64,000 nt of DNA from Bacteroidota bacterium (lineage in GTDB: Bacteria; Bacteroidota; Bacteroidia; Chitinophagales; Chitinophagaceae): contig CANGDH010000006.1 in assembly GCA_947452555.1 (NCBI GenBank), forward strand, positions 1 to 64,000, given 5' to 3'. The notes beneath the pieces are model-generated. The model was not told where the DNA came from. It saw nothing but the letters and a program-made list of their open reading frames with translations, and searched no databases. Positions 1 through 64,000 of the stretch are shown here, piece by piece. Position 1 is the first letter of the stretch, and each line of letters begins with the position of its first letter. Made by a program: the position numbers and the translations under genes.

Positions 1-200
<200 letters not shown>

Positions 201-227
201 TTATTGAAAAAAGCGTTTAATATAATT

Positions 228-1358
228 TTAGTGATGTGCAGCTTCCTCATGTTCATGATGGTGTTCCTCATTTGCCATTCCAATATACATAGCTGTCAAC
301 ATGGTAAAGATGTAAGCTTGTAAAAAAGCAACTAACAACTCAATCATCCCAATAAAAACAGCGAATGGTACTGCAATTGCAGAAGCGTAAACCGTCTTGA
401 AAATAAATATGATACAGATCAAACTTAATACTAGAATGTGGCCAGCTGTAATGTTCGCAAACAAACGAATCATTAAAGAAATGGGCTTTGTGAAAACACC
501 GATTAACTCAATTGGGGCTAAGAACAATTTCATACTCCAATGCATCCCTGGCATCCAAAAAATATGTTGCCAATAATTTTTATTAGCGCTTAAATTAACC
601 ACGATAAATACACAAACAGCTAACATCATAGTGAAAGCAATATTACCACTCACATTTGCTCCACCTGGGAATACCGGTATTAAGCCTAAAAAATTATTCG
701 TTAAAATCAAGAAGAATATAGTTAATAAAAAAGGCATGAACTTGGCGTACTTCTTTTTACCAATATTAGGAATTGCTAATTCATCTCTAACAAATAATAC
801 AATTGGTTCCATGAAAGATTGAATTCCTTTTGGAGCACTTGTAACACCTGTCTTTTTATAAGCATTTGCAGCAGACAATATGATCACTAAAATCAATAAA
901 ACAGATACGAATAAACTAGCTACGTTTTTAGTTATAGAAATATCCAATAATTGTTTATTCAACTCCTCGTCTAAAGCACCTTCTGCATTTACAATCTTTA
1001 ACTTTCCTTCCATTAATTTATAATCAAAATTGCCCTTGAATACAATTGGTTCATGATGCTCGTCTACTAATTTAGCAGAAGAGAATAGTTCAAACCCTTT
1101 TGATGTATGTAAAATAACCGGCAATGCAATTGAAGTATGGCCCCATAAGTGCCAACTATGGTCGTCTTTAATGTGTTCCAGTATTGTTTCGGTAACATTA
1201 AATGCCTTTGGTGCAGGAGCAACCATTGTTGAATCTTGTGCAACAATCGTTGAATCTTGATTCGCTACATTTTCATTAGCCAACAAAGGATTCAAATTAG
1301 CCATTGCAAAAAGGCTAAAACACAATACCAGTAAAGATTTTAAACGTAAAAAGGCCAT
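228..1358 (-). CDS. atpB: ATP synthase F0 subunit a
   Basis: This is the stator channel subunit that moves protons past the c-ring. The reading frame is open to 1412, but I place the start at the ATG ending at 1358. That start gives MAFLRLKSLLVLCFSLF, a signal-peptide-like N-terminus, followed by a periplasmic extension of about 120 residues common in Bacteroidota subunit a. The C-terminal half has five or more membrane segments. The essential arginine is visible in SLMIRLFANITAGH, which matches the MRLFGN region around Arg210 of E. coli subunit a. The C-terminus is His/Glu-rich (EEHHHEHEEAAHH). The gene is cotranscribed with atpE. Confidence 0.95.
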   Translation of the reverse strand: MAFLRLKSLLVLCFSLFAMANLNPLLANENVANQDSTIVAQDSTMVAPAPKAFNVTETILEHIKDDHSWHLWGHTSIALPVILHTSKGFELFSSAKLVDEHHEPIVFKGNFDYKLMEGKLKIVNAEGALDEELNKQLLDISITKNVASLFVSVLLILVIILSAANAYKKTGVTSAPKGIQSFMEPIVLFVRDELAIPNIGKKKYAKFMPFLLTIFFLILTNNFLGLIPVFPGGANVSGNIAFTMMLAVCVFIVVNLSANKNYWQHIFWMPGMHWSMKLFLAPIELIGVFTKPISLMIRLFANITAGHILVLSLICIIFIFKTVYASAIAVPFAVFIGMIELLVAFLQAYIFTMLTAMYIGMANEEHHHEHEEAAHH

Positions 1359-1483
1359 GAGTATCTCAAAATTTGCGGCAAAGATAGGAATAAAGCTGCT
1401 CAAATGGTACAAATTTCAATAGAAATCTACTATTGAGGTGAAAAAACAATAAATAAGTAACTAATTGATTTTCAAATAGTTAC

Positions 1484-3295
1484 TTAAATTTTGGCTTCAG
1501 ATTGTTGTTGAAATTGCATTTCATTAAGAGTAGCATAAAAACCTTCTAATTTTATTAGCTCCTGATGGGTACCCATTTCTTTTATTTGCCCCTTATCTAA
1601 AACAATGATTTGAGAAGCTTTTCGGATAGTTGATAAGCGGTGTGCAATCACAATTGAGGTCCTGCCCTTAATTAATGTATCAATTGCTTTTTCTATTAAT
1701 TGTTCACTCTCGGTGTCGATTGAGGAAGTTGCTTCATCCAAAATTAATATGGAAGGATTGTATAAAAGGGCACGTATAAAACTCAATAATTGGCGTTGGC
1801 CTAAACTTAAGGTTGCACCTCTTTCCATCACTTGATATTGATACCCTCCAGGTAACTGCATTATAAAATCATGCATGCCAATCATAATGGCAGCTTTATG
1901 AACTTGCTCTATAGTAATAGCAGGATTACGTAAAGTAATATTGTCTAAAACAGAACCTGAGAATAAAAAGACATCTTGTAAAACAACGCCCACAGAAGCT
2001 CTTAGTCTATTCAAAGAGAAATTTTCAATTGGATGATCGTCTAATAAAATTTGGCCTCCTTGATATGGATATAACCTGTTCAATACGCTAATGATGGAAG
2101 TTTTACCACTACCTGTGTGCCCAACTAGTGCAACAGTTTTTCCAGCTGCTACTGTAAAGTTCAAATCGTCTAAAACCCAATTTGGAGGATTGTAAGCAAA
2201 TTGTACATTTTTAAACTCAATCTTTCCATTGATATGCAATGGGGCATAATCACTATTGTCAGCAGTAATATCTTCGTTATCTAATACTTTAAAAACGCGC
2301 TCCGCAGCCACCATTCCCATTTGTAGCACATTAAATTTATCTGCAATCATTCTTAGCGGTCTAAATATTTGATTTAAGAATAAAATAAATGCTACTAATA
2401 AACCTGCATCTAAGGATTTATCTGCTACCCACCAAACAATCAAGCCAATACTTAATGCTAGAACTACTTCCACTACAGGAAAAAATACAGAGTAAGCAAA
2501 GATGGCTTTAATATTTGCAGTTTTATGTTGTGCATTTATCTTTTCAAATTTTTGTAACTCTTTTTCTTCCGCAGCAAAAGCTTGAACTACTTGCATTCCT
2601 GAAATATGTTCTTGCACAAAAGCATTTAATGCAGCTACTGCATTACGAACCTGTATGAAACTTTTATTCACACTCTCTTTGAAAAAATAAGTTGCAATTA
2701 GCATAATAGGAAATGGAATCAAACAAATTAAAGTGAGTTTCCAATTGATCACAAACATAGTAGTCAAGGTTACCAAGATGGTTAAAAAATCAGCAACAAT
2801 TGGAATTAAACCATCTGAAAAAATATCATTGATACTTTCTATATCATTTATGGTTCTAGTCGTCAATGTTCCAATGGGTGTTTTATCGAATTGTCGCATT
2901 TCCCAAAGCATGATTTTTTCGTATACTTTATTCCTCAAGTCCCTTATAACCTGCTGTCCAAGCCAAGCCATTCCAAAAGTGAATAGAAATCTAAGCACTG
3001 TTTCCACTAAAATAAACGCAACTTGGAATAAGGTAATGGCTAAAATAAGTTGAACCGTAGAATCAAAAGCATTCGCTGGTAAAACCCAGTGCACCCAAGT
3101 GGGTAATATACTCGTTTTGCCAATGGCCGCATTTACTGTAGCCTGAATCAAATAAGGCCTTACAGGGGTTGCAAAGGCCAGTATAATTGATAAAATCAGA
3201 TTTCCCCAAAATATAAAACGGTAAGGTTTTACAAAAGAAAATACCCTTTTTAAAATAGCGGCTTTAAATATTTCTTTGGGTTGAGCAGTAGACAT
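1484..3295 (-). CDS. ABC exporter, fused permease-ATPase (MsbA/multidrug type)
   Basis: This 603-residue half-transporter has a six-helix membrane domain (about residues 25-330) and a nucleotide-binding domain (about 355-590). Walker A is GHTGSGKTS near residue 393, the Q-loop is in VLQDVFLFSGS, Walker B is ILILDEATSS, and the H-loop is IVIAHRLSTI. The ABC signature reads LSLGQRQ where LSGGQ is canonical. Variants at that position are common in the LmrCD/BmrCD-type multidrug subfamily, so this need not mean loss of activity. The substrate cannot be told from sequence; lipid or drug export is the family role. The gene is divergent from rel, with only 72 nt between the start codons. Confidence 0.9.
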   Translation of the reverse strand: MSTAQPKEIFKAAILKRVFSFVKPYRFIFWGNLILSIILAFATPVRPYLIQATVNAAIGKTSILPTWVHWVLPANAFDSTVQLILAITLFQVAFILVETVLRFLFTFGMAWLGQQVIRDLRNKVYEKIMLWEMRQFDKTPIGTLTTRTINDIESINDIFSDGLIPIVADFLTILVTLTTMFVINWKLTLICLIPFPIMLIATYFFKESVNKSFIQVRNAVAALNAFVQEHISGMQVVQAFAAEEKELQKFEKINAQHKTANIKAIFAYSVFFPVVEVVLALSIGLIVWWVADKSLDAGLLVAFILFLNQIFRPLRMIADKFNVLQMGMVAAERVFKVLDNEDITADNSDYAPLHINGKIEFKNVQFAYNPPNWVLDDLNFTVAAGKTVALVGHTGSGKTSIISVLNRLYPYQGGQILLDDHPIENFSLNRLRASVGVVLQDVFLFSGSVLDNITLRNPAITIEQVHKAAIMIGMHDFIMQLPGGYQYQVMERGATLSLGQRQLLSFIRALLYNPSILILDEATSSIDTESEQLIEKAIDTLIKGRTSIVIAHRLSTIRKASQIIVLDKGQIKEMGTHQELIKLEGFYATLNEMQFQQQSEAKI

Positions 3296-3352
3296 AGGAA
3301 AACAAAGTTAAGCTATCTGATTGTTCTTTGTAAAAATCCTACCCCTTTTACG

Positions 3353-3360
3353 TATTTTCG
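3353..3360 (+). promoter_or_regulatory. Putative -7 box for rel
   Basis: TATTTTCG matches the Bacteroidota -7 consensus TAnnTTTG at 7 of 8 positions. It ends only 7 nt before the rel ATG at 3368, which would put the transcript start within a base or two of the start codon. No well-spaced -33 TTG is visible; TTTG lies 22 nt upstream. Confidence 0.4.
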
Positions 3361-3367
3361 TAAACCA

Positions 3368-5632
3368 ATGGACACAATAGCATACGATAATCAACCTTCT
3401 GACATTATACCGGTGTATAATTTAAACGAGGAACAAGAGAACAAAGAGATTGTTCGACATTATCGTGCACTTCTGAGATCACTTAAGACTAAGTTGAAAA
3501 AAGGGGATAAGGAATTATTAAGAACCGCTTTTGAGATGGCGGTGGAAGCACATAAAACCATGCGTAGGAAAAGTGGAGAACCTTATATATTTCATCCATT
3601 AGCGGTGGCAATGATTTGTGTTGATGAAATTGGCTTGGGTATTAGAAGTACCATTTGTGCTTTGTTGCATGATACTGTAGAAGATACCGATATTACTTTA
3701 GATGATATTAAAAGTGAGTTTGGAAATGAGATTGCAAAAATCGTAGACGGTCTAACTAAGATTTCTACAGTGATGAGTGCAAATAGTAGTCAACAAGCAG
3801 AGAATTTTAAAAAGATTTTATTAACGCTTACGGATGACCCAAGGGTGATCTTAATAAAATTAGCAGATAGGCTACATAACATGCGTACTATGGATTCCAT
3901 GAAGCATGAAAAACAATTAAAGATTGCTTCAGAAACTATTTGGGTCTATGCTCCATTAGCGCATCGTATGGGTTTGTATAATATTAAGACAGAATTAGAA
4001 GATCTGTCTATGAAATATTTAGAGCCAGATAAATACCGTGAGATTGCTCGTAAATTATCTGAAACTAAAAGAGAAAGAACAAAATATATCAATGAATTTA
4101 TTAGACCCTTAAAAGAAAAATTAAGTCATTCTGGATTAAACCTTGAAATATTTGGTCGACCTAAAAGCATACACTCTATTTGGAATAAAATAAAAAAGAA
4201 AGGAGTCAGCTTTGAAGAAGTATATGACTTATTTGCTATTAGAGTCATTTTAGATGTTCCTTTAGAAAAAGAGAAAGAAGAGTGTTGGAAAGTGTATTCC
4301 ATGATTACAGACGAATACCTACCCTCTCCTGAAAGATTAAGAGATTGGCTAAGCAATCCTAAGAGTAACGGTTACGAAGCATTACATACAACGGTAATGG
4401 GACCACAAGGAAAATGGGTCGAGGTTCAAATTCGTACCAAGCGAATGAATGAGATAGCTGAAAAAGGTTTAGCAGCACATTTTAAATATAAAGAAGGCAC
4501 TCAAAATGAGGACCGATTTGATAAATGGTTTATCCAAATAAGAGAAGCCTTAGGAAATCAAGAGGAGGAGGGAATTGACTTTTTGCAAGATTTTAAAACC
4601 TCCTTTCTTGCAGAGGAAATTTATGTTTACACTCCAAAAGGTGAAGTTAAAATGTTGCCTATTAATAGCTCCGCATTAGACTTTGCATTTTACATACATA
4701 CAGCTATTGGCTCTAAATGTATTGGAGCAAAAGTGAATCACAAATTGGTTCCAATAAGTCATAAATTAAGAAGTGGAGATCAGATAGAAATTATTACTAG
4801 CAATAAACAAAAGCCTACTGAAGACTGGTTGTCTAGTGTAGTGACAGCAAAGGCTAAGAATAGTATCAAGGATGCATTGAGAGAAGAAAAGAAAGCAATT
4901 GCAGAAGAAGGAAAATACACACTTCAAAGAAAACTAGAAGGACTTGGAGCCGCATATAGCCCATATAATATTGATCAATTAGTAAACTATTATAAACTGT
5001 CTAGTCATTTAGACTTGCATTATAATATTGCTACTAAAATAATCGACTTAAAAGAATTAAAACTATTTCAAGTCATTGGTGACAAAATTGAAGCTCCTAA
5101 GCCAATTGTAATGCCTGCGGAAACCTATGTACCAACTGGGGAAACTGCTAAAACCTATTCTAAAAAAGAATCAGAATTAATCATATTTGGAGAGTCGAGT
5201 GAAAGAATACAATATGCTTTAGGAAAATGTTGTAATCCTATTCCTGGAGACGACGTTTTTGGCTTTGTAAGTACTGGCAAGGGCTTGATTATTCATAGAA
5301 CCAATTGTCCTAATGCCACTCAATTATTGGCTAATTATGGACATCGGGTTGTGAAAACCAAATGGGCTAAAAATAAAGAAATTTCCTTCCTAACAGGACT
5401 TAGCATTATTGGCTTAGATGACGTGGGAGTAGTAAATAAAATCACAAATATTATTAGTGGAGAGTTGAAAATTAATATTGCGGCCTTAACTATTGAGTCA
5501 AAAGATGGTTTATTCCAAGGCACCATTAAAGTATATGTTCATGACAAAGATGAACTTGAAGTATTAGTAGACAGAATTAGTACTTTAAATGGTATTCAAA
5601 AAGTCACACGATTCGACACGGAGACGGTTTAA
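3368..5632 (+). CDS. rel: Bifunctional (p)ppGpp synthetase/hydrolase, RelA/SpoT family
   Basis: This enzyme makes and degrades the stringent-response alarmone (p)ppGpp. The frame is open from 3281, but the ATG at 3368 gives the better N-terminus (MDTIAYDNQ) and 754 residues, close to the long Rel length. In order it has: an HD hydrolase with HPLAVAM and the metal/catalytic HDTVED motif (about 101-106); a synthetase domain containing YEALHTTV and EVQIRT (about 240-380); TGS (about 416-475); a conserved-Cys segment with KCCNPIPGD (about 619); and a C-terminal ACT domain (about 675-750). The hydrolase motif is intact, so a bifunctional enzyme is expected. purA follows after 33 nt. Confidence 0.95.
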   Translation: MDTIAYDNQPSDIIPVYNLNEEQENKEIVRHYRALLRSLKTKLKKGDKELLRTAFEMAVEAHKTMRRKSGEPYIFHPLAVAMICVDEIGLGIRSTICALLHDTVEDTDITLDDIKSEFGNEIAKIVDGLTKISTVMSANSSQQAENFKKILLTLTDDPRVILIKLADRLHNMRTMDSMKHEKQLKIASETIWVYAPLAHRMGLYNIKTELEDLSMKYLEPDKYREIARKLSETKRERTKYINEFIRPLKEKLSHSGLNLEIFGRPKSIHSIWNKIKKKGVSFEEVYDLFAIRVILDVPLEKEKEECWKVYSMITDEYLPSPERLRDWLSNPKSNGYEALHTTVMGPQGKWVEVQIRTKRMNEIAEKGLAAHFKYKEGTQNEDRFDKWFIQIREALGNQEEEGIDFLQDFKTSFLAEEIYVYTPKGEVKMLPINSSALDFAFYIHTAIGSKCIGAKVNHKLVPISHKLRSGDQIEIITSNKQKPTEDWLSSVVTAKAKNSIKDALREEKKAIAEEGKYTLQRKLEGLGAAYSPYNIDQLVNYYKLSSHLDLHYNIATKIIDLKELKLFQVIGDKIEAPKPIVMPAETYVPTGETAKTYSKKESELIIFGESSERIQYALGKCCNPIPGDDVFGFVSTGKGLIIHRTNCPNATQLLANYGHRVVKTKWAKNKEISFLTGLSIIGLDDVGVVNKITNIISGELKINIAALTIESKDGLFQGTIKVYVHDKDELEVLVDRISTLNGIQKVTRFDTETV

Positions 5633-5638
5633 AAGACT

Positions 5639-5646
5639 TATTTTTG
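5639..5646 (+). promoter_or_regulatory. Putative -7 box for purA
   Basis: TATTTTTG is a perfect match to TAnnTTTG. It lies just after the rel stop and 19 nt before the purA ATG. No TTG is found at the expected -33 position, so only the -7 element supports the call. Confidence 0.4.
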
Positions 5647-5665
5647 CAGCTTCAAATACAAACTT

Positions 5666-6928
5666 ATGGTAGACGTAATATTAGGACTTCAATGGGGCGA
5701 CGAAGGGAAAGGTAAAATTGTTGATTATTTTGCTCCCAATTATGATATAATTGCTAGGTTCCAAGGTGGGCCAAATGCCGGACACACATTGTATGTTAAC
5801 GGAACTAAAATGGTATTACACCAAATTCCTTCCGGAATTTTCCATCAGGACAAAATAAATATTATTGGAAACGGAGTGGTATTAGACCCTGTTACCTTAA
5901 AAAGAGAATGTGAAGCTGTTGCAAGCATGGGTGTTGACGTCAAAAAGAATTTATTTATTTCTGAGCGGACTAATATTATTGTACCAAGCCATAGAGCTTT
6001 AGACAAAGCATCCGAATTGTCTAAAGGAGAAGCTAAAATTGGATCAACCTTAAAAGGAATTGGTCCAGCTTATATGGATAAGACAGGCAGAAATGCCTTG
6101 AGAGTAGGTGATTTACTAGATAAGAAGTTCATTAGTAAATACATAGCTCTTCGCATGAAGCATCAGAAAATATTGGATAGCTATAATTTCAATGAAGATA
6201 TTAGCGAAATGGAATCAGAATTTTTTGAAGCAATTGAATTCTTGAAAACTTTGAACATTATTAACTGTGAGTACTTTATAAATGATCAAATTTCAAAAGG
6301 GAAAAAAGTATTAGCCGAAGGTGCACAAGGCTCTATGTTAGACATTGATTTTGGAACCTTCCCTTTTGTTACATCCTCTAATACTATTTCAGCGGGTGTT
6401 TGTACTGGACTTGGTATTTCTCCAAAACAAATCAATGAGGTATTCGGTATTTCAAAAGCATATTGTACAAGAGTAGGTAGCGGACCTTTCCCAACTGAAT
6501 TACATGATGCTAAGGGTGAGGAATTAAGAAAAATTGGTTCTGAATTTGGCGCAACTACTGGACGTCCAAGACGTTGTGGATGGATTGACCTTGTTGCTTT
6601 GAAATATGCTTGTATGATTAACGGTGTAACACAGATCATCATGACTAAGGCAGATATTTTAGATTCATTTAAAGAATTAGAACTAGGTGTTGCCTATGAA
6701 ATGGAAGGGAAACAAATAGATTACGTTCCCTTTCAACTAGTTGGAACACCAGTCACCCCAATTTGGAAAAAAATGGAAGGCTGGAATATCGACTCTACTA
6801 AAATGAAAAATGAAACCGAATTACCTACAACAATGAAGTCGTATATTGAATATATTAATTCCTATTTAGGTGTTCCGGTAAAATTTGTTTCAAACGGTCC
6901 TGGAAGAGACCAAATTATACATCTATAA
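5666..6928 (+). CDS. purA: Adenylosuccinate synthetase
   Basis: PurA catalyses GTP-dependent condensation of IMP with aspartate to adenylosuccinate, the first committed step to AMP. At 420 residues it is near the usual length of about 430. The N-terminal GTP/IMP-binding signature GLQWGDEGKGK is present, followed by GGPNAGHT. The C-terminal half has the loop TTGRPRRCGW and TKADILD. It follows rel closely but has its own -7 box. A 107-nt gap of A/T tracts separates it from the next gene. Confidence 0.97.
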   Translation: MVDVILGLQWGDEGKGKIVDYFAPNYDIIARFQGGPNAGHTLYVNGTKMVLHQIPSGIFHQDKINIIGNGVVLDPVTLKRECEAVASMGVDVKKNLFISERTNIIVPSHRALDKASELSKGEAKIGSTLKGIGPAYMDKTGRNALRVGDLLDKKFISKYIALRMKHQKILDSYNFNEDISEMESEFFEAIEFLKTLNIINCEYFINDQISKGKKVLAEGAQGSMLDIDFGTFPFVTSSNTISAGVCTGLGISPKQINEVFGISKAYCTRVGSGPFPTELHDAKGEELRKIGSEFGATTGRPRRCGWIDLVALKYACMINGVTQIIMTKADILDSFKELELGVAYEMEGKQIDYVPFQLVGTPVTPIWKKMEGWNIDSTKMKNETELPTTMKSYIEYINSYLGVPVKFVSNGPGRDQIIHL

Positions 6929-7035
6929 TCTTAAGAAAGCAACTTTATTTTTTTTAAAACGAGAAAAAAAAGTCAATATTTTTTTGGTAAATATAAAATT
7001 CGGGTGAAATTTTACACTGTAATTAGACAACCCCT

Positions 7036-7398
7036 ATGGCAATAAAAATTGATAAAGAAAAAAAGTCCACTACCAAGAAAACTGGTGTAGAGAAAACGGA
7101 AAAAGTGAGCAAAAAGGCTGCCACTAAAAGTGTGGATGATGAAGAGGATGATATAGAAGAAGAGGTAGAAGACGATTGGGAGAAATCTGAAGATGATGAT
7201 AGTTGGGATCCCGACTTTGAGGAATTCGACATGCCAAAAAGTAAAACTCCAAAAAAATCTGCTAGCAAAGCGAAGAAGGGAAAAGAAGAGGATTCGAATG
7301 CGTCCGATGATGTAGACGATCTTAACTTAGATGACGATCTTGGCCTAGATGATGATGACTTATTCGAAGACAAAGATGAATTCGATGATGATTTCTAA
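7036..7398 (+). CDS. Small acidic protein of unknown function
   Basis: I do not recognise this 120-residue protein. Its N-terminal 35 residues are rich in Lys and Thr (MAIKIDKEKKSTTKKTG). A central acidic stretch follows (EEDDIEEEVEDDWEKSEDDD), then a short Lys/Ser basic patch (KKSASKAKKGKEE), then a strongly acidic tail ending EFDDDF. There is no signal peptide, membrane segment or folded-domain motif, so it looks intrinsically disordered and probably cytoplasmic. Acidic tails of this type occur in nucleic-acid or ribosome-associated proteins and histone-like chaperones, but nothing here proves that. It converges on the transglycosylase gene, with 16 nt between their stops. The antisense strand is also open (Ser-rich), which I treat as a shadow. 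Confidence 0.75.
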   Translation: MAIKIDKEKKSTTKKTGVEKTEKVSKKAATKSVDDEEDDIEEEVEDDWEKSEDDDSWDPDFEEFDMPKSKTPKKSASKAKKGKEEDSNASDDVDDLNLDDDLGLDDDDLFEDKDEFDDDF

Positions 7399-7414
7399 AT
7401 AACTCAACTGAATA

Positions 7415-8479
7415 CTATTTGTTTTCAGTTTGATATAAAGATTGTATAGAGGCCTGTAAAATTTCATTTTTACGGGCCTTAAATTTTTCCATAAATTCTA
7501 AAGGCAACTTTAACTCATATTGCTTACCAGTTGCCAATACTTTCTCTATATTAGGATTAAGTGCATTCATGTCTCCAATTGGCATTTCAATATAGGCTGC
7601 AATCATACTAGTTTTATAACGACCACGAATTGTTAAGGCAGCGATATCTTGATTGACTAAATTCTGTTTCAACTTAATTTCATTCAGCTTATTTTGACTG
7701 GTGATTTCTTTTTGAAAAATTTCATCCTGGGTAAGCGTAGTCCAATTGCCATCCGACTCGAAAACATATTGAGTTGCAATAAACTTTTTAACATGGTTCC
7801 TGGTTTCTAAAGGCAATTCATATTGTAATTCCCAAAAGTCCTTTGTGTTTTTCTTTTTCATGGCTTGCCTTACCCTACCTGCACCGCCATTATATGCTGC
7901 AACTACTAATAACCAATCTTCAAACTCAGCAAAAGACTCCCTTAAAATGGTAGCTGCAGCTTGGGTACTTTTTTCGTAATCAGTTCGTTCGTCGATGGGC
8001 AGTAATTTCAAACCCAGTCTTTTAGCCTCTTCTGGCATAATTTGCCATGGACCTACCGCGCCTGCCCAAGACACTATATTGGAACTTAAACTGCTCTCAA
8101 TAACGCTTAAATACTTCATTTCGACTGGTACTCCGTTGGCAATTAATATTTGATCATACAAATTAAAATAAGGCCTTGCCCATGTTTTCATTTTCAATAA
8201 TGCAGGTCCTTGCTTCTCCATATAAGCCTGTATAAAACTAATTGCTTTGGGATTCAACTGAAACTGAAATGGTTTGTCTTTGTCTCCTTCCTTTGTAATG
8301 ATAAATAAACTGGAAAATCCTATGCGCTGAAAGGAAGGTAAAATAGGCAAGCTGTCTTTTGACAATGGTAATTTAGTATTGAAAAAGCCAACTGTTTCTT
8401 TTTTTGAGGAGTTGTTTTGCCCATTACTAGTATTTGAAACTAATACAATCGAAAAAAATAAAATGTATATAATTCGCAT
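7415..8479 (-). CDS. Secreted lytic murein transglycosylase, SLT domain (MltD-like)
   Basis: This enzyme cleaves the glycan strand of peptidoglycan to a 1,6-anhydro product in the periplasm. The ATG ending at 8479 (MRIIYILFFSIVLVSN) gives a clear signal peptide; a TTG two codons upstream is less likely. The SLT/lysozyme-like domain spans about residues 100-230. The catalytic Glu is in SVIESSLS (about residue 127), followed by GAVGPWQIM and the AAYNGGAGRVR motif typical of MltD/Slt. MltD proteins usually carry C-terminal LysM repeats. Here the roughly 100-residue tail has at most one weak LysM-like stretch. The start lies 8 nt after the gatA stop, suggesting cotranscription. Confidence 0.88.
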   Translation of the reverse strand: MRIIYILFFSIVLVSNTSNGQNNSSKKETVGFFNTKLPLSKDSLPILPSFQRIGFSSLFIITKEGDKDKPFQFQLNPKAISFIQAYMEKQGPALLKMKTWARPYFNLYDQILIANGVPVEMKYLSVIESSLSSNIVSWAGAVGPWQIMPEEAKRLGLKLLPIDERTDYEKSTQAAATILRESFAEFEDWLLVVAAYNGGAGRVRQAMKKKNTKDFWELQYELPLETRNHVKKFIATQYVFESDGNWTTLTQDEIFQKEITSQNKLNEIKLKQNLVNQDIAALTIRGRYKTSMIAAYIEMPIGDMNALNPNIEKVLATGKQYELKLPLEFMEKFKARKNEILQASIQSLYQTENK

Positions 8480-8487
8480 TTGCAAAA

Positions 8488-9924
8488 TTATGAAGGCATC
8501 ATAGTATTAGAGAAACGAAGTAATACTGTTTCATTAAAAGGCTTACTCATTACTTGTAATCCAAATGGCATTCCATTGCTATGTTTGAACAAGGGTAATG
8601 AAATTGCAGGTATCCCAACTAAATTGGCATACACTGTATAGATATCTGCTAAAAACATTTCAGTTGCCGAATGTTGATGTGCCCCTATTTTAAAAGCAGG
8701 TGCTGGAACTGTTGGTGAAACTAAAATATCATACTGCTCAAATAAACTATTCGTTAAGTCCACTAATTTTTGTCTTACTTGTTGTGCTTTTGTAAAATAA
8801 GCATCAAAATAACCTGCGCTCAAAACAAAACTACCTAATAAAATTCTTCTTTGCACTTCGGCTCCAAAACCCTCAGTTCTGCTAAGTTTATACAACTCTG
8901 TTAGATCCGATACTGATTCTTTAGTTCTATGACCAAAACGTATCCCATCAAAGCGGGATAAATTACTACTAGCTTCTGCTGTTGTTAAAACATAATACGT
9001 TGGAACTAAATATGACAATAAAGAAAAATCAACTGCTTCAACTGTATACCCTTTTGCTTTTAAAGAAGTCAAATAGGCTTCTGTTTGTGCTTTAATTTCC
9101 GGGTCTAATCCTGGATGTTCTAAAGTCTCTTTAAAGTAGGCCACTTTTTTAGGTCCCGCTGGAAGGGTATCTAATAATACTTCAGAAAACGAAGGCACTG
9201 GTTTACTAGAAACCGTACTGTCAAAATTATCAGCTCCTGCTATAACTTCTAATACCAATGCTGCGTCGGTTACTGTTTTTGAAAAAATACCTATTTGATC
9301 GAAGGAAGATGCATAGGCTATTAACCCATATCTTGAGATCATTCCATAGCTTGGCTTGAGTCCTACCACCCCGCAAAAATCTGCAGGTTGTCGAACAGAA
9401 CCACCAGTATCTGATCCCAAACTAATCATACAAAGATTTGCTTGAATTGCAACTGCTGAACCTCCAGAAGATCCACCTGGAACACGTTCATTGTCTAATG
9501 CATTTTTTACAGGGCCGTATGCAGAATTTTCGTTACTACTTCCCATCGCAAATTCATCACAGTTTTGACGACCAATAATAATGGCGCCAGCTGCTAATAA
9601 TTTTTCGATAGCAGTAGCCGAATAAATTGCAGTATAATTTTCTAGTATTTTGGAAGATGCACTAACCTTATGTCCATTATAACAAATAACGTCTTTAATG
9701 CCAACCACTACTCCATGTAACTTACCTAAATCCTTCCCAGCTAAACGTGCATCATCTAATTCAATTGCACGCGCAGTTGCTTCCTCTCCATACACTTCTA
9801 AAAATGAATTGAGGTGAGCGTGTTGTGCAATTTGACCCAAATAATGTTGAACTGTTTGGATACAAGACGTTTGACCAGCTTCTAAAGCAGCATGGTAGTC
9901 TTTGATTGTATTAAAACGAAACAA
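8488..9924 (-). CDS. gatA: Asp/Glu-tRNA amidotransferase subunit A
   Basis: GatA is the amidase of GatCAB. It releases ammonia from glutamine so that misacylated Glu-tRNA(Gln) or Asp-tRNA(Asn) can be amidated. At 478 residues it is the usual length. The amidase-signature triad is visible: Lys77 (VGIKDVI), the cis-Ser in GGSSGGSA (Ser152) and the nucleophile in DTGGSVRQP (Ser176). These sit two residues before the known S. aureus positions. The start appears to be TTG: an in-frame stop lies four codons upstream and the first internal Met is near residue 127. gatB and gatC are not in the window. Confidence 0.93.
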   Translation of the reverse strand: MFRFNTIKDYHAALEAGQTSCIQTVQHYLGQIAQHAHLNSFLEVYGEEATARAIELDDARLAGKDLGKLHGVVVGIKDVICYNGHKVSASSKILENYTAIYSATAIEKLLAAGAIIIGRQNCDEFAMGSSNENSAYGPVKNALDNERVPGGSSGGSAVAIQANLCMISLGSDTGGSVRQPADFCGVVGLKPSYGMISRYGLIAYASSFDQIGIFSKTVTDAALVLEVIAGADNFDSTVSSKPVPSFSEVLLDTLPAGPKKVAYFKETLEHPGLDPEIKAQTEAYLTSLKAKGYTVEAVDFSLLSYLVPTYYVLTTAEASSNLSRFDGIRFGHRTKESVSDLTELYKLSRTEGFGAEVQRRILLGSFVLSAGYFDAYFTKAQQVRQKLVDLTNSLFEQYDILVSPTVPAPAFKIGAHQHSATEMFLADIYTVYANLVGIPAISLPLFKHSNGMPFGLQVMSKPFNETVLLRFSNTMMPS

Positions 9925-9962
9925 AGCTGAATATTAAAATGTAAAAAATAGAATCCGTAAAA

Positions 9963-10151
9963 CTAAACAGGCTTCTCGTCCTTTTCGTTGATACCGTCTT
10001 CGATTTCTTTTTTCACATTGTTTTTAGCGTCGTTGAATTCACGAATTCCTTTACCTAAACCTTTCATAAATTCAGGGATTTTACGTCCACCAAACATTAC
10101 TAAAACTACAACACCAATGATTAATAATTCTTGAAATCCTAAGTTGCCCAT
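9963..10151 (-). CDS. tatA: Twin-arginine translocase subunit TatA/TatE
   Basis: TatA oligomers form the transport-competent part of the Tat pathway for folded proteins at the inner membrane. The 62-residue protein has the short N-terminal membrane helix ([20 protein letters not shown]), the FGGRKIPE hinge, an amphipathic helix ([11 protein letters not shown]) and a charged tail. The length is typical for TatA/E. tatC is not in the window. It precedes gatA on the same strand with a 38-nt gap. Confidence 0.93.
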
Positions 10152-10192
10152 AATATTAAATTTAGAATAATAAAGGTAAGGTAATTAATAAA

Positions 10193-10252
10193 ACAGAACG
10201 TTAAATAAACAAAACAGAAAGTTAAATAAACAAAACAGAAAGTTAAATAAAC
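10193..10252. repeat. 21-bp tandem repeat, 2.9 copies
   Basis: The unit ACAGAAAGTTAAATAAACAAA is repeated head to tail at 10193-10213, 10214-10234 and 10235-10252 (last copy partial). The first copy differs by one base (C for A). It lies between tatA and the rplS terminator and belongs to no credible gene. The open frame through it reads as low-complexity Phe/Leu/Cys. Confidence 0.85.
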
Positions 10253-10279
10253 ACGCTATCACAGCCCCTATATGCATAC

Positions 10280-10312
10280 GAAAAACGGACCCCTGAATAA
10301 GGGATCCGTTTA
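10280..10312 (-). terminator. Rho-independent terminator after rplS
   Basis: Read on the minus strand, the 11-bp stem AAACGGATCCC / GGGGTCCGTTT (one G-U pair) encloses a 7-nt loop and is followed by a run of T. It lies about 50 nt after the rplS stop in the right orientation. Confidence 0.85.
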
Positions 10313-10362
10313 ATATATTGTAAAAATTATATAGGTGCCGATTAAGGAAGCCTATAAAAAAT

Positions 10363-10713
10363 TTAGAATCTTTTTTCTTTGATACGTGCGCTCTTACCAC
10401 TTCTCTCACGTAAGTAGTACAATTTAGCACGACGTACTTTACCTGACTTGTTTAAAATGATTCCATCGATATTAGGAGATAAGAACGGAAATAAACGTTC
10501 TACACCTACACCGTCAGATATTTTACGAACAGTAAAAGAGGCTGTTGCACCAGTTCCTTGTGTTTTGATTACATCACCACGGAAAGACTGGATACGCTCT
10601 TTACCACCCTCTACAATCTTGTAGTTTACGGTAATATTATCACCAGCCTTAAATGCTGGATATTCTTTTTTTGCTGTTAATTGCTCGTGTACAAATTTTA
10701 CTGCTTCGCTCAT
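10363..10713 (-). CDS. rplS: 50S ribosomal protein L19
   Basis: L19 sits at the 30S-50S interface. The 116-residue protein matches the usual L19 length and pattern: an N-terminal helix ([11 protein letters not shown]), the beta-barrel core with [10 protein letters not shown] and the [10 protein letters not shown] motif, [15 protein letters not shown], and a basic C-terminus with [12 protein letters not shown] and GKSARIKE. A good promoter precedes it and a terminator follows it, so it is probably transcribed alone. Confidence 0.98.
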
Positions 10714-10735
10714 AATTCTTGTTTTTTGCGGAGGG

Positions 10736-10767
10736 CAAAGGTATGGTTACCCTTGATACAATCCAAA
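10736..10767 (-). promoter_or_regulatory. Promoter of rplS
   Basis: On the minus strand TTTG (10764-10767) lies 20 nt upstream of TACCTTTG (10736-10743), a perfect TAnnTTTG box. Both elements and their spacing fit the Bacteroidota -33/-7 promoter. The transcript should start near 10730, giving a leader of about 16 nt. Confidence 0.6.
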
Positions 10768-10794
10768 TTATTTAAACCAAATATATTAAATCTC

Positions 10795-12360
10795 TTATCT
10801 CGCGATGTTTACTGCTCTCTTTTCACGGATTACAGTGACCTTAATTTGACCAGGATAAGTCATTTCAGTCTGAATTTTTTGTGCTATTTCGAAGCTTAGT
10901 TGGTCAGAAGATTGATCCGTAACCTTCTCAGCCTCAACGATTACTCTCAATTCACGACCCGCTTGGATAGCATAAGCTTTCTCTACCCCTTGGTAGTTCA
11001 TAGCCAAATTTTCCAAATCTTTAATTCTTTGGATATATTGTTGCATTATTTCTCTTCTTGCACCTGGTCTTGCTCCGCTAATAGCATCACAAGCCTGAAT
11101 AATTGGAGAAATTACATATTGCATTTCCATTTCATCATGGTGCGCTCCAATGGCATTTACTACTGCTGGGTTCTCCCCATATTTCTCTGCTAATTTAGCT
11201 CCTAGTAATGCGTGGCTCAATTCTGTCTCTTCGTCTGGCACTTTACCTATATCGTGCAATAACCCGGCTCTTTTAGCCAATTTGGGGTTTAAACCAAGCT
11301 CTGCAGCCATGATACCACATAAGTTAGCAGTTTCACGAGAGTGCATCAATAAGTTTTGGCCATAAGAAGATCTAAATCTCATTTTACCAATAATACGAAT
11401 CAACTCTTTATGTAAACCATGTATCCCTAATTCAATAACTGTACGTTCCCCAATTTCTGCAATTTGCTCTTCTAATTGACGACGTGTTTTTTCTACCACT
11501 TCCTCAATACGAGCGGGGTGAATACGGCCATCCGTTACTAAACGTTGTAAACTTAAACGTGCAATCTCACGACGTAATGGATCAAAAGAAGATAATAATA
11601 TAGCTTCTGGCGTATCGTCTACAATTAAGTCTACTCCAGTTGCAGCTTCGATAGCTCTAATATTTCGTCCCTCTCTACCAATAATCTGTCCTTTCATCTC
11701 ATCAGACTCTAAATTAAATACAGTTACTGTATTTTCTATAGCAACTTCTGCAGCCGTTCTTTGAATTGATTGGATGATAATTTTACGCGCTTCTTTGTTT
11801 GCCTTTTGCTTAGCTTCTTCGATAATATCTTGTTGTAAAGCAAGGGCTTGGCTTTGCGCTTCGTTCTTCAAGCTCTCAATTAATTGTTGCTTAGCGTCTT
11901 CTGCACTTAAATTTGCTATTTTTTCTAAACGACGGATATGTTCTTCTTGGTGCTTTTCTAGTTCAGTACGCTTAATATTTACCAAATCAATTTCACGATT
12001 TAATTTTTCTTTGATTACGTCGTTGTCCTTGATTTGCTTGTCTAAACTCGCAACTTTAGAATTAATATTCAATTCGTTCTGCTTAATTCTATTCTCAGCT
12101 TCTCCAATTTTCTTGTTCTTCTCTAAAACCTCGCGGTCATGATCAGCTTTCAATTGAACAAATCGCTCCTTAGCTTCTAATTGTTTTTCCTTCTTAACAG
12201 TTTCAGCTCTTAACTCTGCTTCTTTCAAAATATTAGCAGCTTGTGATTCAGCGTCTAATACTTGTTGCTTGGTATTACGGGCAAAAACAAGTTTGCCTAT
12301 TAGAAGCCCTCCTACTAGTGTAGATGCTCCTATGATGATCAATAATATTGATTGGTCCAT
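10795..12360 (-). CDS. rny: Ribonuclease Y
   Basis: RNase Y is a membrane-anchored endoribonuclease that starts mRNA decay. The 521-residue protein has the standard order: an N-terminal membrane helix (residues 3-26), a long charged coiled coil (about 35-210), a KH RNA-binding domain with [15 protein letters not shown] (about 225-290), and an HD phosphohydrolase domain. The HD metal ligands are visible in HSRETA and [12 protein letters not shown], with a further His in GAHHDE. rplS and zapA flank it; zapA starts its own short operon upstream. Confidence 0.96.
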
Positions 12361-12459
12361 TGTAAAAATCTTGTTGTTTTAAAAAATACATACGCTTCCC
12401 TTTTCGCGACGGGTACGAAGATACTCAATTAATAGTCAAAAAGGAAAAAGGAGGGTTGT

Positions 12460-12765
12460 TTAACTGCCAGAAATGGCTTTTTCAACAGAATTTGTTAAGG
12501 TTTCTATCTGATTTTGAAGGGATTCGAGCTCATATAGGCTTTGACCGTCCTTCTGTTGCTCGGTCATGAACCAAAGTAAAACCATAGAAACATAGTCTTG
12601 CATATCCTTGCCAGCATATGTGTTCTTGAATTCGATCATTTTTTGATTGATCAAATTAGCGGTTTTTCTAACTGCTTCTTCGTCTATAGGAGCAACTTTA
12701 ATTCGATAGCTTCTATCTGCAATCGTAATGTTTAAGGGTATCATTTCTTCAGGTGTAGACATCAT
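12460..12765 (-). CDS. zapA: Cell division protein ZapA
   Basis: ZapA binds FtsZ and cross-links filaments in the Z-ring. The 101-residue protein has the N-terminal ZapA fold (IPLNITIADRSYRIKV) followed by a C-terminal helix predicted to form a coiled-coil dimer. Two adjacent ATG codons (12765 and 12762) could serve as start. It lies 17 nt downstream of the coiled-coil gene and directly after pheT, a common Bacteroidota order. Confidence 0.88.
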   Translation of the reverse strand: MMSTPEEMIPLNITIADRSYRIKVAPIDEEAVRKTANLINQKMIEFKNTYAGKDMQDYVSMVLLWFMTEQQKDGQSLYELESLQNQIETLTNSVEKAISGS

Positions 12766-12782
12766 GCGCTAATTAGATTGGA

Positions 12783-13070
12783 TTAAGGGTTCAAATTATT
12801 GATGCAATGGTCGATTTCTTTCAAGTATTGATCTATTTGTTTGACCCAATTTTCTCTTTCAACTGGATCTATAGACGCTTTATTCATCATAGCTACAGTC
12901 AATTTGGATTGGTTGTCTTTAAGTTGCTGCTCTAATTGCAAAGTCTGCTCCTCCTTTTGTGACAGTTTAGTAAGCAGTTGTTGGTGCTCTTTTTGTAAAG
13001 TTGCATGTTGCTTTATAAAAAGCTGCAGCTTCTCTTGGAGTCCTTGTATAGATGATTGAATAGTTGACAT
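12783..13070 (-). CDS. Small coiled-coil protein next to zapA
   Basis: This 95-residue protein is almost entirely one predicted coiled coil, rich in Gln, Leu, Lys and Glu, with heptads such as LQEKLQLFIKQHATLQKEHQ. It has no signal peptide or membrane helix. It lies between pheT (4 nt) and zapA (17 nt) on the same strand, so the three are probably cotranscribed. Its size, composition and position suggest a division-ring accessory protein comparable to ZapB, but this is inference from context; no family motif is recognised. Confidence 0.8.
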   Translation of the reverse strand: MSTIQSSIQGLQEKLQLFIKQHATLQKEHQQLLTKLSQKEEQTLQLEQQLKDNQSKLTVAMMNKASIDPVERENWVKQIDQYLKEIDHCINNLNP

Positions 13071-13074
13071 GAGG

Positions 13075-15483
13075 TTATTTTCTTATTTCTGCTTGAATGT
13101 TTTTTTCAAACTGACCAATCAATTTTTTCATCATGCTGTCAATTTCAGTGTCTGTCAATGTCTTGTCAGTAGCATTAAATACAAAATTTATAGCTACTGA
13201 TTTTTTTTGGTGTCCCAGTTTTTCACTCTCAAATACGTCAAATACTCTAGTGTCTTTCAATGCAGTCAATTTAGCTGCAAGAATACATGCTTCAATTGCT
13301 TCGTATTTAGTTGCTTGTGGAATTACCAATGCTAAATCTCTTTCCACTGAAGGATATTTAGAAACTTCTTGATATACTACTTTCTTAGTTTGATACAATG
13401 CAAATAAAATTGCTAAATCAAATTGAATATATAACACAGCTTGCTTAATATCAAAAGCTTGCAGCTGCTTATTAGATACCACTTGTAAGATACCTACAAT
13501 TTGATTTTTACAAACTAATTCTACTAATTGCCCGTTTAATTTCCATTCAATATTATCAATTCCTAATAATTCAATAATTGATTGTGCTAGTCCTTTCGCT
13601 ACGAAAAAATCTTGCACTGTTCCTTTTTTGCGCCAGCTATCTTCATTTTGTTTGCCAGAAATGTAAATGGCTAATTGCTCCCCTTCCTGATATTTTCCTG
13701 CATCAGTTTTTGAATATACTTTCCCCATTTCAAAAAAGGAAATCATATTATTACGACGATTTAAATTGTACGCAACAGTTTCTAACCCTGTCTCCAGCAT
13801 AGAAGGACGCATCACATCCAAGTCTGCACTTAAATTATTTAACATGGTCACCGCATGTTGCAAAGTTTCAGCTGAAAAGTATTTGCTATTGGTAATAGAG
13901 TTAGTTAGAATCTCTGTAAATCCACGCCCTACTAAATAATTAGCAACTTTGTCTTTGAATTTTTCTTTCTGTTCTAATGGGTCAATCGAAGGACTCATGG
14001 TAATGGCACTTGGAATTTCAATATTATCCAAGCCGTCGATTCTTAATACTTCTTCTACCAAATCAGCAGGCAAACTAATGTCTGGCTTATGATAGGGAAC
14101 TGCCACTTCAATATGTGTCTCAGTTTGACTTAATAATTCAAAACCCAAGCTTATTAAAATGGTAATTACTTTGTCGGCAGGATAATGTTTTCCGCTTAAT
14201 TTTTTCAAATAAGCTAAAGATAAATTTACTTTAGTTTTAGTTGCTGGATTAGGATAAATGTCAACCAATTCACTACACTTTCCACCTGCAATTTCTTGAA
14301 TCATTAAAGCGGCTCTTTCCAATACATTCACTGTGCCAGCAATGTCCACTCCTTTCTCAAAACGAGTCGCAGCATCGGTTCTTAAGCCATGATGTACGCT
14401 TGTTTTACGAATATGCACATTTTCAAACCAAGCACTTTCTAAAAATATTTTTGTAGTAGCTACTTTAACTCCACTTTTTAATCCACCAAACACCCCAGCG
14501 ATACATAAAGGTTTTTCAAAATCACTTATCATTAAATCATTCGCAGTTAATTTACGTTCGGTTCCGTCCAATGTTACAAATAAAGTATCTGCTGGATATT
14601 TCTTAACAATAACGGTATTGTCTTTTATTTCAGTCGCATCAAAAGCATGCAATGGCTGACCTGTTTCATGTAAAATATAATTAGTGATATCTACAATATT
14701 ATTAATGGACCTTAAGCCAATGGCTTGTAATTTATTACGCAACCAGCCTGGAGACGCTTTTACTTGTACCCCTTCGATCACAATACCAGCGTACCTTCCA
14801 CAAGCAACTGCGTCTTCTATTACCACTTTAAAAGGAGTCACTGATTTGTCTTTAACAACTTTTTTTGTAAGTGGACTCACTGCAGCTACTGGTGCTTCAT
14901 GATAAGACAAATAAGCACAAACATCTTTTGCAACACCATAATGACTCATGGCGTCCATTCTATTAGGCGTCAATCCTATTTCATAAATCCAGTCTTGATA
15001 ATAATTGTATAAACTAGCAATTGCAGTTCCCACTTTAGTTGAAGCCTCTAAAACCATAATTCCCCCATGGTCATCACTCAAGCCAATTTCATCTTCAGCA
15101 CAAATCATGCCCTCACTTTCCTCCCCTCTAATTTTAGCCAACTTCATGGTAATGCCAGCTTCCGCATTTTTTGGATAAATAGTAGTTCCCACAACAGCCA
15201 CTACTACTTTTTGTCCAACAGCAACATTTGCTGCACCACAAACAATATTTAAGGGACGTTCACCACCTGTATTTACTTTTGTCAATTTTAATTTGTCTGC
15301 ATTGGGATGCTGTATTACTTCCAAAACCTCTCCAACTACCAAGCCAGCAAGTCCGCCTTTAAAATTCTCGAAAGACTCCAAGGACTCCACTTCTAAGCCA
15401 ATAGAAGTTAATATATTAGATAATTTATCAGGGCTAATGGTTTGTGGCAAATATTCACTCAGCCAATTGTAACTAATGGTCAT
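13075..15483 (-). CDS. pheT: Phenylalanine-tRNA ligase beta subunit
   Basis: PheT is the beta chain of the alpha2-beta2 enzyme that charges tRNA(Phe). At 802 residues it is full length. The order is an N-terminal tRNA-binding EMAP-like domain with HPNADKLKLTKVN (about 40-150), B3/B4 editing and B5 domains, the inactive catalytic-like core, and a C-terminal anticodon-binding FDX-ACB domain starting at KYPSVERDLALV (about 705-802). The start codon is preceded by a perfect -7 box. pheS is not adjacent. Confidence 0.97.
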   Translation of the reverse strand: MTISYNWLSEYLPQTISPDKLSNILTSIGLEVESLESFENFKGGLAGLVVGEVLEVIQHPNADKLKLTKVNTGGERPLNIVCGAANVAVGQKVVVAVVGTTIYPKNAEAGITMKLAKIRGEESEGMICAEDEIGLSDDHGGIMVLEASTKVGTAIASLYNYYQDWIYEIGLTPNRMDAMSHYGVAKDVCAYLSYHEAPVAAVSPLTKKVVKDKSVTPFKVVIEDAVACGRYAGIVIEGVQVKASPGWLRNKLQAIGLRSINNIVDITNYILHETGQPLHAFDATEIKDNTVIVKKYPADTLFVTLDGTERKLTANDLMISDFEKPLCIAGVFGGLKSGVKVATTKIFLESAWFENVHIRKTSVHHGLRTDAATRFEKGVDIAGTVNVLERAALMIQEIAGGKCSELVDIYPNPATKTKVNLSLAYLKKLSGKHYPADKVITILISLGFELLSQTETHIEVAVPYHKPDISLPADLVEEVLRIDGLDNIEIPSAITMSPSIDPLEQKEKFKDKVANYLVGRGFTEILTNSITNSKYFSAETLQHAVTMLNNLSADLDVMRPSMLETGLETVAYNLNRRNNMISFFEMGKVYSKTDAGKYQEGEQLAIYISGKQNEDSWRKKGTVQDFFVAKGLAQSIIELLGIDNIEWKLNGQLVELVCKNQIVGILQVVSNKQLQAFDIKQAVLYIQFDLAILFALYQTKKVVYQEVSKYPSVERDLALVIPQATKYEAIEACILAAKLTALKDTRVFDVFESEKLGHQKKSVAINFVFNATDKTLTDTEIDSMMKKLIGQFEKNIQAEIRK

Positions 15484-15506
15484 GTTTCTGCTTTAAAGTA
15501 TGGCTT

Positions 15507-15514
15507 CAAAAGTA
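15507..15514 (-). promoter_or_regulatory. Putative -7 box for pheT
   Basis: TACTTTTG on the minus strand is a perfect TAnnTTTG. It lies 23 nt upstream of the pheT ATG, which would give a leader of about 18 nt. No -33 TTG is visible at the expected spacing. Confidence 0.45.
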
Positions 15515-15557
15515 CTAAATTTTAGGGTTCATTGCGGCCCTGTTTCTATTGTAGATA

Positions 15558-15732
15558 AAGATAAATCATCTAGCCTATCGCTCTCCGCTCGTCTTGGCCG
15601 CTAAAAATGGCCGCCTACATCTAAAATCGCGAACTCGCTTCGCTCAGACATGCGCGATTTTTTACCGATGTAGTTAGCCATTTTCTTAACGCTAAGACTC
15701 AAGGTTCACGAGTAGACTAGTTGATTTATCTT
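15558..15732. repeat. Long imperfect palindrome 1 (REP/MITE-like)
   Basis: Outer arms AAGATAAATCA (15558-15568) and TGATTTATCTT (15722-15732) are exact reverse complements. Pairing continues inward with interruptions: CTAG with CTAG, GTCTT with AAGAC, AAAATGG with CCATTTT, CTACATC with GATGTAG, and AAATCGCG with CGCGATTT near the tip. The terminal loop contains ACTCGCTTCGCTCAGA. The reverse complement of that loop, TCTGAGCGAAGCGAG, closely resembles the loop of palindrome 2. Confidence 0.75.
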
Positions 15733-15781
15733 ATACTCTGAAAGCAACAATTGGCCTAATGCATCACAGTTCAGCGACGGA

Positions 15782-15951
15782 ACGCCGCAAGAATTCACCA
15801 AAAATTCTTTCAATTAAACAGCTAGCCAGAAATGAATATTAATACGAGGCGAACTCTGAACGAAGTGAGCAGTGAGTCCGAGTATTAGATATTCATTTCT
15901 ATGCATTTTGTCTAAAATGAAATTTAACTTAGACAATCTTACTTGCGGCGT
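15782..15951. repeat. Long imperfect palindrome 2 (REP/MITE-like)
   Basis: Outer arms ACGCCGCAAG (15782-15791) and CTTGCGGCGT (15942-15951) are exact reverse complements. An inner stem pairs AGAAATGAATAT (from 15828) with ATATTCATTTCT (to 15900), continuing through TAATAC/GTATTA with a one-base bulge. The loop carries TCTGAACGAAGTGAGCA. That resembles the palindrome-1 loop read on the other strand, so the two elements look like inverted relatives of one family. A smaller hairpin, AAGAATT/AATTCTT, lies in the left arm (15789-15809). Confidence 0.7.
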
Positions 15952-16055
15952 GAATAACCCTGAAAAAGGCGTGCAAAACCCGTTAATAAGTGTAAAAAGC
16001 TTGTTAATTACAGTCTAAAAAGGAGTTGTGTATAAACATCATTGATACAAAATTC

Positions 16056-16085
16056 TTGAAGTGTTGATTCGTGGGGGTATTTTCG
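16056..16085 (+). promoter_or_regulatory. Promoter of dnaB
   Basis: TTG (16056-16058) lies 19 nt upstream of TATTTTCG (16078-16085), which is 7/8 to the Bacteroidota -7 consensus. Spacing is ideal. The predicted start near 16091 gives a leader of about 19 nt to the ATG at 16110. Confidence 0.6.
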
Positions 16086-16109
16086 CAATAAGAAAACAGA
16101 GAAAACGAC

Positions 16110-17675
16110 ATGGCCCTACCAAATATCAATACTAATAGAACCAAGAGAAAAACCCCTTCAGTAGATATTAGTTCTATGATGTATGGAAAAATACCGCCTC
16201 AAGCAAGAGAACTAGAAGAAGCTGTACTAGGTGCTATTTTATTGGAGAAAAGTGCTTTTGATACAGTTACAGAAGTATTAAAACCTGAATGTTTCTATGT
16301 AGAAGCACACCAAATGATTTTCCAAACCATGCAGCAATTGCAGTTGGATAATCAGCCAATTGATATGTTGACAGTGGTGGAAGCTTTAAAAAAACGTGAA
16401 CAGTTAGACATTATTGGAGGGGCTTATTATATTTCTAAGTTGACAAACGTGGTTGTGTCTACTGCAAACATTGAAGCGCATGCAAGAATCGTTTTACAAA
16501 AATTTATACAAAGAGAATTAATTAGAATTAGTGGTGAAGTAATTGCAAATGCATACGAGGACAGTACCGACGTATTTGACTTATTGGATGATAGTGAAAC
16601 AAAAATGTTCAATATCACTAATAACTATTTGAAGAAAAACTTCGTGGATATTGGGGATGCATTAGCAACTGCAGTAAATAGAATTGATGAATTAAGAAAA
16701 CAAAAAGACGAGATATCTGGTGTGCCAAGCGGATTCACTAGTTTAGATAGAATTACCTTTGGATGGCAGCCAACGGATTTAATCATTTTGGCAGCAAGAC
16801 CTTCTGTGGGTAAAACTGCATTTGCCCTGAACTTGGCTCGTAACGCAGCCTTACACCCTACTAAACCTCAGGCTGTTGGTTTTTTTAGTTTGGAGATGAG
16901 TGCCGCTCAATTAGTACAAAGAATTTTGAGCGCGGAAAGTGAAATTAAAATGGAGAAAATTTCTAGAGGAAAACTAGAAGACTATGAGTACCAACAATTG
17001 CATAGTAAGGGTATCAAAAAATTAGAAACCGCTCCTATTTACATTGACGATACCGCAGCTTTAAATATTTTTGAATTTAGAGCAAAGGCAAGAAGATTGG
17101 TAAATAAACATAATGTGAAAATTATCATCATTGACTATTTACAATTAATGAGTGGATCGGGTGATAGAAATTCAAATCGTGAACAAGAGATTAGTAATAT
17201 TTCTAGAAGTTTGAAAGCATTAGCTAAGGAATTACAAATACCTATTATTGCGTTATCTCAGTTGAGTCGTGCTGTGGAAACTAGAAAAGAAAGTAAGATG
17301 CCTCAATTGAGTGATTTACGTGAATCAGGTGCGATTGAACAAGATGCCGACATGGTAATGTTTATATATCGTCCCGAATATTATGAAGTAATGAGTAATG
17401 AAATGGGAGAAAGTACACAAGGTGAAACACATATCAGAATTGCCAAACATAGAAATGGTACTTTAGATATTATTAAATTAAGAGCAAGACTTGATATACA
17501 AAGATTTGAAGATTGGGATGGCGAAGGTGGCATACCTGGACTGGGAAGTAATTTTAAACCTATCACTCCAAATTTAGGCGGAGGCGATTCCGATGGTGGT
17601 AGATTTTTCATACAAGGTAGTAAAATGAATGGTGGTGAATTTGATGAAGGAATGGGAGATGACCAACCTTTTTAA
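16110..17675 (+). CDS. dnaB: Replicative DNA helicase
   Basis: DnaB is the hexameric helicase that unwinds DNA at the replication fork. The 521-residue protein has the N-terminal DnaB domain, which opens with PPQARELEEAVLGAILLE (about 30-130), a linker, and the RecA-like ATPase domain (about 195-470). Walker A is ARPSVGKTAFA, FFSLEMS follows, Walker B is IIIIDYLQLMSG, and LRESGAIEQDADMV follows. The C-terminal 45 residues are a Gly/Asp-rich tail. No intein is present. rsmE follows after 26 nt. Confidence 0.97.
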   Translation: MALPNINTNRTKRKTPSVDISSMMYGKIPPQARELEEAVLGAILLEKSAFDTVTEVLKPECFYVEAHQMIFQTMQQLQLDNQPIDMLTVVEALKKREQLDIIGGAYYISKLTNVVVSTANIEAHARIVLQKFIQRELIRISGEVIANAYEDSTDVFDLLDDSETKMFNITNNYLKKNFVDIGDALATAVNRIDELRKQKDEISGVPSGFTSLDRITFGWQPTDLIILAARPSVGKTAFALNLARNAALHPTKPQAVGFFSLEMSAAQLVQRILSAESEIKMEKISRGKLEDYEYQQLHSKGIKKLETAPIYIDDTAALNIFEFRAKARRLVNKHNVKIIIIDYLQLMSGSGDRNSNREQEISNISRSLKALAKELQIPIIALSQLSRAVETRKESKMPQLSDLRESGAIEQDADMVMFIYRPEYYEVMSNEMGESTQGETHIRIAKHRNGTLDIIKLRARLDIQRFEDWDGEGGIPGLGSNFKPITPNLGGGDSDGGRFFIQGSKMNGGEFDEGMGDDQPF

Positions 17676-17701
17676 CAATTAAACCTAGCTAATTTTATTA
17701 C

Positions 17702-18403
17702 ATGTCTATCCCAAGTTTTTACGAGCCTCAATTACTTTTAGGAGAAACCACTTTTACCTTAAGTGAAGAAAGTAGTAAGCACTGTGCACAGGTATTACGT
17801 ATGCAAGCTGGTGATGCATTAACAATAACCAATGGAATGGGGATAATTGTTACTGCAAGTATTGCTATACCACATAAAAAGAATACAATAGTTACTATTC
17901 AGTCTCAGCAAACTATTCCAGCTGCTGCACAAAAAATTATATTAGGCATTTCCTTATTAAAAAATGCAGTACGACTAGAATGGTTATTTGAAAAAGCTGC
18001 GGAAATGGGTGTTCATACGATTGTTCCATTAATTTGCGAACGTACTATTCATGAGCGATTTAAAATGGAACGAATGCAAAACATTTTGCAATCTGCAATG
18101 ATTCAAAGTCAACAAGCATGGTTACCCAAATTAGCAACTCCTTGTGATTATGAAAAATTCCTGACTACCTATTCTGCAGTACAAAAATTAATCGCACATT
18201 GTGAAGATGGGGAAAAAAGCAATATTAAATCCATACAAGCCAGCAATGACTGTATATTAATTATTGGGCCCGAAGGCGACTTTACACATAAGGAAATTGA
18301 ACAGGCATTAGCAAATCAATTCCAACCAATTCATTTGGGTCCCACCAGGTTAAGGACAGAAACTGCAGGAATTTTTGCATTAAGTGTCTTAAAAAATTTC
18401 TAG
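17702..18403 (+). CDS. rsmE: 16S rRNA (uracil-1498-N3)-methyltransferase
   Basis: RsmE methylates N3 of U1498 in 16S rRNA using S-adenosylmethionine. The 233-residue length fits the family. An N-terminal PUA-like domain (SKHCAQVLRMQAGDALTI) is followed by the SPOUT trefoil-knot domain. The knot motifs LIIGPEGDFTHKEIEQA and LGPTRLRTETAGIFALSVL are clear. The gene follows dnaB and ends where the -7 box of the next gene begins. Confidence 0.95.
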   Translation: MSIPSFYEPQLLLGETTFTLSEESSKHCAQVLRMQAGDALTITNGMGIIVTASIAIPHKKNTIVTIQSQQTIPAAAQKIILGISLLKNAVRLEWLFEKAAEMGVHTIVPLICERTIHERFKMERMQNILQSAMIQSQQAWLPKLATPCDYEKFLTTYSAVQKLIAHCEDGEKSNIKSIQASNDCILIIGPEGDFTHKEIEQALANQFQPIHLGPTRLRTETAGIFALSVLKNF

Positions 18404-18408
18404 TTTTG
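18401..18408 (+). promoter_or_regulatory. Putative -7 box overlapping the rsmE stop
   Basis: TAGTTTTG is a perfect TAnnTTTG and includes the rsmE TAG stop. It ends 5 nt before the next ATG (18414), so transcription from it would begin at or next to that start codon. The nearest TTG is 23 nt upstream, longer than ideal. Confidence 0.4.
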
Positions 18409-18413
18409 TAAGA

Positions 18414-19598
18414 ATGAAAATTGTTGAAGTAAATACACCCAATTTAGAGAAAGCATTTGTTGAGATAAATGCGTCACTCAACAATGATAATCCATATTAT
18501 ATAAGGCCGCTTGATAATGAAGTATTACAAGTATTTGATCCCAAAAAAAACAAACTGTATAATGACGGTGATGCCAAAAGATGGATTCTACAAAATATAG
18601 ACGGTAAAACGATTGGCCGTATCGCTGCATTTTATTATTCCAAATACAAAAATAAGGGCACTGAATACCCGGTAGGATGTGTAGGTTATTTTGATTGCAT
18701 CGATAATCAAGATGCTGCTAATTTATTGTTTGACACTGCAAAAAAATGGTTATCCCAAAATGGGATGGATGCCATGGATGGCCCAATCAACTTTGGAGAT
18801 AGAGATAAATGGTGGGGCTTGATGGTGGAAGGTTTCGAGAAGGAGCCAATGTATGGTATGTCATTCAATCCACCTTACTATGAAAAGCTTTTAAATAATT
18901 ATGGTTTTGAAAATTATTATAATCAGTACTACTATGGTATTGATATAAACCAAGAACTACCTCCTAGATTCAAAGAACGATATGAAAAATTTAATGCTAA
19001 GTCTGACTACCAAGCAAAGCACTTAGATAAAAATCATTTGGAAAAATATGCTCAGGATTTCGTGACCATATATAATTCAGCTTGGGCTCAACATGGAGAA
19101 GCAAAGGCAATTACTTTAGATCAAATTATGCAGTTGTTTAAAACCCTAAAACCTATCATGGACGAAAGGGTTGTTTGGTTTGCTTATTACAAAGAGGATC
19201 CCATTGCAATGTTTATTAATATCCCCGACGTGAATCAATATTTTAAGTTTTTCAACGGGAAATTGGGGTTATTGCAAAAGGCAAATTTGATGTGGATGAA
19301 GTGGACTGGGAAAAATAACCGACTAACTGGCTTAGCTTTTGGTGTGGTCCCGAAATATCAAGCTTTGGGAATTGATAGCTTTTTAATTTATTCAAGTGCC
19401 CTTTTACTTTATAAGATTAATACTTACCAAGAATACGAGATGGGATGGGCTGCAGACTGGAACCCTAAAATGGTAAATATTTATAAAAGCTTAGGGGCTA
19501 AACCTAGCAGAAGAATGGTCACATTTAGATATATTTTTGATACCCAATCACATCCCTTTGAGCGTCACCCTATTATGGAATACCATACAGGCGCATAA
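18414..19598 (+). CDS. GNAT-superfamily-like protein, function unknown
   Basis: This 394-residue soluble protein looks like a Bacteroidota family of large GNAT-like proteins. The N-terminal half has a possible acetyltransferase strand-turn (GKTIGRIAAFYYSKY, then GCVGYFDCIDN and AANLLFDTAKKWL), but the acetyl-CoA loop Q/RxxGxG/A is not obvious. The C-terminal half has a second GNAT-like segment (GLAFGVVPKYQALGIDSFLI) with NPKMVNIYKSLGAKPS, where typical GNAT proteins carry N...Y...GF. There is no signal peptide. The substrate is unknown. It lies between rsmE and dnaX on the same strand. Confidence 0.7.
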   Translation: MKIVEVNTPNLEKAFVEINASLNNDNPYYIRPLDNEVLQVFDPKKNKLYNDGDAKRWILQNIDGKTIGRIAAFYYSKYKNKGTEYPVGCVGYFDCIDNQDAANLLFDTAKKWLSQNGMDAMDGPINFGDRDKWWGLMVEGFEKEPMYGMSFNPPYYEKLLNNYGFENYYNQYYYGIDINQELPPRFKERYEKFNAKSDYQAKHLDKNHLEKYAQDFVTIYNSAWAQHGEAKAITLDQIMQLFKTLKPIMDERVVWFAYYKEDPIAMFINIPDVNQYFKFFNGKLGLLQKANLMWMKWTGKNNRLTGLAFGVVPKYQALGIDSFLIYSSALLLYKINTYQEYEMGWAADWNPKMVNIYKSLGAKPSRRMVTFRYIFDTQSHPFERHPIMEYHTGA

Positions 19599-19686
19599 GC
19601 TTTATTTTAAGGATCCACCTATACAATTAATGTGCATAAAACTGCCTTAAATTTTAGGGGGATAATGTGTATATTGCGCGTCTACT

Positions 19687-21501
19687 ATGGAGAATTTTGT
19701 TGTTTCAGCTAGAAAATATAGGCCTCAGAACTTTAATACAGTTGTGGGCCAGTCGCATATCACGACCACGTTAAAAAATGCCATTTTAAATAATCATTTG
19801 GCACATGCCTTTTTATTTTGCGGGCCAAGAGGCGTTGGGAAAACTACCTGTGCTCGTATTTTAGCAAAAACAATTAACTGTACAAATATCACCAAAGAGG
19901 GTGAAGCTTGTAATAGTTGTGATAGTTGTGTGTCATTTGAAAAAGGTGCTAGTTTAAATATTCATGAATTAGATGCTGCAAGCAATAACTCAGTGGACGA
20001 TATCAGATCACTTGTAGAACAAGTTAGATTCGCACCACAAGCAGGCAAATACAAAGTATATATTGTGGATGAGGTACACATGTTAAGTACTAGTGCCTTC
20101 AATGCATTCTTGAAAACTTTGGAAGAACCTCCTCCTTATGCCATTTTCATTTTAGCAACTACAGAAAAACATAAAATTTTACCTACAATTCTAAGTAGAT
20201 GCCAGATTTTTGATTTTAAACGTATTACTTCGAATGATACAGTAGTGCATTTAGAAGAAATTATTGAGAAAGAACATATTAAGGCAGAAAAAAATGCATT
20301 GCAATTAATCGCTCAAAAAAGCGAAGGATGTATGCGTGACGCCTTAAGTATCTTAGATAAAATTGTAAGTTTTACAAATGGCGAATTAACGTATGCAAAT
20401 ACACTAGAACATTTAAATATTTTAGATGAGGGTTATTTTTTCAAACTAATTGACTTCTTAACAACGCAGGATTTAACAGGTGCCATGTTGTTATATGAAG
20501 AAATTAATCAGAAGGGCTTTGAGGGTGATATGGTTTTATACGGCTTGGCAAGTTTTATTAGAAATATATTAGTTTGTAAAGACCCTGCTAGTGCTCATTT
20601 ACTGGAATCAATTGAAGGCTGGCGTGAGCAGTATGCTGCAGCTGCTAAAAAAATAAGTACCCCTTATTTGATTAGTGCTTTAAATATCTTGAACGAGTCT
20701 GAAATTCAATTCAAGATGGCAAGAAATAAAAGGTTGCATGTTGAATTAGCTTTGATAAAATTAAATTTTTTACAACAAGCAATTGAATTGAGTTTGGACG
20801 ATAGCCAGATAGTAAAAAAAAAACTAGTTGACGCACATTACCCTATTCGAATTAAAAAAATTGTTCCATTAAGTAATATCGTAGTTAATAAGGAAGCAAA
20901 ATTAGTTATTGAAACAAGTGAGACCAATCCCACTAAAGCGAAAGCTGCTCCCATTGAGGAAATACCAGCTAACAAGCAAGTTGTTACACCAAAAATTACG
21001 CAACAAAAGCCCATTGAACCTATTCCAACACCCGCTGAAAATGCCCCAAAAGTCAACTTATTGGCTGCTTTACAACAAAAGTATGGTAGTGAGTATAATA
21101 TCCAGGAAGTAAAAGAATCGAAGCCATTGGATATAGTGAGTTTACAAAAATGCTGGGACGATTATACTACTTATTTAGAAACTACAAATAAGCACTCTTC
21201 TACTGGTACTTTTAAAATTGCACAATTATTTATTGAAGACGAGGTTCATTTTACGGTAACCGTACCAGCATTAACAGCACAGAAATTTGTTGAAATTGAA
21301 CGCATGAATGTCTTAGAAAAGATATGGGAAGCATTTCAAAATCGCGCTATTCAATTTAGCATTTTGATTGAGGCAAGCGAAAAAGAAGATGTGCCTTTAC
21401 ATTTAAGATTAAATAGCAAACAGAAATTTGAACGCATCGCTTCACAATATCCATTATTAAACAATCTTAAGACTAGATTAAATCTAGAAGTATATTTTTA
21501 G
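19687..21501 (+). CDS. dnaX: DNA polymerase III subunit gamma/tau
   Basis: This is the clamp-loader ATPase subunit of the replicative polymerase. The 604-residue protein has Walker A GPRGVGKTT at residues 46-54, the zinc-binding cysteines C65, C75, C78 and C81, DEVHML as Walker B, and the sensor-1/SRC region LPTILSRCQIFDF. Domain III runs to about residue 360. The tail is Pro/Lys-rich (about 400-450) with a final folded segment. I see no obvious slippery heptamer for a gamma frameshift, though none was searched for systematically. Its stop overlaps the convergent SUI1 gene by 4 nt. Confidence 0.96.
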   Translation: MENFVVSARKYRPQNFNTVVGQSHITTTLKNAILNNHLAHAFLFCGPRGVGKTTCARILAKTINCTNITKEGEACNSCDSCVSFEKGASLNIHELDAASNNSVDDIRSLVEQVRFAPQAGKYKVYIVDEVHMLSTSAFNAFLKTLEEPPPYAIFILATTEKHKILPTILSRCQIFDFKRITSNDTVVHLEEIIEKEHIKAEKNALQLIAQKSEGCMRDALSILDKIVSFTNGELTYANTLEHLNILDEGYFFKLIDFLTTQDLTGAMLLYEEINQKGFEGDMVLYGLASFIRNILVCKDPASAHLLESIEGWREQYAAAAKKISTPYLISALNILNESEIQFKMARNKRLHVELALIKLNFLQQAIELSLDDSQIVKKKLVDAHYPIRIKKIVPLSNIVVNKEAKLVIETSETNPTKAKAAPIEEIPANKQVVTPKITQQKPIEPIPTPAENAPKVNLLAALQQKYGSEYNIQEVKESKPLDIVSLQKCWDDYTTYLETTNKHSSTGTFKIAQLFIEDEVHFTVTVPALTAQKFVEIERMNVLEKIWEAFQNRAIQFSILIEASEKEDVPLHLRLNSKQKFERIASQYPLLNNLKTRLNLEVYF

Positions 21502-21836
21502 AGCTTTGCTTTATTATATCCTTTCTGTTTCAAGTACTGGAAAACTTTTTGTTTGTGATCTCCTTGAATTATGATTTCGCCGTCTTTAACTGAACCTCCA
21601 GTGCCACAGTGATTCTTAAGCGCCTTACCTAATAAATTCATATCTTCTTCTGTACCCTGAAATCCATATACTATCGTAACAGTTTTTCCGGCACGGTGTT
21701 TGGTTTCTAAAATGACGCGAAGGGGTTGTTCTGCTGGAGTTAATGTTATTAGCTCCGCCTGATCTTCTTCTACTTTAAAATTGGGATCGGTACTATACAC
21801 CATTAAAGACTGTCCTAGTTTGATTTTTTTACTCAT
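21498..21836 (-). CDS. SUI1/eIF1-like translation factor (YciH family)
   Basis: Bacterial SUI1 proteins are small homologues of eukaryotic initiation factor 1; their role in bacteria is not well established. The 112-residue protein has the SUI1 core: LETKHRAGKTVTIVYGF, LGKALKNHCGTGGSVKDG, EIIIQGDHKQKV and the ending LKQKGYNKAKL. It converges on dnaX, and the two stop codons overlap in TTAG. Confidence 0.88.
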   Translation of the reverse strand: MSKKIKLGQSLMVYSTDPNFKVEEDQAELITLTPAEQPLRVILETKHRAGKTVTIVYGFQGTEEDMNLLGKALKNHCGTGGSVKDGEIIIQGDHKQKVFQYLKQKGYNKAKL

Positions 21837-21916
21837 AACAATTATAACTTTTGAATAATGCTTGCAGCTACCAACTATTTTTATTTAATGCATAAAATAA
21901 AAATTGGATTACTACT

Positions 21917-22306
21917 TTAACTAATTCTTACACTCACAATAACCAATCCTTTTTTAGCATTTTGTAATAATAAAGTAAGACTATATTTATTCTGGCCAGC
22001 TATTAATCTCCCAGTTACGTAGACGGTATTTCCTAGTTTACGTTCCGCAGTTTTTTCAAAGCCCAACACATTGTTCTTATTAAAGAAATTACGCACTTGT
22101 TGGTTTGCCTCTGTTGCACTTAATGCTTTTTGATTTACTTGGTCTAAAATATTAACTTCTACCTGCTGATCCCAGTAAGAAAGAAGATTATTGAAATTGG
22201 CAGTTTGCAAATTTTGAATCAAGGATTCCGTATCATTTTGTGCAAAAACAGCAGTAAATGAAAACAAAAAACTAATAATGAGTAGCGATTTGCGAATTAG
22301 GTGCAT
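21917..22306 (-). CDS. Secreted DUF4783-type protein
   Basis: This 129-residue protein begins with a signal peptide (MHLIRKSLLIISFLFSFTAVFAQ) and is probably periplasmic. The mature part (SLIQNLQTANFNNLLSYWDQ, then VTGRLIAGQNKYSLTLLL) resembles the Bacteroidota DUF4783 family, whose fold resembles the NTF2-like class. No catalytic residues are evident. It is divergent from gpmI with 107 nt between starts. Confidence 0.72.
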   Translation of the reverse strand: MHLIRKSLLIISFLFSFTAVFAQNDTESLIQNLQTANFNNLLSYWDQQVEVNILDQVNQKALSATEANQQVRNFFNKNNVLGFEKTAERKLGNTVYVTGRLIAGQNKYSLTLLLQNAKKGLVIVSVRIS

Positions 22307-22413
22307 TTTATAGGTATTATAGGGGCTTAAAGTTTGTAATATGCTTACTCTTTTGGACCTTTGAGGTACAAATTAATAAAAATCAAAGTTACATCTTATA
22401 AAAAGGTAATAAT

Positions 22414-23931
22414 ATGTCTAAAAAAGTAATATTGGTCATCATGGATGGCTGGGGATTGGGTCAAATTTCTAAGGCAGATGCTATCCAAAATGCAAAAGTT
22501 CCATTTGTTTCAAGCTTATATTCAAAATACCCTCATAGTACATTAGTAACTTGTGGCGAAGCAGTTGGCTTGCCGGATGGTCAAATGGGCAATAGTGAAG
22601 TGGGGCATTTAAACTTAGGTGCTGGAAGAATCGTATACCAAGAATTACAAAGAATCAATGTAGCTGTACGAGATGGTGAATTAGCTAAAAATGAAACCTT
22701 GTTGAAGTCTATTCATTATGCAAAAGAAAACAAAAAGCCATTACATTTATTAGGTTTAGTGAGTGATGGCGGCGTGCACTCTCATACTGCTCATTTAAAA
22801 GCGATTTGCGCTATTTGCAAGGCAGAAGGATTGACGGAAGTGTATTTACATGCATTCACAGACGGGCGCGATACGGATCCTAAAAGTGGACTGGCATTTG
22901 TGGCCGACGTGGAAGCAGCTTTAAAAAATACAGTTGGAAAAATTGCCACAGTTAGTGGACGCTATTATGCAATGGATCGTGATAAACGTTGGGAGCGTGT
23001 TAAGTTTGCGTATGACGCATTAGTACATGCAACCGGCCCTACTTCCAGTTCTGCATTAGAAGCTATTAAAGAAAACTACGCAAACAATATTACAGACGAA
23101 TTTATTAAGCCAACAGTTATTGTTGAAAATGGAGAAGCTATTGCAACTATTGAAGAAGGCGACGCTGTACTCTGTTTTAATTTTAGAACAGATCGTTGTA
23201 GAGAAATAACGGAAGTATTAACGCAACAAGACTTTCATGAATTTAACATGAATAAATTGTCATTGCATTATACTACCATTACTAAGTATGACGAAACTTT
23301 CAAAAACGTGCATGTCATTTTTGAAAATGACAATTTAGTAAACACATTAGGTGAAGTATTGGCAGCGAATCATAAGAAACAAATTCGTATTGCAGAAACT
23401 GAGAAATATCCTCATGTAACATTCTTTTTTAGCGGTGGTCGCGAAGTACCATTCGAAGGAGAGACCCGTATTATGGCCGCTTCTCCAAAAGTAGCCACTT
23501 ACGACTTGCAACCAGAAATGAGTGCAGAAGAACTTACCAATAAATTATTACCTGAAATTGAAGCTGGTAATCCTGACTTTATTTGTTTAAACTATGCAAA
23601 CGCAGACATGGTTGGGCATACTGGTATATTTAGCGCCGTAATAAAGGCCGTTGAAACAGTAGACAAATGTGTATCTGAGGTAGTCACTGCAGGTTTGGCA
23701 AATGGTTATACTATCTTCTTGACAGCGGATCATGGCAATGCAGATTTCATGATGAATGAGGACGGAAGCCCTAACACAGCACATACGCTTAATCTTGTTC
23801 CTTTATTTGTAATAGATAAAGCATGGAAGGGTTATTTAAAAGCTGGTAAATTAGGCGATATTGCACCTACTATTCTAAAAATGATGGACATTGAAATACC
23901 TAAAGAAATGACAGGTGATGTATTAATTTAA
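22414..23931 (+). CDS. gpmI: 2,3-bisphosphoglycerate-independent phosphoglycerate mutase
   Basis: GpmI interconverts 3- and 2-phosphoglycerate in glycolysis and gluconeogenesis with two Mn2+ ions. The 505-residue length is typical. The phosphatase-fold metal site begins at VIMDGWGLG, and the catalytic Ser is in QMGNSEVGHLNLGAGR. DGRDTDPKSG, FNFRTDRCREIT, ADMVGHTG and TADHGNADFM supply further active-site residues. It is divergent from the DUF4783 gene and heads a same-strand run of four genes. Confidence 0.97.
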   Translation: MSKKVILVIMDGWGLGQISKADAIQNAKVPFVSSLYSKYPHSTLVTCGEAVGLPDGQMGNSEVGHLNLGAGRIVYQELQRINVAVRDGELAKNETLLKSIHYAKENKKPLHLLGLVSDGGVHSHTAHLKAICAICKAEGLTEVYLHAFTDGRDTDPKSGLAFVADVEAALKNTVGKIATVSGRYYAMDRDKRWERVKFAYDALVHATGPTSSSALEAIKENYANNITDEFIKPTVIVENGEAIATIEEGDAVLCFNFRTDRCREITEVLTQQDFHEFNMNKLSLHYTTITKYDETFKNVHVIFENDNLVNTLGEVLAANHKKQIRIAETEKYPHVTFFFSGGREVPFEGETRIMAASPKVATYDLQPEMSAEELTNKLLPEIEAGNPDFICLNYANADMVGHTGIFSAVIKAVETVDKCVSEVVTAGLANGYTIFLTADHGNADFMMNEDGSPNTAHTLNLVPLFVIDKAWKGYLKAGKLGDIAPTILKMMDIEIPKEMTGDVLI

Positions 23932-23990
23932 TTAAGCTATATTTAAACCAATAACTAATTACATTAAGTCAAATTGAAAACTATAACATT

Positions 23991-24497
23991 ATGAAAAAGA
24001 TCTTCATTGGCCTATTAATTGTTTTGGTAGCAATACAGTTTATACACCCTTCGAAAAACCTTTCGGGAGATACCCAAAAAGACATAAGTACCCTATACCC
24101 TATGCCTGACAGTGTTCAGGTGATCGTAAATAAAGCATGTGCGGACTGTCATAGTAATAAGACAAATTATCCTTGGTATTCCAAAATCCAGCCTGTGGAC
24201 TTCTGGCTTGAAAATCATGTGAAAGACGGAAAAAGACATTTCAATTTTAATGAATTTGCAAGCTATAGAATTGGAAAACAAAATAAAAAATTAGAAGAAT
24301 GTATTGAGCAAATTAAAGAAGGCGAAATGCCGCTTAGCTCTTATACATTAATTCATAAAGAAGCAATATTGACTGAAGCAGAAAAAAATATACTCACGAA
24401 TTGGTATCAAAAAATAGTGGACACTATTCATGCAAATTATCCTGCAGACAGTCTTAAATTAAAAGGCCGCAATCCAAAACCTAACGAAGCTAAATAG
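23991..24497 (+). CDS. Haem-binding domain protein (monohaem c-type motif)
   Basis: This 168-residue protein has an N-terminal membrane/signal segment (MKKIFIGLLIVLVAIQF) and a CADCHS haem-attachment motif with C50, C53 and H54. The motif is followed by NKTNYPWYSKIQPVDFWLE and the MPLSSYTLIH segment. This is the pattern of the Bacteroidota haem-binding domain family of periplasmic c-type cytochrome-like proteins. The Met in MPLSSY is a candidate distal ligand. Its redox partner is unknown. It lies 15 nt before engB. Confidence 0.82.
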   Translation: MKKIFIGLLIVLVAIQFIHPSKNLSGDTQKDISTLYPMPDSVQVIVNKACADCHSNKTNYPWYSKIQPVDFWLENHVKDGKRHFNFNEFASYRIGKQNKKLEECIEQIKEGEMPLSSYTLIHKEAILTEAEKNILTNWYQKIVDTIHANYPADSLKLKGRNPKPNEAK

Positions 24498-24512
24498 GAA
24501 GGATTATTAACT

Positions 24513-25160
24513 ATGAAAATCAACAAAGCAACTTATCTAATCTCTAGCCCTGGCTTTGAACAGTGCCCAAAATTAGTTCAACCAGAATATGCCTTTATTG
24601 GGCGAAGTAATGTAGGTAAATCATCTATTATTAACGCCCTATGTAATCAAAAAGGCTTGGCTAAAACCTCAGGAACTCCGGGTAAAACACAATTAATAAA
24701 CCACTTTGAAATCATGAGCGCTAATAAAAAAGGCCCATGGGACAAATGGTATATTGTGGATTTGCCAGGCTATGGTTTTGCCAAAGTTTCACAAAGCAGC
24801 CGACGCCGTTGGGAACAAATGATTGAGAACTATTTAAGGAAAAGACCCAATTTGAATCGAGTTTTCGTTTTAATAGACGCAAGACATGCTCCACAAAAAA
24901 TTGACCTTGAATTTATTGAGCAAATGTATAAATGGGAAATTCCTTATACACTTATATTTACTAAATCAGACAAGGAAAAGCCAGCCGTTGTTAAAAGAAA
25001 TGTGCAAGCCATGTTTGATACCTTAAAGGAAATGTTACCTTTTTTGCCCGAAGGCTTTGTTACTAGCGCTGAAAAGAAAACTGGTGTTGAAGAAGTAGTA
25101 GAATGCATTGACAGATACAATCAACTTTTCAATGATACCATAGACGCGGCTAGGCAATAA
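24513..25160 (+). CDS. engB: Ribosome biogenesis GTPase EngB/YsxC
   Basis: EngB is an essential GTPase needed for late 50S subunit assembly. The 215-residue protein shows G1 GRSNVGKSS, the G2-region threonines in TSGTPGKTQ, G3 DLPGYG and G4 TKSDKEKP. SAEKKTGV near the C-terminus resembles the G5 region. The circular order is standard for TrmE-Era-EngA-like GTPases, which rules out a permuted GTPase. It follows the haem-binding protein gene by 15 nt. Confidence 0.95.
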   Translation: MKINKATYLISSPGFEQCPKLVQPEYAFIGRSNVGKSSIINALCNQKGLAKTSGTPGKTQLINHFEIMSANKKGPWDKWYIVDLPGYGFAKVSQSSRRRWEQMIENYLRKRPNLNRVFVLIDARHAPQKIDLEFIEQMYKWEIPYTLIFTKSDKEKPAVVKRNVQAMFDTLKEMLPFLPEGFVTSAEKKTGVEEVVECIDRYNQLFNDTIDAARQ

Positions 25161-25241
25161 ATTATAATACTAACAATTTCATTAACCATGTGTTATTCCA
25201 CAAACTACTTTATATATAAATAATTTAAGATAAATTGACTT

Positions 25242-27011
25242 ATGAAGATACTTTTCAAATATATCAGACCTTTTAGAAACCTTGTAATTATTGCTTTTGT
25301 TTTAGCCGCTATCAATCAAACATTTTCCATGTTTGATCCAATGTTATTTGGAAGACTGATTGACGAATTTGCAAAAACTCCATTCCTTGACGCTTTGGGT
25401 CATGTGAGAACAGAACCTGAATTCTTAAAAGGAATTGGGAATATCCTTTTGTTATTGGTTGGAACTGCTATGATAAGTAGAATTGCAAAAGCATTTCAAG
25501 ATTATACTGTAAATGTTATTATTCAAAAATTCGGCGCTGCCTTATTTACCGACGGATTAAGACATTCTATGCAATTACCATTTCAAGCATTCGAGGACCA
25601 AAGAAGTGGTGAGACCTTGTCAATTCTTACTAAGGCGAGAGCTGATTGTGAAAAATTTATTAGCTATGTAATCAATGTGGTATTTGGAATTGTGGTAAGC
25701 ATTGTGTTTATTTCCATATATGCCACCAAATTGCATTGGTCTATTATGCCTATTTATATTATAGGTGCTAGCACTATCGCCTATGTGACCAATTTATTAA
25801 GTAAGCGTATCAAATCCATTCAAAAAAATATTGTAAAGGAGACTACCTCACTTGCAGGCACTACTACTGAAAGCTTACGTAATATTGAACTTGTAAAAAG
25901 TTTAGGATTAACCAATCAAGAAATTGATAGACTAAATAACAACACTTATAAAATTCTTGCACTCGAATTAAAGAAAGTAAAAAATATTCGTTCTTTAAGT
26001 TTTATTCAAGGCACCATGGTGAATTTTTTAAGACAAGTAATCACTTTCACTTTGATGTGGCTCATATTTAAAGAGATCCTTTCTGTAGGACAATTAATTT
26101 CATTACAATTTTATAGCTTCTTTATTTTTGGACCATTACAAGAAATTGGTAGTATTATTTTAAGTTATCGTGAAACAGAAGCTTCTTTAATTAATTTTGA
26201 TAACTTGATGAAAAAGCCTTTAGAGCAAACTCCAGCAAATCCAACTGCTGTGGGAATTATAGACCGCTTGTCATTTAATCATGTTGGATTTCAACACCAA
26301 ACTGCGAATTTTAAAGCAATTGACAATATCAGCTTTGACGCTCAAAGAGGAGAAACAGTGGCATTTGTTGGGCCTTCTGGGGCAGGGAAAAGTACGCTTG
26401 TTAAATTATTAGTAGGTTTATATCAGGCACAGGAAGGACAGATATTAGTGAATGGTGTAGATACTAATCAGATTGATATGACGGACCTTCGTAATCAAAT
26501 TAGTTTTGTTACGCAGGACACCCAATTATTTGCAGGAACCATCAGAGAAAACTTGGCTTTTGTGGCACCTAATGCAACAGAAGCAGATATGCTGATTGCT
26601 TTAACAAAGGCGAGTTGTACTAATATTTTAGATAAAGGAGGTAATGGATTAGCTACTTTAATTGGGGAAGGTGGACTAAAATTAAGTGGTGGTGAAAAGC
26701 AAAGACTTTCCATTGCTAGAGCCTTATTAAGGCATCCTCATTTATTAATATTCGACGAAGCAACTTCTAGTCTTGACAGTTTAACCGAAGAATCTATTAC
26801 TGATACTATCAGACAACTTTCCGCAGAACGTGAACAAATCACTATCATGATTGCACACAGATTGAGTACTATTATTCACGCAACAAAGATTTATGTACTT
26901 GAAAAAGGACAGGTAATTGAAGAAGGAACACATCAATCTTTACTTGAGGAAAAAGGGCTATACTATGCAATGTGGAGACAACAAATTGGTGAACGCAAGT
27001 CTGTGAATTAA
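25242..27011 (+). CDS. ABC exporter, fused permease-ATPase
   Basis: This second 589-residue half-transporter has a six-helix membrane domain (about 10-320) and an ATPase domain (about 345-580). Walker A is GPSGAGKST, the Q-loop is in SFVTQDTQLFAG, the signature LSGGEKQR is close to canonical, Walker B is LLIFDEATSSLD, and the H-loop is IMIAHRLSTI. It is homodimeric by default, since no partner half-transporter is adjacent. It is not a close copy of the exporter at 1484-3295: the signature motif and loops differ. The substrate is unknown. Confidence 0.9.
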   Translation: MKILFKYIRPFRNLVIIAFVLAAINQTFSMFDPMLFGRLIDEFAKTPFLDALGHVRTEPEFLKGIGNILLLLVGTAMISRIAKAFQDYTVNVIIQKFGAALFTDGLRHSMQLPFQAFEDQRSGETLSILTKARADCEKFISYVINVVFGIVVSIVFISIYATKLHWSIMPIYIIGASTIAYVTNLLSKRIKSIQKNIVKETTSLAGTTTESLRNIELVKSLGLTNQEIDRLNNNTYKILALELKKVKNIRSLSFIQGTMVNFLRQVITFTLMWLIFKEILSVGQLISLQFYSFFIFGPLQEIGSIILSYRETEASLINFDNLMKKPLEQTPANPTAVGIIDRLSFNHVGFQHQTANFKAIDNISFDAQRGETVAFVGPSGAGKSTLVKLLVGLYQAQEGQILVNGVDTNQIDMTDLRNQISFVTQDTQLFAGTIRENLAFVAPNATEADMLIALTKASCTNILDKGGNGLATLIGEGGLKLSGGEKQRLSIARALLRHPHLLIFDEATSSLDSLTEESITDTIRQLSAEREQITIMIAHRLSTIIHATKIYVLEKGQVIEEGTHQSLLEEKGLYYAMWRQQIGERKSVN

Positions 27012-27017
27012 TAAGTA

Positions 27018-27061
27018 AAATTGATACTAACTTAAATTGATATTTATGTAAGTATCAATTT
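27018..27061. terminator. Stem-loop between convergent genes
   Basis: AAATTGATACT (27018-27028) and AGTATCAATTT (27051-27061) form a perfect 11-bp stem with a 22-nt loop. It fills the gap between the ABC exporter stop and the DUF2721 stop, so it may terminate both directions. There is no strong U-tract outside the stem. Confidence 0.5.
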
Positions 27062-27062
27062 A

Positions 27063-27506
27063 CTAGTCACGTTCGAATTTCTTTCTTAAGTACTCCATAA
27101 CAGTTGGGTCTTCTAGACCTTCCATGTCGCTTAATTCCAATTCAATAGCACGTGTGCTAAGTCTAATTTCAATTAAAGAAAGAAAGATAGAAACACAAAA
27201 AGTGATTAAGCTAATGCCAAATATAAATTGAGCAACTAGCTGATAACTGATATAAATAAAAAACATGGAGACAATGGAAAGCAATAGAGAAGCAACTCCA
27301 AAAGTTTGCATGTTCTGAATTAACTTAATTCTGTATTTGATATTTTTGATTTGCCCAAAAACGATATGTCTTTGCTCTTGATTCTGGTATTTATCATGCA
27401 ACACTCTCACCCTACTTGATAAAGCAAGAAAACGGTTGGTATACGCCAGCATAATCAAACTGATTGCTGGAAATAAAAGGGCAGGTATATTGACTGATAA
27501 TTCCAT
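27063..27506 (-). CDS. DUF2721 membrane protein
   Basis: This is a small inner-membrane protein of unknown function. The frame is open to 27581, but I choose the ATG ending at 27506 (MELSVNIPALLFPAISLIML). It gives the family-like N-terminus and removes overlap with uvrC, leaving 147 residues. There are three hydrophobic segments: one at the N-terminus and two around LLLSIVSMFFIYISYQLVA and FGISLITFCVSIFLSLIE. A conserved-looking cytoplasmic segment (YTNRFLALSSRVRVLHDKY) sits between the first two. The tail is acidic and then basic (ELSDMEGLEDPTVMEYLRKK). It is divergent from uvrC. Confidence 0.78.
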   Translation of the reverse strand: MELSVNIPALLFPAISLIMLAYTNRFLALSSRVRVLHDKYQNQEQRHIVFGQIKNIKYRIKLIQNMQTFGVASLLLSIVSMFFIYISYQLVAQFIFGISLITFCVSIFLSLIEIRLSTRAIELELSDMEGLEDPTVMEYLRKKFERD

Positions 27507-27523
27507 ACCCCAAAAATACTTCA

Positions 27524-27531
27524 TATTTTTG
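27524..27531 (+). promoter_or_regulatory. Putative -7 box for uvrC
   Basis: TATTTTTG is a perfect TAnnTTTG. It ends 12 nt before the uvrC ATG at 27544, implying a leader of only about 6 nt. No TTG is seen at -33. Confidence 0.4.
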
Positions 27532-27543
27532 CCCAGTAACTCT

Positions 27544-29346
27544 ATGGAAAAGGAAATTTTTAAAAAAATACAAGCAAGCATCCCTTTAGAACCTGGTATT
27601 TATCAATATTTTGATGAAAATGGGAAGTTATTGTATGTAGGGAAGGCTAAGAATTTAAGAAATAGGGTAAGTTCTTATTTCAGCTCTAGACAACATACGC
27701 TCAAAACCATTGAGCTGGTTCAAAAAATTAAAGACATTCAATTCACTATTGTTGATTCAGAACATGATGCATTTATTTTAGAAAATGAATTAATAAAAAA
27801 CTATCAGCCTAAGTATAATATTAATTTAAAGGATGATAAAACATATCCTTATATCGTAATTAAAAACGAGGCCTTCCCAAGAGTTTTCTTAACAAGAAGG
27901 AAAATAAAAGACGGCTCCACCTATTTTGGACCTTATACCCATGTGTTTGCAGTTAGAGAATTGATTAATCATATAAGACAAAGTATCCCTTTAAGAAATT
28001 GTACATTACCCCTTACTCAAAAAAATATTGCACAAGGGAAATTCAAGGTTTGTTTAGAATACCATTTAGGTAATTGCTTAGGCCCTTGTCAGGGCTATCA
28101 AAATGAAGCTGATTATGATAGCTCCATTCAACAAGTCAATCATTTATTAAAAGGAAATGTCAAACCTGTTGTACAGCATTTAAAGCAACAAATGCAAGAA
28201 GAAGCTATTGCTTTAAATTTCGAAAAAGCAAATATTACCAAAAAAAAGATTGAAGAATTAGAAGAATACCAAACCAAGTCAGTCATCTATATAAAGCAAC
28301 AACACGCCATGGATGTGTTTAGCATTGCCCATTTTGAAGACCAAGCTTACGTGAATTATTTAATGATTCACCAAGGCAGAATTATTCAAACACATATGTT
28401 GCCTTTAAGTGTTCCATTAGATGAAACGAAAGAGACGATCCTGGCATTTGCGATACATTATTTTAGAAATACATTAGACTCAAAAGCGACTGAGATTATT
28501 GTGCCTTTTGAATTAGAAGATAAAATACCCAATGTAAAATATACTATCCCTAAATTAGGAGAAAAAGAACAACTCCTAGCACTGTCACAAAAGAATGCAG
28601 ACTACGCAGTAAAAGAATGGAAACATAAGCAAGCATTAGTGAAAGTACAAGAAGTAGAACCTAATAAAGTACTAGCTGAATTACAAAAGATGTTGCATTT
28701 ACAACACACCCCTACTCATATTGAATGTTTCGATAACTCTAACTTCCAAGGCGCATATCCGGTGTCAGCAATGGTATGCTTCAAAAATGGAGTACCTAGC
28801 AAATCAGATTACCGAAAATTTAATATTAAAACTGTTGTTGGCATAAACGACTTCGCTAGTATGAAAGAAGCCGTATATAGAAGGTATAGCTCTGTTATCA
28901 ATAAAAAACTACCGTTACCTCAACTTATTATTATTGATGGTGGTAAGGGACAGTTAAGTTCAGCATTAGAAGCACTTACAGAACTTGGGATACAAGACCA
29001 AGTAACCATGGTAGGATTAGCCAAAAACGTGGAAGAGCTTTTCTTTGTGAATGACCAAGATTCAATCCTATTAAATTGGCATAGTGAAGCGCATAAATTA
29101 ATACGAAATATTAGAGATGAAGTACACCGTTTTGGTATTCAATTTCACCGTAGCAAAAGATCCAAGGGTGCGCTAGAAAATGGCTTGGATAATATCCCAA
29201 ATATTGGACCTAAAACAAAAGAACTGCTAATGCAGTTCTTTAAGTCGGCGAATAAGGTAAAGTCGGCTAGTCCTGAATTATTGACCCAACTTGTTGGGAA
29301 AAACAAATCTGACATTCTTATTCAATATTTTAACGAAAATAAATAA
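27544..29346 (+). CDS. uvrC: Excinuclease ABC subunit C
   Basis: UvrC makes both incisions in nucleotide-excision repair. I start it at the ATG at 27544 (MEKEIFKKIQ), giving 600 residues, the usual length. The N-terminal GIY-YIG nuclease has PGIYQYFDENG and LLYVGKAKNLRNR. A Cys-containing region (CLEYHLGNCLGPCQG) follows, then a UVR motif. The RNase H-like nuclease begins at ECFDNSNFQGAYPVSAMV and includes IIIDGGKGQL. C-terminal helix-hairpin-helix motifs lie near IPNIGPKTKELL. It converges on gldN. Confidence 0.97.
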   Translation: MEKEIFKKIQASIPLEPGIYQYFDENGKLLYVGKAKNLRNRVSSYFSSRQHTLKTIELVQKIKDIQFTIVDSEHDAFILENELIKNYQPKYNINLKDDKTYPYIVIKNEAFPRVFLTRRKIKDGSTYFGPYTHVFAVRELINHIRQSIPLRNCTLPLTQKNIAQGKFKVCLEYHLGNCLGPCQGYQNEADYDSSIQQVNHLLKGNVKPVVQHLKQQMQEEAIALNFEKANITKKKIEELEEYQTKSVIYIKQQHAMDVFSIAHFEDQAYVNYLMIHQGRIIQTHMLPLSVPLDETKETILAFAIHYFRNTLDSKATEIIVPFELEDKIPNVKYTIPKLGEKEQLLALSQKNADYAVKEWKHKQALVKVQEVEPNKVLAELQKMLHLQHTPTHIECFDNSNFQGAYPVSAMVCFKNGVPSKSDYRKFNIKTVVGINDFASMKEAVYRRYSSVINKKLPLPQLIIIDGGKGQLSSALEALTELGIQDQVTMVGLAKNVEELFFVNDQDSILLNWHSEAHKLIRNIRDEVHRFGIQFHRSKRSKGALENGLDNIPNIGPKTKELLMQFFKSANKVKSASPELLTQLVGKNKSDILIQYFNENK

Positions 29347-29377
29347 GGAAAACCTATTAATAAGCCCTTTATCGGAA

Positions 29378-30442
29378 CTAATAGACCCAGCGATCTTGTT
29401 CGTAATCAAATATTTTTTGTCTAATTTTTTCACCCTCTTGTAAACGCTTAATAGGATCTTTATAAATCGCATTCAACATTTTGTCATTGTAATTGTCTAA
29501 AGTAGATTTTACGATATACCCATTAAAGAATCGACTCTCAAATAATTCTTCCCAAGTAATTCTACTTGAATAATTCTTAGGATTATATACTTCTGACTTT
29601 GCTAAACTTGCTCTTAATTCAGGATAATACATCCAAAATAAAGTACGCTTCACTACTTTGTTTCCAATTTGAATACTCGCCACTGGTGCAATACCTATAA
29701 TTCTACAATACATTCTACTTGTTTTGTTATCAAATATGTATTGTTCTTTTAAACGATATGTATAGATAGAATCTGGAACTGGAGCTAATTTAGTATTGTA
29801 TATAATTGTTGTATCGAAGATGTTCGGATTGTCAATATTTTGAACCATTTGAGTATCTAGACTTCCTTTTAAACTTGCGTTTACTTCGTCCATACTTAAA
29901 GGCTTTGTGAAACGATCGTCACCACCTTCTGCAGAGAATGGTACTACTCCGTCTTTCTCAATAGCTCTTAATAAAATAGCAAAGAAACGTTGATCTCCGT
30001 TGTCGTCGTATGCTTGATATATAAACGGACGATTAATTTTTTCACGACCGTCAATTTCTTCCCAAACAAATTCACTAAACAAGGCGTCTTCTTCTCTTAA
30101 ATTTTCATAAGGCAAAGGCAAACGTTCTTGTACGCCTTTACGTTTATTATTCTCTGAAAAGAATGCATAATTATTTCTCAAACTTCTTTTAGTGTTGGCA
30201 TTAAACCCTCCAACTACCGTTGTGTCAATAGTCTTGACAGGCTTTGCATTAGGATCAATTACTGCAATTGGCTTGGGAGCTGAAGTAACTGGGGCTTGAT
30301 TTAATGGAACTATTACAGTGTCTTTTGAAGGGCCTGTTTTAATTGCTTTTTGCTTGGAAGGATATTTAAACTGAGCAAATGAAGTATTTGCTACAATTAA
30401 ACCTGTTAGCATTAATAATAAGTATGGTTGAATCTTTTTCAT
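29378..30442 (-). CDS. gldN: T9SS / gliding protein GldN (PorN)
   Basis: GldN is a periplasmic component of the type IX secretion ring, partner of the outer-membrane-linked GldK. The 354-residue protein has a signal peptide (MKKIQPYLLLMLTGLIVANTSFAQ). A Pro/Lys-rich linker is followed by the GldN domain with ENLREEDALFSEFVWEEID, REKINRPFIYQ and LFWMYYPELRASLAKSEVYN. It is last in gldKLMN, 34 nt after gldM. Confidence 0.93.
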   Translation of the reverse strand: MKKIQPYLLLMLTGLIVANTSFAQFKYPSKQKAIKTGPSKDTVIVPLNQAPVTSAPKPIAVIDPNAKPVKTIDTTVVGGFNANTKRSLRNNYAFFSENNKRKGVQERLPLPYENLREEDALFSEFVWEEIDGREKINRPFIYQAYDDNGDQRFFAILLRAIEKDGVVPFSAEGGDDRFTKPLSMDEVNASLKGSLDTQMVQNIDNPNIFDTTIIYNTKLAPVPDSIYTYRLKEQYIFDNKTSRMYCRIIGIAPVASIQIGNKVVKRTLFWMYYPELRASLAKSEVYNPKNYSSRITWEELFESRFFNGYIVKSTLDNYNDKMLNAIYKDPIKRLQEGEKIRQKIFDYEQDRWVY

Positions 30443-30476
30443 AAATCTTTTTTTTAATTACACACTTCTCTTTTTA

Positions 30477-32021
30477 CTATTGAAGAATAAATGTAATTGT
30501 TTGGTCCAATTTTCTAGTGCCACCGCCTGGTTCAGAAACTTTAATTTCTCCAATAGTTACCGAAGTTCCTGATTGACATCTTTTAATTAAAGCACTTGCG
30601 CCACCAGAGAAAGCAGCACCTGTAACTTCTTCAAATTCAGGCTCATCAAATCCTTTACCAGTACAAATTACAAAATAAGAAAGTACATTAAATTTAATTC
30701 CATCAAATACGAAGTCTCTTAAATCTGCAATTACGCCTTTTTGAACTCTAAATACATTTGCAGCCATATTCCCACCTGCACTTCCACCTACAATAGCAAT
30801 TGGATCTGGAACACGTTTTACTGGAATGCTAATTTTTTGTGCGGTCTTACCGTCTTTCACATTCACCATTACAGAACCTAATTGAGTACAATTAACAACA
30901 TATTGACCAGCGCCAGACTTGCTAATAGATGCACCTGCACCTTCTACACTTACATTAATTGATTCAGCACCACCACCTCCTGTAATACTTAATGGATTTG
31001 GCAACCCTTTATAGAACACTCTAGTTTTGTCAGTTGACACTACTAAACCAGAAGGCGTACCAACTGTATACTTAACATCTTTTTCTACCACAGCAGTTTC
31101 TCCATTGGGTTTCAAGAAAGAAATACGAACTCTCTTAGTATTTTCACCAGGATTACCTGCTGTAGTTTTATATGATGCAGAACCGTCAGGTCCAATTGGT
31201 AAGACTACGCCGTCAATAGTGATAGTTGGCTTTGCTGCACTACTAAAAGCCCCTACACCTGCAGTAATCACCAATTCCTCCCCTGCCATAAGATACTGTG
31301 AATTAGAAGCTGCAAATGCATTGAACTGATCATAGACTAATTCAACTTCTCCAATTTCTTTATGACAATACTCCACCACTTGAGATTCACTATTACGGAT
31401 GTCGTTTTGGAACTTTGTTAATATAGTTAGTGCGGCAATAGGAGGCGTCATATTGAAATATGCATAACCCCAATCATTTTTGCCTGCAATACTACTTGTT
31501 TTTGGAATACTTAAATCCAAAGGTAAAGTTGGTAAAATTTCTTTTTCAATAGAAGGATCAATTGCGCCTAAGTCTTTTTTAAATTGTGCTAATCGATTAT
31601 ATAAATCCTGTCCTTTTGAAGGCACTTGCCCTTTCAAGAAAAAACGAGTAGTTGAACTTAAATCATGGTCATTAAACACTTCCTCCCCATTTTTAATTTT
31701 CAACCCAGCTTCTACTTTTAAATCATGTTTTAAAGTTTCTACATAATTATATATGGCATCAGATAATACTTGTGCTTTTTGTGCTCTTGGTGCCCATATA
31801 GCAGCTTTCTCTGCTGTCTTTGGATCTTCTAACTTTTTTTGTAGCGATTTTAATATGTCTGTATTCTTTTTTTGAATAATTACATTCGCATTTGACAAAC
31901 TTTGTTCAATAGTTTTAAATGCATTCAAAATTTCGCTAGATACATTTAATGCCAATAGACAAGTCAACACCAAATACATGATGTTAATCATCTTTTGTCT
32001 AGGCTCTTTAGGTAATGACAT
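30477..32021 (-). CDS. gldM: T9SS / gliding motor protein GldM (PorM)
   Basis: GldM forms the inner-membrane motor with GldL and spans the periplasm to contact the GldK/N ring. The 514-residue protein has a short cytoplasmic N-terminus, one membrane helix (MINIMYLVLTCLLALNVSSE), an alpha-helical region, and then a series of beta domains typical of GldM. The mature region includes SAAKPTITIDGVVLPIGPDG and a Gly/Ser-rich C-terminal domain. It lies 47 nt after gldL. Confidence 0.93.
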   Translation of the reverse strand: MSLPKEPRQKMINIMYLVLTCLLALNVSSEILNAFKTIEQSLSNANVIIQKKNTDILKSLQKKLEDPKTAEKAAIWAPRAQKAQVLSDAIYNYVETLKHDLKVEAGLKIKNGEEVFNDHDLSSTTRFFLKGQVPSKGQDLYNRLAQFKKDLGAIDPSIEKEILPTLPLDLSIPKTSSIAGKNDWGYAYFNMTPPIAALTILTKFQNDIRNSESQVVEYCHKEIGEVELVYDQFNAFAASNSQYLMAGEELVITAGVGAFSSAAKPTITIDGVVLPIGPDGSASYKTTAGNPGENTKRVRISFLKPNGETAVVEKDVKYTVGTPSGLVVSTDKTRVFYKGLPNPLSITGGGGAESINVSVEGAGASISKSGAGQYVVNCTQLGSVMVNVKDGKTAQKISIPVKRVPDPIAIVGGSAGGNMAANVFRVQKGVIADLRDFVFDGIKFNVLSYFVICTGKGFDEPEFEEVTGAAFSGGASALIKRCQSGTSVTIGEIKVSEPGGGTRKLDQTITFILQ

Positions 32022-32068
32022 GTAAACTAGTTTTTAAAAAGGTAAATAATTGAATTAACAAATTTAGA

Positions 32069-32752
32069 TTAACGTCCTTGCATTGCTGTTAACATGTTTC
32101 CGTAAATCTGATTCAATTTAGTAAGGTTGTCTGCTAATAAAGCAATTTGCTCTTTAGCTCTCATTGCGTCGGCAGCAGAACTTGACATTGCATTTGACGC
32201 TTCTGATAATTTACCATAATAATTATTCATTGCTTCCATTGTTTTAGTCATGGTAACAAACTGTTCATTTAAATTCTTAACACCGTCAGTAGCAGATGCG
32301 AAATTTCCTAAATTACTTGCAACACTTGTAACAGAATCTTTTACTGTTCCTAATGCAATTGCAGCATCTCTTGTATTATTTGTAAAGTCTTTACTTGATT
32401 TAGCCATGTCAGCTAAGTCTCCTAAATACATTGCTGTATCATTTAGTCTTTGGAAACTTCCACTCAATTTTTCAAAAGCTGCTTGATCTAATTTAGCCGC
32501 TTCCATACTTGCAACAACAGAATCTGTTGTACCAGCAGCTAAACCAGCTCCTGGAGTCCCTAAATCTGGAGGTGGTAAAAAAGCATAAATTACAAATATT
32601 GCTGCTTCTGTAACCAAGCCTACTACTAAAATCCAGTCTGACCCTGGTAGGTTAATTAGTTTAGATAATGCACCTAAAATTACAACTGCTGCCCCTAATG
32701 AGATGACAACATTAATGATTTTGTTAGTTTTTGGGGAAATGGTATTTGCCAT
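32069..32752 (-). CDS. gldL: T9SS / gliding motor protein GldL (PorL)
   Basis: GldL is the proton-driven stator-like partner of GldM. The 227-residue protein has two N-terminal membrane helices (about 12-33 and 40-60) followed by a long cytoplasmic helical domain. A glutamate sits in helix 2 at residue 49 (GLVTEAAIF), the same position as the essential Glu49 described for Flavobacterium johnsoniae GldL. The motor is therefore expected to be functional. It follows gldK by 30 nt. Confidence 0.94.
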   Translation of the reverse strand: MANTISPKTNKIINVVISLGAAVVILGALSKLINLPGSDWILVVGLVTEAAIFVIYAFLPPPDLGTPGAGLAAGTTDSVVASMEAAKLDQAAFEKLSGSFQRLNDTAMYLGDLADMAKSSKDFTNNTRDAAIALGTVKDSVTSVASNLGNFASATDGVKNLNEQFVTMTKTMEAMNNYYGKLSEASNAMSSSAADAMRAKEQIALLADNLTKLNQIYGNMLTAMQGR

Positions 32753-32782
32753 TAGTAGAATTTATAAAAATTAAAAATTTGA

Positions 32783-34075
32783 TTATTTGCTTCTTGGACC
32801 CATAGATAAAACACATCTAAATCCAATATAAGATTTCGCAGTATCTTGGTACTCATAATTTCTTGTACTTACTTGACAATTGTATGCAATATCTTTCCAA
32901 GATCCACCTCTAATAACTTTACGTTTCATTAAAATAGGATCCGCATCTTTTGCATTGTATTGAACATCTGGGCTATAATCACCTAGGAAATTATATCCCC
33001 CTTCATAAAAAGATGAGCTAGTCCACTCAGCCACATTACCTGCTAAATCATATAAATCGAAACCACTTAAAGTTTGACTAAACGTACCCACTTTTGTAGT
33101 GTATATATTGTCTTGTTTTGTATTTCCACCTCCAAAATAATCTCCTCTTCCTGGTTTGAAATTTGCTAGTAATCTTCCCTGAATAGTTCTAGTATATGGC
33201 GAACCCCATGGATACATTGCGTTAGTTTTTGAATTGCCTCTCGCTGCATATTCCCACTCAGCTTCTGTTGGAAGTCGATAGATACCGTCTATTTTATATT
33301 CTGATTTCCCTTTTCTTCCTAAATAGTACTCGCTATTATTCGTTCTCCAATTACAAAAAGCATTTGCTTGTTTCCACGTAACTCCCACAACAGGATATTC
33401 ATTATATGCAGGATGAGAAAAATATAAACGCGTTTGGGGCTCATTATAAGAATAAGAGAAATCACGCATCCAAACTAAGGTATCTGGATAGACTGCTTGA
33501 CTTTGAGTCACTATAAAATCGCTTAGTGGTTGTTCCAAACCTTTTGAAGCTCTTGCAGCAGCTTTTAAATCAACATATGAATATTTGTAAATTAATTTAT
33601 TGGGGTCAATATCAATACGACCTTGAATTCGATTGTCCGGACTTAATAATAATTCATTCAATTTCTCAAGTACTGCTCTACTTTTCATATTGATTCTTGC
33701 AGCTCTTGACCAATCTACTCTTAATGTGTCTTCATTTTGATTAATACCCCCACCATAAATTGCTAAATATTTCAAAGAGTCTGAAACATAATTCACAAAC
33801 CTTCTATATTGCTCATTTGTAATTTCATATTTATCCATCCAAAAACCATTTACCGAAACCAATTTCTTTCGGTTGATCATTGCTAAGTCGATCTGCTCGT
33901 CGCTAGGTCCCATATAAAATGAACCTGAAGGTATTTCTGTCGTATTTCGGTCTGAACTGAATTTAGGCTTTTTACTGCCTATGGGACGTAATGCCATAAT
34001 TAGAAATGATCCAAAAATCAATGCTCCAACTAGTACAGGAAATCCAATTTTGCTATTTTTTATACTTTTGTTCAT
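32783..34075 (-). CDS. gldK: T9SS / gliding ring protein GldK (PorK)
   Basis: GldK forms the periplasmic ring of the T9SS with GldN. The 430-residue protein has the FGE/sulfatase-modifying-factor fold seen in GldK: GSFYMGPSDEQ, VNGFWMDKYEITNEQY, YPVVGVTWKQANAFCNWR, YRLPTEAEWEYAARG, DLAGNVAEWTSS and RGGSWKD. Characterised GldK/PorK proteins are lipoproteins. Here the N-terminus (MNKSIKNSKIGFPVLVGALI) has a hydrophobic helix but no cysteine, so a lipobox is absent and it is probably a signal-anchor protein. It is first in gldKLMN. Confidence 0.92.
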   Translation of the reverse strand: MNKSIKNSKIGFPVLVGALIFGSFLIMALRPIGSKKPKFSSDRNTTEIPSGSFYMGPSDEQIDLAMINRKKLVSVNGFWMDKYEITNEQYRRFVNYVSDSLKYLAIYGGGINQNEDTLRVDWSRAARINMKSRAVLEKLNELLLSPDNRIQGRIDIDPNKLIYKYSYVDLKAAARASKGLEQPLSDFIVTQSQAVYPDTLVWMRDFSYSYNEPQTRLYFSHPAYNEYPVVGVTWKQANAFCNWRTNNSEYYLGRKGKSEYKIDGIYRLPTEAEWEYAARGNSKTNAMYPWGSPYTRTIQGRLLANFKPGRGDYFGGGNTKQDNIYTTKVGTFSQTLSGFDLYDLAGNVAEWTSSSFYEGGYNFLGDYSPDVQYNAKDADPILMKRKVIRGGSWKDIAYNCQVSTRNYEYQDTAKSYIGFRCVLSMGPRSK

Positions 34076-34159
34076 TATTAGTTTTTTAACCTTTCATCAG
34101 TTTACAGGAGAATAACGAATTATTTGCCAATAAGTTGCCCAAATTAAGCCTTCTTTTTG

Positions 34160-36187
34160 TTAGATTTTTGCTAAAATCGCTTCAACAGAACCTATAGGCG
34201 CTGAACATGTTTGATTTTTACATATAAAATATTGATTATCAACTCCTTGCTTACCTATACTTAGTGGCAGTTTGGGGTCCATTTTATTTAAAAAAAGTAG
34301 TAAATACTGAGGCAAAAAGTGACTATTTACTTTATCAAGCTGCTCTAATACATCTGGACCAATTCCAACCAATTCACCTAACCCATCTTTCATGACAAAA
34401 AAGGTTTGAGCCCAATAGCAAAAGGAACTCGGATATTGCAAGATCATTTTGCGCATAGACTTGATCATTTGAGCTGCTTGAGCCTGCCAATGGGACTGTT
34501 CAAAAAGGTTTCCTAAATAATAAATATTTGCACACATCATAGCATTCCCACTTGCTTGTGCTCCATCATAATTGTCTTTTTTCCTTAGGATAATATCTTT
34601 TTGATAATCACTTGTAAAGTAAAAAAACAGTGACTGCTCGTCTATAAAATGCACCTCAACATATTCAGTCCATTGTTTTGCTTTAAATAAATAAGAGCTA
34701 TCCCCAGTAATTCTGTTTAATTGAATATAGGCCTGAATAAGGCTAGCATAATCCTCTAAAAACGCAAAGGACTTGTTATTCCCTTTAGTATTGCTATGAT
34801 AAAAATAATTTTCTGTTTGATTCATCATATTTTGCTCCACCCAATTCATAGCATTTATTGCCATTTCTTTATAAGCACTATTGCCAATTGCTGCAAAGGA
34901 TTTACAAAGTCCAATTATCATCAAATTATTCCAAGACAAAATGATTTTATAATCAAGTGCAGGTCTTATTCTATGTGATCTTTTAGCAAATAATATTTGC
35001 TTGGCCTTCATAAATTCAGGATTATACTCCTTTTCAATTCCCTGAGTAGTCCAAATAATATTTGTATGTTCCCAATTACCCTCTTGGGTAATTTGATAAT
35101 AATCACAGAAGGTTTCAAATATTTCAGGATCAATAATTGATTTAATTTCTTCATAAGACCAAGTGTAAAACTTGCCTTCTACCCCCTCACTATCCGCATC
35201 TAATGCTGCATAAAACACACCTTCATTGTTACTTAGTTCTCTACATAAAAATGAAATAGTTTCTTCTATTACGAATTGATACTCTTTTTTTTGTGTGAGC
35301 TGATATGCTTCTGCCATTAATGTTATAATTAATGCATTATCATATAACATTTTCTCGAAGTGTGGCGCCTGCCATTGAGCGTCTGTGCTATATCTAGCAA
35401 ATCCTCCACCTAAGTGATCATAAATACCTCCCTGTAACATTTTGTCAATGGACCTTATTGCATGTACCAAGGATGCTTCCTGTTTTTGGGAATGATAATT
35501 TCTCAATAATATTTGTAAAACAAAAGTTTGCGGGAATTTAGGGGCATTCCCAAAACCGCCCCATTGTGTGTCGGCCTGTTGTAAAATTCTTTGTGTAATT
35601 AATTCTAAGTCTTCGGCAGTCACTAATACATCCATAGATTCAGCATGCTGTTCCACCGTATTGGTGATATTAGTTTGGATAATATGACTTGTTAAATGTT
35701 CGGCCTGCTCGATTAATTTTTCCCTATTATTATCGAACGCTTCCTTAACTCCTTTCAAAACGTCCATCCATGAAGCTCTCTGATGCATTGGTTTAGGAGG
35801 AAAATAGGTTCCGCCATAAAAAGGTTTCCCATTAGGAAGTAAAAATATATTTAACGGCCATCCCCCAGATCCTGTCATGGCTTGCAAAGCGTCCATATAA
35901 ATCTGATCAATATCTGGGCGTTCTTCTCTATCCAATTTGATGTTAATGAAATGACTATTCATATAGTCAGCGACTGTTTCGTCTTCGAAACTTTCTCGTT
36001 CCATAACATGACACCAATGACAAGCAGCATAACCAATACTTAACAATATAGGCTTGTCTTGTTTTACTGCCTTTTCAAATAAATCGTCTGACCATGCAGA
36101 CCAGTTTACTGGGTTATGTGCATGTTGTAATAAATAAGGACTTTGCTCGTTTATTAATTCATTTGTAAATAGGGGACTTGCATTCAT
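34160..36187 (-). CDS. DUF255 thioredoxin-fold protein (YyaL/SPATA20-like)
   Basis: This 675-residue protein has an N-terminal thioredoxin-like DUF255 domain and a C-terminal alpha/alpha-barrel-like region resembling N-acylglucosamine 2-epimerases. Family signatures are visible: [14 protein letters not shown], the CxxC motif in [28 protein letters not shown], and [11 protein letters not shown] followed by YFPP. Its biochemical role is not established. I use the ATG ending at 36187; a TTG three codons upstream opens the frame earlier. It starts 10 nt after the hemD stop. Confidence 0.9.
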
Positions 36188-36197
36188 TGAATGCAAT

Positions 36198-36959
36198 TTA
36201 CTTTTTTTTGCTCTGCTGTGCTAAGAATTGATCTAATCCCGAAACCATACTAGGGGTTTGAGGACTAGGGACTTGTACATGTAAAGTTAAACCTGCTTCT
36301 TGAACTGCTTTGCACGTATTAGATCCAAATGCCGCTATAGCAGTACTATTTTGTTTAAAATCAGGTTGATTATCAAAAACACTTTTTAGTCCACTAGGTG
36401 TAAATAAGCAAATGATATCAAATTTATTATCTTTTAATAAATTTTTTATATCTGTACTTTCTGAGCGATACATGTAAGCCAAATCAAATTTGCAAGCGTG
36501 ATCTTTTAACCAATTAACAATTTCATTGTCTTGTTGGTTTTCACTACATACATATAAAAAACGCTCATTCGCTTTGTGTTTATTTAAAACATCAAATAAT
36601 TTCTTATTGGTACCATCTGCTCCAAAAAATACTTTGCGTTTTCGGTACATAATAAATTTCTGTAAATACAAAGCTACGGATTCTGTTATACAAAAATATT
36701 TAGTGTCTTGATTAATACTCACTTTTAATTCATCGCAAGTCCTAAAGAAATGATCAATTGCATTCTTACTTGTAAAAACTACAGCAGTGTATTCAGCAAT
36801 GTCAATTTTAGTTTTTCTAAAATCTTTTGCTCCTATAGGAACCAATTGAATTAATGGCTGGAAAAATAAACTAACATTATACTTACGCTCCAGGTCGAAA
36901 TAAGGAGATTTTTCGCTTTCCGGTCGTGCTTGAGAAACTAGAATTTTTTTACTTGCCAT
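36198..36959 (-). CDS. hemD: Uroporphyrinogen-III synthase
   Basis: HemD closes and inverts the linear tetrapyrrole hydroxymethylbilane to uroporphyrinogen III, the precursor of haem and cobalamin. The ATG ending at 36959 ([15 protein letters not shown]) is preferred over the longer frame from 36992, because it removes overlap with the upstream gene. The 253-residue protein shows the two-lobed weak consensus: [27 protein letters not shown] and [19 protein letters not shown]. HemD proteins diverge strongly, but linkage with DUF4271 is typical of Bacteroidota. Confidence 0.85.
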
Positions 36960-36975
36960 GTTCACTTTCCGATGT

Positions 36976-37992
36976 TTAGTAAGTACCCCCAAAATACTGC
37001 ACTATAAATTTATACAGAACTAGTAGAGGTAAGATTTCGAATGCACAAAGGTAAAGAAAAAAATGAAAGGAAGATATATGTAATTTATTCCTAACGGATG
37101 TTAATGAAAATAAATATCTATACAGTATTAGTAGCACCGAAAGCCCTCCCGCTCCCATTATAGCAAGGGGATAATAAACCGGTTTTGCAAAAGCTAATAA
37201 GAGTATAAAGGGGATTAATAAAATGCCTAATACTTTATTAACCATAAACACTACGAAAATATAGGTATTTACCAAATCTCTGGTGTTGAATATATAGCCT
37301 GCAATTACTAAACAAAGATACTTCCCAATATATAAAAATGAGAAAAATGAGCATATGTAAATATACCCTTGCCAAAAAGAAAGTGGTAATAAATGCTTAT
37401 TAAAAATAAGCAAAGTAGACATGAGTGAAAAGCTTAAAATAAAACAAACATTCATAATTAATGAAGCGAAACTATTTTGTAATAGTTGCTCTCTATTTTG
37501 CATCATCCTTAATGAAGATTGACTAAACTGGCTAAATAATTTAGGAAAATATTGAGGATATATATTTATAACAAACGCATAAAACAAGAGTAATACAAGA
37601 ATACTATAAAATAGAAAGTCCTTGTCTGGCAAAGAAAATCTTTGCTCAATTCTAAAAATAATTGCAGCATTTCCCGACTTAGCCACTAATTCATTATATA
37701 ACTTAAAAGCATTTTTTGTTGAATCAAAATAAGTTTTATAGTCCTTTAAAATATTATAATTTGAATCTGCAATATTTAAATGTAAAGACTGAATATATAA
37801 GGCATCTGCTAGTTGAAAAGTTTTTGGAATAACTGGCACATATTGAATCATTAAAGTGTCCTTACCCAAAGTGCTATCTGATTGCAATAATACTGTATCC
37901 ACTTTACGTGAAATGGTATCCACTTGTGTAAATGAACATAATAGGATGAAACATCCTATTATAAAGCTATAATTTTTGATCTTAAAAAACAT
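36976..37992 (-). CDS. DUF4271 membrane protein
   Basis: This 338-residue protein has a signal-like N-terminus (MFFKIKNYSFIIGCFILLCSF), a periplasmic domain of about 100 residues, and a C-terminal half with about seven hydrophobic helices. The ending is FEILPLLVLYKFIVQYF. This matches the Bacteroidota DUF4271 family, regularly encoded next to hemD. Its function is unknown. hemD follows after 16 nt, so the two are likely cotranscribed. Confidence 0.8.
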   Translation of the reverse strand: MFFKIKNYSFIIGCFILLCSFTQVDTISRKVDTVLLQSDSTLGKDTLMIQYVPVIPKTFQLADALYIQSLHLNIADSNYNILKDYKTYFDSTKNAFKLYNELVAKSGNAAIIFRIEQRFSLPDKDFLFYSILVLLLFYAFVINIYPQYFPKLFSQFSQSSLRMMQNREQLLQNSFASLIMNVCFILSFSLMSTLLIFNKHLLPLSFWQGYIYICSFFSFLYIGKYLCLVIAGYIFNTRDLVNTYIFVVFMVNKVLGILLIPFILLLAFAKPVYYPLAIMGAGGLSVLLILYRYLFSLTSVRNKLHISSFHFFLYLCAFEILPLLVLYKFIVQYFGGTY

Positions 37993-38037
37993 CTAGGCAA
38001 AAATAAGTATACTAATTCAGAATTAGTAACTAATAAC

Positions 38038-38045
38038 TAGCTTTG
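38038..38045 (+). promoter_or_regulatory. Putative -7 box for hemW
   Basis: TAGCTTTG is a perfect TAnnTTTG, 16 nt before the hemW ATG. It implies a leader of about 10 nt. No -33 TTG is visible. Confidence 0.4.
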
Positions 38046-38061
38046 TGCATTAATTTAAAGT

Positions 38062-39189
38062 ATGGCAGGTATTTACATTCATATCCCCTTTTGTCGAAAA
38101 GCTTGTCACTATTGTAATTTTCATTTTAGTACTCAAACTCAATACATAGAACCATTTACAAATGCTTTATTAGAAGAATTAGCAATTCAAAAAGACTATC
38201 TCAAAAACCCAATTGAAACTATCTATTTCGGAGGCGGCACTCCCTCCATAATGAGTCAACAAAACATTGAAAGAATTATGGGGCAGATCTCAAAACATTA
38301 CAATTTAGCAGACAGTTTTGAATGTACTTTAGAAGCAAACCCTGATGATATTAATTTAGAAAAGCTAAGTGCTTGGAAAAGTATTGGCATAAATAGGCTC
38401 AGCCTTGGTATTCAAAGCTTTCAAGCAAATGCACTTGAATGGATGAATCGAGCCCATAGTGTTGAACAATCACACCAAGCAATTCAATTAGCTTATCGAG
38501 CAGGCATTATGAATTTAAGTGTTGATTTGATTTACGGAACACCTCATTTAACAGACAAGGAATTAATTTCAGACTTAGATACCATAAAAAGTTATGGTAT
38601 CCCTCATGTTTCCTGTTACGCTTTAACTGTTGAAGAGAAAACGGCACTACATAAAATGATTCAATTAAAGAAGATTGAAAATATTGACACAACTCACCAG
38701 TCTAATCATTTTAATATTATTGTTGAAAATTTACAAGAACAAGGAATGGATCATTATGAGATTTCGAATTTCGCTAAACCTGGCCATAGAAGCAAACACA
38801 ATAGCAATTATTGGAAAGGGATTCCTTATTTAGGATTGGGTCCTTCGGCTCATTCCTTTAACACAGACACAAGACAATGGAATATTGCTAATAATCAACT
38901 ATACATACAATCTATTAGTAATGGTATCGTCCCTTTTGAAATAGAAAGACTACCAATTGCGACTCAGTTTAATGAATATATGATGATTTCTTTAAGATGT
39001 ATGGAAGGTTTCTCCACTCAGACTATACTGGATAGATTCGGAATTAATTTTTTAAATCATAGTTTATTGATTGCCGCTAATTTTGAAACCAAGGGGCAAC
39101 TTATTAAAACTGCTACTGGATTTACCTTAACTAAAGAAGCTAAATTTTTTGCTGACGGAATTGCTTCAGACTTTTTCTGGATAGATTAA
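38062..39189 (+). CDS. hemW: Radical SAM haem chaperone HemW
   Basis: HemW is a radical-SAM family protein that binds haem and is thought to act in haem trafficking rather than as coproporphyrinogen dehydrogenase. The 375-residue protein has the Fe-S motif CRKACHYCNF. The fourth position is Phe, where true HemN has a fourth Cys (CxxxCxxCxC), which favours HemW. YFGGGTPS, the GIQSFQ region and the C-terminal HemN-like domain (KHNSNYWKGIPYLGLGPSAH) are present. Confidence 0.92.
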   Translation: MAGIYIHIPFCRKACHYCNFHFSTQTQYIEPFTNALLEELAIQKDYLKNPIETIYFGGGTPSIMSQQNIERIMGQISKHYNLADSFECTLEANPDDINLEKLSAWKSIGINRLSLGIQSFQANALEWMNRAHSVEQSHQAIQLAYRAGIMNLSVDLIYGTPHLTDKELISDLDTIKSYGIPHVSCYALTVEEKTALHKMIQLKKIENIDTTHQSNHFNIIVENLQEQGMDHYEISNFAKPGHRSKHNSNYWKGIPYLGLGPSAHSFNTDTRQWNIANNQLYIQSISNGIVPFEIERLPIATQFNEYMMISLRCMEGFSTQTILDRFGINFLNHSLLIAANFETKGQLIKTATGFTLTKEAKFFADGIASDFFWID

Positions 39190-39199
39190 ATCAAATTTA

Positions 39200-40213
39200 T
39201 TAAACTAAGATTGACTCAAGTGCTTTAAAGGTTTCTGAAGGAGCCTCGCCATGCCAAAGAATATTATAGACTGCTGATATGATTGGCAGGTTCAGTTTTA
39301 AATCCTCATTTATTGCCATAATACATTTGCTTGCATTGTATCCCTCTGCCACCATATTTAATTCTAATTCAGCAGCACGAACAGAATACCCTTTGCCAAT
39401 CATATTTCCAAAAGTTCTATTTCGACTATGTAAAGAATAACAAGTAACAAGTAAATCTCCCAAATACACAGAGGTATTGTAATTTACAGACCCACAATTA
39501 CGACCTTCTTTTTCCATAATATTTTGCAATAGCACTTTCATTTCGTTCGCACAATTGGCAATATAAACACTCAAAAAATTATCGCCATACTCTAGTCCAT
39601 GAGCAATCCCCGCTCCTAATGCATATATATTCTTAACTACACCAGCATATTGAACACCCAAAACATCCTTATTGGTCATAGTATAAATATACTCCGACTT
39701 AAAACAGTCAGCAATTGCTTTTGTGCTTACTTCATCAATACCAGAAAAGGTGAGATAGGATAATTGCTCCGAAGCAACTTCTTCCGCATGACTTGGACCT
39801 AATAATGTAAAGTATTGCTCAATTGGAAAATTGAAATCTTGTTTTAAATATTCGTTTAATAAAATATTTCGACCTGGAATTACGCCTTTAATAGCAGACA
39901 CTATTTTTTTATTCTTCAATAAACTAGGATCTACTCCAGCTAAGCTAGAAAGAATATGAATGGATGGAACAGCCATAACCAATACGTCTGATTGCTCAAT
40001 TACTTGTTTAACATCGTCCGAGAAATTGATTTTTGATACGTCAAAATAGGCGTTTCTAAGATAATGAGGGTTGTGGTGACGTTTCTTGAAATAGTCAATA
40101 TTTGCTGACTGACGAACCCACCAAGCAATCGTATTACCGTTGTCTGAAGCTATTTTTGCAATAGCCGTAGCCCAACTTCCACTCCCAATAATTCCTATAC
40201 GTAATTGATCCAT
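39200..40213 (-). CDS. gpsA: Glycerol-3-phosphate dehydrogenase [NAD(P)+]
   Basis: GpsA reduces dihydroxyacetone phosphate to sn-glycerol-3-phosphate for phospholipid synthesis. The 337-residue protein begins with the Rossmann loop GIIGSGSWATAIAK. It then has VMAVPSIH, the KG motif IVSAIKGV, the catalytic-lysine region YAGVVKNIYALGAGIAHG, and GDLLVTCYS plus RNRTFG near the C-terminal domain. It converges on hemW with 10 nt between stops. The ATG lies 4 nt after a perfect -7 box. Confidence 0.96.
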   Translation of the reverse strand: MDQLRIGIIGSGSWATAIAKIASDNGNTIAWWVRQSANIDYFKKRHHNPHYLRNAYFDVSKINFSDDVKQVIEQSDVLVMAVPSIHILSSLAGVDPSLLKNKKIVSAIKGVIPGRNILLNEYLKQDFNFPIEQYFTLLGPSHAEEVASEQLSYLTFSGIDEVSTKAIADCFKSEYIYTMTNKDVLGVQYAGVVKNIYALGAGIAHGLEYGDNFLSVYIANCANEMKVLLQNIMEKEGRNCGSVNYNTSVYLGDLLVTCYSLHSRNRTFGNMIGKGYSVRAAELELNMVAEGYNASKCIMAINEDLKLNLPIISAVYNILWHGEAPSETFKALESILV

Positions 40214-40217
40214 GCTG

Positions 40218-40225
40218 CAAATATA
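40218..40225 (-). promoter_or_regulatory. Putative -7 box for gpsA, abutting the start codon
   Basis: TATATTTG on the minus strand is a perfect TAnnTTTG and ends 4 nt before the gpsA ATG. Transcription from it would begin at the start codon, giving a leaderless message. No -33 TTG is visible. Confidence 0.4.
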
Positions 40226-40235
40226 CGAAACTCAT

Positions 40236-40271
40236 AAAAAAAGGGGTGCATTTTAAAAATGTACCCCTTTT
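40236..40271 (-). terminator. Rho-independent terminator of the efflux operon
   Basis: On the minus strand AAAAGGGGTACATTT pairs with AAATGCACCCCTTTT with one mismatch, and the stem is followed by T residues (seven in a row, partly within the stem). It sits about 20 nt after the adaptor gene stop. Confidence 0.85.
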
Positions 40272-40291
40272 AAATATATTATGAAAATTTA

Positions 40292-41641
40292 TTATTTCTT
40301 CTCTTCAAATAACTTCTCCTTTGTTACTACTTTCACCAGTGCCCCGTCTTTTAATGACTTGCTTACGATACTATAAGGTCCAGTAATAACTTCATCACCC
40401 ACTTTTAATCCAATTACTTCTATATAATTAAGGTCTTGTATGTCAGTTTTTACTTTTAACATTTTAACCTTATTATCCTTTTGTAATACAAAAACCACCT
40501 CGTTCATTTCGTCGTCGGCAGTAGCAGCTTGAGGCGCTTTGTCGTCTGTTTTAGTAGATACCTTAGTGTCTTTACCTTGTCCTTCTTTATCTCTTGTAGT
40601 CACTGCGTTCAATGGAACTGATATTACATTTGCCTTAGATTTTGTTTGTATATCTGCACTTGCAGTCATACCTGGTCTGAAAGGGAATTTACTATTTTCT
40701 TTTATTAGATCTTGATAACTTGAAGTTAACAAACGGATATGAACTTTATAATTCGCAACTTCTGTAGAACTTGCTGCACTTGATGTTGCGGTAGAAACTG
40801 GGTTGGCAATTTTATATACAATTCCCTTAAACTTTCTATTGTTATATGCATCTACTTCAACCAATGCCGTATCTCCTATTTTAACTTTAGTAATATCATT
40901 TTCACCTACATCAACCCTTACTTCAATACTCTTCATGTCTGCAACACGTAACATTTCTGTTCCTGCCATTTGAGCAGTACCCACAACACGCTCTCCTTTT
41001 TTAACACTCATTGAACTTACAATACCGTCCATTGGTGCTAAAATAGTAGTTCTAGCCAAATCCTTTTCTGCTCTAGCTAATTGTGCTTTCACACCTTGTA
41101 TTTGCGCTTCCCCACTTTTAATAGTTTCTTTAGCACCATTGTAGTTTGATTCTGCAGAACGGAATGCTTGTTCTGTTTGCTCATACTCAGATCTTGAAAC
41201 TATTTTATCGGTAAATAATTTCTTATAACGTTCATTCGCTGCTTTCGCATTGTCATAAACTGTTTTTAAACCACTTAAATTTGCTTTTACGTTTTCGTAT
41301 TGCGCTTTAACTTGGTTAACTGATGCAGTTACTTGGTCTCTTTGGGAAGAATAAATGTCAGCATATATCTTGGCCAATACTTGGCCTTTATTTACGCTAT
41401 CACCTTCTTCTACAAAAAGATTTACAATTTCTCCAGAAATATCTGGACTTACTTTTACTTCAATTTCAGGATATACCTTGCCACTCGCATTTACAGATTC
41501 TGTAATAGTTCTTAATTGAACTTTTTCAGTAGTAACTTCTGTGCCAACTTCTTTACCAATTACTCCTGCTTTTTTAAGCCCCACTAACAGTACTATAACT
41601 GCTATGATACTTGCCGAAATCCAAATGAGTTTTTTATTCAT
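40292..41641 (-). CDS. Efflux periplasmic adaptor (HlyD/MacA-type membrane fusion protein)
   Basis: This adaptor links an inner-membrane pump to the outer-membrane channel encoded just upstream. The 449-residue protein has an N-terminal membrane helix (ASIIAVIVLLVGLKKAGVIG), a split lipoyl domain (VSPDISGEIVNLFVEEGDSV and TILAPMDGIVSSMSVKKGE), a helical hairpin (about 90-200) and beta-barrel/membrane-proximal domains. A Lys/Asp-rich insert (about 355-385) interrupts the C-terminal domain. No pump gene lies next to it. The arrangement resembles MacA without MacB. Confidence 0.88.
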   Translation of the reverse strand: MNKKLIWISASIIAVIVLLVGLKKAGVIGKEVGTEVTTEKVQLRTITESVNASGKVYPEIEVKVSPDISGEIVNLFVEEGDSVNKGQVLAKIYADIYSSQRDQVTASVNQVKAQYENVKANLSGLKTVYDNAKAANERYKKLFTDKIVSRSEYEQTEQAFRSAESNYNGAKETIKSGEAQIQGVKAQLARAEKDLARTTILAPMDGIVSSMSVKKGERVVGTAQMAGTEMLRVADMKSIEVRVDVGENDITKVKIGDTALVEVDAYNNRKFKGIVYKIANPVSTATSSAASSTEVANYKVHIRLLTSSYQDLIKENSKFPFRPGMTASADIQTKSKANVISVPLNAVTTRDKEGQGKDTKVSTKTDDKAPQAATADDEMNEVVFVLQKDNKVKMLKVKTDIQDLNYIEVIGLKVGDEVITGPYSIVSKSLKDGALVKVVTKEKLFEEKK

Positions 41642-41672
41642 TGTATTTTATTTTCAATTTATATATTGGTTA

Positions 41673-41694
41673 ATTATAAGCCATGGCTTATAAT
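41673..41694. other. 22-bp perfect palindrome at the tolC-type gene end
   Basis: ATTATAAGCC ATGGCTTATAAT is its own reverse complement (41673-41694). It covers the last codons and stop of the channel gene and lies about 31 nt before the adaptor gene. It could be an intercistronic hairpin or a DNA-binding site. There is no U-tract on the operon strand. Confidence 0.6.
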
Positions 41695-43148
41695 GACAAA
41701 CTTTCTCCTTTATAAAACTCAAGTAATTTAATTCTAAATACATACTCGTATTGAGCAGCTTTAAAATTCACTTTAGCTTTAAGATAATTATTTTGATTAT
41801 TTAATAATTCGATAGTTCCTAGCAATCCCAGCTCATAACGCTTTGAGGCAAATGAATATGCTTTCTCTGAAGAGCTAACTGCTTTTTGCGTAGCATTTAA
41901 TTTGTTTAAAGCAACAATGGCATTGGTAAATGCAGAGAATATATCTTGCTTAAGTTTCCTTTGTGTATTTTCCTCTTGTAAAGCTGCATTACGATAATTC
42001 AACTTGGCTTGTTGATAAGCGATTTTAGATTGACCCGCATTAAAGATGGGGATACTTAATTGGAAGCCTAAACTTTGTCCAAAATTATTATTTACTTGAT
42101 TACCCCATCCGTTCCACACATTTCCCCAATTTCTAGTAGCACTCACTGGACTATATACCGGACTTTGAACATAATATTTGGTATTATTCATTGTCACAAA
42201 GGGAGAAGTGGGATTGATACTACTAAACCCATTCATTTCATAACCACTTATATATTTAAACGAATTAGAGAAGTTAGAACTTAAATTATATCCAAAACTC
42301 AATGTTGGATAAAAGCCTGCTTTGGCTGATAATATATTTTTATCTGCTGCTTTAACTCTTAAATTAGCTGCTTTTACATTGGGTAAATTTTGAGAAGCTA
42401 TGTTAAAAACATAGTCAGGTTGTAAGTCTGCAAAAGATTGTAATTTAATTTGATCAACCGGTTGAACTAAAACATCAAAAGGACTGGAAGCATCTAGATT
42501 CAATAAAGCTTTCAACCCTAATTTACTTTGTTCTACAGAAGAGTATGCAGAAATAAAACTACTACTGTCATTCGCTAATTGTGTTTCTAATTCCAATAAA
42601 TTGATTTCAGGCAATAACCCAACTTCCACTCTTTTTTTAGTGGCATTTAATTGCTCTAAAGTTTGTTGAATTTGAATTTTTGCAATTTCAGTTTGTTCTA
42701 TTGCAGATAACACTTGTAAATAATAAGTAGCAACATTTAAAGAGATATCGTTGGATGCATTTTGCATATCTGCAATACTCGCTTGCCAACTATAATTTGT
42801 AGCTGCTGCATTATTTCTCAACTTGCCCGCATTGAAAATTTGTACTCCCCCATTTAAACCAAAGTTGTTGTATAAAAACTGAGTATTGGTAAAACCGTTA
42901 GTTGTTGGGTCAATAGAACGACCTAGTCTTAAACCCATTCCAGAAGATCCGCTCATTGTAGGCAACTGACTGTTCTTTGCTAAGTCTGCTTGTAATTTAG
43001 CAAGTCTAGATTGAACGTCTGCTTGTTGAACGGAAATATTATGTTGAACTGCATATTCTACGCAGGTTTTTAAGTCCCATTTACTAGGCAATTGTGCATT
43101 AGACACAAATGATAAAGCAACAAGGACTAAGCAAAGTATATATTTCAT
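41688..43148 (-). CDS. TolC-family outer-membrane efflux protein
   Basis: This is an outer-membrane channel-tunnel of a tripartite efflux or secretion system. The 486-residue protein has a signal peptide (MKYILCLVLVALSFVSNAQ) and two TolC repeats of long helices. These open with KWDLKTCVEYAVQHNISVQQA and recur around QLSIPIFNAGQSKIAYQQAK. The C-terminal pattern KRYELGLLGTIELLNNQNNYLKA is typical. It is cotranscribed with the adaptor gene 46 nt downstream. Confidence 0.92.
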   Translation of the reverse strand: MKYILCLVLVALSFVSNAQLPSKWDLKTCVEYAVQHNISVQQADVQSRLAKLQADLAKNSQLPTMSGSSGMGLRLGRSIDPTTNGFTNTQFLYNNFGLNGGVQIFNAGKLRNNAAATNYSWQASIADMQNASNDISLNVATYYLQVLSAIEQTEIAKIQIQQTLEQLNATKKRVEVGLLPEINLLELETQLANDSSSFISAYSSVEQSKLGLKALLNLDASSPFDVLVQPVDQIKLQSFADLQPDYVFNIASQNLPNVKAANLRVKAADKNILSAKAGFYPTLSFGYNLSSNFSNSFKYISGYEMNGFSSINPTSPFVTMNNTKYYVQSPVYSPVSATRNWGNVWNGWGNQVNNNFGQSLGFQLSIPIFNAGQSKIAYQQAKLNYRNAALQEENTQRKLKQDIFSAFTNAIVALNKLNATQKAVSSSEKAYSFASKRYELGLLGTIELLNNQNNYLKAKVNFKAAQYEYVFRIKLLEFYKGESLSL

Positions 43149-43229
43149 TTTTATTCGTATGATATTAAATTAGTAAAAGACCACTTTTACTTAACAAAAG
43201 TAATCTAATAGTGCATTATTGGCTAATTA

Positions 43230-44579
43230 TTAGACAGACGGACTACTTGTATGGTGAACGGCTTTTTTATAGTAGAAAACCCTATATAGAATTAAGACTA
43301 TAAATACTAAACAAACCGCTGTTAAGGCTGAATAAGGCTTGTCTATCACTACCGCTGTGGCGACTAAAGCGTAAGAAAGTACGAAAACCACACAAAATAT
43401 AGGCGTCCATCTTTTAATGGCGCCAGTCACTGATTCATCTCCTTGATGCTTCCTTCTCAATATTAATAAAGTAGCAGCGGAAGTGCTCATGCCCAAACAA
43501 TCCAGAAAAATACTAAAACTTAGCACGTCGTCCACCCCTTTTCCAAAAAAGGTAATCAACACCGTCACTATTGCAAAGACAGTTAAACCAGGAACCAATG
43601 CATCTGTTTTAGCATGCTTTTTTTGAAAAAAAGCTGGCAATACTTTATCCTCACTCATTGCAAACATGACCCTTGGATTACTCATCAATATCACATTCAC
43701 ATAAGCTAACACACTTAATACCATGGCAAAGTCAAAAACCTTTGCTCCAAACTTTCCAAACCAAGCTTCAAATAAAAGGGATCCAATAGCATTTGCATTT
43801 TTCATATTTTCAAAACCTATTACTTTAACATAGGTATAGTTAACTGCCAAGTATAAAAACAATACAATTCCAATACCAAATACAATGCCTCTTTGCATGG
43901 TTTTAGCAGACTGCACTTCTGATCCAAAATTAATAGTTTGCTGATAGCCGCCATAGGTGAAGAATACAGCTACTAAACTGACCAATAATAAAAGCCCCCC
44001 ATTATGACCATCATACACATAAACCTTCCCTTCGTTAAAGCCATGCGGAGGAACCGTTTCTCCTTTAAACAAAGAGGAAATAAGCAATACTATTAAACTT
44101 ATTTTTACTACCATTAAAACATTCTGAGTACGACTACTTGTTTTTAATCCTAATAAATTCACTATATAAAAAAGTCCTACCGACATGGAAGCAATACATA
44201 TATTAAAGAAAGTACTTGAAGGATGTCCAAATAATAAATCACTTACATAGTCGGCACCAATCAATGCTACAACCGCCAAGGAAGCTGCATTACTAATTAA
44301 TATTAATACATTGATTGTAAATCCTACACCAGGATGATAACAATGTGCAAATACTTTATAATAGCCACCCATTACAGGCAGCCTTTGTCCTATTTCTGCA
44401 TATGTTAATGCACCAAATAATGCAATGAGCCCCCCTATGATCCAGGCACTGAAAAATATGATTGGAGTGCCCGATTTTGCTGCAATGGTTGCGGGGGTTT
44501 TGAAAATTCCCATTCCAATAACTAAACTCACCACAATCATGGTAAGGCTAAAAAAATTGATCCCTTGTTTTTGTCTCAT
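43230..44579 (-). CDS. APC-superfamily amino-acid permease
   Basis: This 449-residue inner-membrane transporter has about 12 hydrophobic helices. The first contains the APC substrate/ion loop in SLVIGMGIFKTPATIAAKSG, and the next pair shows FSAWIIGGLIALFGALTYAEIG. Family members (LAT/Bat1-like and other APC transporters) exchange or symport amino acids. The substrate cannot be assigned. It is divergent from the riboswitch-controlled receptor, with a 459-bp gap between. Confidence 0.88.
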   Translation of the reverse strand: MRQKQGINFFSLTMIVVSLVIGMGIFKTPATIAAKSGTPIIFFSAWIIGGLIALFGALTYAEIGQRLPVMGGYYKVFAHCYHPGVGFTINVLILISNAASLAVVALIGADYVSDLLFGHPSSTFFNICIASMSVGLFYIVNLLGLKTSSRTQNVLMVVKISLIVLLISSLFKGETVPPHGFNEGKVYVYDGHNGGLLLLVSLVAVFFTYGGYQQTINFGSEVQSAKTMQRGIVFGIGIVLFLYLAVNYTYVKVIGFENMKNANAIGSLLFEAWFGKFGAKVFDFAMVLSVLAYVNVILMSNPRVMFAMSEDKVLPAFFQKKHAKTDALVPGLTVFAIVTVLITFFGKGVDDVLSFSIFLDCLGMSTSAATLLILRRKHQGDESVTGAIKRWTPIFCVVFVLSYALVATAVVIDKPYSALTAVCLVFIVLILYRVFYYKKAVHHTSSPSV

Positions 44580-44691
44580 TCAAAATTATTTATAAAACAA
44601 TGGTTAGTTTGTTGAGTATAAATATATTAAAACTAGTTTAGTTTTCAACAAAGCGTTAGTAATTAAACCAGCTTTCTCTTGTTATTATAAT

Positions 44692-44699
44692 TATGTTTG
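44692..44699 (+). promoter_or_regulatory. Putative -7 box for the riboswitch transcript
   Basis: TATGTTTG is a perfect TAnnTTTG. The predicted start near 44705 coincides with the first conserved bases of the cobalamin riboswitch, which supports the call. The leader would be about 333 nt. Confidence 0.5.
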
Positions 44700-44704
44700 C
44701 TTTA

Positions 44705-44865
44705 GAATGAGGTTCATGAAAATGATTAAAAGGGAAGTTGGTGTGAAACCAACGCTATTCCCGTAGCTGTATGTTCTAAGCCAAAAGCAACTAATGCAAA
44801 ATATCCACTGAAGAAATTTGGGAAGGATGCATTTTTAAGGAACGAGCCAGAAGACCTGCCTGATT
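44705..44865 (+). ncRNA. Cobalamin riboswitch
   Basis: Conserved elements of the adenosylcobalamin-class aptamer occur in order. They are the stem GGGAAGTTGG with GTGTGAAACC, then CAACGCTATTCCCGTAGCTGTA, the CCACTG core (44805-44810), TTGGGAAGGA, and finally GAGCCAGAAGACCTGCC (to 44860), the hallmark B12-box end. It lies immediately upstream of a BtuB-like receptor, the usual target, where binding of the cofactor normally represses expression. Confidence 0.9.
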
Positions 44866-45010
44866 AAACAAAAACCAACAGCTTTCGGGTAAAAAGCAAG
44901 GATTGTAAAAAATTGACGAACCCAATATGACAATCATTATCTAATTAGATAATTGAAATTTATATATTCACATGGGATCACAATAAATTATGGTTCTCTT
45001 ATTCCAGAAA

Positions 45011-45044
45011 GCTCATTGTTCACTCAAAAAACAAAACAATGAGC
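45011..45044 (+). promoter_or_regulatory. Start-codon sequestering hairpin (riboswitch expression platform)
   Basis: GCTCATTGTT (45011-45020) is perfectly complementary to AACAATGAGC (45035-45044), which contains the receptor ATG at 45039. The 14-nt loop is A-rich. A competing pairing exists between AGCTTTC (44880-44886) and GAAAGCT (45007-45013), which would disturb the first arm. This suggests translational control. Confidence 0.6.
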
Positions 45045-46976
45045 AAAAAATTAATCACGCTCTCGGTAGGCTTAATAGCTGCCACCACCTTAGTCTTTGG
45101 GCAACAGAAAGACAGTCTTAACAAAAACAATAAGTCAGAAAACAGCTTAGACGATGTAATTGTAACTGCGAATAAAATTCCGCAGAAGCAAAATACCACC
45201 GGAAAGGTAGTAACTATTATTACTGCTGAACAAATTACTCAAAATGCAGGACGATCAGTAGCTCAAATTTTAAACGAGCAGGCTGGATTGAATTTACCTG
45301 GCTCCCTAAGTAATGCAGGGACGGTTCCAAGTATTTATATGCGTGGAGCATCAAGTGGAAGGACCCTCATTCTTATTGATGGTGCCCCAGTAGGCGACCC
45401 TTCCATGATTAGTAATGAATTTGATTTGAACTTAGTTCCATTAAGTCAAGTAGAAAGAATTGAAATTCTAAAAGGTGCTCAAAGTACTATGTATGGATCG
45501 GATGCTATTGGAGGTGTTATAAATATCATAACGAAAAATAAAGAGAAACAATTTATCACAGGTGAATTAAGCGCAGGTAGTTATGGCGCTAAAAAAGCAA
45601 ATTTACAATTAAATAGTTCTTTCCAAAAAGTAAACTATAGTTTCGGTATTGAAAATCAAAAAGCAGACGGATTCTCTTCTGCTATTGATAAAAACAATAC
45701 TGGCAATTATGATAAAGACGGTTATGAAAATAAAAGTTGGTTCCTGAAGCTACAAAAAGATATTAATACCAACTGGTCAATTAATGGGTATACACGAAAG
45801 ACTGCATATGAGTCTGCGATAGATTATGCCGCTTTTAAGGACGACAAAGATGAACGATTTAAAAACGCTACTACTATGAGTGGTTTGATATTGAAATATA
45901 AAAAAGCAAAAACGATTGCGCAATTTCAATATCAATATACTACACAGAATAGGACTTACAGAAATGATAGCGTAGACAGAACCTATACCATTTTTGAAGA
46001 CAACCAATATGCAGGTAAATCTCATTTTGCGGACTTATTTGTTTCAACACTTTTATCTAAAAACATACAATGGATAACTGGGACCGATTTTAGATTTGGG
46101 TCTTACCACCAAACTTACATTTCAATAAGTGAATATGGTCCTTGGATTGATAATTTCAAAGACACTTTCCAATTCCAAAATTCATTATATACTTCCTTAT
46201 CAATAAATGACAATTCAAATAAATGGATTTTAGAATTAGGTGGTCGATATAACCATCATTCAAGATATGGTGGCAACCAAACTTTCACAGTGAGCCCCTC
46301 CTATAAATTAAATGACCAGGTACGTTTAGTGGCAAGTATTTCTTCTGGCTTTAAAGCCCCTTCCTTATACCAATTAAGTTATAATAGCAACTTAGCGCCA
46401 GAAAAGTCATTCAATACTGAAATTGGTGCAGAATATAAAACAAGTCAGCTATTTGCACGCGCTGTTTATTATAACAGAACCATTAAAAATGGAATTGATT
46501 ACAACTATACTGATTACAATTTTTTTAATTTTATTCAACAGAAAGTAAATGGTTTAGAATTAGAAGCAAATTGGTCGCCAATTGCAGGGCATAGATTATC
46601 AGCCAATTATACTTTGATGAATGGTCAAGAAACTAATCAAAATAGAGTCACAACCACCGATACAATTACTTACAATTATTTATTAAAAAGACCAAAGCAT
46701 AGCGGAGGCATTCAATGGCAATATTTTGTTAGTCCTAAACTTGATTTTAGTATTGCAGCAAGATTCACTAGCAAAAGATATGATGTGGGTGGATATGCCA
46801 GTCCCGATGTTTTACTGAATTATTATACTCAAGTAAATGCGCATGCTCAATATAAAATCAGCAATCACTTTACTTTGTTTGTTGATGGACAGAACCTTGG
46901 AAATGACCATTTTCAAGAGATCAATGGATACAATGGTATTGGACGTAGATTTCTAGTTGGAATCAGACTTAAATAA
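45039..46976 (+). CDS. btuB: TonB-dependent cobalamin receptor (BtuB-like)
   Basis: This outer-membrane receptor imports a corrinoid using TonB energy. The 645-residue protein has a signal peptide (MSKKLITLSVGLIAATTLVFG), a TonB-box-like segment (DDVIVTANK), and the plug domain with VAQILNEQAGLNLPG, PSIYMRG, LILIDGAPVGDP and MYGSDAIGGVINIIT (about 40-165). A 22-strand-type barrel ends in GRRFLVGIRLK. The substrate call rests on the cobalamin riboswitch upstream. It is followed by a strong terminator. Confidence 0.9.
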   Translation: MSKKLITLSVGLIAATTLVFGQQKDSLNKNNKSENSLDDVIVTANKIPQKQNTTGKVVTIITAEQITQNAGRSVAQILNEQAGLNLPGSLSNAGTVPSIYMRGASSGRTLILIDGAPVGDPSMISNEFDLNLVPLSQVERIEILKGAQSTMYGSDAIGGVINIITKNKEKQFITGELSAGSYGAKKANLQLNSSFQKVNYSFGIENQKADGFSSAIDKNNTGNYDKDGYENKSWFLKLQKDINTNWSINGYTRKTAYESAIDYAAFKDDKDERFKNATTMSGLILKYKKAKTIAQFQYQYTTQNRTYRNDSVDRTYTIFEDNQYAGKSHFADLFVSTLLSKNIQWITGTDFRFGSYHQTYISISEYGPWIDNFKDTFQFQNSLYTSLSINDNSNKWILELGGRYNHHSRYGGNQTFTVSPSYKLNDQVRLVASISSGFKAPSLYQLSYNSNLAPEKSFNTEIGAEYKTSQLFARAVYYNRTIKNGIDYNYTDYNFFNFIQQKVNGLELEANWSPIAGHRLSANYTLMNGQETNQNRVTTTDTITYNYLLKRPKHSGGIQWQYFVSPKLDFSIAARFTSKRYDVGGYASPDVLLNYYTQVNAHAQYKISNHFTLFVDGQNLGNDHFQEINGYNGIGRRFLVGIRLK

Positions 46977-47005
46977 TTAGCCTTCCCCCTATTTATTTTG
47001 AATCT

Positions 47006-47040
47006 AAAAAAGCTTTGTATCTTCATACAAAGCTTTTTTT
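47006..47040 (+). terminator. Rho-independent terminator of btuB
   Basis: AAAAAAGCTTTGTAT (47006-47020) and ATACAAAGCTTTTTT (47025-47039) make a perfect 15-bp stem with a 4-nt loop, CTTC. The T-run (47034-47040) forms the end of the stem and ends one base before the marC ATG. Confidence 0.85.
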
Positions 47041-47619
47041 ATGGAATTCCATTTTGATCAACTATTAACAGTCATTTTTACTTTATTCGCCGTAATAGAT
47101 ATAGTAGGTTCTATCCCGCTATTAATTGCAATGAAAGAGAAAATGGGTGGCATAAAGTCGTTTAAAGTAACGCTAATCTCAGGGGCCTTCATGATTGCAT
47201 TTATGTTTCTAGGAAAGCCTTTTTTGAAAATACTAGGTTTAGATATTAAGTCATTTGCTGTTGGCGGTTCCATAGTAATTTTCCTATTAGGATTAGAAAT
47301 GGTATTAGGTCATGAGATTTTCAAAGGAGATAAAGACGCACATTCAGGAACTGTAGTGCCAATTGCTTTCCCTATCATTGCAGGGAGTGGAACGCTTACC
47401 ACCATTATGTCTTTGAAAGCAAATTTTGAAGAAGCTTATATATTAGGAGGTATCCTTGTAAATCTAATTATTGTATTTATTGTGCTTAAGTCACTAAATT
47501 TTATTGAACGTATGTTAGGCCCAGGAGGATTATTAGCGGTACGGAAATTCTTTGGAGTGATCTTGTTAGCTATTGCTGTTAAAATATTCTCTACTAATAT
47601 TGGTGCACTTCGAAAATAA
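47041..47619 (+). CDS. MarC-family integral membrane protein
   Basis: This 192-residue protein has about six hydrophobic helices and the UPF0056/MarC pattern: IFTLFAVIDIVGSIPLLIAM near the start, FLLGLEMVLG in the middle, and VPIAFPIIAGSGTLTTIMSL. The family function is unknown; the old link to multiple antibiotic resistance was withdrawn. The ATG directly follows the btuB terminator, leaving no room for a normal ribosome-binding site. The first in-frame alternative, Met31, would delete the first helix. Confidence 0.85.
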   Translation: MEFHFDQLLTVIFTLFAVIDIVGSIPLLIAMKEKMGGIKSFKVTLISGAFMIAFMFLGKPFLKILGLDIKSFAVGGSIVIFLLGLEMVLGHEIFKGDKDAHSGTVVPIAFPIIAGSGTLTTIMSLKANFEEAYILGGILVNLIIVFIVLKSLNFIERMLGPGGLLAVRKFFGVILLAIAVKIFSTNIGALRK

Positions 47620-47623
47620 TTAT

Positions 47624-47669
47624 AACAAATAGGTCCCAAATTAATTTCAAAATTTGGGACCTATTTGTT
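47624..47669. terminator. Bidirectional stem-loop between marC and the TonB receptor
   Basis: AACAAATAGGTCCCAAATT (47624-47642) and its exact reverse complement (47651-47669) form a 19-bp stem with an 8-nt loop. It lies between two convergent genes and is A/T-rich at both stem ends, so it may stop transcription from both sides. Confidence 0.75.
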
Positions 47670-47705
47670 AGGTATTATACCTTGTGGTCTTTTTTATTGT
47701 CCAAC

Positions 47706-49895
47706 TTAAAAAGAAAGCTTACAACTCACTATATAATTACGACCAATGGCAGATATACCACTAGCAAAGTATCTATAATTTTTGTCTGTTATATTTTCAA
47801 TTTGAAATCCTAAGCTCAGATTCTTTGTTGGAACGTATACTGTGCTTAAATTTAAGGTCATCCAAGAAGGCATGCCGTCTTGTGTAGCATATTGCTCATT
47901 GTCCTCCCCGTTTAAATTATAATCACTCATATGCTTCCAACCATTGAATACACTAAACAATTCGGCATTCAATTTTGAATTACCATGTTTTAAACCAATT
48001 CGTCCGTAAGTTGGAGGAATATGATCCAAAGGCATTTCAGTTACTCCGTCCTTATATGTTCCTTTAGTATAAGTATAAGTCGCAGTAAGATTAGTATTAT
48101 ACAAAACTTCCAATCGCCCATTTATATTAAATCCATAAACATTGGCAGTAGCCTTGTTTTGTGGAGCGTAAACGTCACTCAATACACCTTGGTACATGAT
48201 TTTTGACTGACCGTTAAAAGTGAATTTATCAACTATTGCAGCATTTTTAAACATGGTATAAAAAACAGAAGCTCCCCATGCATATGCCGTTGTGTTTTTG
48301 GAAACGTTTATTTCTGCGTTATAAGTATACTCTGGTTTAAGGTCTTTATTAGGTACCACTACATAACCAGTTTTAGTATCAAAAACTTTTGTTAAGTCGT
48401 CGATATTAGGATTTCTAAAACCGCTACTTAATCCAAAGGCAACTCTGTAACCATTGTCTGCATTATACGCTAATCCAAGATTCCCAGTTAAAGCAGCATT
48501 GGTTTGTTTTGCTTCCGTAAAAGGAAAATGCATTAATGAAGTATCATTAAACTGTGCATTCATGTGAACCATATTTAAACGGATACCATCATTTAATACC
48601 CACCCTGAACCCAGAAATTTTGTTTGTTGCAAATAGATAGCATGGTAAGACATATTAGTTGGACCATCGCTATAACGTGTAGTAATAGCACTATTAGCAT
48701 TAGTTGAAATATTGTTTCTGTAAGCAGTAGAATTTACAAAATCAAAATAGGACTCAAGTCCTAAATGAACATCCCCACTTGCGTCGCTATGTAATAAATC
48801 TGCATTTACACCTGCTACATTTACTTTCTCAGTTCTGAAGTCTTTGTTATTACTCTTGAACTTTCTTGAAATTCTGCTTTCTTCAATATTTTGATAATTA
48901 GCTATTACAAAAGCATCCTGGAAATAACCTTTCATTTTTTTTGCTGCAAATTTATATGAAACCATATTACGTTTCTGCGGGCCATAATACCATTCAGCAT
49001 AAACAGGTAAACCTTTACTTGTTTCTGTCAAACGATCGTATCTATTAATATTAGAGGAATTTGACAACTGAATATTTAACAAATGTTCCGTGTTTTCATT
49101 CGGCTTAAATAGAATTTTTTGCAAAAAATCAGTTTGTGTATATCCTGTTGTTTTTTGAATATTTACATTAGCACTATTGTCATTAGCAACGTCAACACCA
49201 TTCTCTCTTGTTACATAAAATAGTCTTTTCCAAAAATTAGGATAGTCGCTTGATCTATTATTTCCTTGACGCATATCGCCAAAACTACTATTAGTAAAAG
49301 AAGTCAAATAAGCCCATTTATTATTCGCAATATTAATATCGAAATGTGTTCTGTTCTCATTTTGACCAGATCCATAACGTTGCATTAAATTTCCATTTGC
49401 TTTAAAGGCTGATGACCCATTTAACTTCGGATTTTTTGTAAATAAATTAATCACTCCACCCAATGCATCACTGCCATACAAGGTAGAGCTTGGTCCATAA
49501 TTTATTTCTACTCTATCCAAAATCATATTATCCACTGTGATAATATTCTGTAAATGACCTGCTCTAAAAATGGCATTGTTTAAACGAACACCGTCCACCA
49601 TTAATAAAACACGACTCGCCTCAAATCCTCTAATAACGGGACTTCCACCACCAGCTTGGCTTTTTTGAACAAATACCTGACCTGACTGAGTTAGTATGTC
49701 TGCTGTATTTGCCTGTTGGTTAATTAAATTTTTATCTGTGATTACTCCTACACGTTGAACTATATTTTTTGAAAGCGTTGGAAATTTATTAGCAAGTACT
49801 ACAACGTCCTGTAATTGTTTAGCTGTTGTGTCTTGTTGCGCCAATAAGTTTGCACTCAATCCAAAAAATAAAACTACTAGCAATAAATTGCGCAT
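47706..49895 (-). CDS. TonB-dependent receptor, haem/haemoglobin type
   Basis: This 729-residue outer-membrane receptor has a signal peptide (MRNLLLVVLFFGLSANLLAQ), a TonB-box-like DVVVLANK, and a plug with FVQKSQAGGGSPVIRGFEAS, LLMVDGVRLNNAIFRAGHLQ and TLYGSDALGGVINLFTK. The GGGSPVIRGFE and NAIFRAGH segments and the barrel motifs FRNPNIDDLTKVFD and NKDLKPEYTYN are like haemoglobin/haem and related metal receptors. The ligand is inferred only. It is preceded by a GTG-start gene (60-nt gap) in the same direction. Confidence 0.85.
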   Translation of the reverse strand: MRNLLLVVLFFGLSANLLAQQDTTAKQLQDVVVLANKFPTLSKNIVQRVGVITDKNLINQQANTADILTQSGQVFVQKSQAGGGSPVIRGFEASRVLLMVDGVRLNNAIFRAGHLQNIITVDNMILDRVEINYGPSSTLYGSDALGGVINLFTKNPKLNGSSAFKANGNLMQRYGSGQNENRTHFDINIANNKWAYLTSFTNSSFGDMRQGNNRSSDYPNFWKRLFYVTRENGVDVANDNSANVNIQKTTGYTQTDFLQKILFKPNENTEHLLNIQLSNSSNINRYDRLTETSKGLPVYAEWYYGPQKRNMVSYKFAAKKMKGYFQDAFVIANYQNIEESRISRKFKSNNKDFRTEKVNVAGVNADLLHSDASGDVHLGLESYFDFVNSTAYRNNISTNANSAITTRYSDGPTNMSYHAIYLQQTKFLGSGWVLNDGIRLNMVHMNAQFNDTSLMHFPFTEAKQTNAALTGNLGLAYNADNGYRVAFGLSSGFRNPNIDDLTKVFDTKTGYVVVPNKDLKPEYTYNAEINVSKNTTAYAWGASVFYTMFKNAAIVDKFTFNGQSKIMYQGVLSDVYAPQNKATANVYGFNINGRLEVLYNTNLTATYTYTKGTYKDGVTEMPLDHIPPTYGRIGLKHGNSKLNAELFSVFNGWKHMSDYNLNGEDNEQYATQDGMPSWMTLNLSTVYVPTKNLSLGFQIENITDKNYRYFASGISAIGRNYIVSCKLSF

Positions 49896-49955
49896 ATTTT
49901 TTATTTTTAAAATGAAAATGAATTAGTCTATTTTGATAGACCTGTCTTTGAAGTA

Positions 49956-50531
49956 CTAGACAGCTTCTGGCGGCGGAGTGAAAATTGCTAAAAAAGGATT
50001 CGACATATGAGTACTGAAAAAACTTCTAGCGGATTTTTTAGTACTTAAATTATAGACAGTTGCGGCAATTGCAACATAATCATATACCGTTTTTGAAAAT
50101 TTTATTTTAAAAGAATTAGAAGACTTAGAATTTGTAGCTTCTTTGTTCAAATTACTTGACTTGTTTTGATTATTCACCATTTCGGTTTCAGCTTCATCCG
50201 AAACTGCAGTCAATTCCCATCCATTTCGAGTGTGCTTTAAGGAAACTATATCATAAAACTGCCCCCTATAACTAAACTCGCGTCCAGCTTCTTCCCATTC
50301 ATATCCTACTGGCAATTTGGACCTGTCTTTTAGAAGTAGTTTAACTTGATGCTCCTTGGAATTTTCATTTGTCCCAGTGAATTCTTTTTCAACATTTTGA
50401 AATGCTCCTGCATCTATGCTAGCGAACCTTGATTGCTCATGCATTTTTTCCTGTACCCAATAAAAATAGGTCAGACTACTTGTTGAAAGCAGCAAGGCAG
50501 TAAAACAAAATATGGCAATTAATCTCTTCAC
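49956..50531 (-). CDS. Membrane-anchored protein of unknown function upstream of the TonB receptor
   Basis: I do not recognise this 191-residue protein. The apparent start is GTG (50531), which gives a hydrophobic N-terminus (MKRLIAIFCFTALLLSTSSL); the next Met is at residue 31, after that helix. The body contains LPVGYEWEEAGREFSYRGQF and YDIVSLKHTRNGWELTAVSD, then an Asn/Ser/Lys-rich linker, and a possible second membrane segment (YDYVAIAATVYNLS). It ends in FTPPPEAV. It lies 60 nt before the receptor gene and is probably cotranscribed, which suggests an accessory role in uptake. Confidence 0.7.
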   Translation of the reverse strand: MKRLIAIFCFTALLLSTSSLTYFYWVQEKMHEQSRFASIDAGAFQNVEKEFTGTNENSKEHQVKLLLKDRSKLPVGYEWEEAGREFSYRGQFYDIVSLKHTRNGWELTAVSDEAETEMVNNQNKSSNLNKEATNSKSSNSFKIKFSKTVYDYVAIAATVYNLSTKKSARSFFSTHMSNPFLAIFTPPPEAV

Positions 50532-50595
50532 TAAACTAAGGTACGAAAAAGCGCATAAGATATAGCCAAGGAGTCTAGAGACTTTGAGGAATTAA

Positions 50596-51118
50596 TTATA
50601 ACAATCTTTCAATGGAGATGAAGTTGTTTGCAAACCCAGGGCCAACCATCAATGTGATTCTATAAAATCGTTGATTTGTAGTGTCTCTTAGAAAGTAATT
50701 TGCACATCCCCACTTTGAGCAAAATCCCAGGTTGTCCCTAAGTGAGCAAAAGTTGAAATTATAGTTGGTGTAATATCCGAAAAATAGGTAAAAGCATTTG
50801 TGCCTGAAGCTCCATTGTAGGTTGTATAGCCAGAAACCATTCCAGTAAAACTAGTTCCAGAATTGTTTATTTGCAAGCTTCTACTTCCTCCTGATGCCAT
50901 CCGAACCTGAATATCTCCAAGCATAACCGCTACTAGTAAAATCGAATAGATATCTTCCTGAAACTGGAACATTAAAACTAAAACCATTAGCCTTTATTTG
51001 TGGAATATACATCTAGCTTTGCTGAAGCATTCGGCGAAGTAGTACCAATACCTGTTTGTGCTTGCATTAATAAACAAGTAAATAATAACATAAAAGATGT
51101 GAAATATTTATAGCCCAT
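50596..51118 (-). pseudogene. Broken TGIGTT-type secreted protein (third repeat-module copy)
   Basis: The frame opens with a signal peptide (MGYKYFTSFMLLFTCLLMQA) and the TGIGTTSPNASAKLDV motif shared with the genes at 52460 and 55479, then stops at 50987. Homology-like sequence continues in other frames. ANGFSFNVPVSGRYLFDF runs to about 50920, GDIQVRMASGGSRSLQ runs to about 50700, and NYFLRDTTNQRFYRITLM ends at ISIERLL (stop 50596). At least three frameshifts (near 50990, 50920 and 50700) break one protein of about 170 residues. Its ATG overlaps the upstream gene's end by 11 nt. Confidence 0.75.
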
Positions 51119-52457
51119 ATTTATGTTTTGTTGCATTAAAATTCTGAAGAACTTCGTCAAAAGAAATTCCTCTGTTATAAATTTGAACAGATCCCAGATT
51201 TCCAATAAGACCCCCTACACCCGCTCTGCCTTCTCCTAGCCATAGATTCGACTGTGTATAATTAGTCCTTGTATTAGTTCGTGCAGCGCCATCTAATGCT
51301 CCATTTAAATACATTTGCATAGTTCCATTGGTAATCGTAAACCCAACTTGATACCATGTATTTAAACTGAGCGCTGTGGAGCCAAATAAATTATATTGAG
51401 TGTACGTATATAAGTTTTGATAATAATAGCCTGCATTTGGATATATAGCATAATGAAAATCACTATAGCCACCTGCGCCTGAGATATCGGTAAACCACTT
51501 GGTTAAAAAAATATTCCATCCATTATTTAAACTACTAGCTCTTAACCATACAAAAACACTTATGTCACCTGTTGCAGGGTAATTAGTAGGCGTCTTTCCA
51601 AAGTCAATATAGTCACCACTACCATCAGATAAAAAAGTGCCTGATGCGGTGCTACTATAAGCCATATTTCCTCCAATTGTTCCTACAGCATTGCCTTTTA
51701 AATCATAAGTATATGGACCATACTTTGGATAAGTATACCAATTTCCTGGATCAACTGAAAACACAAGACCATTGGGGGCCACTTCCTCCCCTGACAGTTC
51801 TTCAACATCTTGATACCAAAGGGAACCACTAGCTTCTGATGGTTTTTTCCAAAATAATTGTAGTGCATCTCCTCCAAATCCTTGCTGCATTCTTACTCTA
51901 AATGAATATTTCTTTCCTGCTGTTAATATTATAGTACCTATATGCGTTCCAATTGCGGAAATTCCATGTCCTCCATATTGATTCACCACGTTTTGATCGT
52001 TTAAAAATAAATCAACCGCGTCATCGCCTTCTATAGAAAAAGTGTAAGTCCCTGTTTGTTTGGGGATGAAATATCCTGATATTACAATGGCATAACCTTG
52101 ACCATTAAACCCACTATATGGTGTTGCATTTCCAATTGAAGTCCCTAATTGTGTATAGTTGGCATAATTTAAAATATTATTTGCAGCACTTATTGAGCTA
52201 TTTAAATTACCTACATTACTAGCCAAGGTAACATACCCAGAGGTTTTATAATTTGCTGCAATAACATAAGTGGATTCAAACTCAGCAGCTGAATTTGGAT
52301 TGGTAGAAGTGGATGAAGTATAAAGTCGATAATACAAATATTTATTCCCCTTAGGTCTATTACTTTCTAAGGCTGCATAATAATTAGGCAAAAATTGTGC
52401 ACTAACAAAATTGTTCCACAATAGAAATATAAAAATATAATAACAGCTTCTTTTCAT
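51108..52457 (-). CDS. Secreted PA14 + LamG-like lectin-fold protein
   Basis: This 449-residue protein has a signal peptide (MKRSCYYIFIFLLWNNFVSAQ). A PA14-like carbohydrate-binding domain (about 110-215) shows YFIPKQTGTYTFSIEGDDAV and DLFLNDQNVVNQYG. A concanavalin/LamG-like domain (about 230-445) shows DGSGDYIDFG and WYQVGFTITNGTMQMYLNGA. It ends in YNRGISFDEVLQNFN...KYGL. No T9SS sorting tail is present. Its end (TATGGGCTATAA) contains the ATG of the next gene. It starts 2 nt after the upstream TGIGTT gene. Confidence 0.82.
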   Translation of the reverse strand: MKRSCYYIFIFLLWNNFVSAQFLPNYYAALESNRPKGNKYLYYRLYTSSTSTNPNSAAEFESTYVIAANYKTSGYVTLASNVGNLNSSISAANNILNYANYTQLGTSIGNATPYSGFNGQGYAIVISGYFIPKQTGTYTFSIEGDDAVDLFLNDQNVVNQYGGHGISAIGTHIGTIILTAGKKYSFRVRMQQGFGGDALQLFWKKPSEASGSLWYQDVEELSGEEVAPNGLVFSVDPGNWYTYPKYGPYTYDLKGNAVGTIGGNMAYSSTASGTFLSDGSGDYIDFGKTPTNYPATGDISVFVWLRASSLNNGWNIFLTKWFTDISGAGGYSDFHYAIYPNAGYYYQNLYTYTQYNLFGSTALSLNTWYQVGFTITNGTMQMYLNGALDGAARTNTRTNYTQSNLWLGEGRAGVGGLIGNLGSVQIYNRGISFDEVLQNFNATKHKYGL

Positions 52458-52459
52458 TT

Positions 52460-53152
52460 TTAATTACTCATTTCTCCTGATATGATATAAGTTCCACCAA
52501 TATATAAGACTGTAGCAATGGCATATTGACCTGCGGTTTTTGTAAAACTATTTCTATTGCTAAATGTCCCAGAAAAACTGACCTGCCCTGACCCAAATTG
52601 TAAGACCATACAATTAAAGCCTTCAGGCAAAGTACCCGCAGCTGGTAAAGTAAGAGTTAGTGCAGCAGTACTTTTTAGAATCATTCCATTATCGGCGACT
52701 GTTAATGTTCTACTTGAAGATTCTGAACTTGTATTAGAAACGAACCCGCTTAATTTAGAAGTAGCTACATTACCTCCTGTTAAATTTCCAGTGGTTGAAA
52801 TATTGCCTGCGGTGTAACTAATATCATTACCCGTTTTAGTCCATTCTGAATTCAATCTTACCCAATTTGGTGATCCGACAGTTCCGCTGTTTAAATAAAA
52901 CCCAATCACGCCATCGGTTTGATAAATCAATAAACCATTTGCGGGACTTGTAATGGCAGCTCTTTGTGCACTAGTCATTCTTGGAACTAATAACCCTTTC
53001 GTTGTAGAAGTGATATCTAACTTCGCAGAAGCATCTGGCAATGTAGTTCCAATGCCGGTTTGTGCATGTATTGATTGAGCAAAAAATAAAACCGAAATGA
53101 TCGGTAAAAAAAATATTTTTAATACCCGTGTATTTTTTTTCTTAGAGTCCAT
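52460..53152 (-). CDS. Secreted TGIGTT-type surface protein
   Basis: This 230-residue protein starts at the ATG ending at 53152; the longer frame to 53197 lies inside the upstream gene. The start is [20 protein letters not shown], a signal peptide. The mature N-terminus is [20 protein letters not shown], then [16 protein letters not shown] and GLLIYQTDG. This is a very common Bacteroidota surface/tail-fibre-like start. The C-terminal part ([20 protein letters not shown]) resembles the last domain of the giant protein in this operon. The ATG overlaps the upstream stop in ATGGACTCTAA. Its function is unknown. Confidence 0.8.
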
Positions 53153-55475
53153 ATCTACTTCGGTTTGCGTTAAAATTAGTGAGTACATCTTGTGCACTTA
53201 ATGCCTTTTTATATAATCTTACAATTCCTATATTACCTGTAAAACTTTGGGCATACTCGTTTCCATTATAAATTCCTAAGTATAATGGATTTGAAGAATT
53301 AAATAAACTTGACATAGTATGTGTGACTGTGCCAATTGACTTTCCATTCACAAATGTTTCTAATGTTTTTGTTGCACCTGCTTTCCAAACATATAAAACT
53401 TGATACCAAGTATTAGCCGCAATAGTATACCCTGTTGAATTAATATAAGTCCCGGTTCCATCACCCATTTGTGCATAAAGGTTTGAACCGCTTGTTCTAA
53501 TCATATAAGAAACCGCCGAGGAAGCTCCTCCATTATTAACCTTACCTAATATAACTGTACTACCTGATGTATTGGTACTATAAAACCATGCTTCCATGCT
53601 CCAATCACTCGTGCCAGGCTCCATCGTAGCATTATCTGCAATACTCACTTGCGTTACGGATCCGTTAAAAGTTAAATAACCTTTATTAGGCATGCTATAA
53701 GTAGGACTACTTCCTAGTGTTCCAATATTTCCATTTCCAGAAATATCATACCAAGTAGTACTCGTACCATTATAAGCAGCTAGATTTCCCGCATCCATAT
53801 GAAGCAATAATCCGTCTGAAACAATGTTATTAGATTTGATAATTAAGCCCATTCTCATAGTAATATGGTTCGTCCATGTTTGTGGAACAAAACGAACATA
53901 TTTTGCATATACAACATTTGGGAAGTAAACGATTACGGCATCGGTGGAATTGGTATTGAAATTTGAATTGGTTAATACATTGATCCAATTTGTGCCATCT
54001 ATACTAACATCCACATTCCCAGTATTCACCCATTGACCTCCATTATAAGCTCTTCCCTGTGTAACAATTCCAGTAATATAGGCGGGAATATCATAGTTTA
54101 AAATGATATATTGACTCGTATTATTTACTTGGGCAGACCAACCTTGCGGTGAATTTAAATAAGGTGTAAAATGCAATGGCAAACCCGATCCTGGATATGG
54201 AGCATTTGCGTAAAATACATCTCCAGCACCACTAGAACCTGTTGAATAATTCCAAGAACTTGAAACTGACCAATTGATAGGGTTAGTGTTAGTTGATGGA
54301 CTATGTATAAATGTATTATTAAGATTATTAGAAGTCCCAGGCATCCATTTACTTGTGGCATCTGTAAATACTATTTTACCAGTTCCACTTAAAATAATTT
54401 TATTTGCATTCAACTTACTAGCACTTGCAACATTAACCGTATGTCCATCATTTACTTGTAAGCCTCCAAATAAATTGGGATAGTTAGAAGTATTGGTAGT
54501 GCCTAATACATTGGAATTACTCAATGTAAACGCTACATCGTTATTATGCACTACATAAGCTGAATAAACACCTGAATAATCAGAACCTCCTGGAAAATCG
54601 GCACTATATTCCACTAAATACCCTCCAATGCCTGAGCTATTCCCGTCTGCAAGGTCATTCCAACAAGTAGCTCCTCCCCATTTTGCTACTGCCGCATCTT
54701 CTCCATTTCTACTTCCATCAGAATTATTAGGTTCACTAGTGCACCAATTTGCATATTGTCCAGCAACAGTTAGACCATCAGCCGCATAAGCAGTATAAGT
54801 TGTATTCGTCACTCCTGAAACAGTCGTATTCCAAATATTTATATTCGCTTCTGGACCAGCGTCTAAAATCCATTTACCTTCCGTTGTAGCATCTGATAAT
54901 GCAATCCATATGTTATTATATGATACGTTATTATTAATAAAATCATTTTCAGACTGCGAAGTAATCGTTGCTAAATATGCATTTTTACCCTTAAAAGAAG
55001 CTTGCCCAGAAGCTCCAGATTTCGCATTTGTATAAGTGGTCGCTCCGCTGATAAATTTATAAAAATGTTTATTTACTGGATTGTAAAAATAGCTTGCATC
55101 ATATGTAGACACTTCGATATTAATTCTAACCGCTGTCTTAATAGTTCCCATGGAAATTGTCATAGCAGCCAAAGCAGCATTAATATTATCTTTTGTTCCA
55201 TAAAATACAATACTAGATATGCCAGTCCATAAATTATATCCATAGTTACGAGTAATACCTGTAGTGGTTGGAAAACTCAATGTAGCACCACTATGATAAT
55301 CCAGACTCAAACTTATCAAAATATTATCTGTATTATTTGTCCAATTCACTACAAAATCTCCGGCATCAACCCCTGTTGCATTTGCCTCTATTGTTAATGG
55401 AGCTGGTGCTGTAATACCCTGTGCAAAACTACTTATGTTTATAAATAAAAAAAGAAAAATAAATAACTGTTTCAT
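53142..55475 (-). CDS. Secreted C-type lectin + discoidin + LamG protein
   Basis: This 777-residue multidomain surface protein has a signal peptide ([19 protein letters not shown]) and a beta-rich N-terminal domain. A C-type lectin-like domain (about 130-285) carries [16 protein letters not shown], the EPN motif ([11 protein letters not shown]) and CWNDLADG. In characterised lectins the EPN and WND motifs bind Ca2+, and EPN favours mannose-type sugars. An F5/8-type-C (discoidin-like) domain follows (about 410-550), then a LamG-like domain (about 560-775) ending NANRSRYGL. No T9SS sorting tail is seen. It starts 3 nt after the S74 gene. Confidence 0.83.
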
Positions 55476-55478
55476 TGT

Positions 55479-56201
55479 TTACCTATTTCTTTTTTTACTC
55501 AACTTGCTTACTTTTATAGTTAAATTATCTATCTGTTTCTGTTGATCCTTAATGGCTTCAACTAAAAGCGCTACCAGCTTATCATATTTAACTGAACGAT
55601 ATTCTTCTTTAGTTTTATCTTTCGAAACAATTTCAGGAACTACTTTTTCTACTTCTTGCGCAATAAATCCAAGTTCGTCTTGTGCCCCAAATTCTTTTTC
55701 TGGAAACGCTTTTTGGTTCCAATTAAAGTAAACACCTCTTAGTAATTTTACTTTATCCAATGCGTTTACTATGGGACGGATATTTGTTTTAAAACGAATA
55801 TCTGAAGTGCCTGCAATGGAGTTCGCTGTAATATCTCCGTTTACATATAATTTAGTACTTGGCGTTGTAGTACCAATGCCTACATTTCCTCCATTGGGAT
55901 TTAGGAGTAAATTATAAAATGTCCCATAAGCTGTTTTAGATCTCGCTTGTATCCATGAAAAAGTAGATGTACTGCTTAAACCAAAATCTAAGACATGAGA
56001 AGCAGATACGCCGCTTAAACGTATATTTCCATTCGCAGTAGCTCCTGTTATTGCTGGATCCGCAGTCGCAGTTTCAATTTGCAATTTATTCACCGGAGCA
56101 GTGGTGCCAATACCTGTTTGTGCTTGCGATGATTTTACAATAAACAATATAGCAATGAGCGGTAAGAAACGTATTGCTTTCTTTTTGCTATACAATCTCA
56201 T
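55479..56201 (-). CDS. Secreted TGIGTT protein with tail-fibre S74 chaperone domain
   Basis: This 240-residue protein has a signal peptide (MRLYSKKKAIRFLPLIAILF), the TGIGTTAPVNKLQIETATAD motif, and GNVGIGTTTPSTKLYVNGDI. A C-terminal intramolecular-chaperone domain of the peptidase S74 / phage tail-spike type follows: SDIRFKTNIRPIVNALDKVK, GFIAQEVEKVVPEIV and YDKLVALLVEAIKDQQ, ending in a coiled coil. In phage fibres such domains trimerise the shaft and may then cleave. That suggests trimeric assembly here. The ATG overlaps the LuxR-type gene by 14 nt. Confidence 0.85.
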   Translation of the reverse strand: MRLYSKKKAIRFLPLIAILFIVKSSQAQTGIGTTAPVNKLQIETATADPAITGATANGNIRLSGVSASHVLDFGLSSTSTFSWIQARSKTAYGTFYNLLLNPNGGNVGIGTTTPSTKLYVNGDITANSIAGTSDIRFKTNIRPIVNALDKVKLLRGVYFNWNQKAFPEKEFGAQDELGFIAQEVEKVVPEIVSKDKTKEEYRSVKYDKLVALLVEAIKDQQKQIDNLTIKVSKLSKKRNR

Positions 56202-56409
56202 ACTCTTGAGCTAATTTATATAAGTTTATACTATTGGTCACTTTCATCTTATTAAGAATTTGTTTTTTGAAAGTCGATACTGTATTGGATTTGACTTCTA
56301 GTGTTGCACCAATATCTTTTACTTGAACACCTTGTAAGATTAAATCAAGCACTTCTCTTTCACGTCTTGAAAGAATTTCAAATGGACTGTTGTTTAAATT
56401 TTTTGTCAT
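56188..56409 (-). CDS. Stand-alone LuxR-type HTH regulator
   Basis: This 73-residue protein consists of only a LuxR/NarL DNA-binding domain: ILSRREREVLDLILQGVQVK, DIGATLEVKSNTVSTFKKQI and LNKMKVTNSINLYKLAQEY. There is no receiver, sensor or membrane segment. It lies inside the surface-protein operon, 36 nt after the giant gene, and overlaps the S74 gene start in ATGAGATTGTATAG. An AT-only palindrome lies just upstream. It is likely a local regulator, but its target is unknown. Confidence 0.85.
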   Translation of the reverse strand: MTKNLNNSPFEILSRREREVLDLILQGVQVKDIGATLEVKSNTVSTFKKQILNKMKVTNSINLYKLAQEYEIV

Positions 56410-56415
56410 TTATAT

Positions 56416-56431
56416 TAATTAATATTAATTA
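56416..56431. promoter_or_regulatory. 16-bp AT palindrome before the LuxR-type gene
   Basis: TAATTAATATTAATTA is a perfect palindrome centred about 14 nt upstream of the regulator ATG. It may be an operator for autoregulation. As it contains only A and T it could also be chance in this AT-rich genome. Confidence 0.35.
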
Positions 56432-56445
56432 GAATAGTTTAGTTT

Positions 56446-59400
56446 TTAGAACAATGCTCTGAATGCAATCCAGCTTGTGCCATCTGAAATAACTTTTATC
56501 CAATTATTTGATGGTTCTACGCCTATTATTGCAGAGGTAGACGTTGCTGTTGAATTATCTTGAATAATATACTGTGTACTGGTTGTAGCAATACCCAAAG
56601 AATAAGCACTTAAATTTTTAATGGTAAATTCCTTGCCAGCACAACCTATAGCAGTAGGTAAAGTGAATGTTTGTCCAGTAGCTGCAGAATTACTCATTAT
56701 GACATAATTATCATTCAGCGTTAATGTGTAACTAGTGGTTTTTGCAACTAATGTGTTTACCCCTGTTTGCCATGTAGCTAAGCCATTTGCATCAGATGTT
56801 AAAACTTTATTTAAGCCTGCCCCATTTGAGATTTTTACTGTACTACTAAAAGTTGCAGCTCCTGTAACTCCCAATGTTCCCCCCACCATTTCATTACCTG
56901 TAATTGTCGAACTTGATAAAGTTGAAGCACCCGCATTTAAAGTTGAAGATAAACTTAATGATGTACCACTTGCTGCTCCAATTATCGGAGTTACAAGTGT
57001 TGGAGTATTTGACAATACTAAACTACCAGTTCCCGTTGAAGTTGTTGTACCTGTTCCACCATTAGCTATTGCAATGGTTGTTCCACTCCATGTTCCTGTT
57101 GTAATGGTGCCTACTGTTGTAATATCAGTTCCAACTAATTTACTTGAAGCAATACTACCAGCTAACATACTATTAGTTACTTTACTTGTTCCAATAGTTG
57201 AAGTAACCGTTCCTGTTCCAGTTCCTGTAATATCACCAGTCAATGTTATAGTTTGATCACCTGTATTTGATCCACTTAATGTTGCAATACCTAATTTAGC
57301 TTTTATAGAACTCAATGTTTCGTCTCCACTATTTGTTCCTGATGTATTTGAAATTACTCCCGCTTGCACATCTGTTACATAATTTCTATTCAAACTAGGT
57401 GACACATTTGCGGTAGTTGCGTTTGCAGCCATAACATCTGTACTTATAGCTAATCCTAAATTCGTTCTTGCAGCAGCAGCACTCGTTGCACCTGTTCCAC
57501 CATTTGCTATTGCAATGGTTGTTCCACTCCATGTTCCTGTTGTGATGGTGCCTACTGTTGCTAAATTAACTAATGATGTTAATGTAGTATTTGCAGTTGC
57601 TGTAATGTTTCCCGCCATAGTTGCAGTCGTAGCAGTTGTTGCATTACCTGTTGTATTTTGATTTAAAGTTGGAATAGCGTTATAAGAAATTTCTTTTGTT
57701 GTAGTATTATAGAATAAAAAAGAAGCGCTAGATGAATTGTTTATTGGATCCACAAAAAAACCAGCACTAGCCGGATTTAAATTATTACCAGTAGCATTTA
57801 ATGCGATGCTGTTAGCTGCTTGGCTATTACCTGCAAATGCACCAATGGCAACACTATTGGCTCCTTGTCCGTTTTGTCCAGCTGCATATCCAATTGCTAC
57901 AGCAGCTTCTGCTTGAGTGCCACTTTGAGCTGCATTACTTCCAATTGCAATTGAATGGGCACCTTGTGTTCCACCTCCTGAAGCATAGCCAATGTTAAGC
58001 TTGGGAACGTTGGCATTAAACTTGTTATTAAATGTAGTCCAATCGGTACTACTTAAATATCCATTCGTAGTTGAAGTAGACAAGGGAATTGAAAATGTAC
58101 CAGTTGTGTTATTATAAGTTATTGGAGAAGTTGCAGTCAAACCAGTTAACCCTATGCCTCCTAATCCAGCCAATGTATAATTAGGAATGTTTAATATGTT
58201 GCTTGTAAAGCTAGCAGTTCCTGCATTTCCACTTGTAGTTACAGTGATTGGAGATTGATAATCGTTGCCAGCTATTAATGGTGCTTGCACATTGGTACCA
58301 ATCACTAAACCCAAATTTGTTCTTGCAGCAGCGGCATTTGTAGCGCCTGTTCCACCATTAGCTAATGCAATAGTGGTTCCACTCCATGTCCCTGAACTGA
58401 TGGTACCCACGGATTCTAAATTAATTAATGATGTTAATGTTGAATTAGTTGTAGCTGTAATATTGCCTGCTGTTGTAGCTGTAGAAGCATTACCTAAAAA
58501 TTCAGGAGCAGTAATTGAACTATTAAATATTTTTGCACCTGATATAGTTTGTGAACTTGTTGAAATTAAACCTGGATTTATTGCATCTGCAGGAGTTAAT
58601 GTTAATGAAGTACCACTTATATTTCCTCCAGATGAATAAGTTGAAGATGTAGAATAAGTCAACGTATTAACACCCGCAATAATACTAGTTGTACTTGCAG
58701 AAGTCAATCTACCTTTTGCATCCACCGTAAAAGTTGGAATAGCTGTTGATGAACCATAGCTGCCTGCAGTTACTGAAGTATTTGCTAATGTTGAAGAAAA
58801 AGTTCCCATACCAGTACCTGTAATATCTCCAGTTAAAGTGATAGTTTGGTCGCCTGTATTTGTTCCACTTAATGTAGTTATTCCTAGTTTAGTTTTTATT
58901 GAACTTAATGTTTCATCACCACTATTCGTTCCTGAAGTATTTGATATCACTCCCGCTTGTGCGTCGGTTACATAATTTCGATTTATACTTGGAGCAACAT
59001 TTGCAGTAGTTGCGTTTGCAGCCATCACGTCTGTGCTTATAGTCAACCCTAAATTTGTTCTTGCAGCAGCTGCTGTGGTTGCGCCTGTCCCACCATTTGC
59101 TAATGCGATACTAGTTCCACTCCATGTTCCTATACCAATCGTACCAACTGTTGAAATATCAGTTCCAATTAATTTGGATGCAGGAATAGATCCGTATAAT
59201 TTATCGGCAGTAATACTACCCGATAATTTTGAATTAGTAATACTTCCATCCGCAACACCTGCATTTGCATTTTGTGCATCAATATATGTTTTAACTGCCT
59301 TTTGTGTTGGATATAGAATATCACTAGGTGTAGTACTTCCTAAATCGGTAGCTGTCGTTTTATTTAAAACTGCTTCAGCTCCTAAATTTATTAATGCATT

Positions 59401-62061
59401 TACTGAAGTGGTTGCACCAGTTCCTCCTTTTGCAATTGCTAAAGTTGCTCCACTCCAGGTTCCACTAGTAATAGTACCAACTGATGTTATATCAGTACCT
59501 ACTAAATTACTTGCACTAATACTTCCTGCCAGCATTGCATTAGTTACTTTATTCGCCCCAATACTTGTTGTAAAAATGCCTGTCCCTGTTCCTGTAATAT
59601 CCCCTGTTAATGTAATAGTCTGATCTCCCGTATTTGATCCAGTTAAATTAGCGTCTCCAATTAAAGTCAAAGTTTTGCTTGTGGTTCCTCCTGTAACAGT
59701 AAATCCAATAGATTGCGGTGCGATAGTTAAACCATTAATTGTTTTATTACTTAATGCTTCTGAACCTGTCAGTGTAACAATAGTTCCATTTGTTGGTAAA
59801 GTAATATTAGTAGCTCCTGTTGTAGTCAATGTTATTGCATTAGTTCCTGCTGTAATTAAATTACCTCCCAATGTGATTGTTTTACCTGAATTTGCTACAC
59901 CTGTACCACCGTTTGCACCAACAACTATTCCACTACCAGCAATATTTGCAGCTGTTCCTGTTGTATTTTGATTTAATGTCGGGATGTCTCCTGCTACAAT
60001 ATTTCTAAAACTTGGAATACCTGATGCTCCATCAGGAGAAGCAAAAATCGTATTTGCTGCCTGAGATGTAAATGCAGCTTGTTTATTATTAAAATTATTC
60101 CAATCGCTTGAACTTAAAAAACCATTCGTGTTTGTATTGGATTGTGTAATAGAAAAAGTTCCTGAACTTGCGTTATACGTTAAAGGCGCAGACGCGGACA
60201 CTGCATTTCTTGCTTGTGTGTTTGAATAATATTTATTTGTAGCACCTTCCGTAATATTATCACTTGTTAGTGTCACATTTGGACCTGCATTTCCATTCAC
60301 GCTAGTGACTGAAGTTGGAACTGCTAATACAATCCAACTACTAATATCCGAAGCAGGCAATACACTTAATACATAGTTCCTATTATTATCTGTTCTAATA
60401 GCAATACTTCCAACCTGCGCACTTGGAATAGCAAGCATAGCTGCTTCATTTACTACCACTGTAGCACTTTGAAATGAAATAGCAGGTATTTGATTTGAAG
60501 GAATTTTTCCGTCATTACCTAAACTAGCAACTCCATTATTTGCTGCTTTTTCTGTTGAATTTATTTTATTATTAAATGTGTTCCAATCACTTGAAGATAA
60601 AAAACCATCTACTGAAGCACTGGCATTATTTATAGCTATGGTGCTGCCAGTTTTTACTAATGGATTTGAGAAAGTCAAAGGTGCTTGAAAATCCGATGTC
60701 GCATTATTTGCAGCTGATCCAAATGTTCTTTGTGCTAAAACATTAGTACCAATAGCTACACCCAACGCAGCTCTTGCTGTACTTGCTGTGCTTGCACCTG
60801 TTCCTCCATTAGCAATAGACACTATCCCGTTTACATTATCAGCATTACCTATTATATTACCTATTATTTTAGAACCAGTAACTGTCGCAATTTTAGCATC
60901 GGTAACTGCACCATCAAATATTTTTAAAGTTGTAATTGCGTTTGTAGCAACTAATGGGAAATCAGCAGTTCCTGCTAAATCACCAGCAAGTTTAACCTTG
61001 CCTTTTGTATTAATGTCTGCGTCAGCAACACCACCAACAGCTGCATCTACATATGCTTTTACTGCTTTAACACTTGGATATTTGTTATCAGAAGCTGCAT
61101 CTGTTGTTACAGAAATAGATTTATTATTTAAGTTTTCTTTTGTATCTAAAATTAATTGTGCAGCTGAACTTACTGGTTTGTTTATGTCAGTTGTATTATC
61201 TACATTCTCTAATCCTACCATCATTTTGTTAATTCCACTAACAGTTCCAGTGAATGTAGGTGAAGCTAGTGGTGCTTTTAAAGCAATCGTTGTTGTAATT
61301 GGTGTTTGATCAAATGTTTTTAACGCAAGTTGAGCTGGAGTAACATAAATACTATTACTATCTGCTACATTCACTTTTGAATCAAGGCTTGCGTTAATAG
61401 CAGCAGCAGTTAATGAAGTTATATTGGATGCTACTAATGCGTTAACCATTTGCTTGTATGGCGCTAACATGGCAGAAGTGTCTGTTGTAGAAATTTTTGT
61501 TGCAACAGCAGAAGATAAGCTCTGAACTGCTTGAGCTTTTGCATACAAGGATAACATTTTAGTGGTGTCCGCTATATTCAATTTACTATCCAAGGCGCCA
61601 CTAGAGCCAGCATATAATGCATAAGGCACTGTTCCAAACGGGGTCGCTCCTAAATCTATCCAGTCTTTACTATAATCCCAGTTTGGAACAGGGGCGATAG
61701 GTTTTATGGCGATTTTTAAACTTAAAAAATAAGGACCTTTTGCCCACTCAACTTTATCTAAACTTGAAACGATACCACTAGTTCTTGTACCATTACCAAT
61801 ACTAATACCGAAAATACCAGTTGCGTCTGTTGTTGTCTGATGTAATTCTGTTAATACTTTAGTACCAGCTGCAGTACTTTGTATTATACTTGCTTCCACA
61901 TATATCTGTCTATCTTTTGCAGGATTAGAAAAATTATCTCTAGCTACTGCTTGAAAAAAAATACCTACCCCTGATCCTTGAGCAAACAATTGACTTGATA
62001 TTACAGTTAAAAAAAATGCAATAAAAGTCAGGGGGATGTTTACTTTAAAAAACTTGTTCAT
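56446..62061 (-). CDS. Giant repetitive surface fibre/adhesin-like protein (1871 aa)
   Basis: The signal peptide ends at FLTVISSQLFAQ. An N-terminal domain (about 29-155) shows GIFFQAVARDNFSNPAKDRQ, GIFGISIGNGTR and WIDLGATPFGTVPYALYA, a pattern I associate with large Bacteroidota surface proteins. A phage-tail-fibre-like stretch (about 255-345: ALKAPLASPTFTGTVSG, MVGLENVDNTTDINKP) follows. The body is Gly/Thr/Ala/Asn-rich, with five GTWSG-GGTGA repeats (near residues 869, 981, 1227, 1515 and 1658) and repeated NTGDQTITLTGDITGTG and TSGTNSGDETLSSIK units. A YadA-head-like segment (about 1357-1427) has SIAIGSNAAQ, AVAIGYAAGQ and SVAIGAFAG. A small C-terminal domain ends IAFRALF. Cysteine is almost absent. 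No T9SS tail is seen. It is probably an extended, perhaps trimeric, fibre. Confidence 0.85.
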   Translation of the reverse strand: MNKFFKVNIPLTFIAFFLTVISSQLFAQGSGVGIFFQAVARDNFSNPAKDRQIYVEASIIQSTAAGTKVLTELHQTTTDATGIFGISIGNGTRTSGIVSSLDKVEWAKGPYFLSLKIAIKPIAPVPNWDYSKDWIDLGATPFGTVPYALYAGSSGALDSKLNIADTTKMLSLYAKAQAVQSLSSAVATKISTTDTSAMLAPYKQMVNALVASNITSLTAAAINASLDSKVNVADSNSIYVTPAQLALKTFDQTPITTTIALKAPLASPTFTGTVSGINKMMVGLENVDNTTDINKPVSSAAQLILDTKENLNNKSISVTTDAASDNKYPSVKAVKAYVDAAVGGVADADINTKGKVKLAGDLAGTADFPLVATNAITTLKIFDGAVTDAKIATVTGSKIIGNIIGNADNVNGIVSIANGGTGASTASTARAALGVAIGTNVLAQRTFGSAANNATSDFQAPLTFSNPLVKTGSTIAINNASASVDGFLSSSDWNTFNNKINSTEKAANNGVASLGNDGKIPSNQIPAISFQSATVVVNEAAMLAIPSAQVGSIAIRTDNNRNYVLSVLPASDISSWIVLAVPTSVTSVNGNAGPNVTLTSDNITEGATNKYYSNTQARNAVSASAPLTYNASSGTFSITQSNTNTNGFLSSSDWNNFNNKQAAFTSQAANTIFASPDGASGIPSFRNIVAGDIPTLNQNTTGTAANIAGSGIVVGANGGTGVANSGKTITLGGNLITAGTNAITLTTTGATNITLPTNGTIVTLTGSEALSNKTINGLTIAPQSIGFTVTGGTTSKTLTLIGDANLTGSNTGDQTITLTGDITGTGTGIFTTSIGANKVTNAMLAGSISASNLVGTDITSVGTITSGTWSGATLAIAKGGTGATTSVNALINLGAEAVLNKTTATDLGSTTPSDILYPTQKAVKTYIDAQNANAGVADGSITNSKLSGSITADKLYGSIPASKLIGTDISTVGTIGIGTWSGTSIALANGGTGATTAAAARTNLGLTISTDVMAANATTANVAPSINRNYVTDAQAGVISNTSGTNSGDETLSSIKTKLGITTLSGTNTGDQTITLTGDITGTGMGTFSSTLANTSVTAGSYGSSTAIPTFTVDAKGRLTSASTTSIIAGVNTLTYSTSSTYSSGGNISGTSLTLTPADAINPGLISTSSQTISGAKIFNSSITAPEFLGNASTATTAGNITATTNSTLTSLINLESVGTISSGTWSGTTIALANGGTGATNAAAARTNLGLVIGTNVQAPLIAGNDYQSPITVTTSGNAGTASFTSNILNIPNYTLAGLGGIGLTGLTATSPITYNNTTGTFSIPLSTSTTNGYLSSTDWTTFNNKFNANVPKLNIGYASGGGTQGAHSIAIGSNAAQSGTQAEAAVAIGYAAGQNGQGANSVAIGAFAGNSQAANSIALNATGNNLNPASAGFFVDPINNSSSASFLFYNTTTKEISYNAIPTLNQNTTGNATTATTATMAGNITATANTTLTSLVNLATVGTITTGTWSGTTIAIANGGTGATSAAAARTNLGLAISTDVMAANATTANVSPSLNRNYVTDVQAGVISNTSGTNSGDETLSSIKAKLGIATLSGSNTGDQTITLTGDITGTGTGTVTSTIGTSKVTNSMLAGSIASSKLVGTDITTVGTITTGTWSGTTIAIANGGTGTTTSTGTGSLVLSNTPTLVTPIIGAASGTSLSLSSTLNAGASTLSSSTITGNEMVGGTLGVTGAATFSSTVKISNGAGLNKVLTSDANGLATWQTGVNTLVAKTTSYTLTLNDNYVIMSNSAATGQTFTLPTAIGCAGKEFTIKNLSAYSLGIATTSTQYIIQDNSTATSTSAIIGVEPSNNWIKVISDGTSWIAFRALF
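57233..57560. repeat. Long internal direct repeat in the giant gene, copy A
   Basis: This segment encodes, on the minus strand, STDVMAANATTANVSPSLNR, NYVTDVQAGVISNTSGTNSG, DETLSSIKAKLGIATLSG and DITGTGTG, with a flanking GTWSG-GGTGA unit. Copy B at about 58820-59150 encodes nearly the same residues in the same order. DNA identity is high but not perfect, so the duplication is not very recent or is under selection. Confidence 0.75.
58820..59150. repeat. Long internal direct repeat in the giant gene, copy B
   Basis: Second copy of the repeat at 57233-57560, in the same orientation about 1.6 kb away. It encodes STDVMAANATTANVAPSINR, NYVTDAQAGVISNTSGTNSG and DETLSSIKTKLGITTLSG. Differences from copy A are mostly at third codon positions. 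Confidence 0.75.
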
Positions 62062-62069
62062 ATAATAGC

Positions 62070-62582
62070 TTAATTGGCTTTAATAAATTTGATAGCGTCT
62101 ACAAAACTTGTGGACGCTATTTTCAGGACATAGCTTCCCGCTGTCAGACTTCCTAAGTCGATAGTTAATCCTTGGAATAAATTGTAACCTGTTTCCTTTC
62201 GAGTACTAATCATTATACCTTCTGTTGTCCAAACACTTAAATTAAATATTTCAGTAAGTGGTGGTGTATTTATCAACTTCACGCTGGTAACATTACTTAC
62301 TGGGTTAGGATATAGTTTGATGCCAAGTGTATTAAACTGCATTTTCACTTCGCAGTTTATTGCGAACTGTCCGTCACTGCGATCCCCCTTTAATACCGCA
62401 ATACCCGACTGTACGTCAATACAAGCTGCTGTACTTTTAAAATTAATCGCAGCTATATTACTAGACGTTCCCGCAAAACTTCCAATACTACTCATCATAA
62501 ATCCCTGCGCTGCCGCTTGCTTTGCAGTGACTAATATGATGATTAGCATGGCCGTCAAAAAATAGAGTTTATTCAATTTCAT
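62070..62582 (-). CDS. Small secreted protein with T9SS type A sorting domain
   Basis: This 170-residue protein has a signal peptide (MKLNKLYFLTAMLIIILVTA), a mature part of only about 65 residues with two cysteines (TAACIDVQSG and FAINCEVKM), and a C-terminal Por-secretion/T9SS sorting domain (about 90-170). The sorting domain shows LGIKLYPNPVSNVTSVKL, IFNLSVWTTEGIMI and GSLTAGSYVLKIAS. Such tails direct export by the T9SS and are usually cleaved at the surface. It lies 8 nt before the giant gene and 24 nt after the lipoprotein gene. The role of the small cargo is unknown. Confidence 0.85.
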   Translation of the reverse strand: MKLNKLYFLTAMLIIILVTAKQAAAQGFMMSSIGSFAGTSSNIAAINFKSTAACIDVQSGIAVLKGDRSDGQFAINCEVKMQFNTLGIKLYPNPVSNVTSVKLINTPPLTEIFNLSVWTTEGIMISTRKETGYNLFQGLTIDLGSLTAGSYVLKIASTSFVDAIKFIKAN

Positions 62583-62606
62583 TATTTTAATTACTATTAA
62601 TGATCC

Positions 62607-63035
62607 CTAGTTTTTATTGCTATAAAAAAGCTTAGTGGTCACAGTACTAATGGTATAGGTTAAAACCATATGTTTGTCTCCCATAGATTCAATAGTATAG
62701 ATATACTCAATACTCCCACCATTACTCGTTTTAGCTTGTACCTGTATTTGTAACTGACCATTAATTTTCTCTACGGTATAGATTCCACTAATACCATCCG
62801 AGTCAACTGTAGTTAAATTTTTCAAGAAATTTATAAAGTAAGTAGACTGTCCAACATATGTTTTTGTTTTCACCGAGGTACCTGTAAAAGTTTGTGCATA
62901 GTCCAAGTACCAGGTTTTGTCGGATATCATTTTATAAGACAAGCTTGTCTCAGCACCTGCTGTGTCCTTAGAACATCCAGTTAAATAGATCGCCGCGATC
63001 AGTAAGATCAAAGTATATTGAAATATTTTTTTCAT
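62607..63035 (-). CDS. Small lipoprotein of unknown function
   Basis: This 142-residue protein has a lipoprotein signal peptide (MKKIFQYTLILLIAAIYLTG) with lipobox LTGC, so Cys21 is the likely lipidated residue. The mature part looks like a small beta-barrel or lipocalin-like fold: SDKTWYLDYAQTFTGTSVKT, SGIYTVEKINGQLQIQVQAK and MVLTYTISTVTTKLFY. Several Bacteroidota lipocalin-like lipoproteins share this W-x-L start, but the family is not certain. It lies 30 nt after the outer-membrane barrel gene in the fibre operon. Confidence 0.78.
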   Translation of the reverse strand: MKKIFQYTLILLIAAIYLTGCSKDTAGAETSLSYKMISDKTWYLDYAQTFTGTSVKTKTYVGQSTYFINFLKNLTTVDSDGISGIYTVEKINGQLQIQVQAKTSNGGSIEYIYTIESMGDKHMVLTYTISTVTTKLFYSNKN

Positions 63036-63065
63036 TGTCTAATGGTATAATGGTTCTGTCGACGT

Positions 63066-63863
63066 TTAGAATACATCACTTGCTTTTATCTTCATACCTA
63101 GCTCCAAACTATTCATATTGGTGCTAATAGGTGATTTAGTGATGGAGTTAATCCCTTGCCTATAATGCAGGAACAATGTGTAATAAGATTTATTATCAAA
63201 CGCTAGCCCTATATCTGCTTTTAGCATAAAACGTTGGTAGTTATTGTTCACTAAATTGTCAGCGCCTTGTCCTGATAAGCGCGTGTCCAAACTAGGACCT
63301 GCAATTACATAAAACTTGTATTTAGCAGTATCTGTGATGGGAATTAGTTTTTTGTAATGTGCTGCAATACTCAAAGTGAAGAACTGATCGTCTGCCTTAA
63401 AATGAGAGAATGAACCAATAAAAGGAGCCAATGTGCCGGCGTCCTTATAATTAGTACCAGTCGCAATTTTATTTAAACAAAAGGCAAAAGAATAAGCATG
63501 ATTTTGCTTGAACTTGCCGTCTACCGTAAAACCAGCATAATAACCTGGCTTGAATACGTTTTTATTATAATCTGACAGATCGTAGTTAAATGGCGCATTA
63601 TACCCCCCAGCTTTGATGTTTTGCTTTGAAAAGTTAATACCTGCAGTTAAGAACACGTCATTGTCCGTGAAGTCTACAAAAACCTTATCCCATGATTTAA
63701 TGACCTCTTTTTTGAATTTACGAACACGCTCCGAAAGCGGCTTATTTAAGTACAAATTATCTTCCTGCTTTTTTGTTAGCTTTTTTAAATTCGGCGTTTG
63801 GGCCTGAACTGTGATTAATGAACATAATAAAACACAAGACAAAAAGAATTTACCTTTTAGCAT
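63066..63863 (-). CDS. Outer-membrane beta-barrel protein, first gene of the fibre operon
   Basis: This 265-residue protein has a signal peptide (MLKGKFFLSCVLLCSLITVQA), a charged helical N-terminal segment (about 25-60), and then alternating strands: DVFLTAGINFSKQNIKAGGY, PGYYAGFTVDGKFKQNHAYS, FFTLSIAAHYKKLIPI, KFYVIAGPSLDTR and LELGMKIKASDVF. This fits a small outer-membrane barrel of about 8-10 strands. It is not recognisably PorP/SprF. As first gene of the operon it may anchor or export the surface proteins encoded downstream, but that is inference. Confidence 0.78.
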   Translation of the reverse strand: MLKGKFFLSCVLLCSLITVQAQTPNLKKLTKKQEDNLYLNKPLSERVRKFKKEVIKSWDKVFVDFTDNDVFLTAGINFSKQNIKAGGYNAPFNYDLSDYNKNVFKPGYYAGFTVDGKFKQNHAYSFAFCLNKIATGTNYKDAGTLAPFIGSFSHFKADDQFFTLSIAAHYKKLIPITDTAKYKFYVIAGPSLDTRLSGQGADNLVNNNYQRFMLKADIGLAFDNKSYYTLFLHYRQGINSITKSPISTNMNSLELGMKIKASDVF

Positions 63864-63883
63864 AGCAATCTGATTTCTATTAT

Positions 63884-63932
63884 CGAATTAGAACATCATT
63901 GTCAAAACGACATAGATAAAAGATCTAATTCG
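63884..63932. promoter_or_regulatory. Inverted repeat upstream of the fibre operon
   Basis: CGAATTAGA (63884-63892) and TCTAATTCG (63924-63932) are exact reverse complements separated by 31 nt. They lie 20-70 nt upstream of the first gene's ATG, where an operator would be expected. The remaining sequence to the window edge shows no gene. Confidence 0.4.
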
Positions 63933-64000
63933 GGAGCGAAACTAGAAACTAATCAAGGGTTGGAGGAGCTCAATAGTCTAAACTTTGTACTGATTTAGAA

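Follow-up and report, generated by a model that had tools for sequence, protein, structure and literature searches.

T9SS substrates are recognised by a sorting domain (CTD) on the cargo itself, and the grappling hooks of Aureispira are a T9SS-linked long surface device. For the SprB/SprF pair and other type B CTD substrates with PorP/SprF shuttles in Flavobacterium johnsoniae, the adhesin is described to carry a type B CTD and the shuttle to be a PorV-like barrel (PMC12618676, PMC12635249). In type A CTD substrates the cargo is normally on the same chain as the CTD; PorV carries these substrates through SprA (PMC10994853).

The operon analysed here encodes a fibre that lacks such a domain next to a small protein that has one. 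It is located at positions 50596-63863, on the minus strand of a 64,000-nt stretch (hereafter the window) of contig CANGDH010000006.1 (GCA_947452555.1, uncultured Bacteroidota bacterium, Chitinophagaceae), which also comprises the canonical gldK, L, M and N genes at 29378-34075. A barrel, a lipoprotein, the small CTD protein (mini-CTD protein), an 1871-aa fibre, a LuxR helix-turn-helix (HTH) protein and four TGIGTT/lectin-type proteins are encoded, followed by a broken tenth gene (Table 1); the structural products carry signal peptides, as judged by eye. The genes are tightly packed, with gaps of 30 nt between barrel and lipoprotein, 24 nt between lipoprotein and CTD gene, 8 nt between CTD gene and fibre, 36 nt between fibre and LuxR gene, 3 nt between S74 and lectin gene and 2 nt between the 245-aa TGIGTT and the PA14 gene. 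Overlaps amount to 14 nt for LuxR and S74 and to 11 nt both for PA14 and the broken gene (ATG at 51118) and for lectin and TGIGTT, the latter provided that translation begins at the internal ATG (53152). In the broken gene a stop interrupts the frame at 50987, and coding-like sequence continues in another frame to 50688. These gap and overlap coordinates, together with the Pfam domains, confirm the compact single-strand operon of nine intact genes and one broken gene that a first-pass annotation had reported. Three products, namely barrel, fibre and the TGIGTT protein of 245 aa, matched no Pfam family.

Table 1. Genes of the operon, in order of transcription, with positions in the window.
Feature	Positions	Strand	Basis
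Outer-membrane barrel-like protein, 265 aa, short N-terminal extension	63066..63863	-	barrel nature read from sequence
Lipoprotein, 142 aa, homologous to lipoprotein of sister (GldL/GldM-type) loci	62607..63035	-	profile comparison
Mini-CTD protein, 170 aa: signal peptide, N-part, type A T9SS sorting domain	62070..62582	-	Pfam, NCBIfam, alignment, model
Fibre, 1871 aa: signal peptide, FIBN, helical stretch, repetitive shaft, knob-like C-terminal end; without CTD	56446..62061	-	
Bare LuxR/GerE helix-turn-helix protein, 73 aa	56188..56409	-	Pfam GerE 5.6e-16
TGIGTT protein with Peptidase_S74 chaperone domain, 240 aa	55479..56201	-	Pfam 1.3e-17; PHROGs
777-aa protein: C-type lectin, F5_F8_type_C and LamG domains	53142..55475	-	Pfam
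TGIGTT protein, 245 aa from GTG 53197 (230 aa if start is ATG 53152)	52460..53197	-	open reading frame
PA14 and LamG domain protein, 449 aa	51108..52457	-	Pfam
Broken TGIGTT gene	50688..51118	-	frame broken

The order of the genes is not a matter of chance, because it recurs in other genomes. Among relatives of the same genus, the lipoprotein gene directly follows the barrel gene in all 26 uncut loci and the CTD gene follows the lipoprotein gene in 25 of the 25 loci with room for it, while a fibre gene with the FIBN domain (approximately residues 30-145 of the 1871-aa fibre) comes after the CTD gene in 21/25 of the barrel loci. The exceptions are CTD genes that precede a TGIGTT gene (L125, L126), an unrelated gene (L122) or a gene on the opposite strand (L133). 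Counted from the CTD gene, 49 of 55 distinct genes in the genus loci have a FIBN fibre directly after them; the pairing recurs also where no relative of barrel or lipoprotein was seen alongside (e.g., L050, L052). Judged by gene order, the operon is a conserved module whose genes form one conserved unit. The expectation that barrel, lipoprotein, CTD protein and fibre are linked in relatives, rather than scattered, was thereby borne out. Two near-identical copies of the stretch from barrel to CTD gene were also noted.

By sequence and predicted fold, the mini-CTD protein ends in a type A CTD. It exceeds the curated cut-offs of Pfam Por_Secre_tail (PF18962, 30.3 bits vs. 27) and of the NCBIfam type A model TIGR04183 (27.8 bits vs. 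23), so that the tiny T9SS-tailed protein of the first-pass annotation indeed has a type A sorting domain. Furthermore, the protein matches the PDB profile 8glk_D (3.9e-5), and its modelled C-part matches the fold of the mirolase CTD 8qb1 (E 9.4e-5). The N-part of about 60 aa contains two invariant cysteines in an alignment of 33 sequences and is modelled with low confidence, thus no binding surface can be named. On the window fibre, neither Pfam nor NCBIfam models detected a CTD; Por_Secre_tail was matched by 0 of 37 fibre C-termini, and none of the complete FIBN proteins in the loci of the order (0/72) or in a phylum sample (0/9) has a CTD of its own. Since the C-terminal CTD is absent, we rejected the fibre as a T9SS CTD substrate in its own right. 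It was likewise rejected as a type B CTD adhesin, given that the fibre has no NCBIfam match and that the CTD protein is of type A (TIGR04183).

A mini-CTD gene is located directly upstream of 32 of 97 FIBN genes in the order, compared to 0 of 131 control genes (Fisher p 4e-14), and of 22 of 28 FIBN genes in the phylum sample, or 19 of 24 if four loci of the same order are left aside. In the genome that contains the window, six mini-CTD frames were found, each of them immediately before a FIBN gene (6/6); of four large CTD proteins, none is in such a position (0/4). This pairing well beyond the genus suggests that the tag may act from a separate molecule. That a protein with little besides a CTD is linked to a fibre devoid of one fits the export adaptor envisioned earlier; the linkage is shown, and action in trans is what we infer from it.

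The explanation we prefer is that the mini-CTD protein connects the fibre, which has no CTD, with the T9SS, be it as an export adaptor, as a surface anchor or in both roles; we consider this reading evenly balanced between right and wrong. The structural products would enter the periplasm via their signal peptides. The fibre has FIBN as base domain and is probably trimeric, as phage tail fibres are; it would arrive there without a T9SS signal, which would be supplied by the mini-CTD protein. The CTD of the latter would dock in the SprA/PorV translocon as other type A CTDs do, while its N-part, alone or with barrel and lipoprotein, might engage the base of the fibre. The fibre could thereby be led out of the cell, held at its surface, or both, and the TGIGTT, S74 and lectin-type proteins may, to judge from their domains, add binding surfaces.

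It is a real possibility, albeit one we lean against, that the mini-CTD protein is a small substrate of the T9SS like any other, which works at the surface by itself as a co-adhesin, socket or cap and is simply co-expressed with a fibre that leaves by an unrecognised signal of its own or through the barrel. In a co-variation test, FIBN distances were not specifically tied to the N-part of the mini-CTD protein (partial r -0.07), which counts for this reading and against the adaptor, and the 65 of 97 FIBN genes of the order without a mini-CTD gene directly upstream need another route, if their products are exported. However, the pairing recurs where barrel and lipoprotein are not alongside (L050, L052) as well as in the phylum sample, and co-expression alone does not predict that the CTD is absent from every complete FIBN protein examined. 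Improbable in our view is that fibre and partners stay periplasmic or leave in membrane vesicles, with the CTD protein being unrelated to their localisation. Vesicles are suggested as a route for other CTD-less Bacteroidetes proteins in one study (PMC6247017), but the presence of lectin, PA14 and S74 domains, together with shafts that reach 2687 aa, suits a role outside the cell, and the pairing with a gene for a T9SS signal would be left unexplained.

The resemblance to phages requires consideration as well. Among the eight operon proteins scanned against PHROGs, the S74 protein matches many tail families, with tail-fibre PHROGs among them (best 6.6e-33), the 245-aa TGIGTT protein has one weak match, and both lectin proteins match the virion structural phrog_8510 across their LamG part; the fibre, the CTD protein and the barrel have none. 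Although these matches and the one broken gene might point to a decaying prophage remnant or an otherwise non-functional cluster, the signal peptides, T9SS CTD, lipoprotein and barrel, the long intact frames, the order conserved in the genus and the fibre, CTD protein and barrel free of PHROG matches make this scarcely credible.

Regarding the export adaptor or anchor, the remaining partners deserve attention. The barrel matched none of the NCBIfam families at E 0.1. We took a match to the PorG model plus a cysteine in the C-terminal tail as the mark of PorG; the window barrel, aligned with 16 relatives, was rejected as such, as it has no NCBIfam family and cysteines only at 10, 14 and 129 of 265, and it gave no profile match to the PorG-like protein of sister loci. 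The operon lipoprotein is homologous to its counterpart in these loci (probability 98.8 and E 5.9e-17 in a profile comparison). Beside their fibre genes, the sister loci code for PorG-like, GldL_N and GldM C-terminal parts. The GldL-like proteins exceed the cut-off of PF22827 in all 15 long frames and retain both the glutamate and the lysine of the GldL transmembrane segment; the essential glutamate aligns with canonical GldL and is invariant in 9/9 aligned sequences. Of the GldM-like proteins, one was scanned with Pfam, and it reaches PF12080 at its cut-off (24.6 bits). In the two loci scanned with NCBIfam, L034 and L033, GldL scored 23.9 and 38.9 bits (cut-off 68.3), GldM gave no match, and PorG scored 53.7 (cut-off 130) in L034 and nothing in L033. 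Consequently, we rejected GldL, GldM and PorG at equivalog level for these two loci. The transmembrane glutamate together with a GldM partner, by which we recognise a putative GldL/GldM motor, is present in sister loci and absent from the window operon. This suggests that some fibres of the sister loci may possess their own motor.

The initial assumption that the LuxR HTH protein acts as the local regulator was weakened. Downstream of the fibre, its gene is present in the window, L037 (= L122), L039, L119, L125 and L126, but not in L045 and L117. Directly before the barrel, 20 of the 26 uncut loci have an AraC gene (12) or a histidine kinase/response regulator pair (8), and two more lie at a contig edge. 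The window operon is preceded by a same-strand gene of AraC type, located just outside the window (contig 64022-65209, 158 nt before the barrel), which is a likelier regulator than LuxR.

In its widest form, the proposal would be a general two-gene route of Bacteroidota, in which a mini-CTD adaptor exports or fixes a CTD-less, phage-like fibre via the T9SS in trans, with a dedicated GldL/GldM/PorG-type motor module in part of one genus's clusters. We put this forward tentatively and regard it as rather unlikely in full. If a separate small CTD protein does serve CTD-less cargo, lists of T9SS substrates obtained by CTD search miss surface proteins that make up a large class. Whether export or anchoring takes place in trans would then be directly testable through one small gene. 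In the sister loci, the transmission of GldL/GldM force to the outer membrane could be studied in a second setting.

Compared with known systems, the operon shares with phage tail fibres the S74 and TGIGTT matches to PHROGs and weak matches of the FIBN model to tail-fibre N-domains among viral models, whereas it differs by bacterial signal peptides, T9SS CTD, lipoprotein, barrel and a fibre without PHROG match. The sister loci resemble the T9SS motor and PorG (PMC8986121, PMC12635249); however, their GldL-like and PorG-like proteins are longer, score below the NCBIfam cut-offs and are encoded beside fibre genes, and the window operon has none. As with SprB/SprF, a putative large surface adhesin has a gene for an outer-membrane barrel in its company and a connection to the T9SS, but here the fibre lacks a CTD, a small protein of its own bears the type A CTD, and the barrel matched no NCBIfam family. 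With type A substrates the mini-CTD protein has its C-part in common, by sequence and fold, while its chain differs in that, apart from signal peptide and CTD, no more than about 60 residues are left.

Re-examination of the window sequence confirmed the minus-strand gene map of the first-pass annotation. Neighboring genes of the operon are separated by gaps of 2-36 nt or overlap by 11-14 nt. Domains were assigned with Pfam and NCBIfam, and signal peptides were judged by eye.

Genes of the operon in window coordinates
Gene product	Position	Strand	Remark
Barrel	63066-63863	-	
Lipoprotein	62607-63035	-	
Small CTD protein	62070-62582	-	
1871-aa fibre	56446-62061	-	
LuxR HTH	56188-56409	-	
S74 protein	55479-56201	-	domain from Pfam/NCBIfam
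777-aa lectin protein	53142-55475	-	domains from Pfam/NCBIfam
TGIGTT protein	52460-53197	-	or start at 53152
PA14/LamG protein	51108-52457	-	domains from Pfam/NCBIfam
Broken TGIGTT gene	50688-51118	-	last gene of the operon

The window comprises the first 64,000 bases of a contig of 113,143 bases, from a 2.28-Mb genome of 13 contigs that is 89.65% complete. Upstream of the barrel gene, 158 nt away and beyond the window, the next gene encodes an AraC-type regulator. Positions 29378-34075 of the window hold the canonical gldK, L, M and N genes; SprA is encoded on a different contig. Because its final gene is broken, the operon seems to have a changing set of end proteins. In the small protein bearing the T9SS sorting domain (CTD), the cysteines at residues 54 and 77 are invariant across 33 aligned mini-CTD proteins.

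The lipoprotein was matched in 17 of 60 genomes, every one from the genus set (n = 37); one match is a contig-edge fragment and another is weak. In the order, its profile matched in 5 of 298 genomes. When titled genomes were scanned, 28 loci had a barrel relative; two of them are cut within the barrel and 26 are uncut, including one whose barrel is short and probably broken. The first-pass annotation had proposed a search for conserved synteny of barrel, lipoprotein, small CTD protein and fibre, and this synteny is found in relatives: the lipoprotein directly follows the barrel in 26/26 uncut loci, a CTD gene follows the lipoprotein in 25 (the remaining contig stops short of this position), and in 21 of these 25 a fibre comes next, recognized by FIBN, the N-terminal domain of the window fibre (about residues 30-145). 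Of the four exceptions, two carry a TGIGTT-type gene, one an unrelated gene and one a gene on the opposite strand. These loci and the earlier genus loci are not independent, because several, judged by their length, are identical contigs. Among all genus loci fetched, 49 of 55 distinct CTD genes are directly followed by a FIBN fibre (33/39 in window-type loci, 16/16 in the sister loci discussed below); the loci were picked via CTD, lipoprotein or barrel matches, and the fibre played no part in the choice. The operon is a real, conserved gene unit. One locus titled Comamonas (CALPWK020000022.1) bears this Bacteroidota operon and adjoins NADH dehydrogenase-type genes like its relatives; its title is probably wrong.

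Directly 5' of the barrel, 12 of the 26 uncut loci have an AraC gene and 8 a histidine kinase/response regulator (HK/RR) pair. A LuxR gene stands after the fibre in the window, L037 (identical to L122), L039, L119, L125 and L126, and not behind the fibre in L045 or L117. In HK/RR-type loci (L036, L042, L046, L088, L091, L113, L127-L130, L132, L136, L265), a second FIBN fibre is encoded divergently from the kinase gene, often with a gene for a 190-237-aa protein behind it.

The source genome probably contains a second operon, as judged from two contig ends. Contig C10 ends with a histidine kinase, a response regulator and a barrel start that is 99.2% identical to window 63575-63816 over 242 nt, while the end of contig C13 holds a 136-nt stretch of full identity to the CTD gene's end (window 62068-62203), then an 815-aa fibre. 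These probably are the two sides of one operon with the HK/RR pair in front and a different fibre, and its barrel-to-CTD part looks nearly identical to that of the window. In that case, two different fibres share one cassette. The flanks of two near-identical copies could be swapped in assembly; relatives support the gene order of the window as assembled.

The pairing of mini-CTD and fibre genes recurs beyond the genus. At E 0.1, Pfam assigned the window fibre to no family, and a FIBN alignment was built from the first 200 residues of 48 fibres; FIBN matched in 92/149 genomes of the order and 46/198 of the phylum. Order loci outside the genus were selected by FIBN alone (28 from the search, 60 hand-picked from about 150 listed places), giving 97 FIBN genes whose upstream sequence spans 600 nt or more. 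For 32 of these 97, the immediately preceding gene is small (at most 260 aa) and encodes a T9SS CTD, compared with 0/131 other genes (at least 250 aa) of the same loci (Fisher p 4e-14); the CTD profile was retrained on order-locus hits, which affects cases and controls alike. Four further FIBN genes sit behind another FIBN gene. In the phylum sample, a small CTD gene precedes 22/28 FIBN genes, or 19/24 without four loci from the same order, one of which repeats an order-set locus. The fibres themselves lack the signal: none of 72 complete FIBN proteins of the order loci and none of 9 in the phylum sample has an own CTD, and Por_Secre_tail matched 0/37 fibre C-termini (window and 36 genus-type loci). 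Frequent as it is, the pairing is not universal: directly upstream of 65/97 order FIBN genes there is no mini-CTD gene.

Within the source genome, a CTD-family search (E 0.01) returned ten frames, of which six are small (178-196 aa) and four large (532-1678 aa). All six small frames (window, L033, L034, L266-L268) are directly followed by a FIBN gene, which by coordinates holds for no large frame. Eight FIBN genes were found: six are these partners, the seventh lies beside a contig edge that cuts off all but the end of a CTD gene, and the eighth runs divergently from the HK/RR-barrel start; the list may be incomplete, since the assembly is.

Two of these loci (L033, L034) are preceded by genes for a GldL-like, a GldM-like and a 701-714-aa protein and a lipoprotein homologous to that of the window. 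The GldL-like gene matches PF22827 (1.4e-9, L034) or TIGR03513 (8.5e-10, L033), the GldM-like gene PF12080 (4.3e-5, L034). The end of the 701-714-aa protein is PorG-like in L034 (NF052316, 2.3e-14, under its cut-off), with no NF052316 match in L033. When 60 genomes were searched using only GldL_N, short GldL frames came up along with 15 long GldL-like ones (486-569 aa); the latter are spread over 13 of the 37 genus genomes (L033, L034, L077-L079, L083, L085, L087, L094, L269-L274). GldM-like and PorG-like genes come next in 15/15, three being cut within the PorG-like gene; where the contig continues, the lipoprotein follows in 12/12 and a FIBN fibre further downstream in 11/11, in two of these 11 (L271, L272) without a CTD gene directly before the first fibre. 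The GldL glutamate, strictly conserved and essential according to PMC8986121, is invariant in nine aligned GldL-like proteins and aligns with that of canonical GldL. BLAST, an insensitive search here, found no GldK or GldN in the sister loci. FGE-sulfatase is the fold family of GldK, and FGE-sulfatase-type proteins of about 510 aa are encoded downstream of some sister fibres (L034 237-1775; L081, L082, L083); the domain was seen in the single one scanned with Pfam, and two of the four match GldK marginally.

The mini-CTD protein would contact the fibre and lead to its export or surface fixation, perhaps as one assembly. In a distance-matrix test of 26 loci, the mini-CTD N-part and FIBN gave a partial r of -0.07, which speaks against a specific bond between these two parts. 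Co-variation is closer for barrel with lipoprotein (r 0.91) and for lipoprotein with mini-CTD N-part (r 0.79), so the adaptor could act through barrel and lipoprotein. A T9SS signal acting in trans, with its own motor in some loci, is a tentative proposal, somewhat less likely than not.

Taken together, the operon is a new variant of T9SS-linked surface proteins. In the T9SS as described, type A CTDs bind within SprA against PorV (PMC10994853), type B adhesins employ cognate PorP/SprF shuttles (PMC12618676) and GldK is disulfide-linked to PorG and SprF (PMC12635249). In view of this, the location of a CTD-less fibre gene next to one for a CTD-only protein suggests a signal that acts from a separate molecule, in fibre export or surface fixation.
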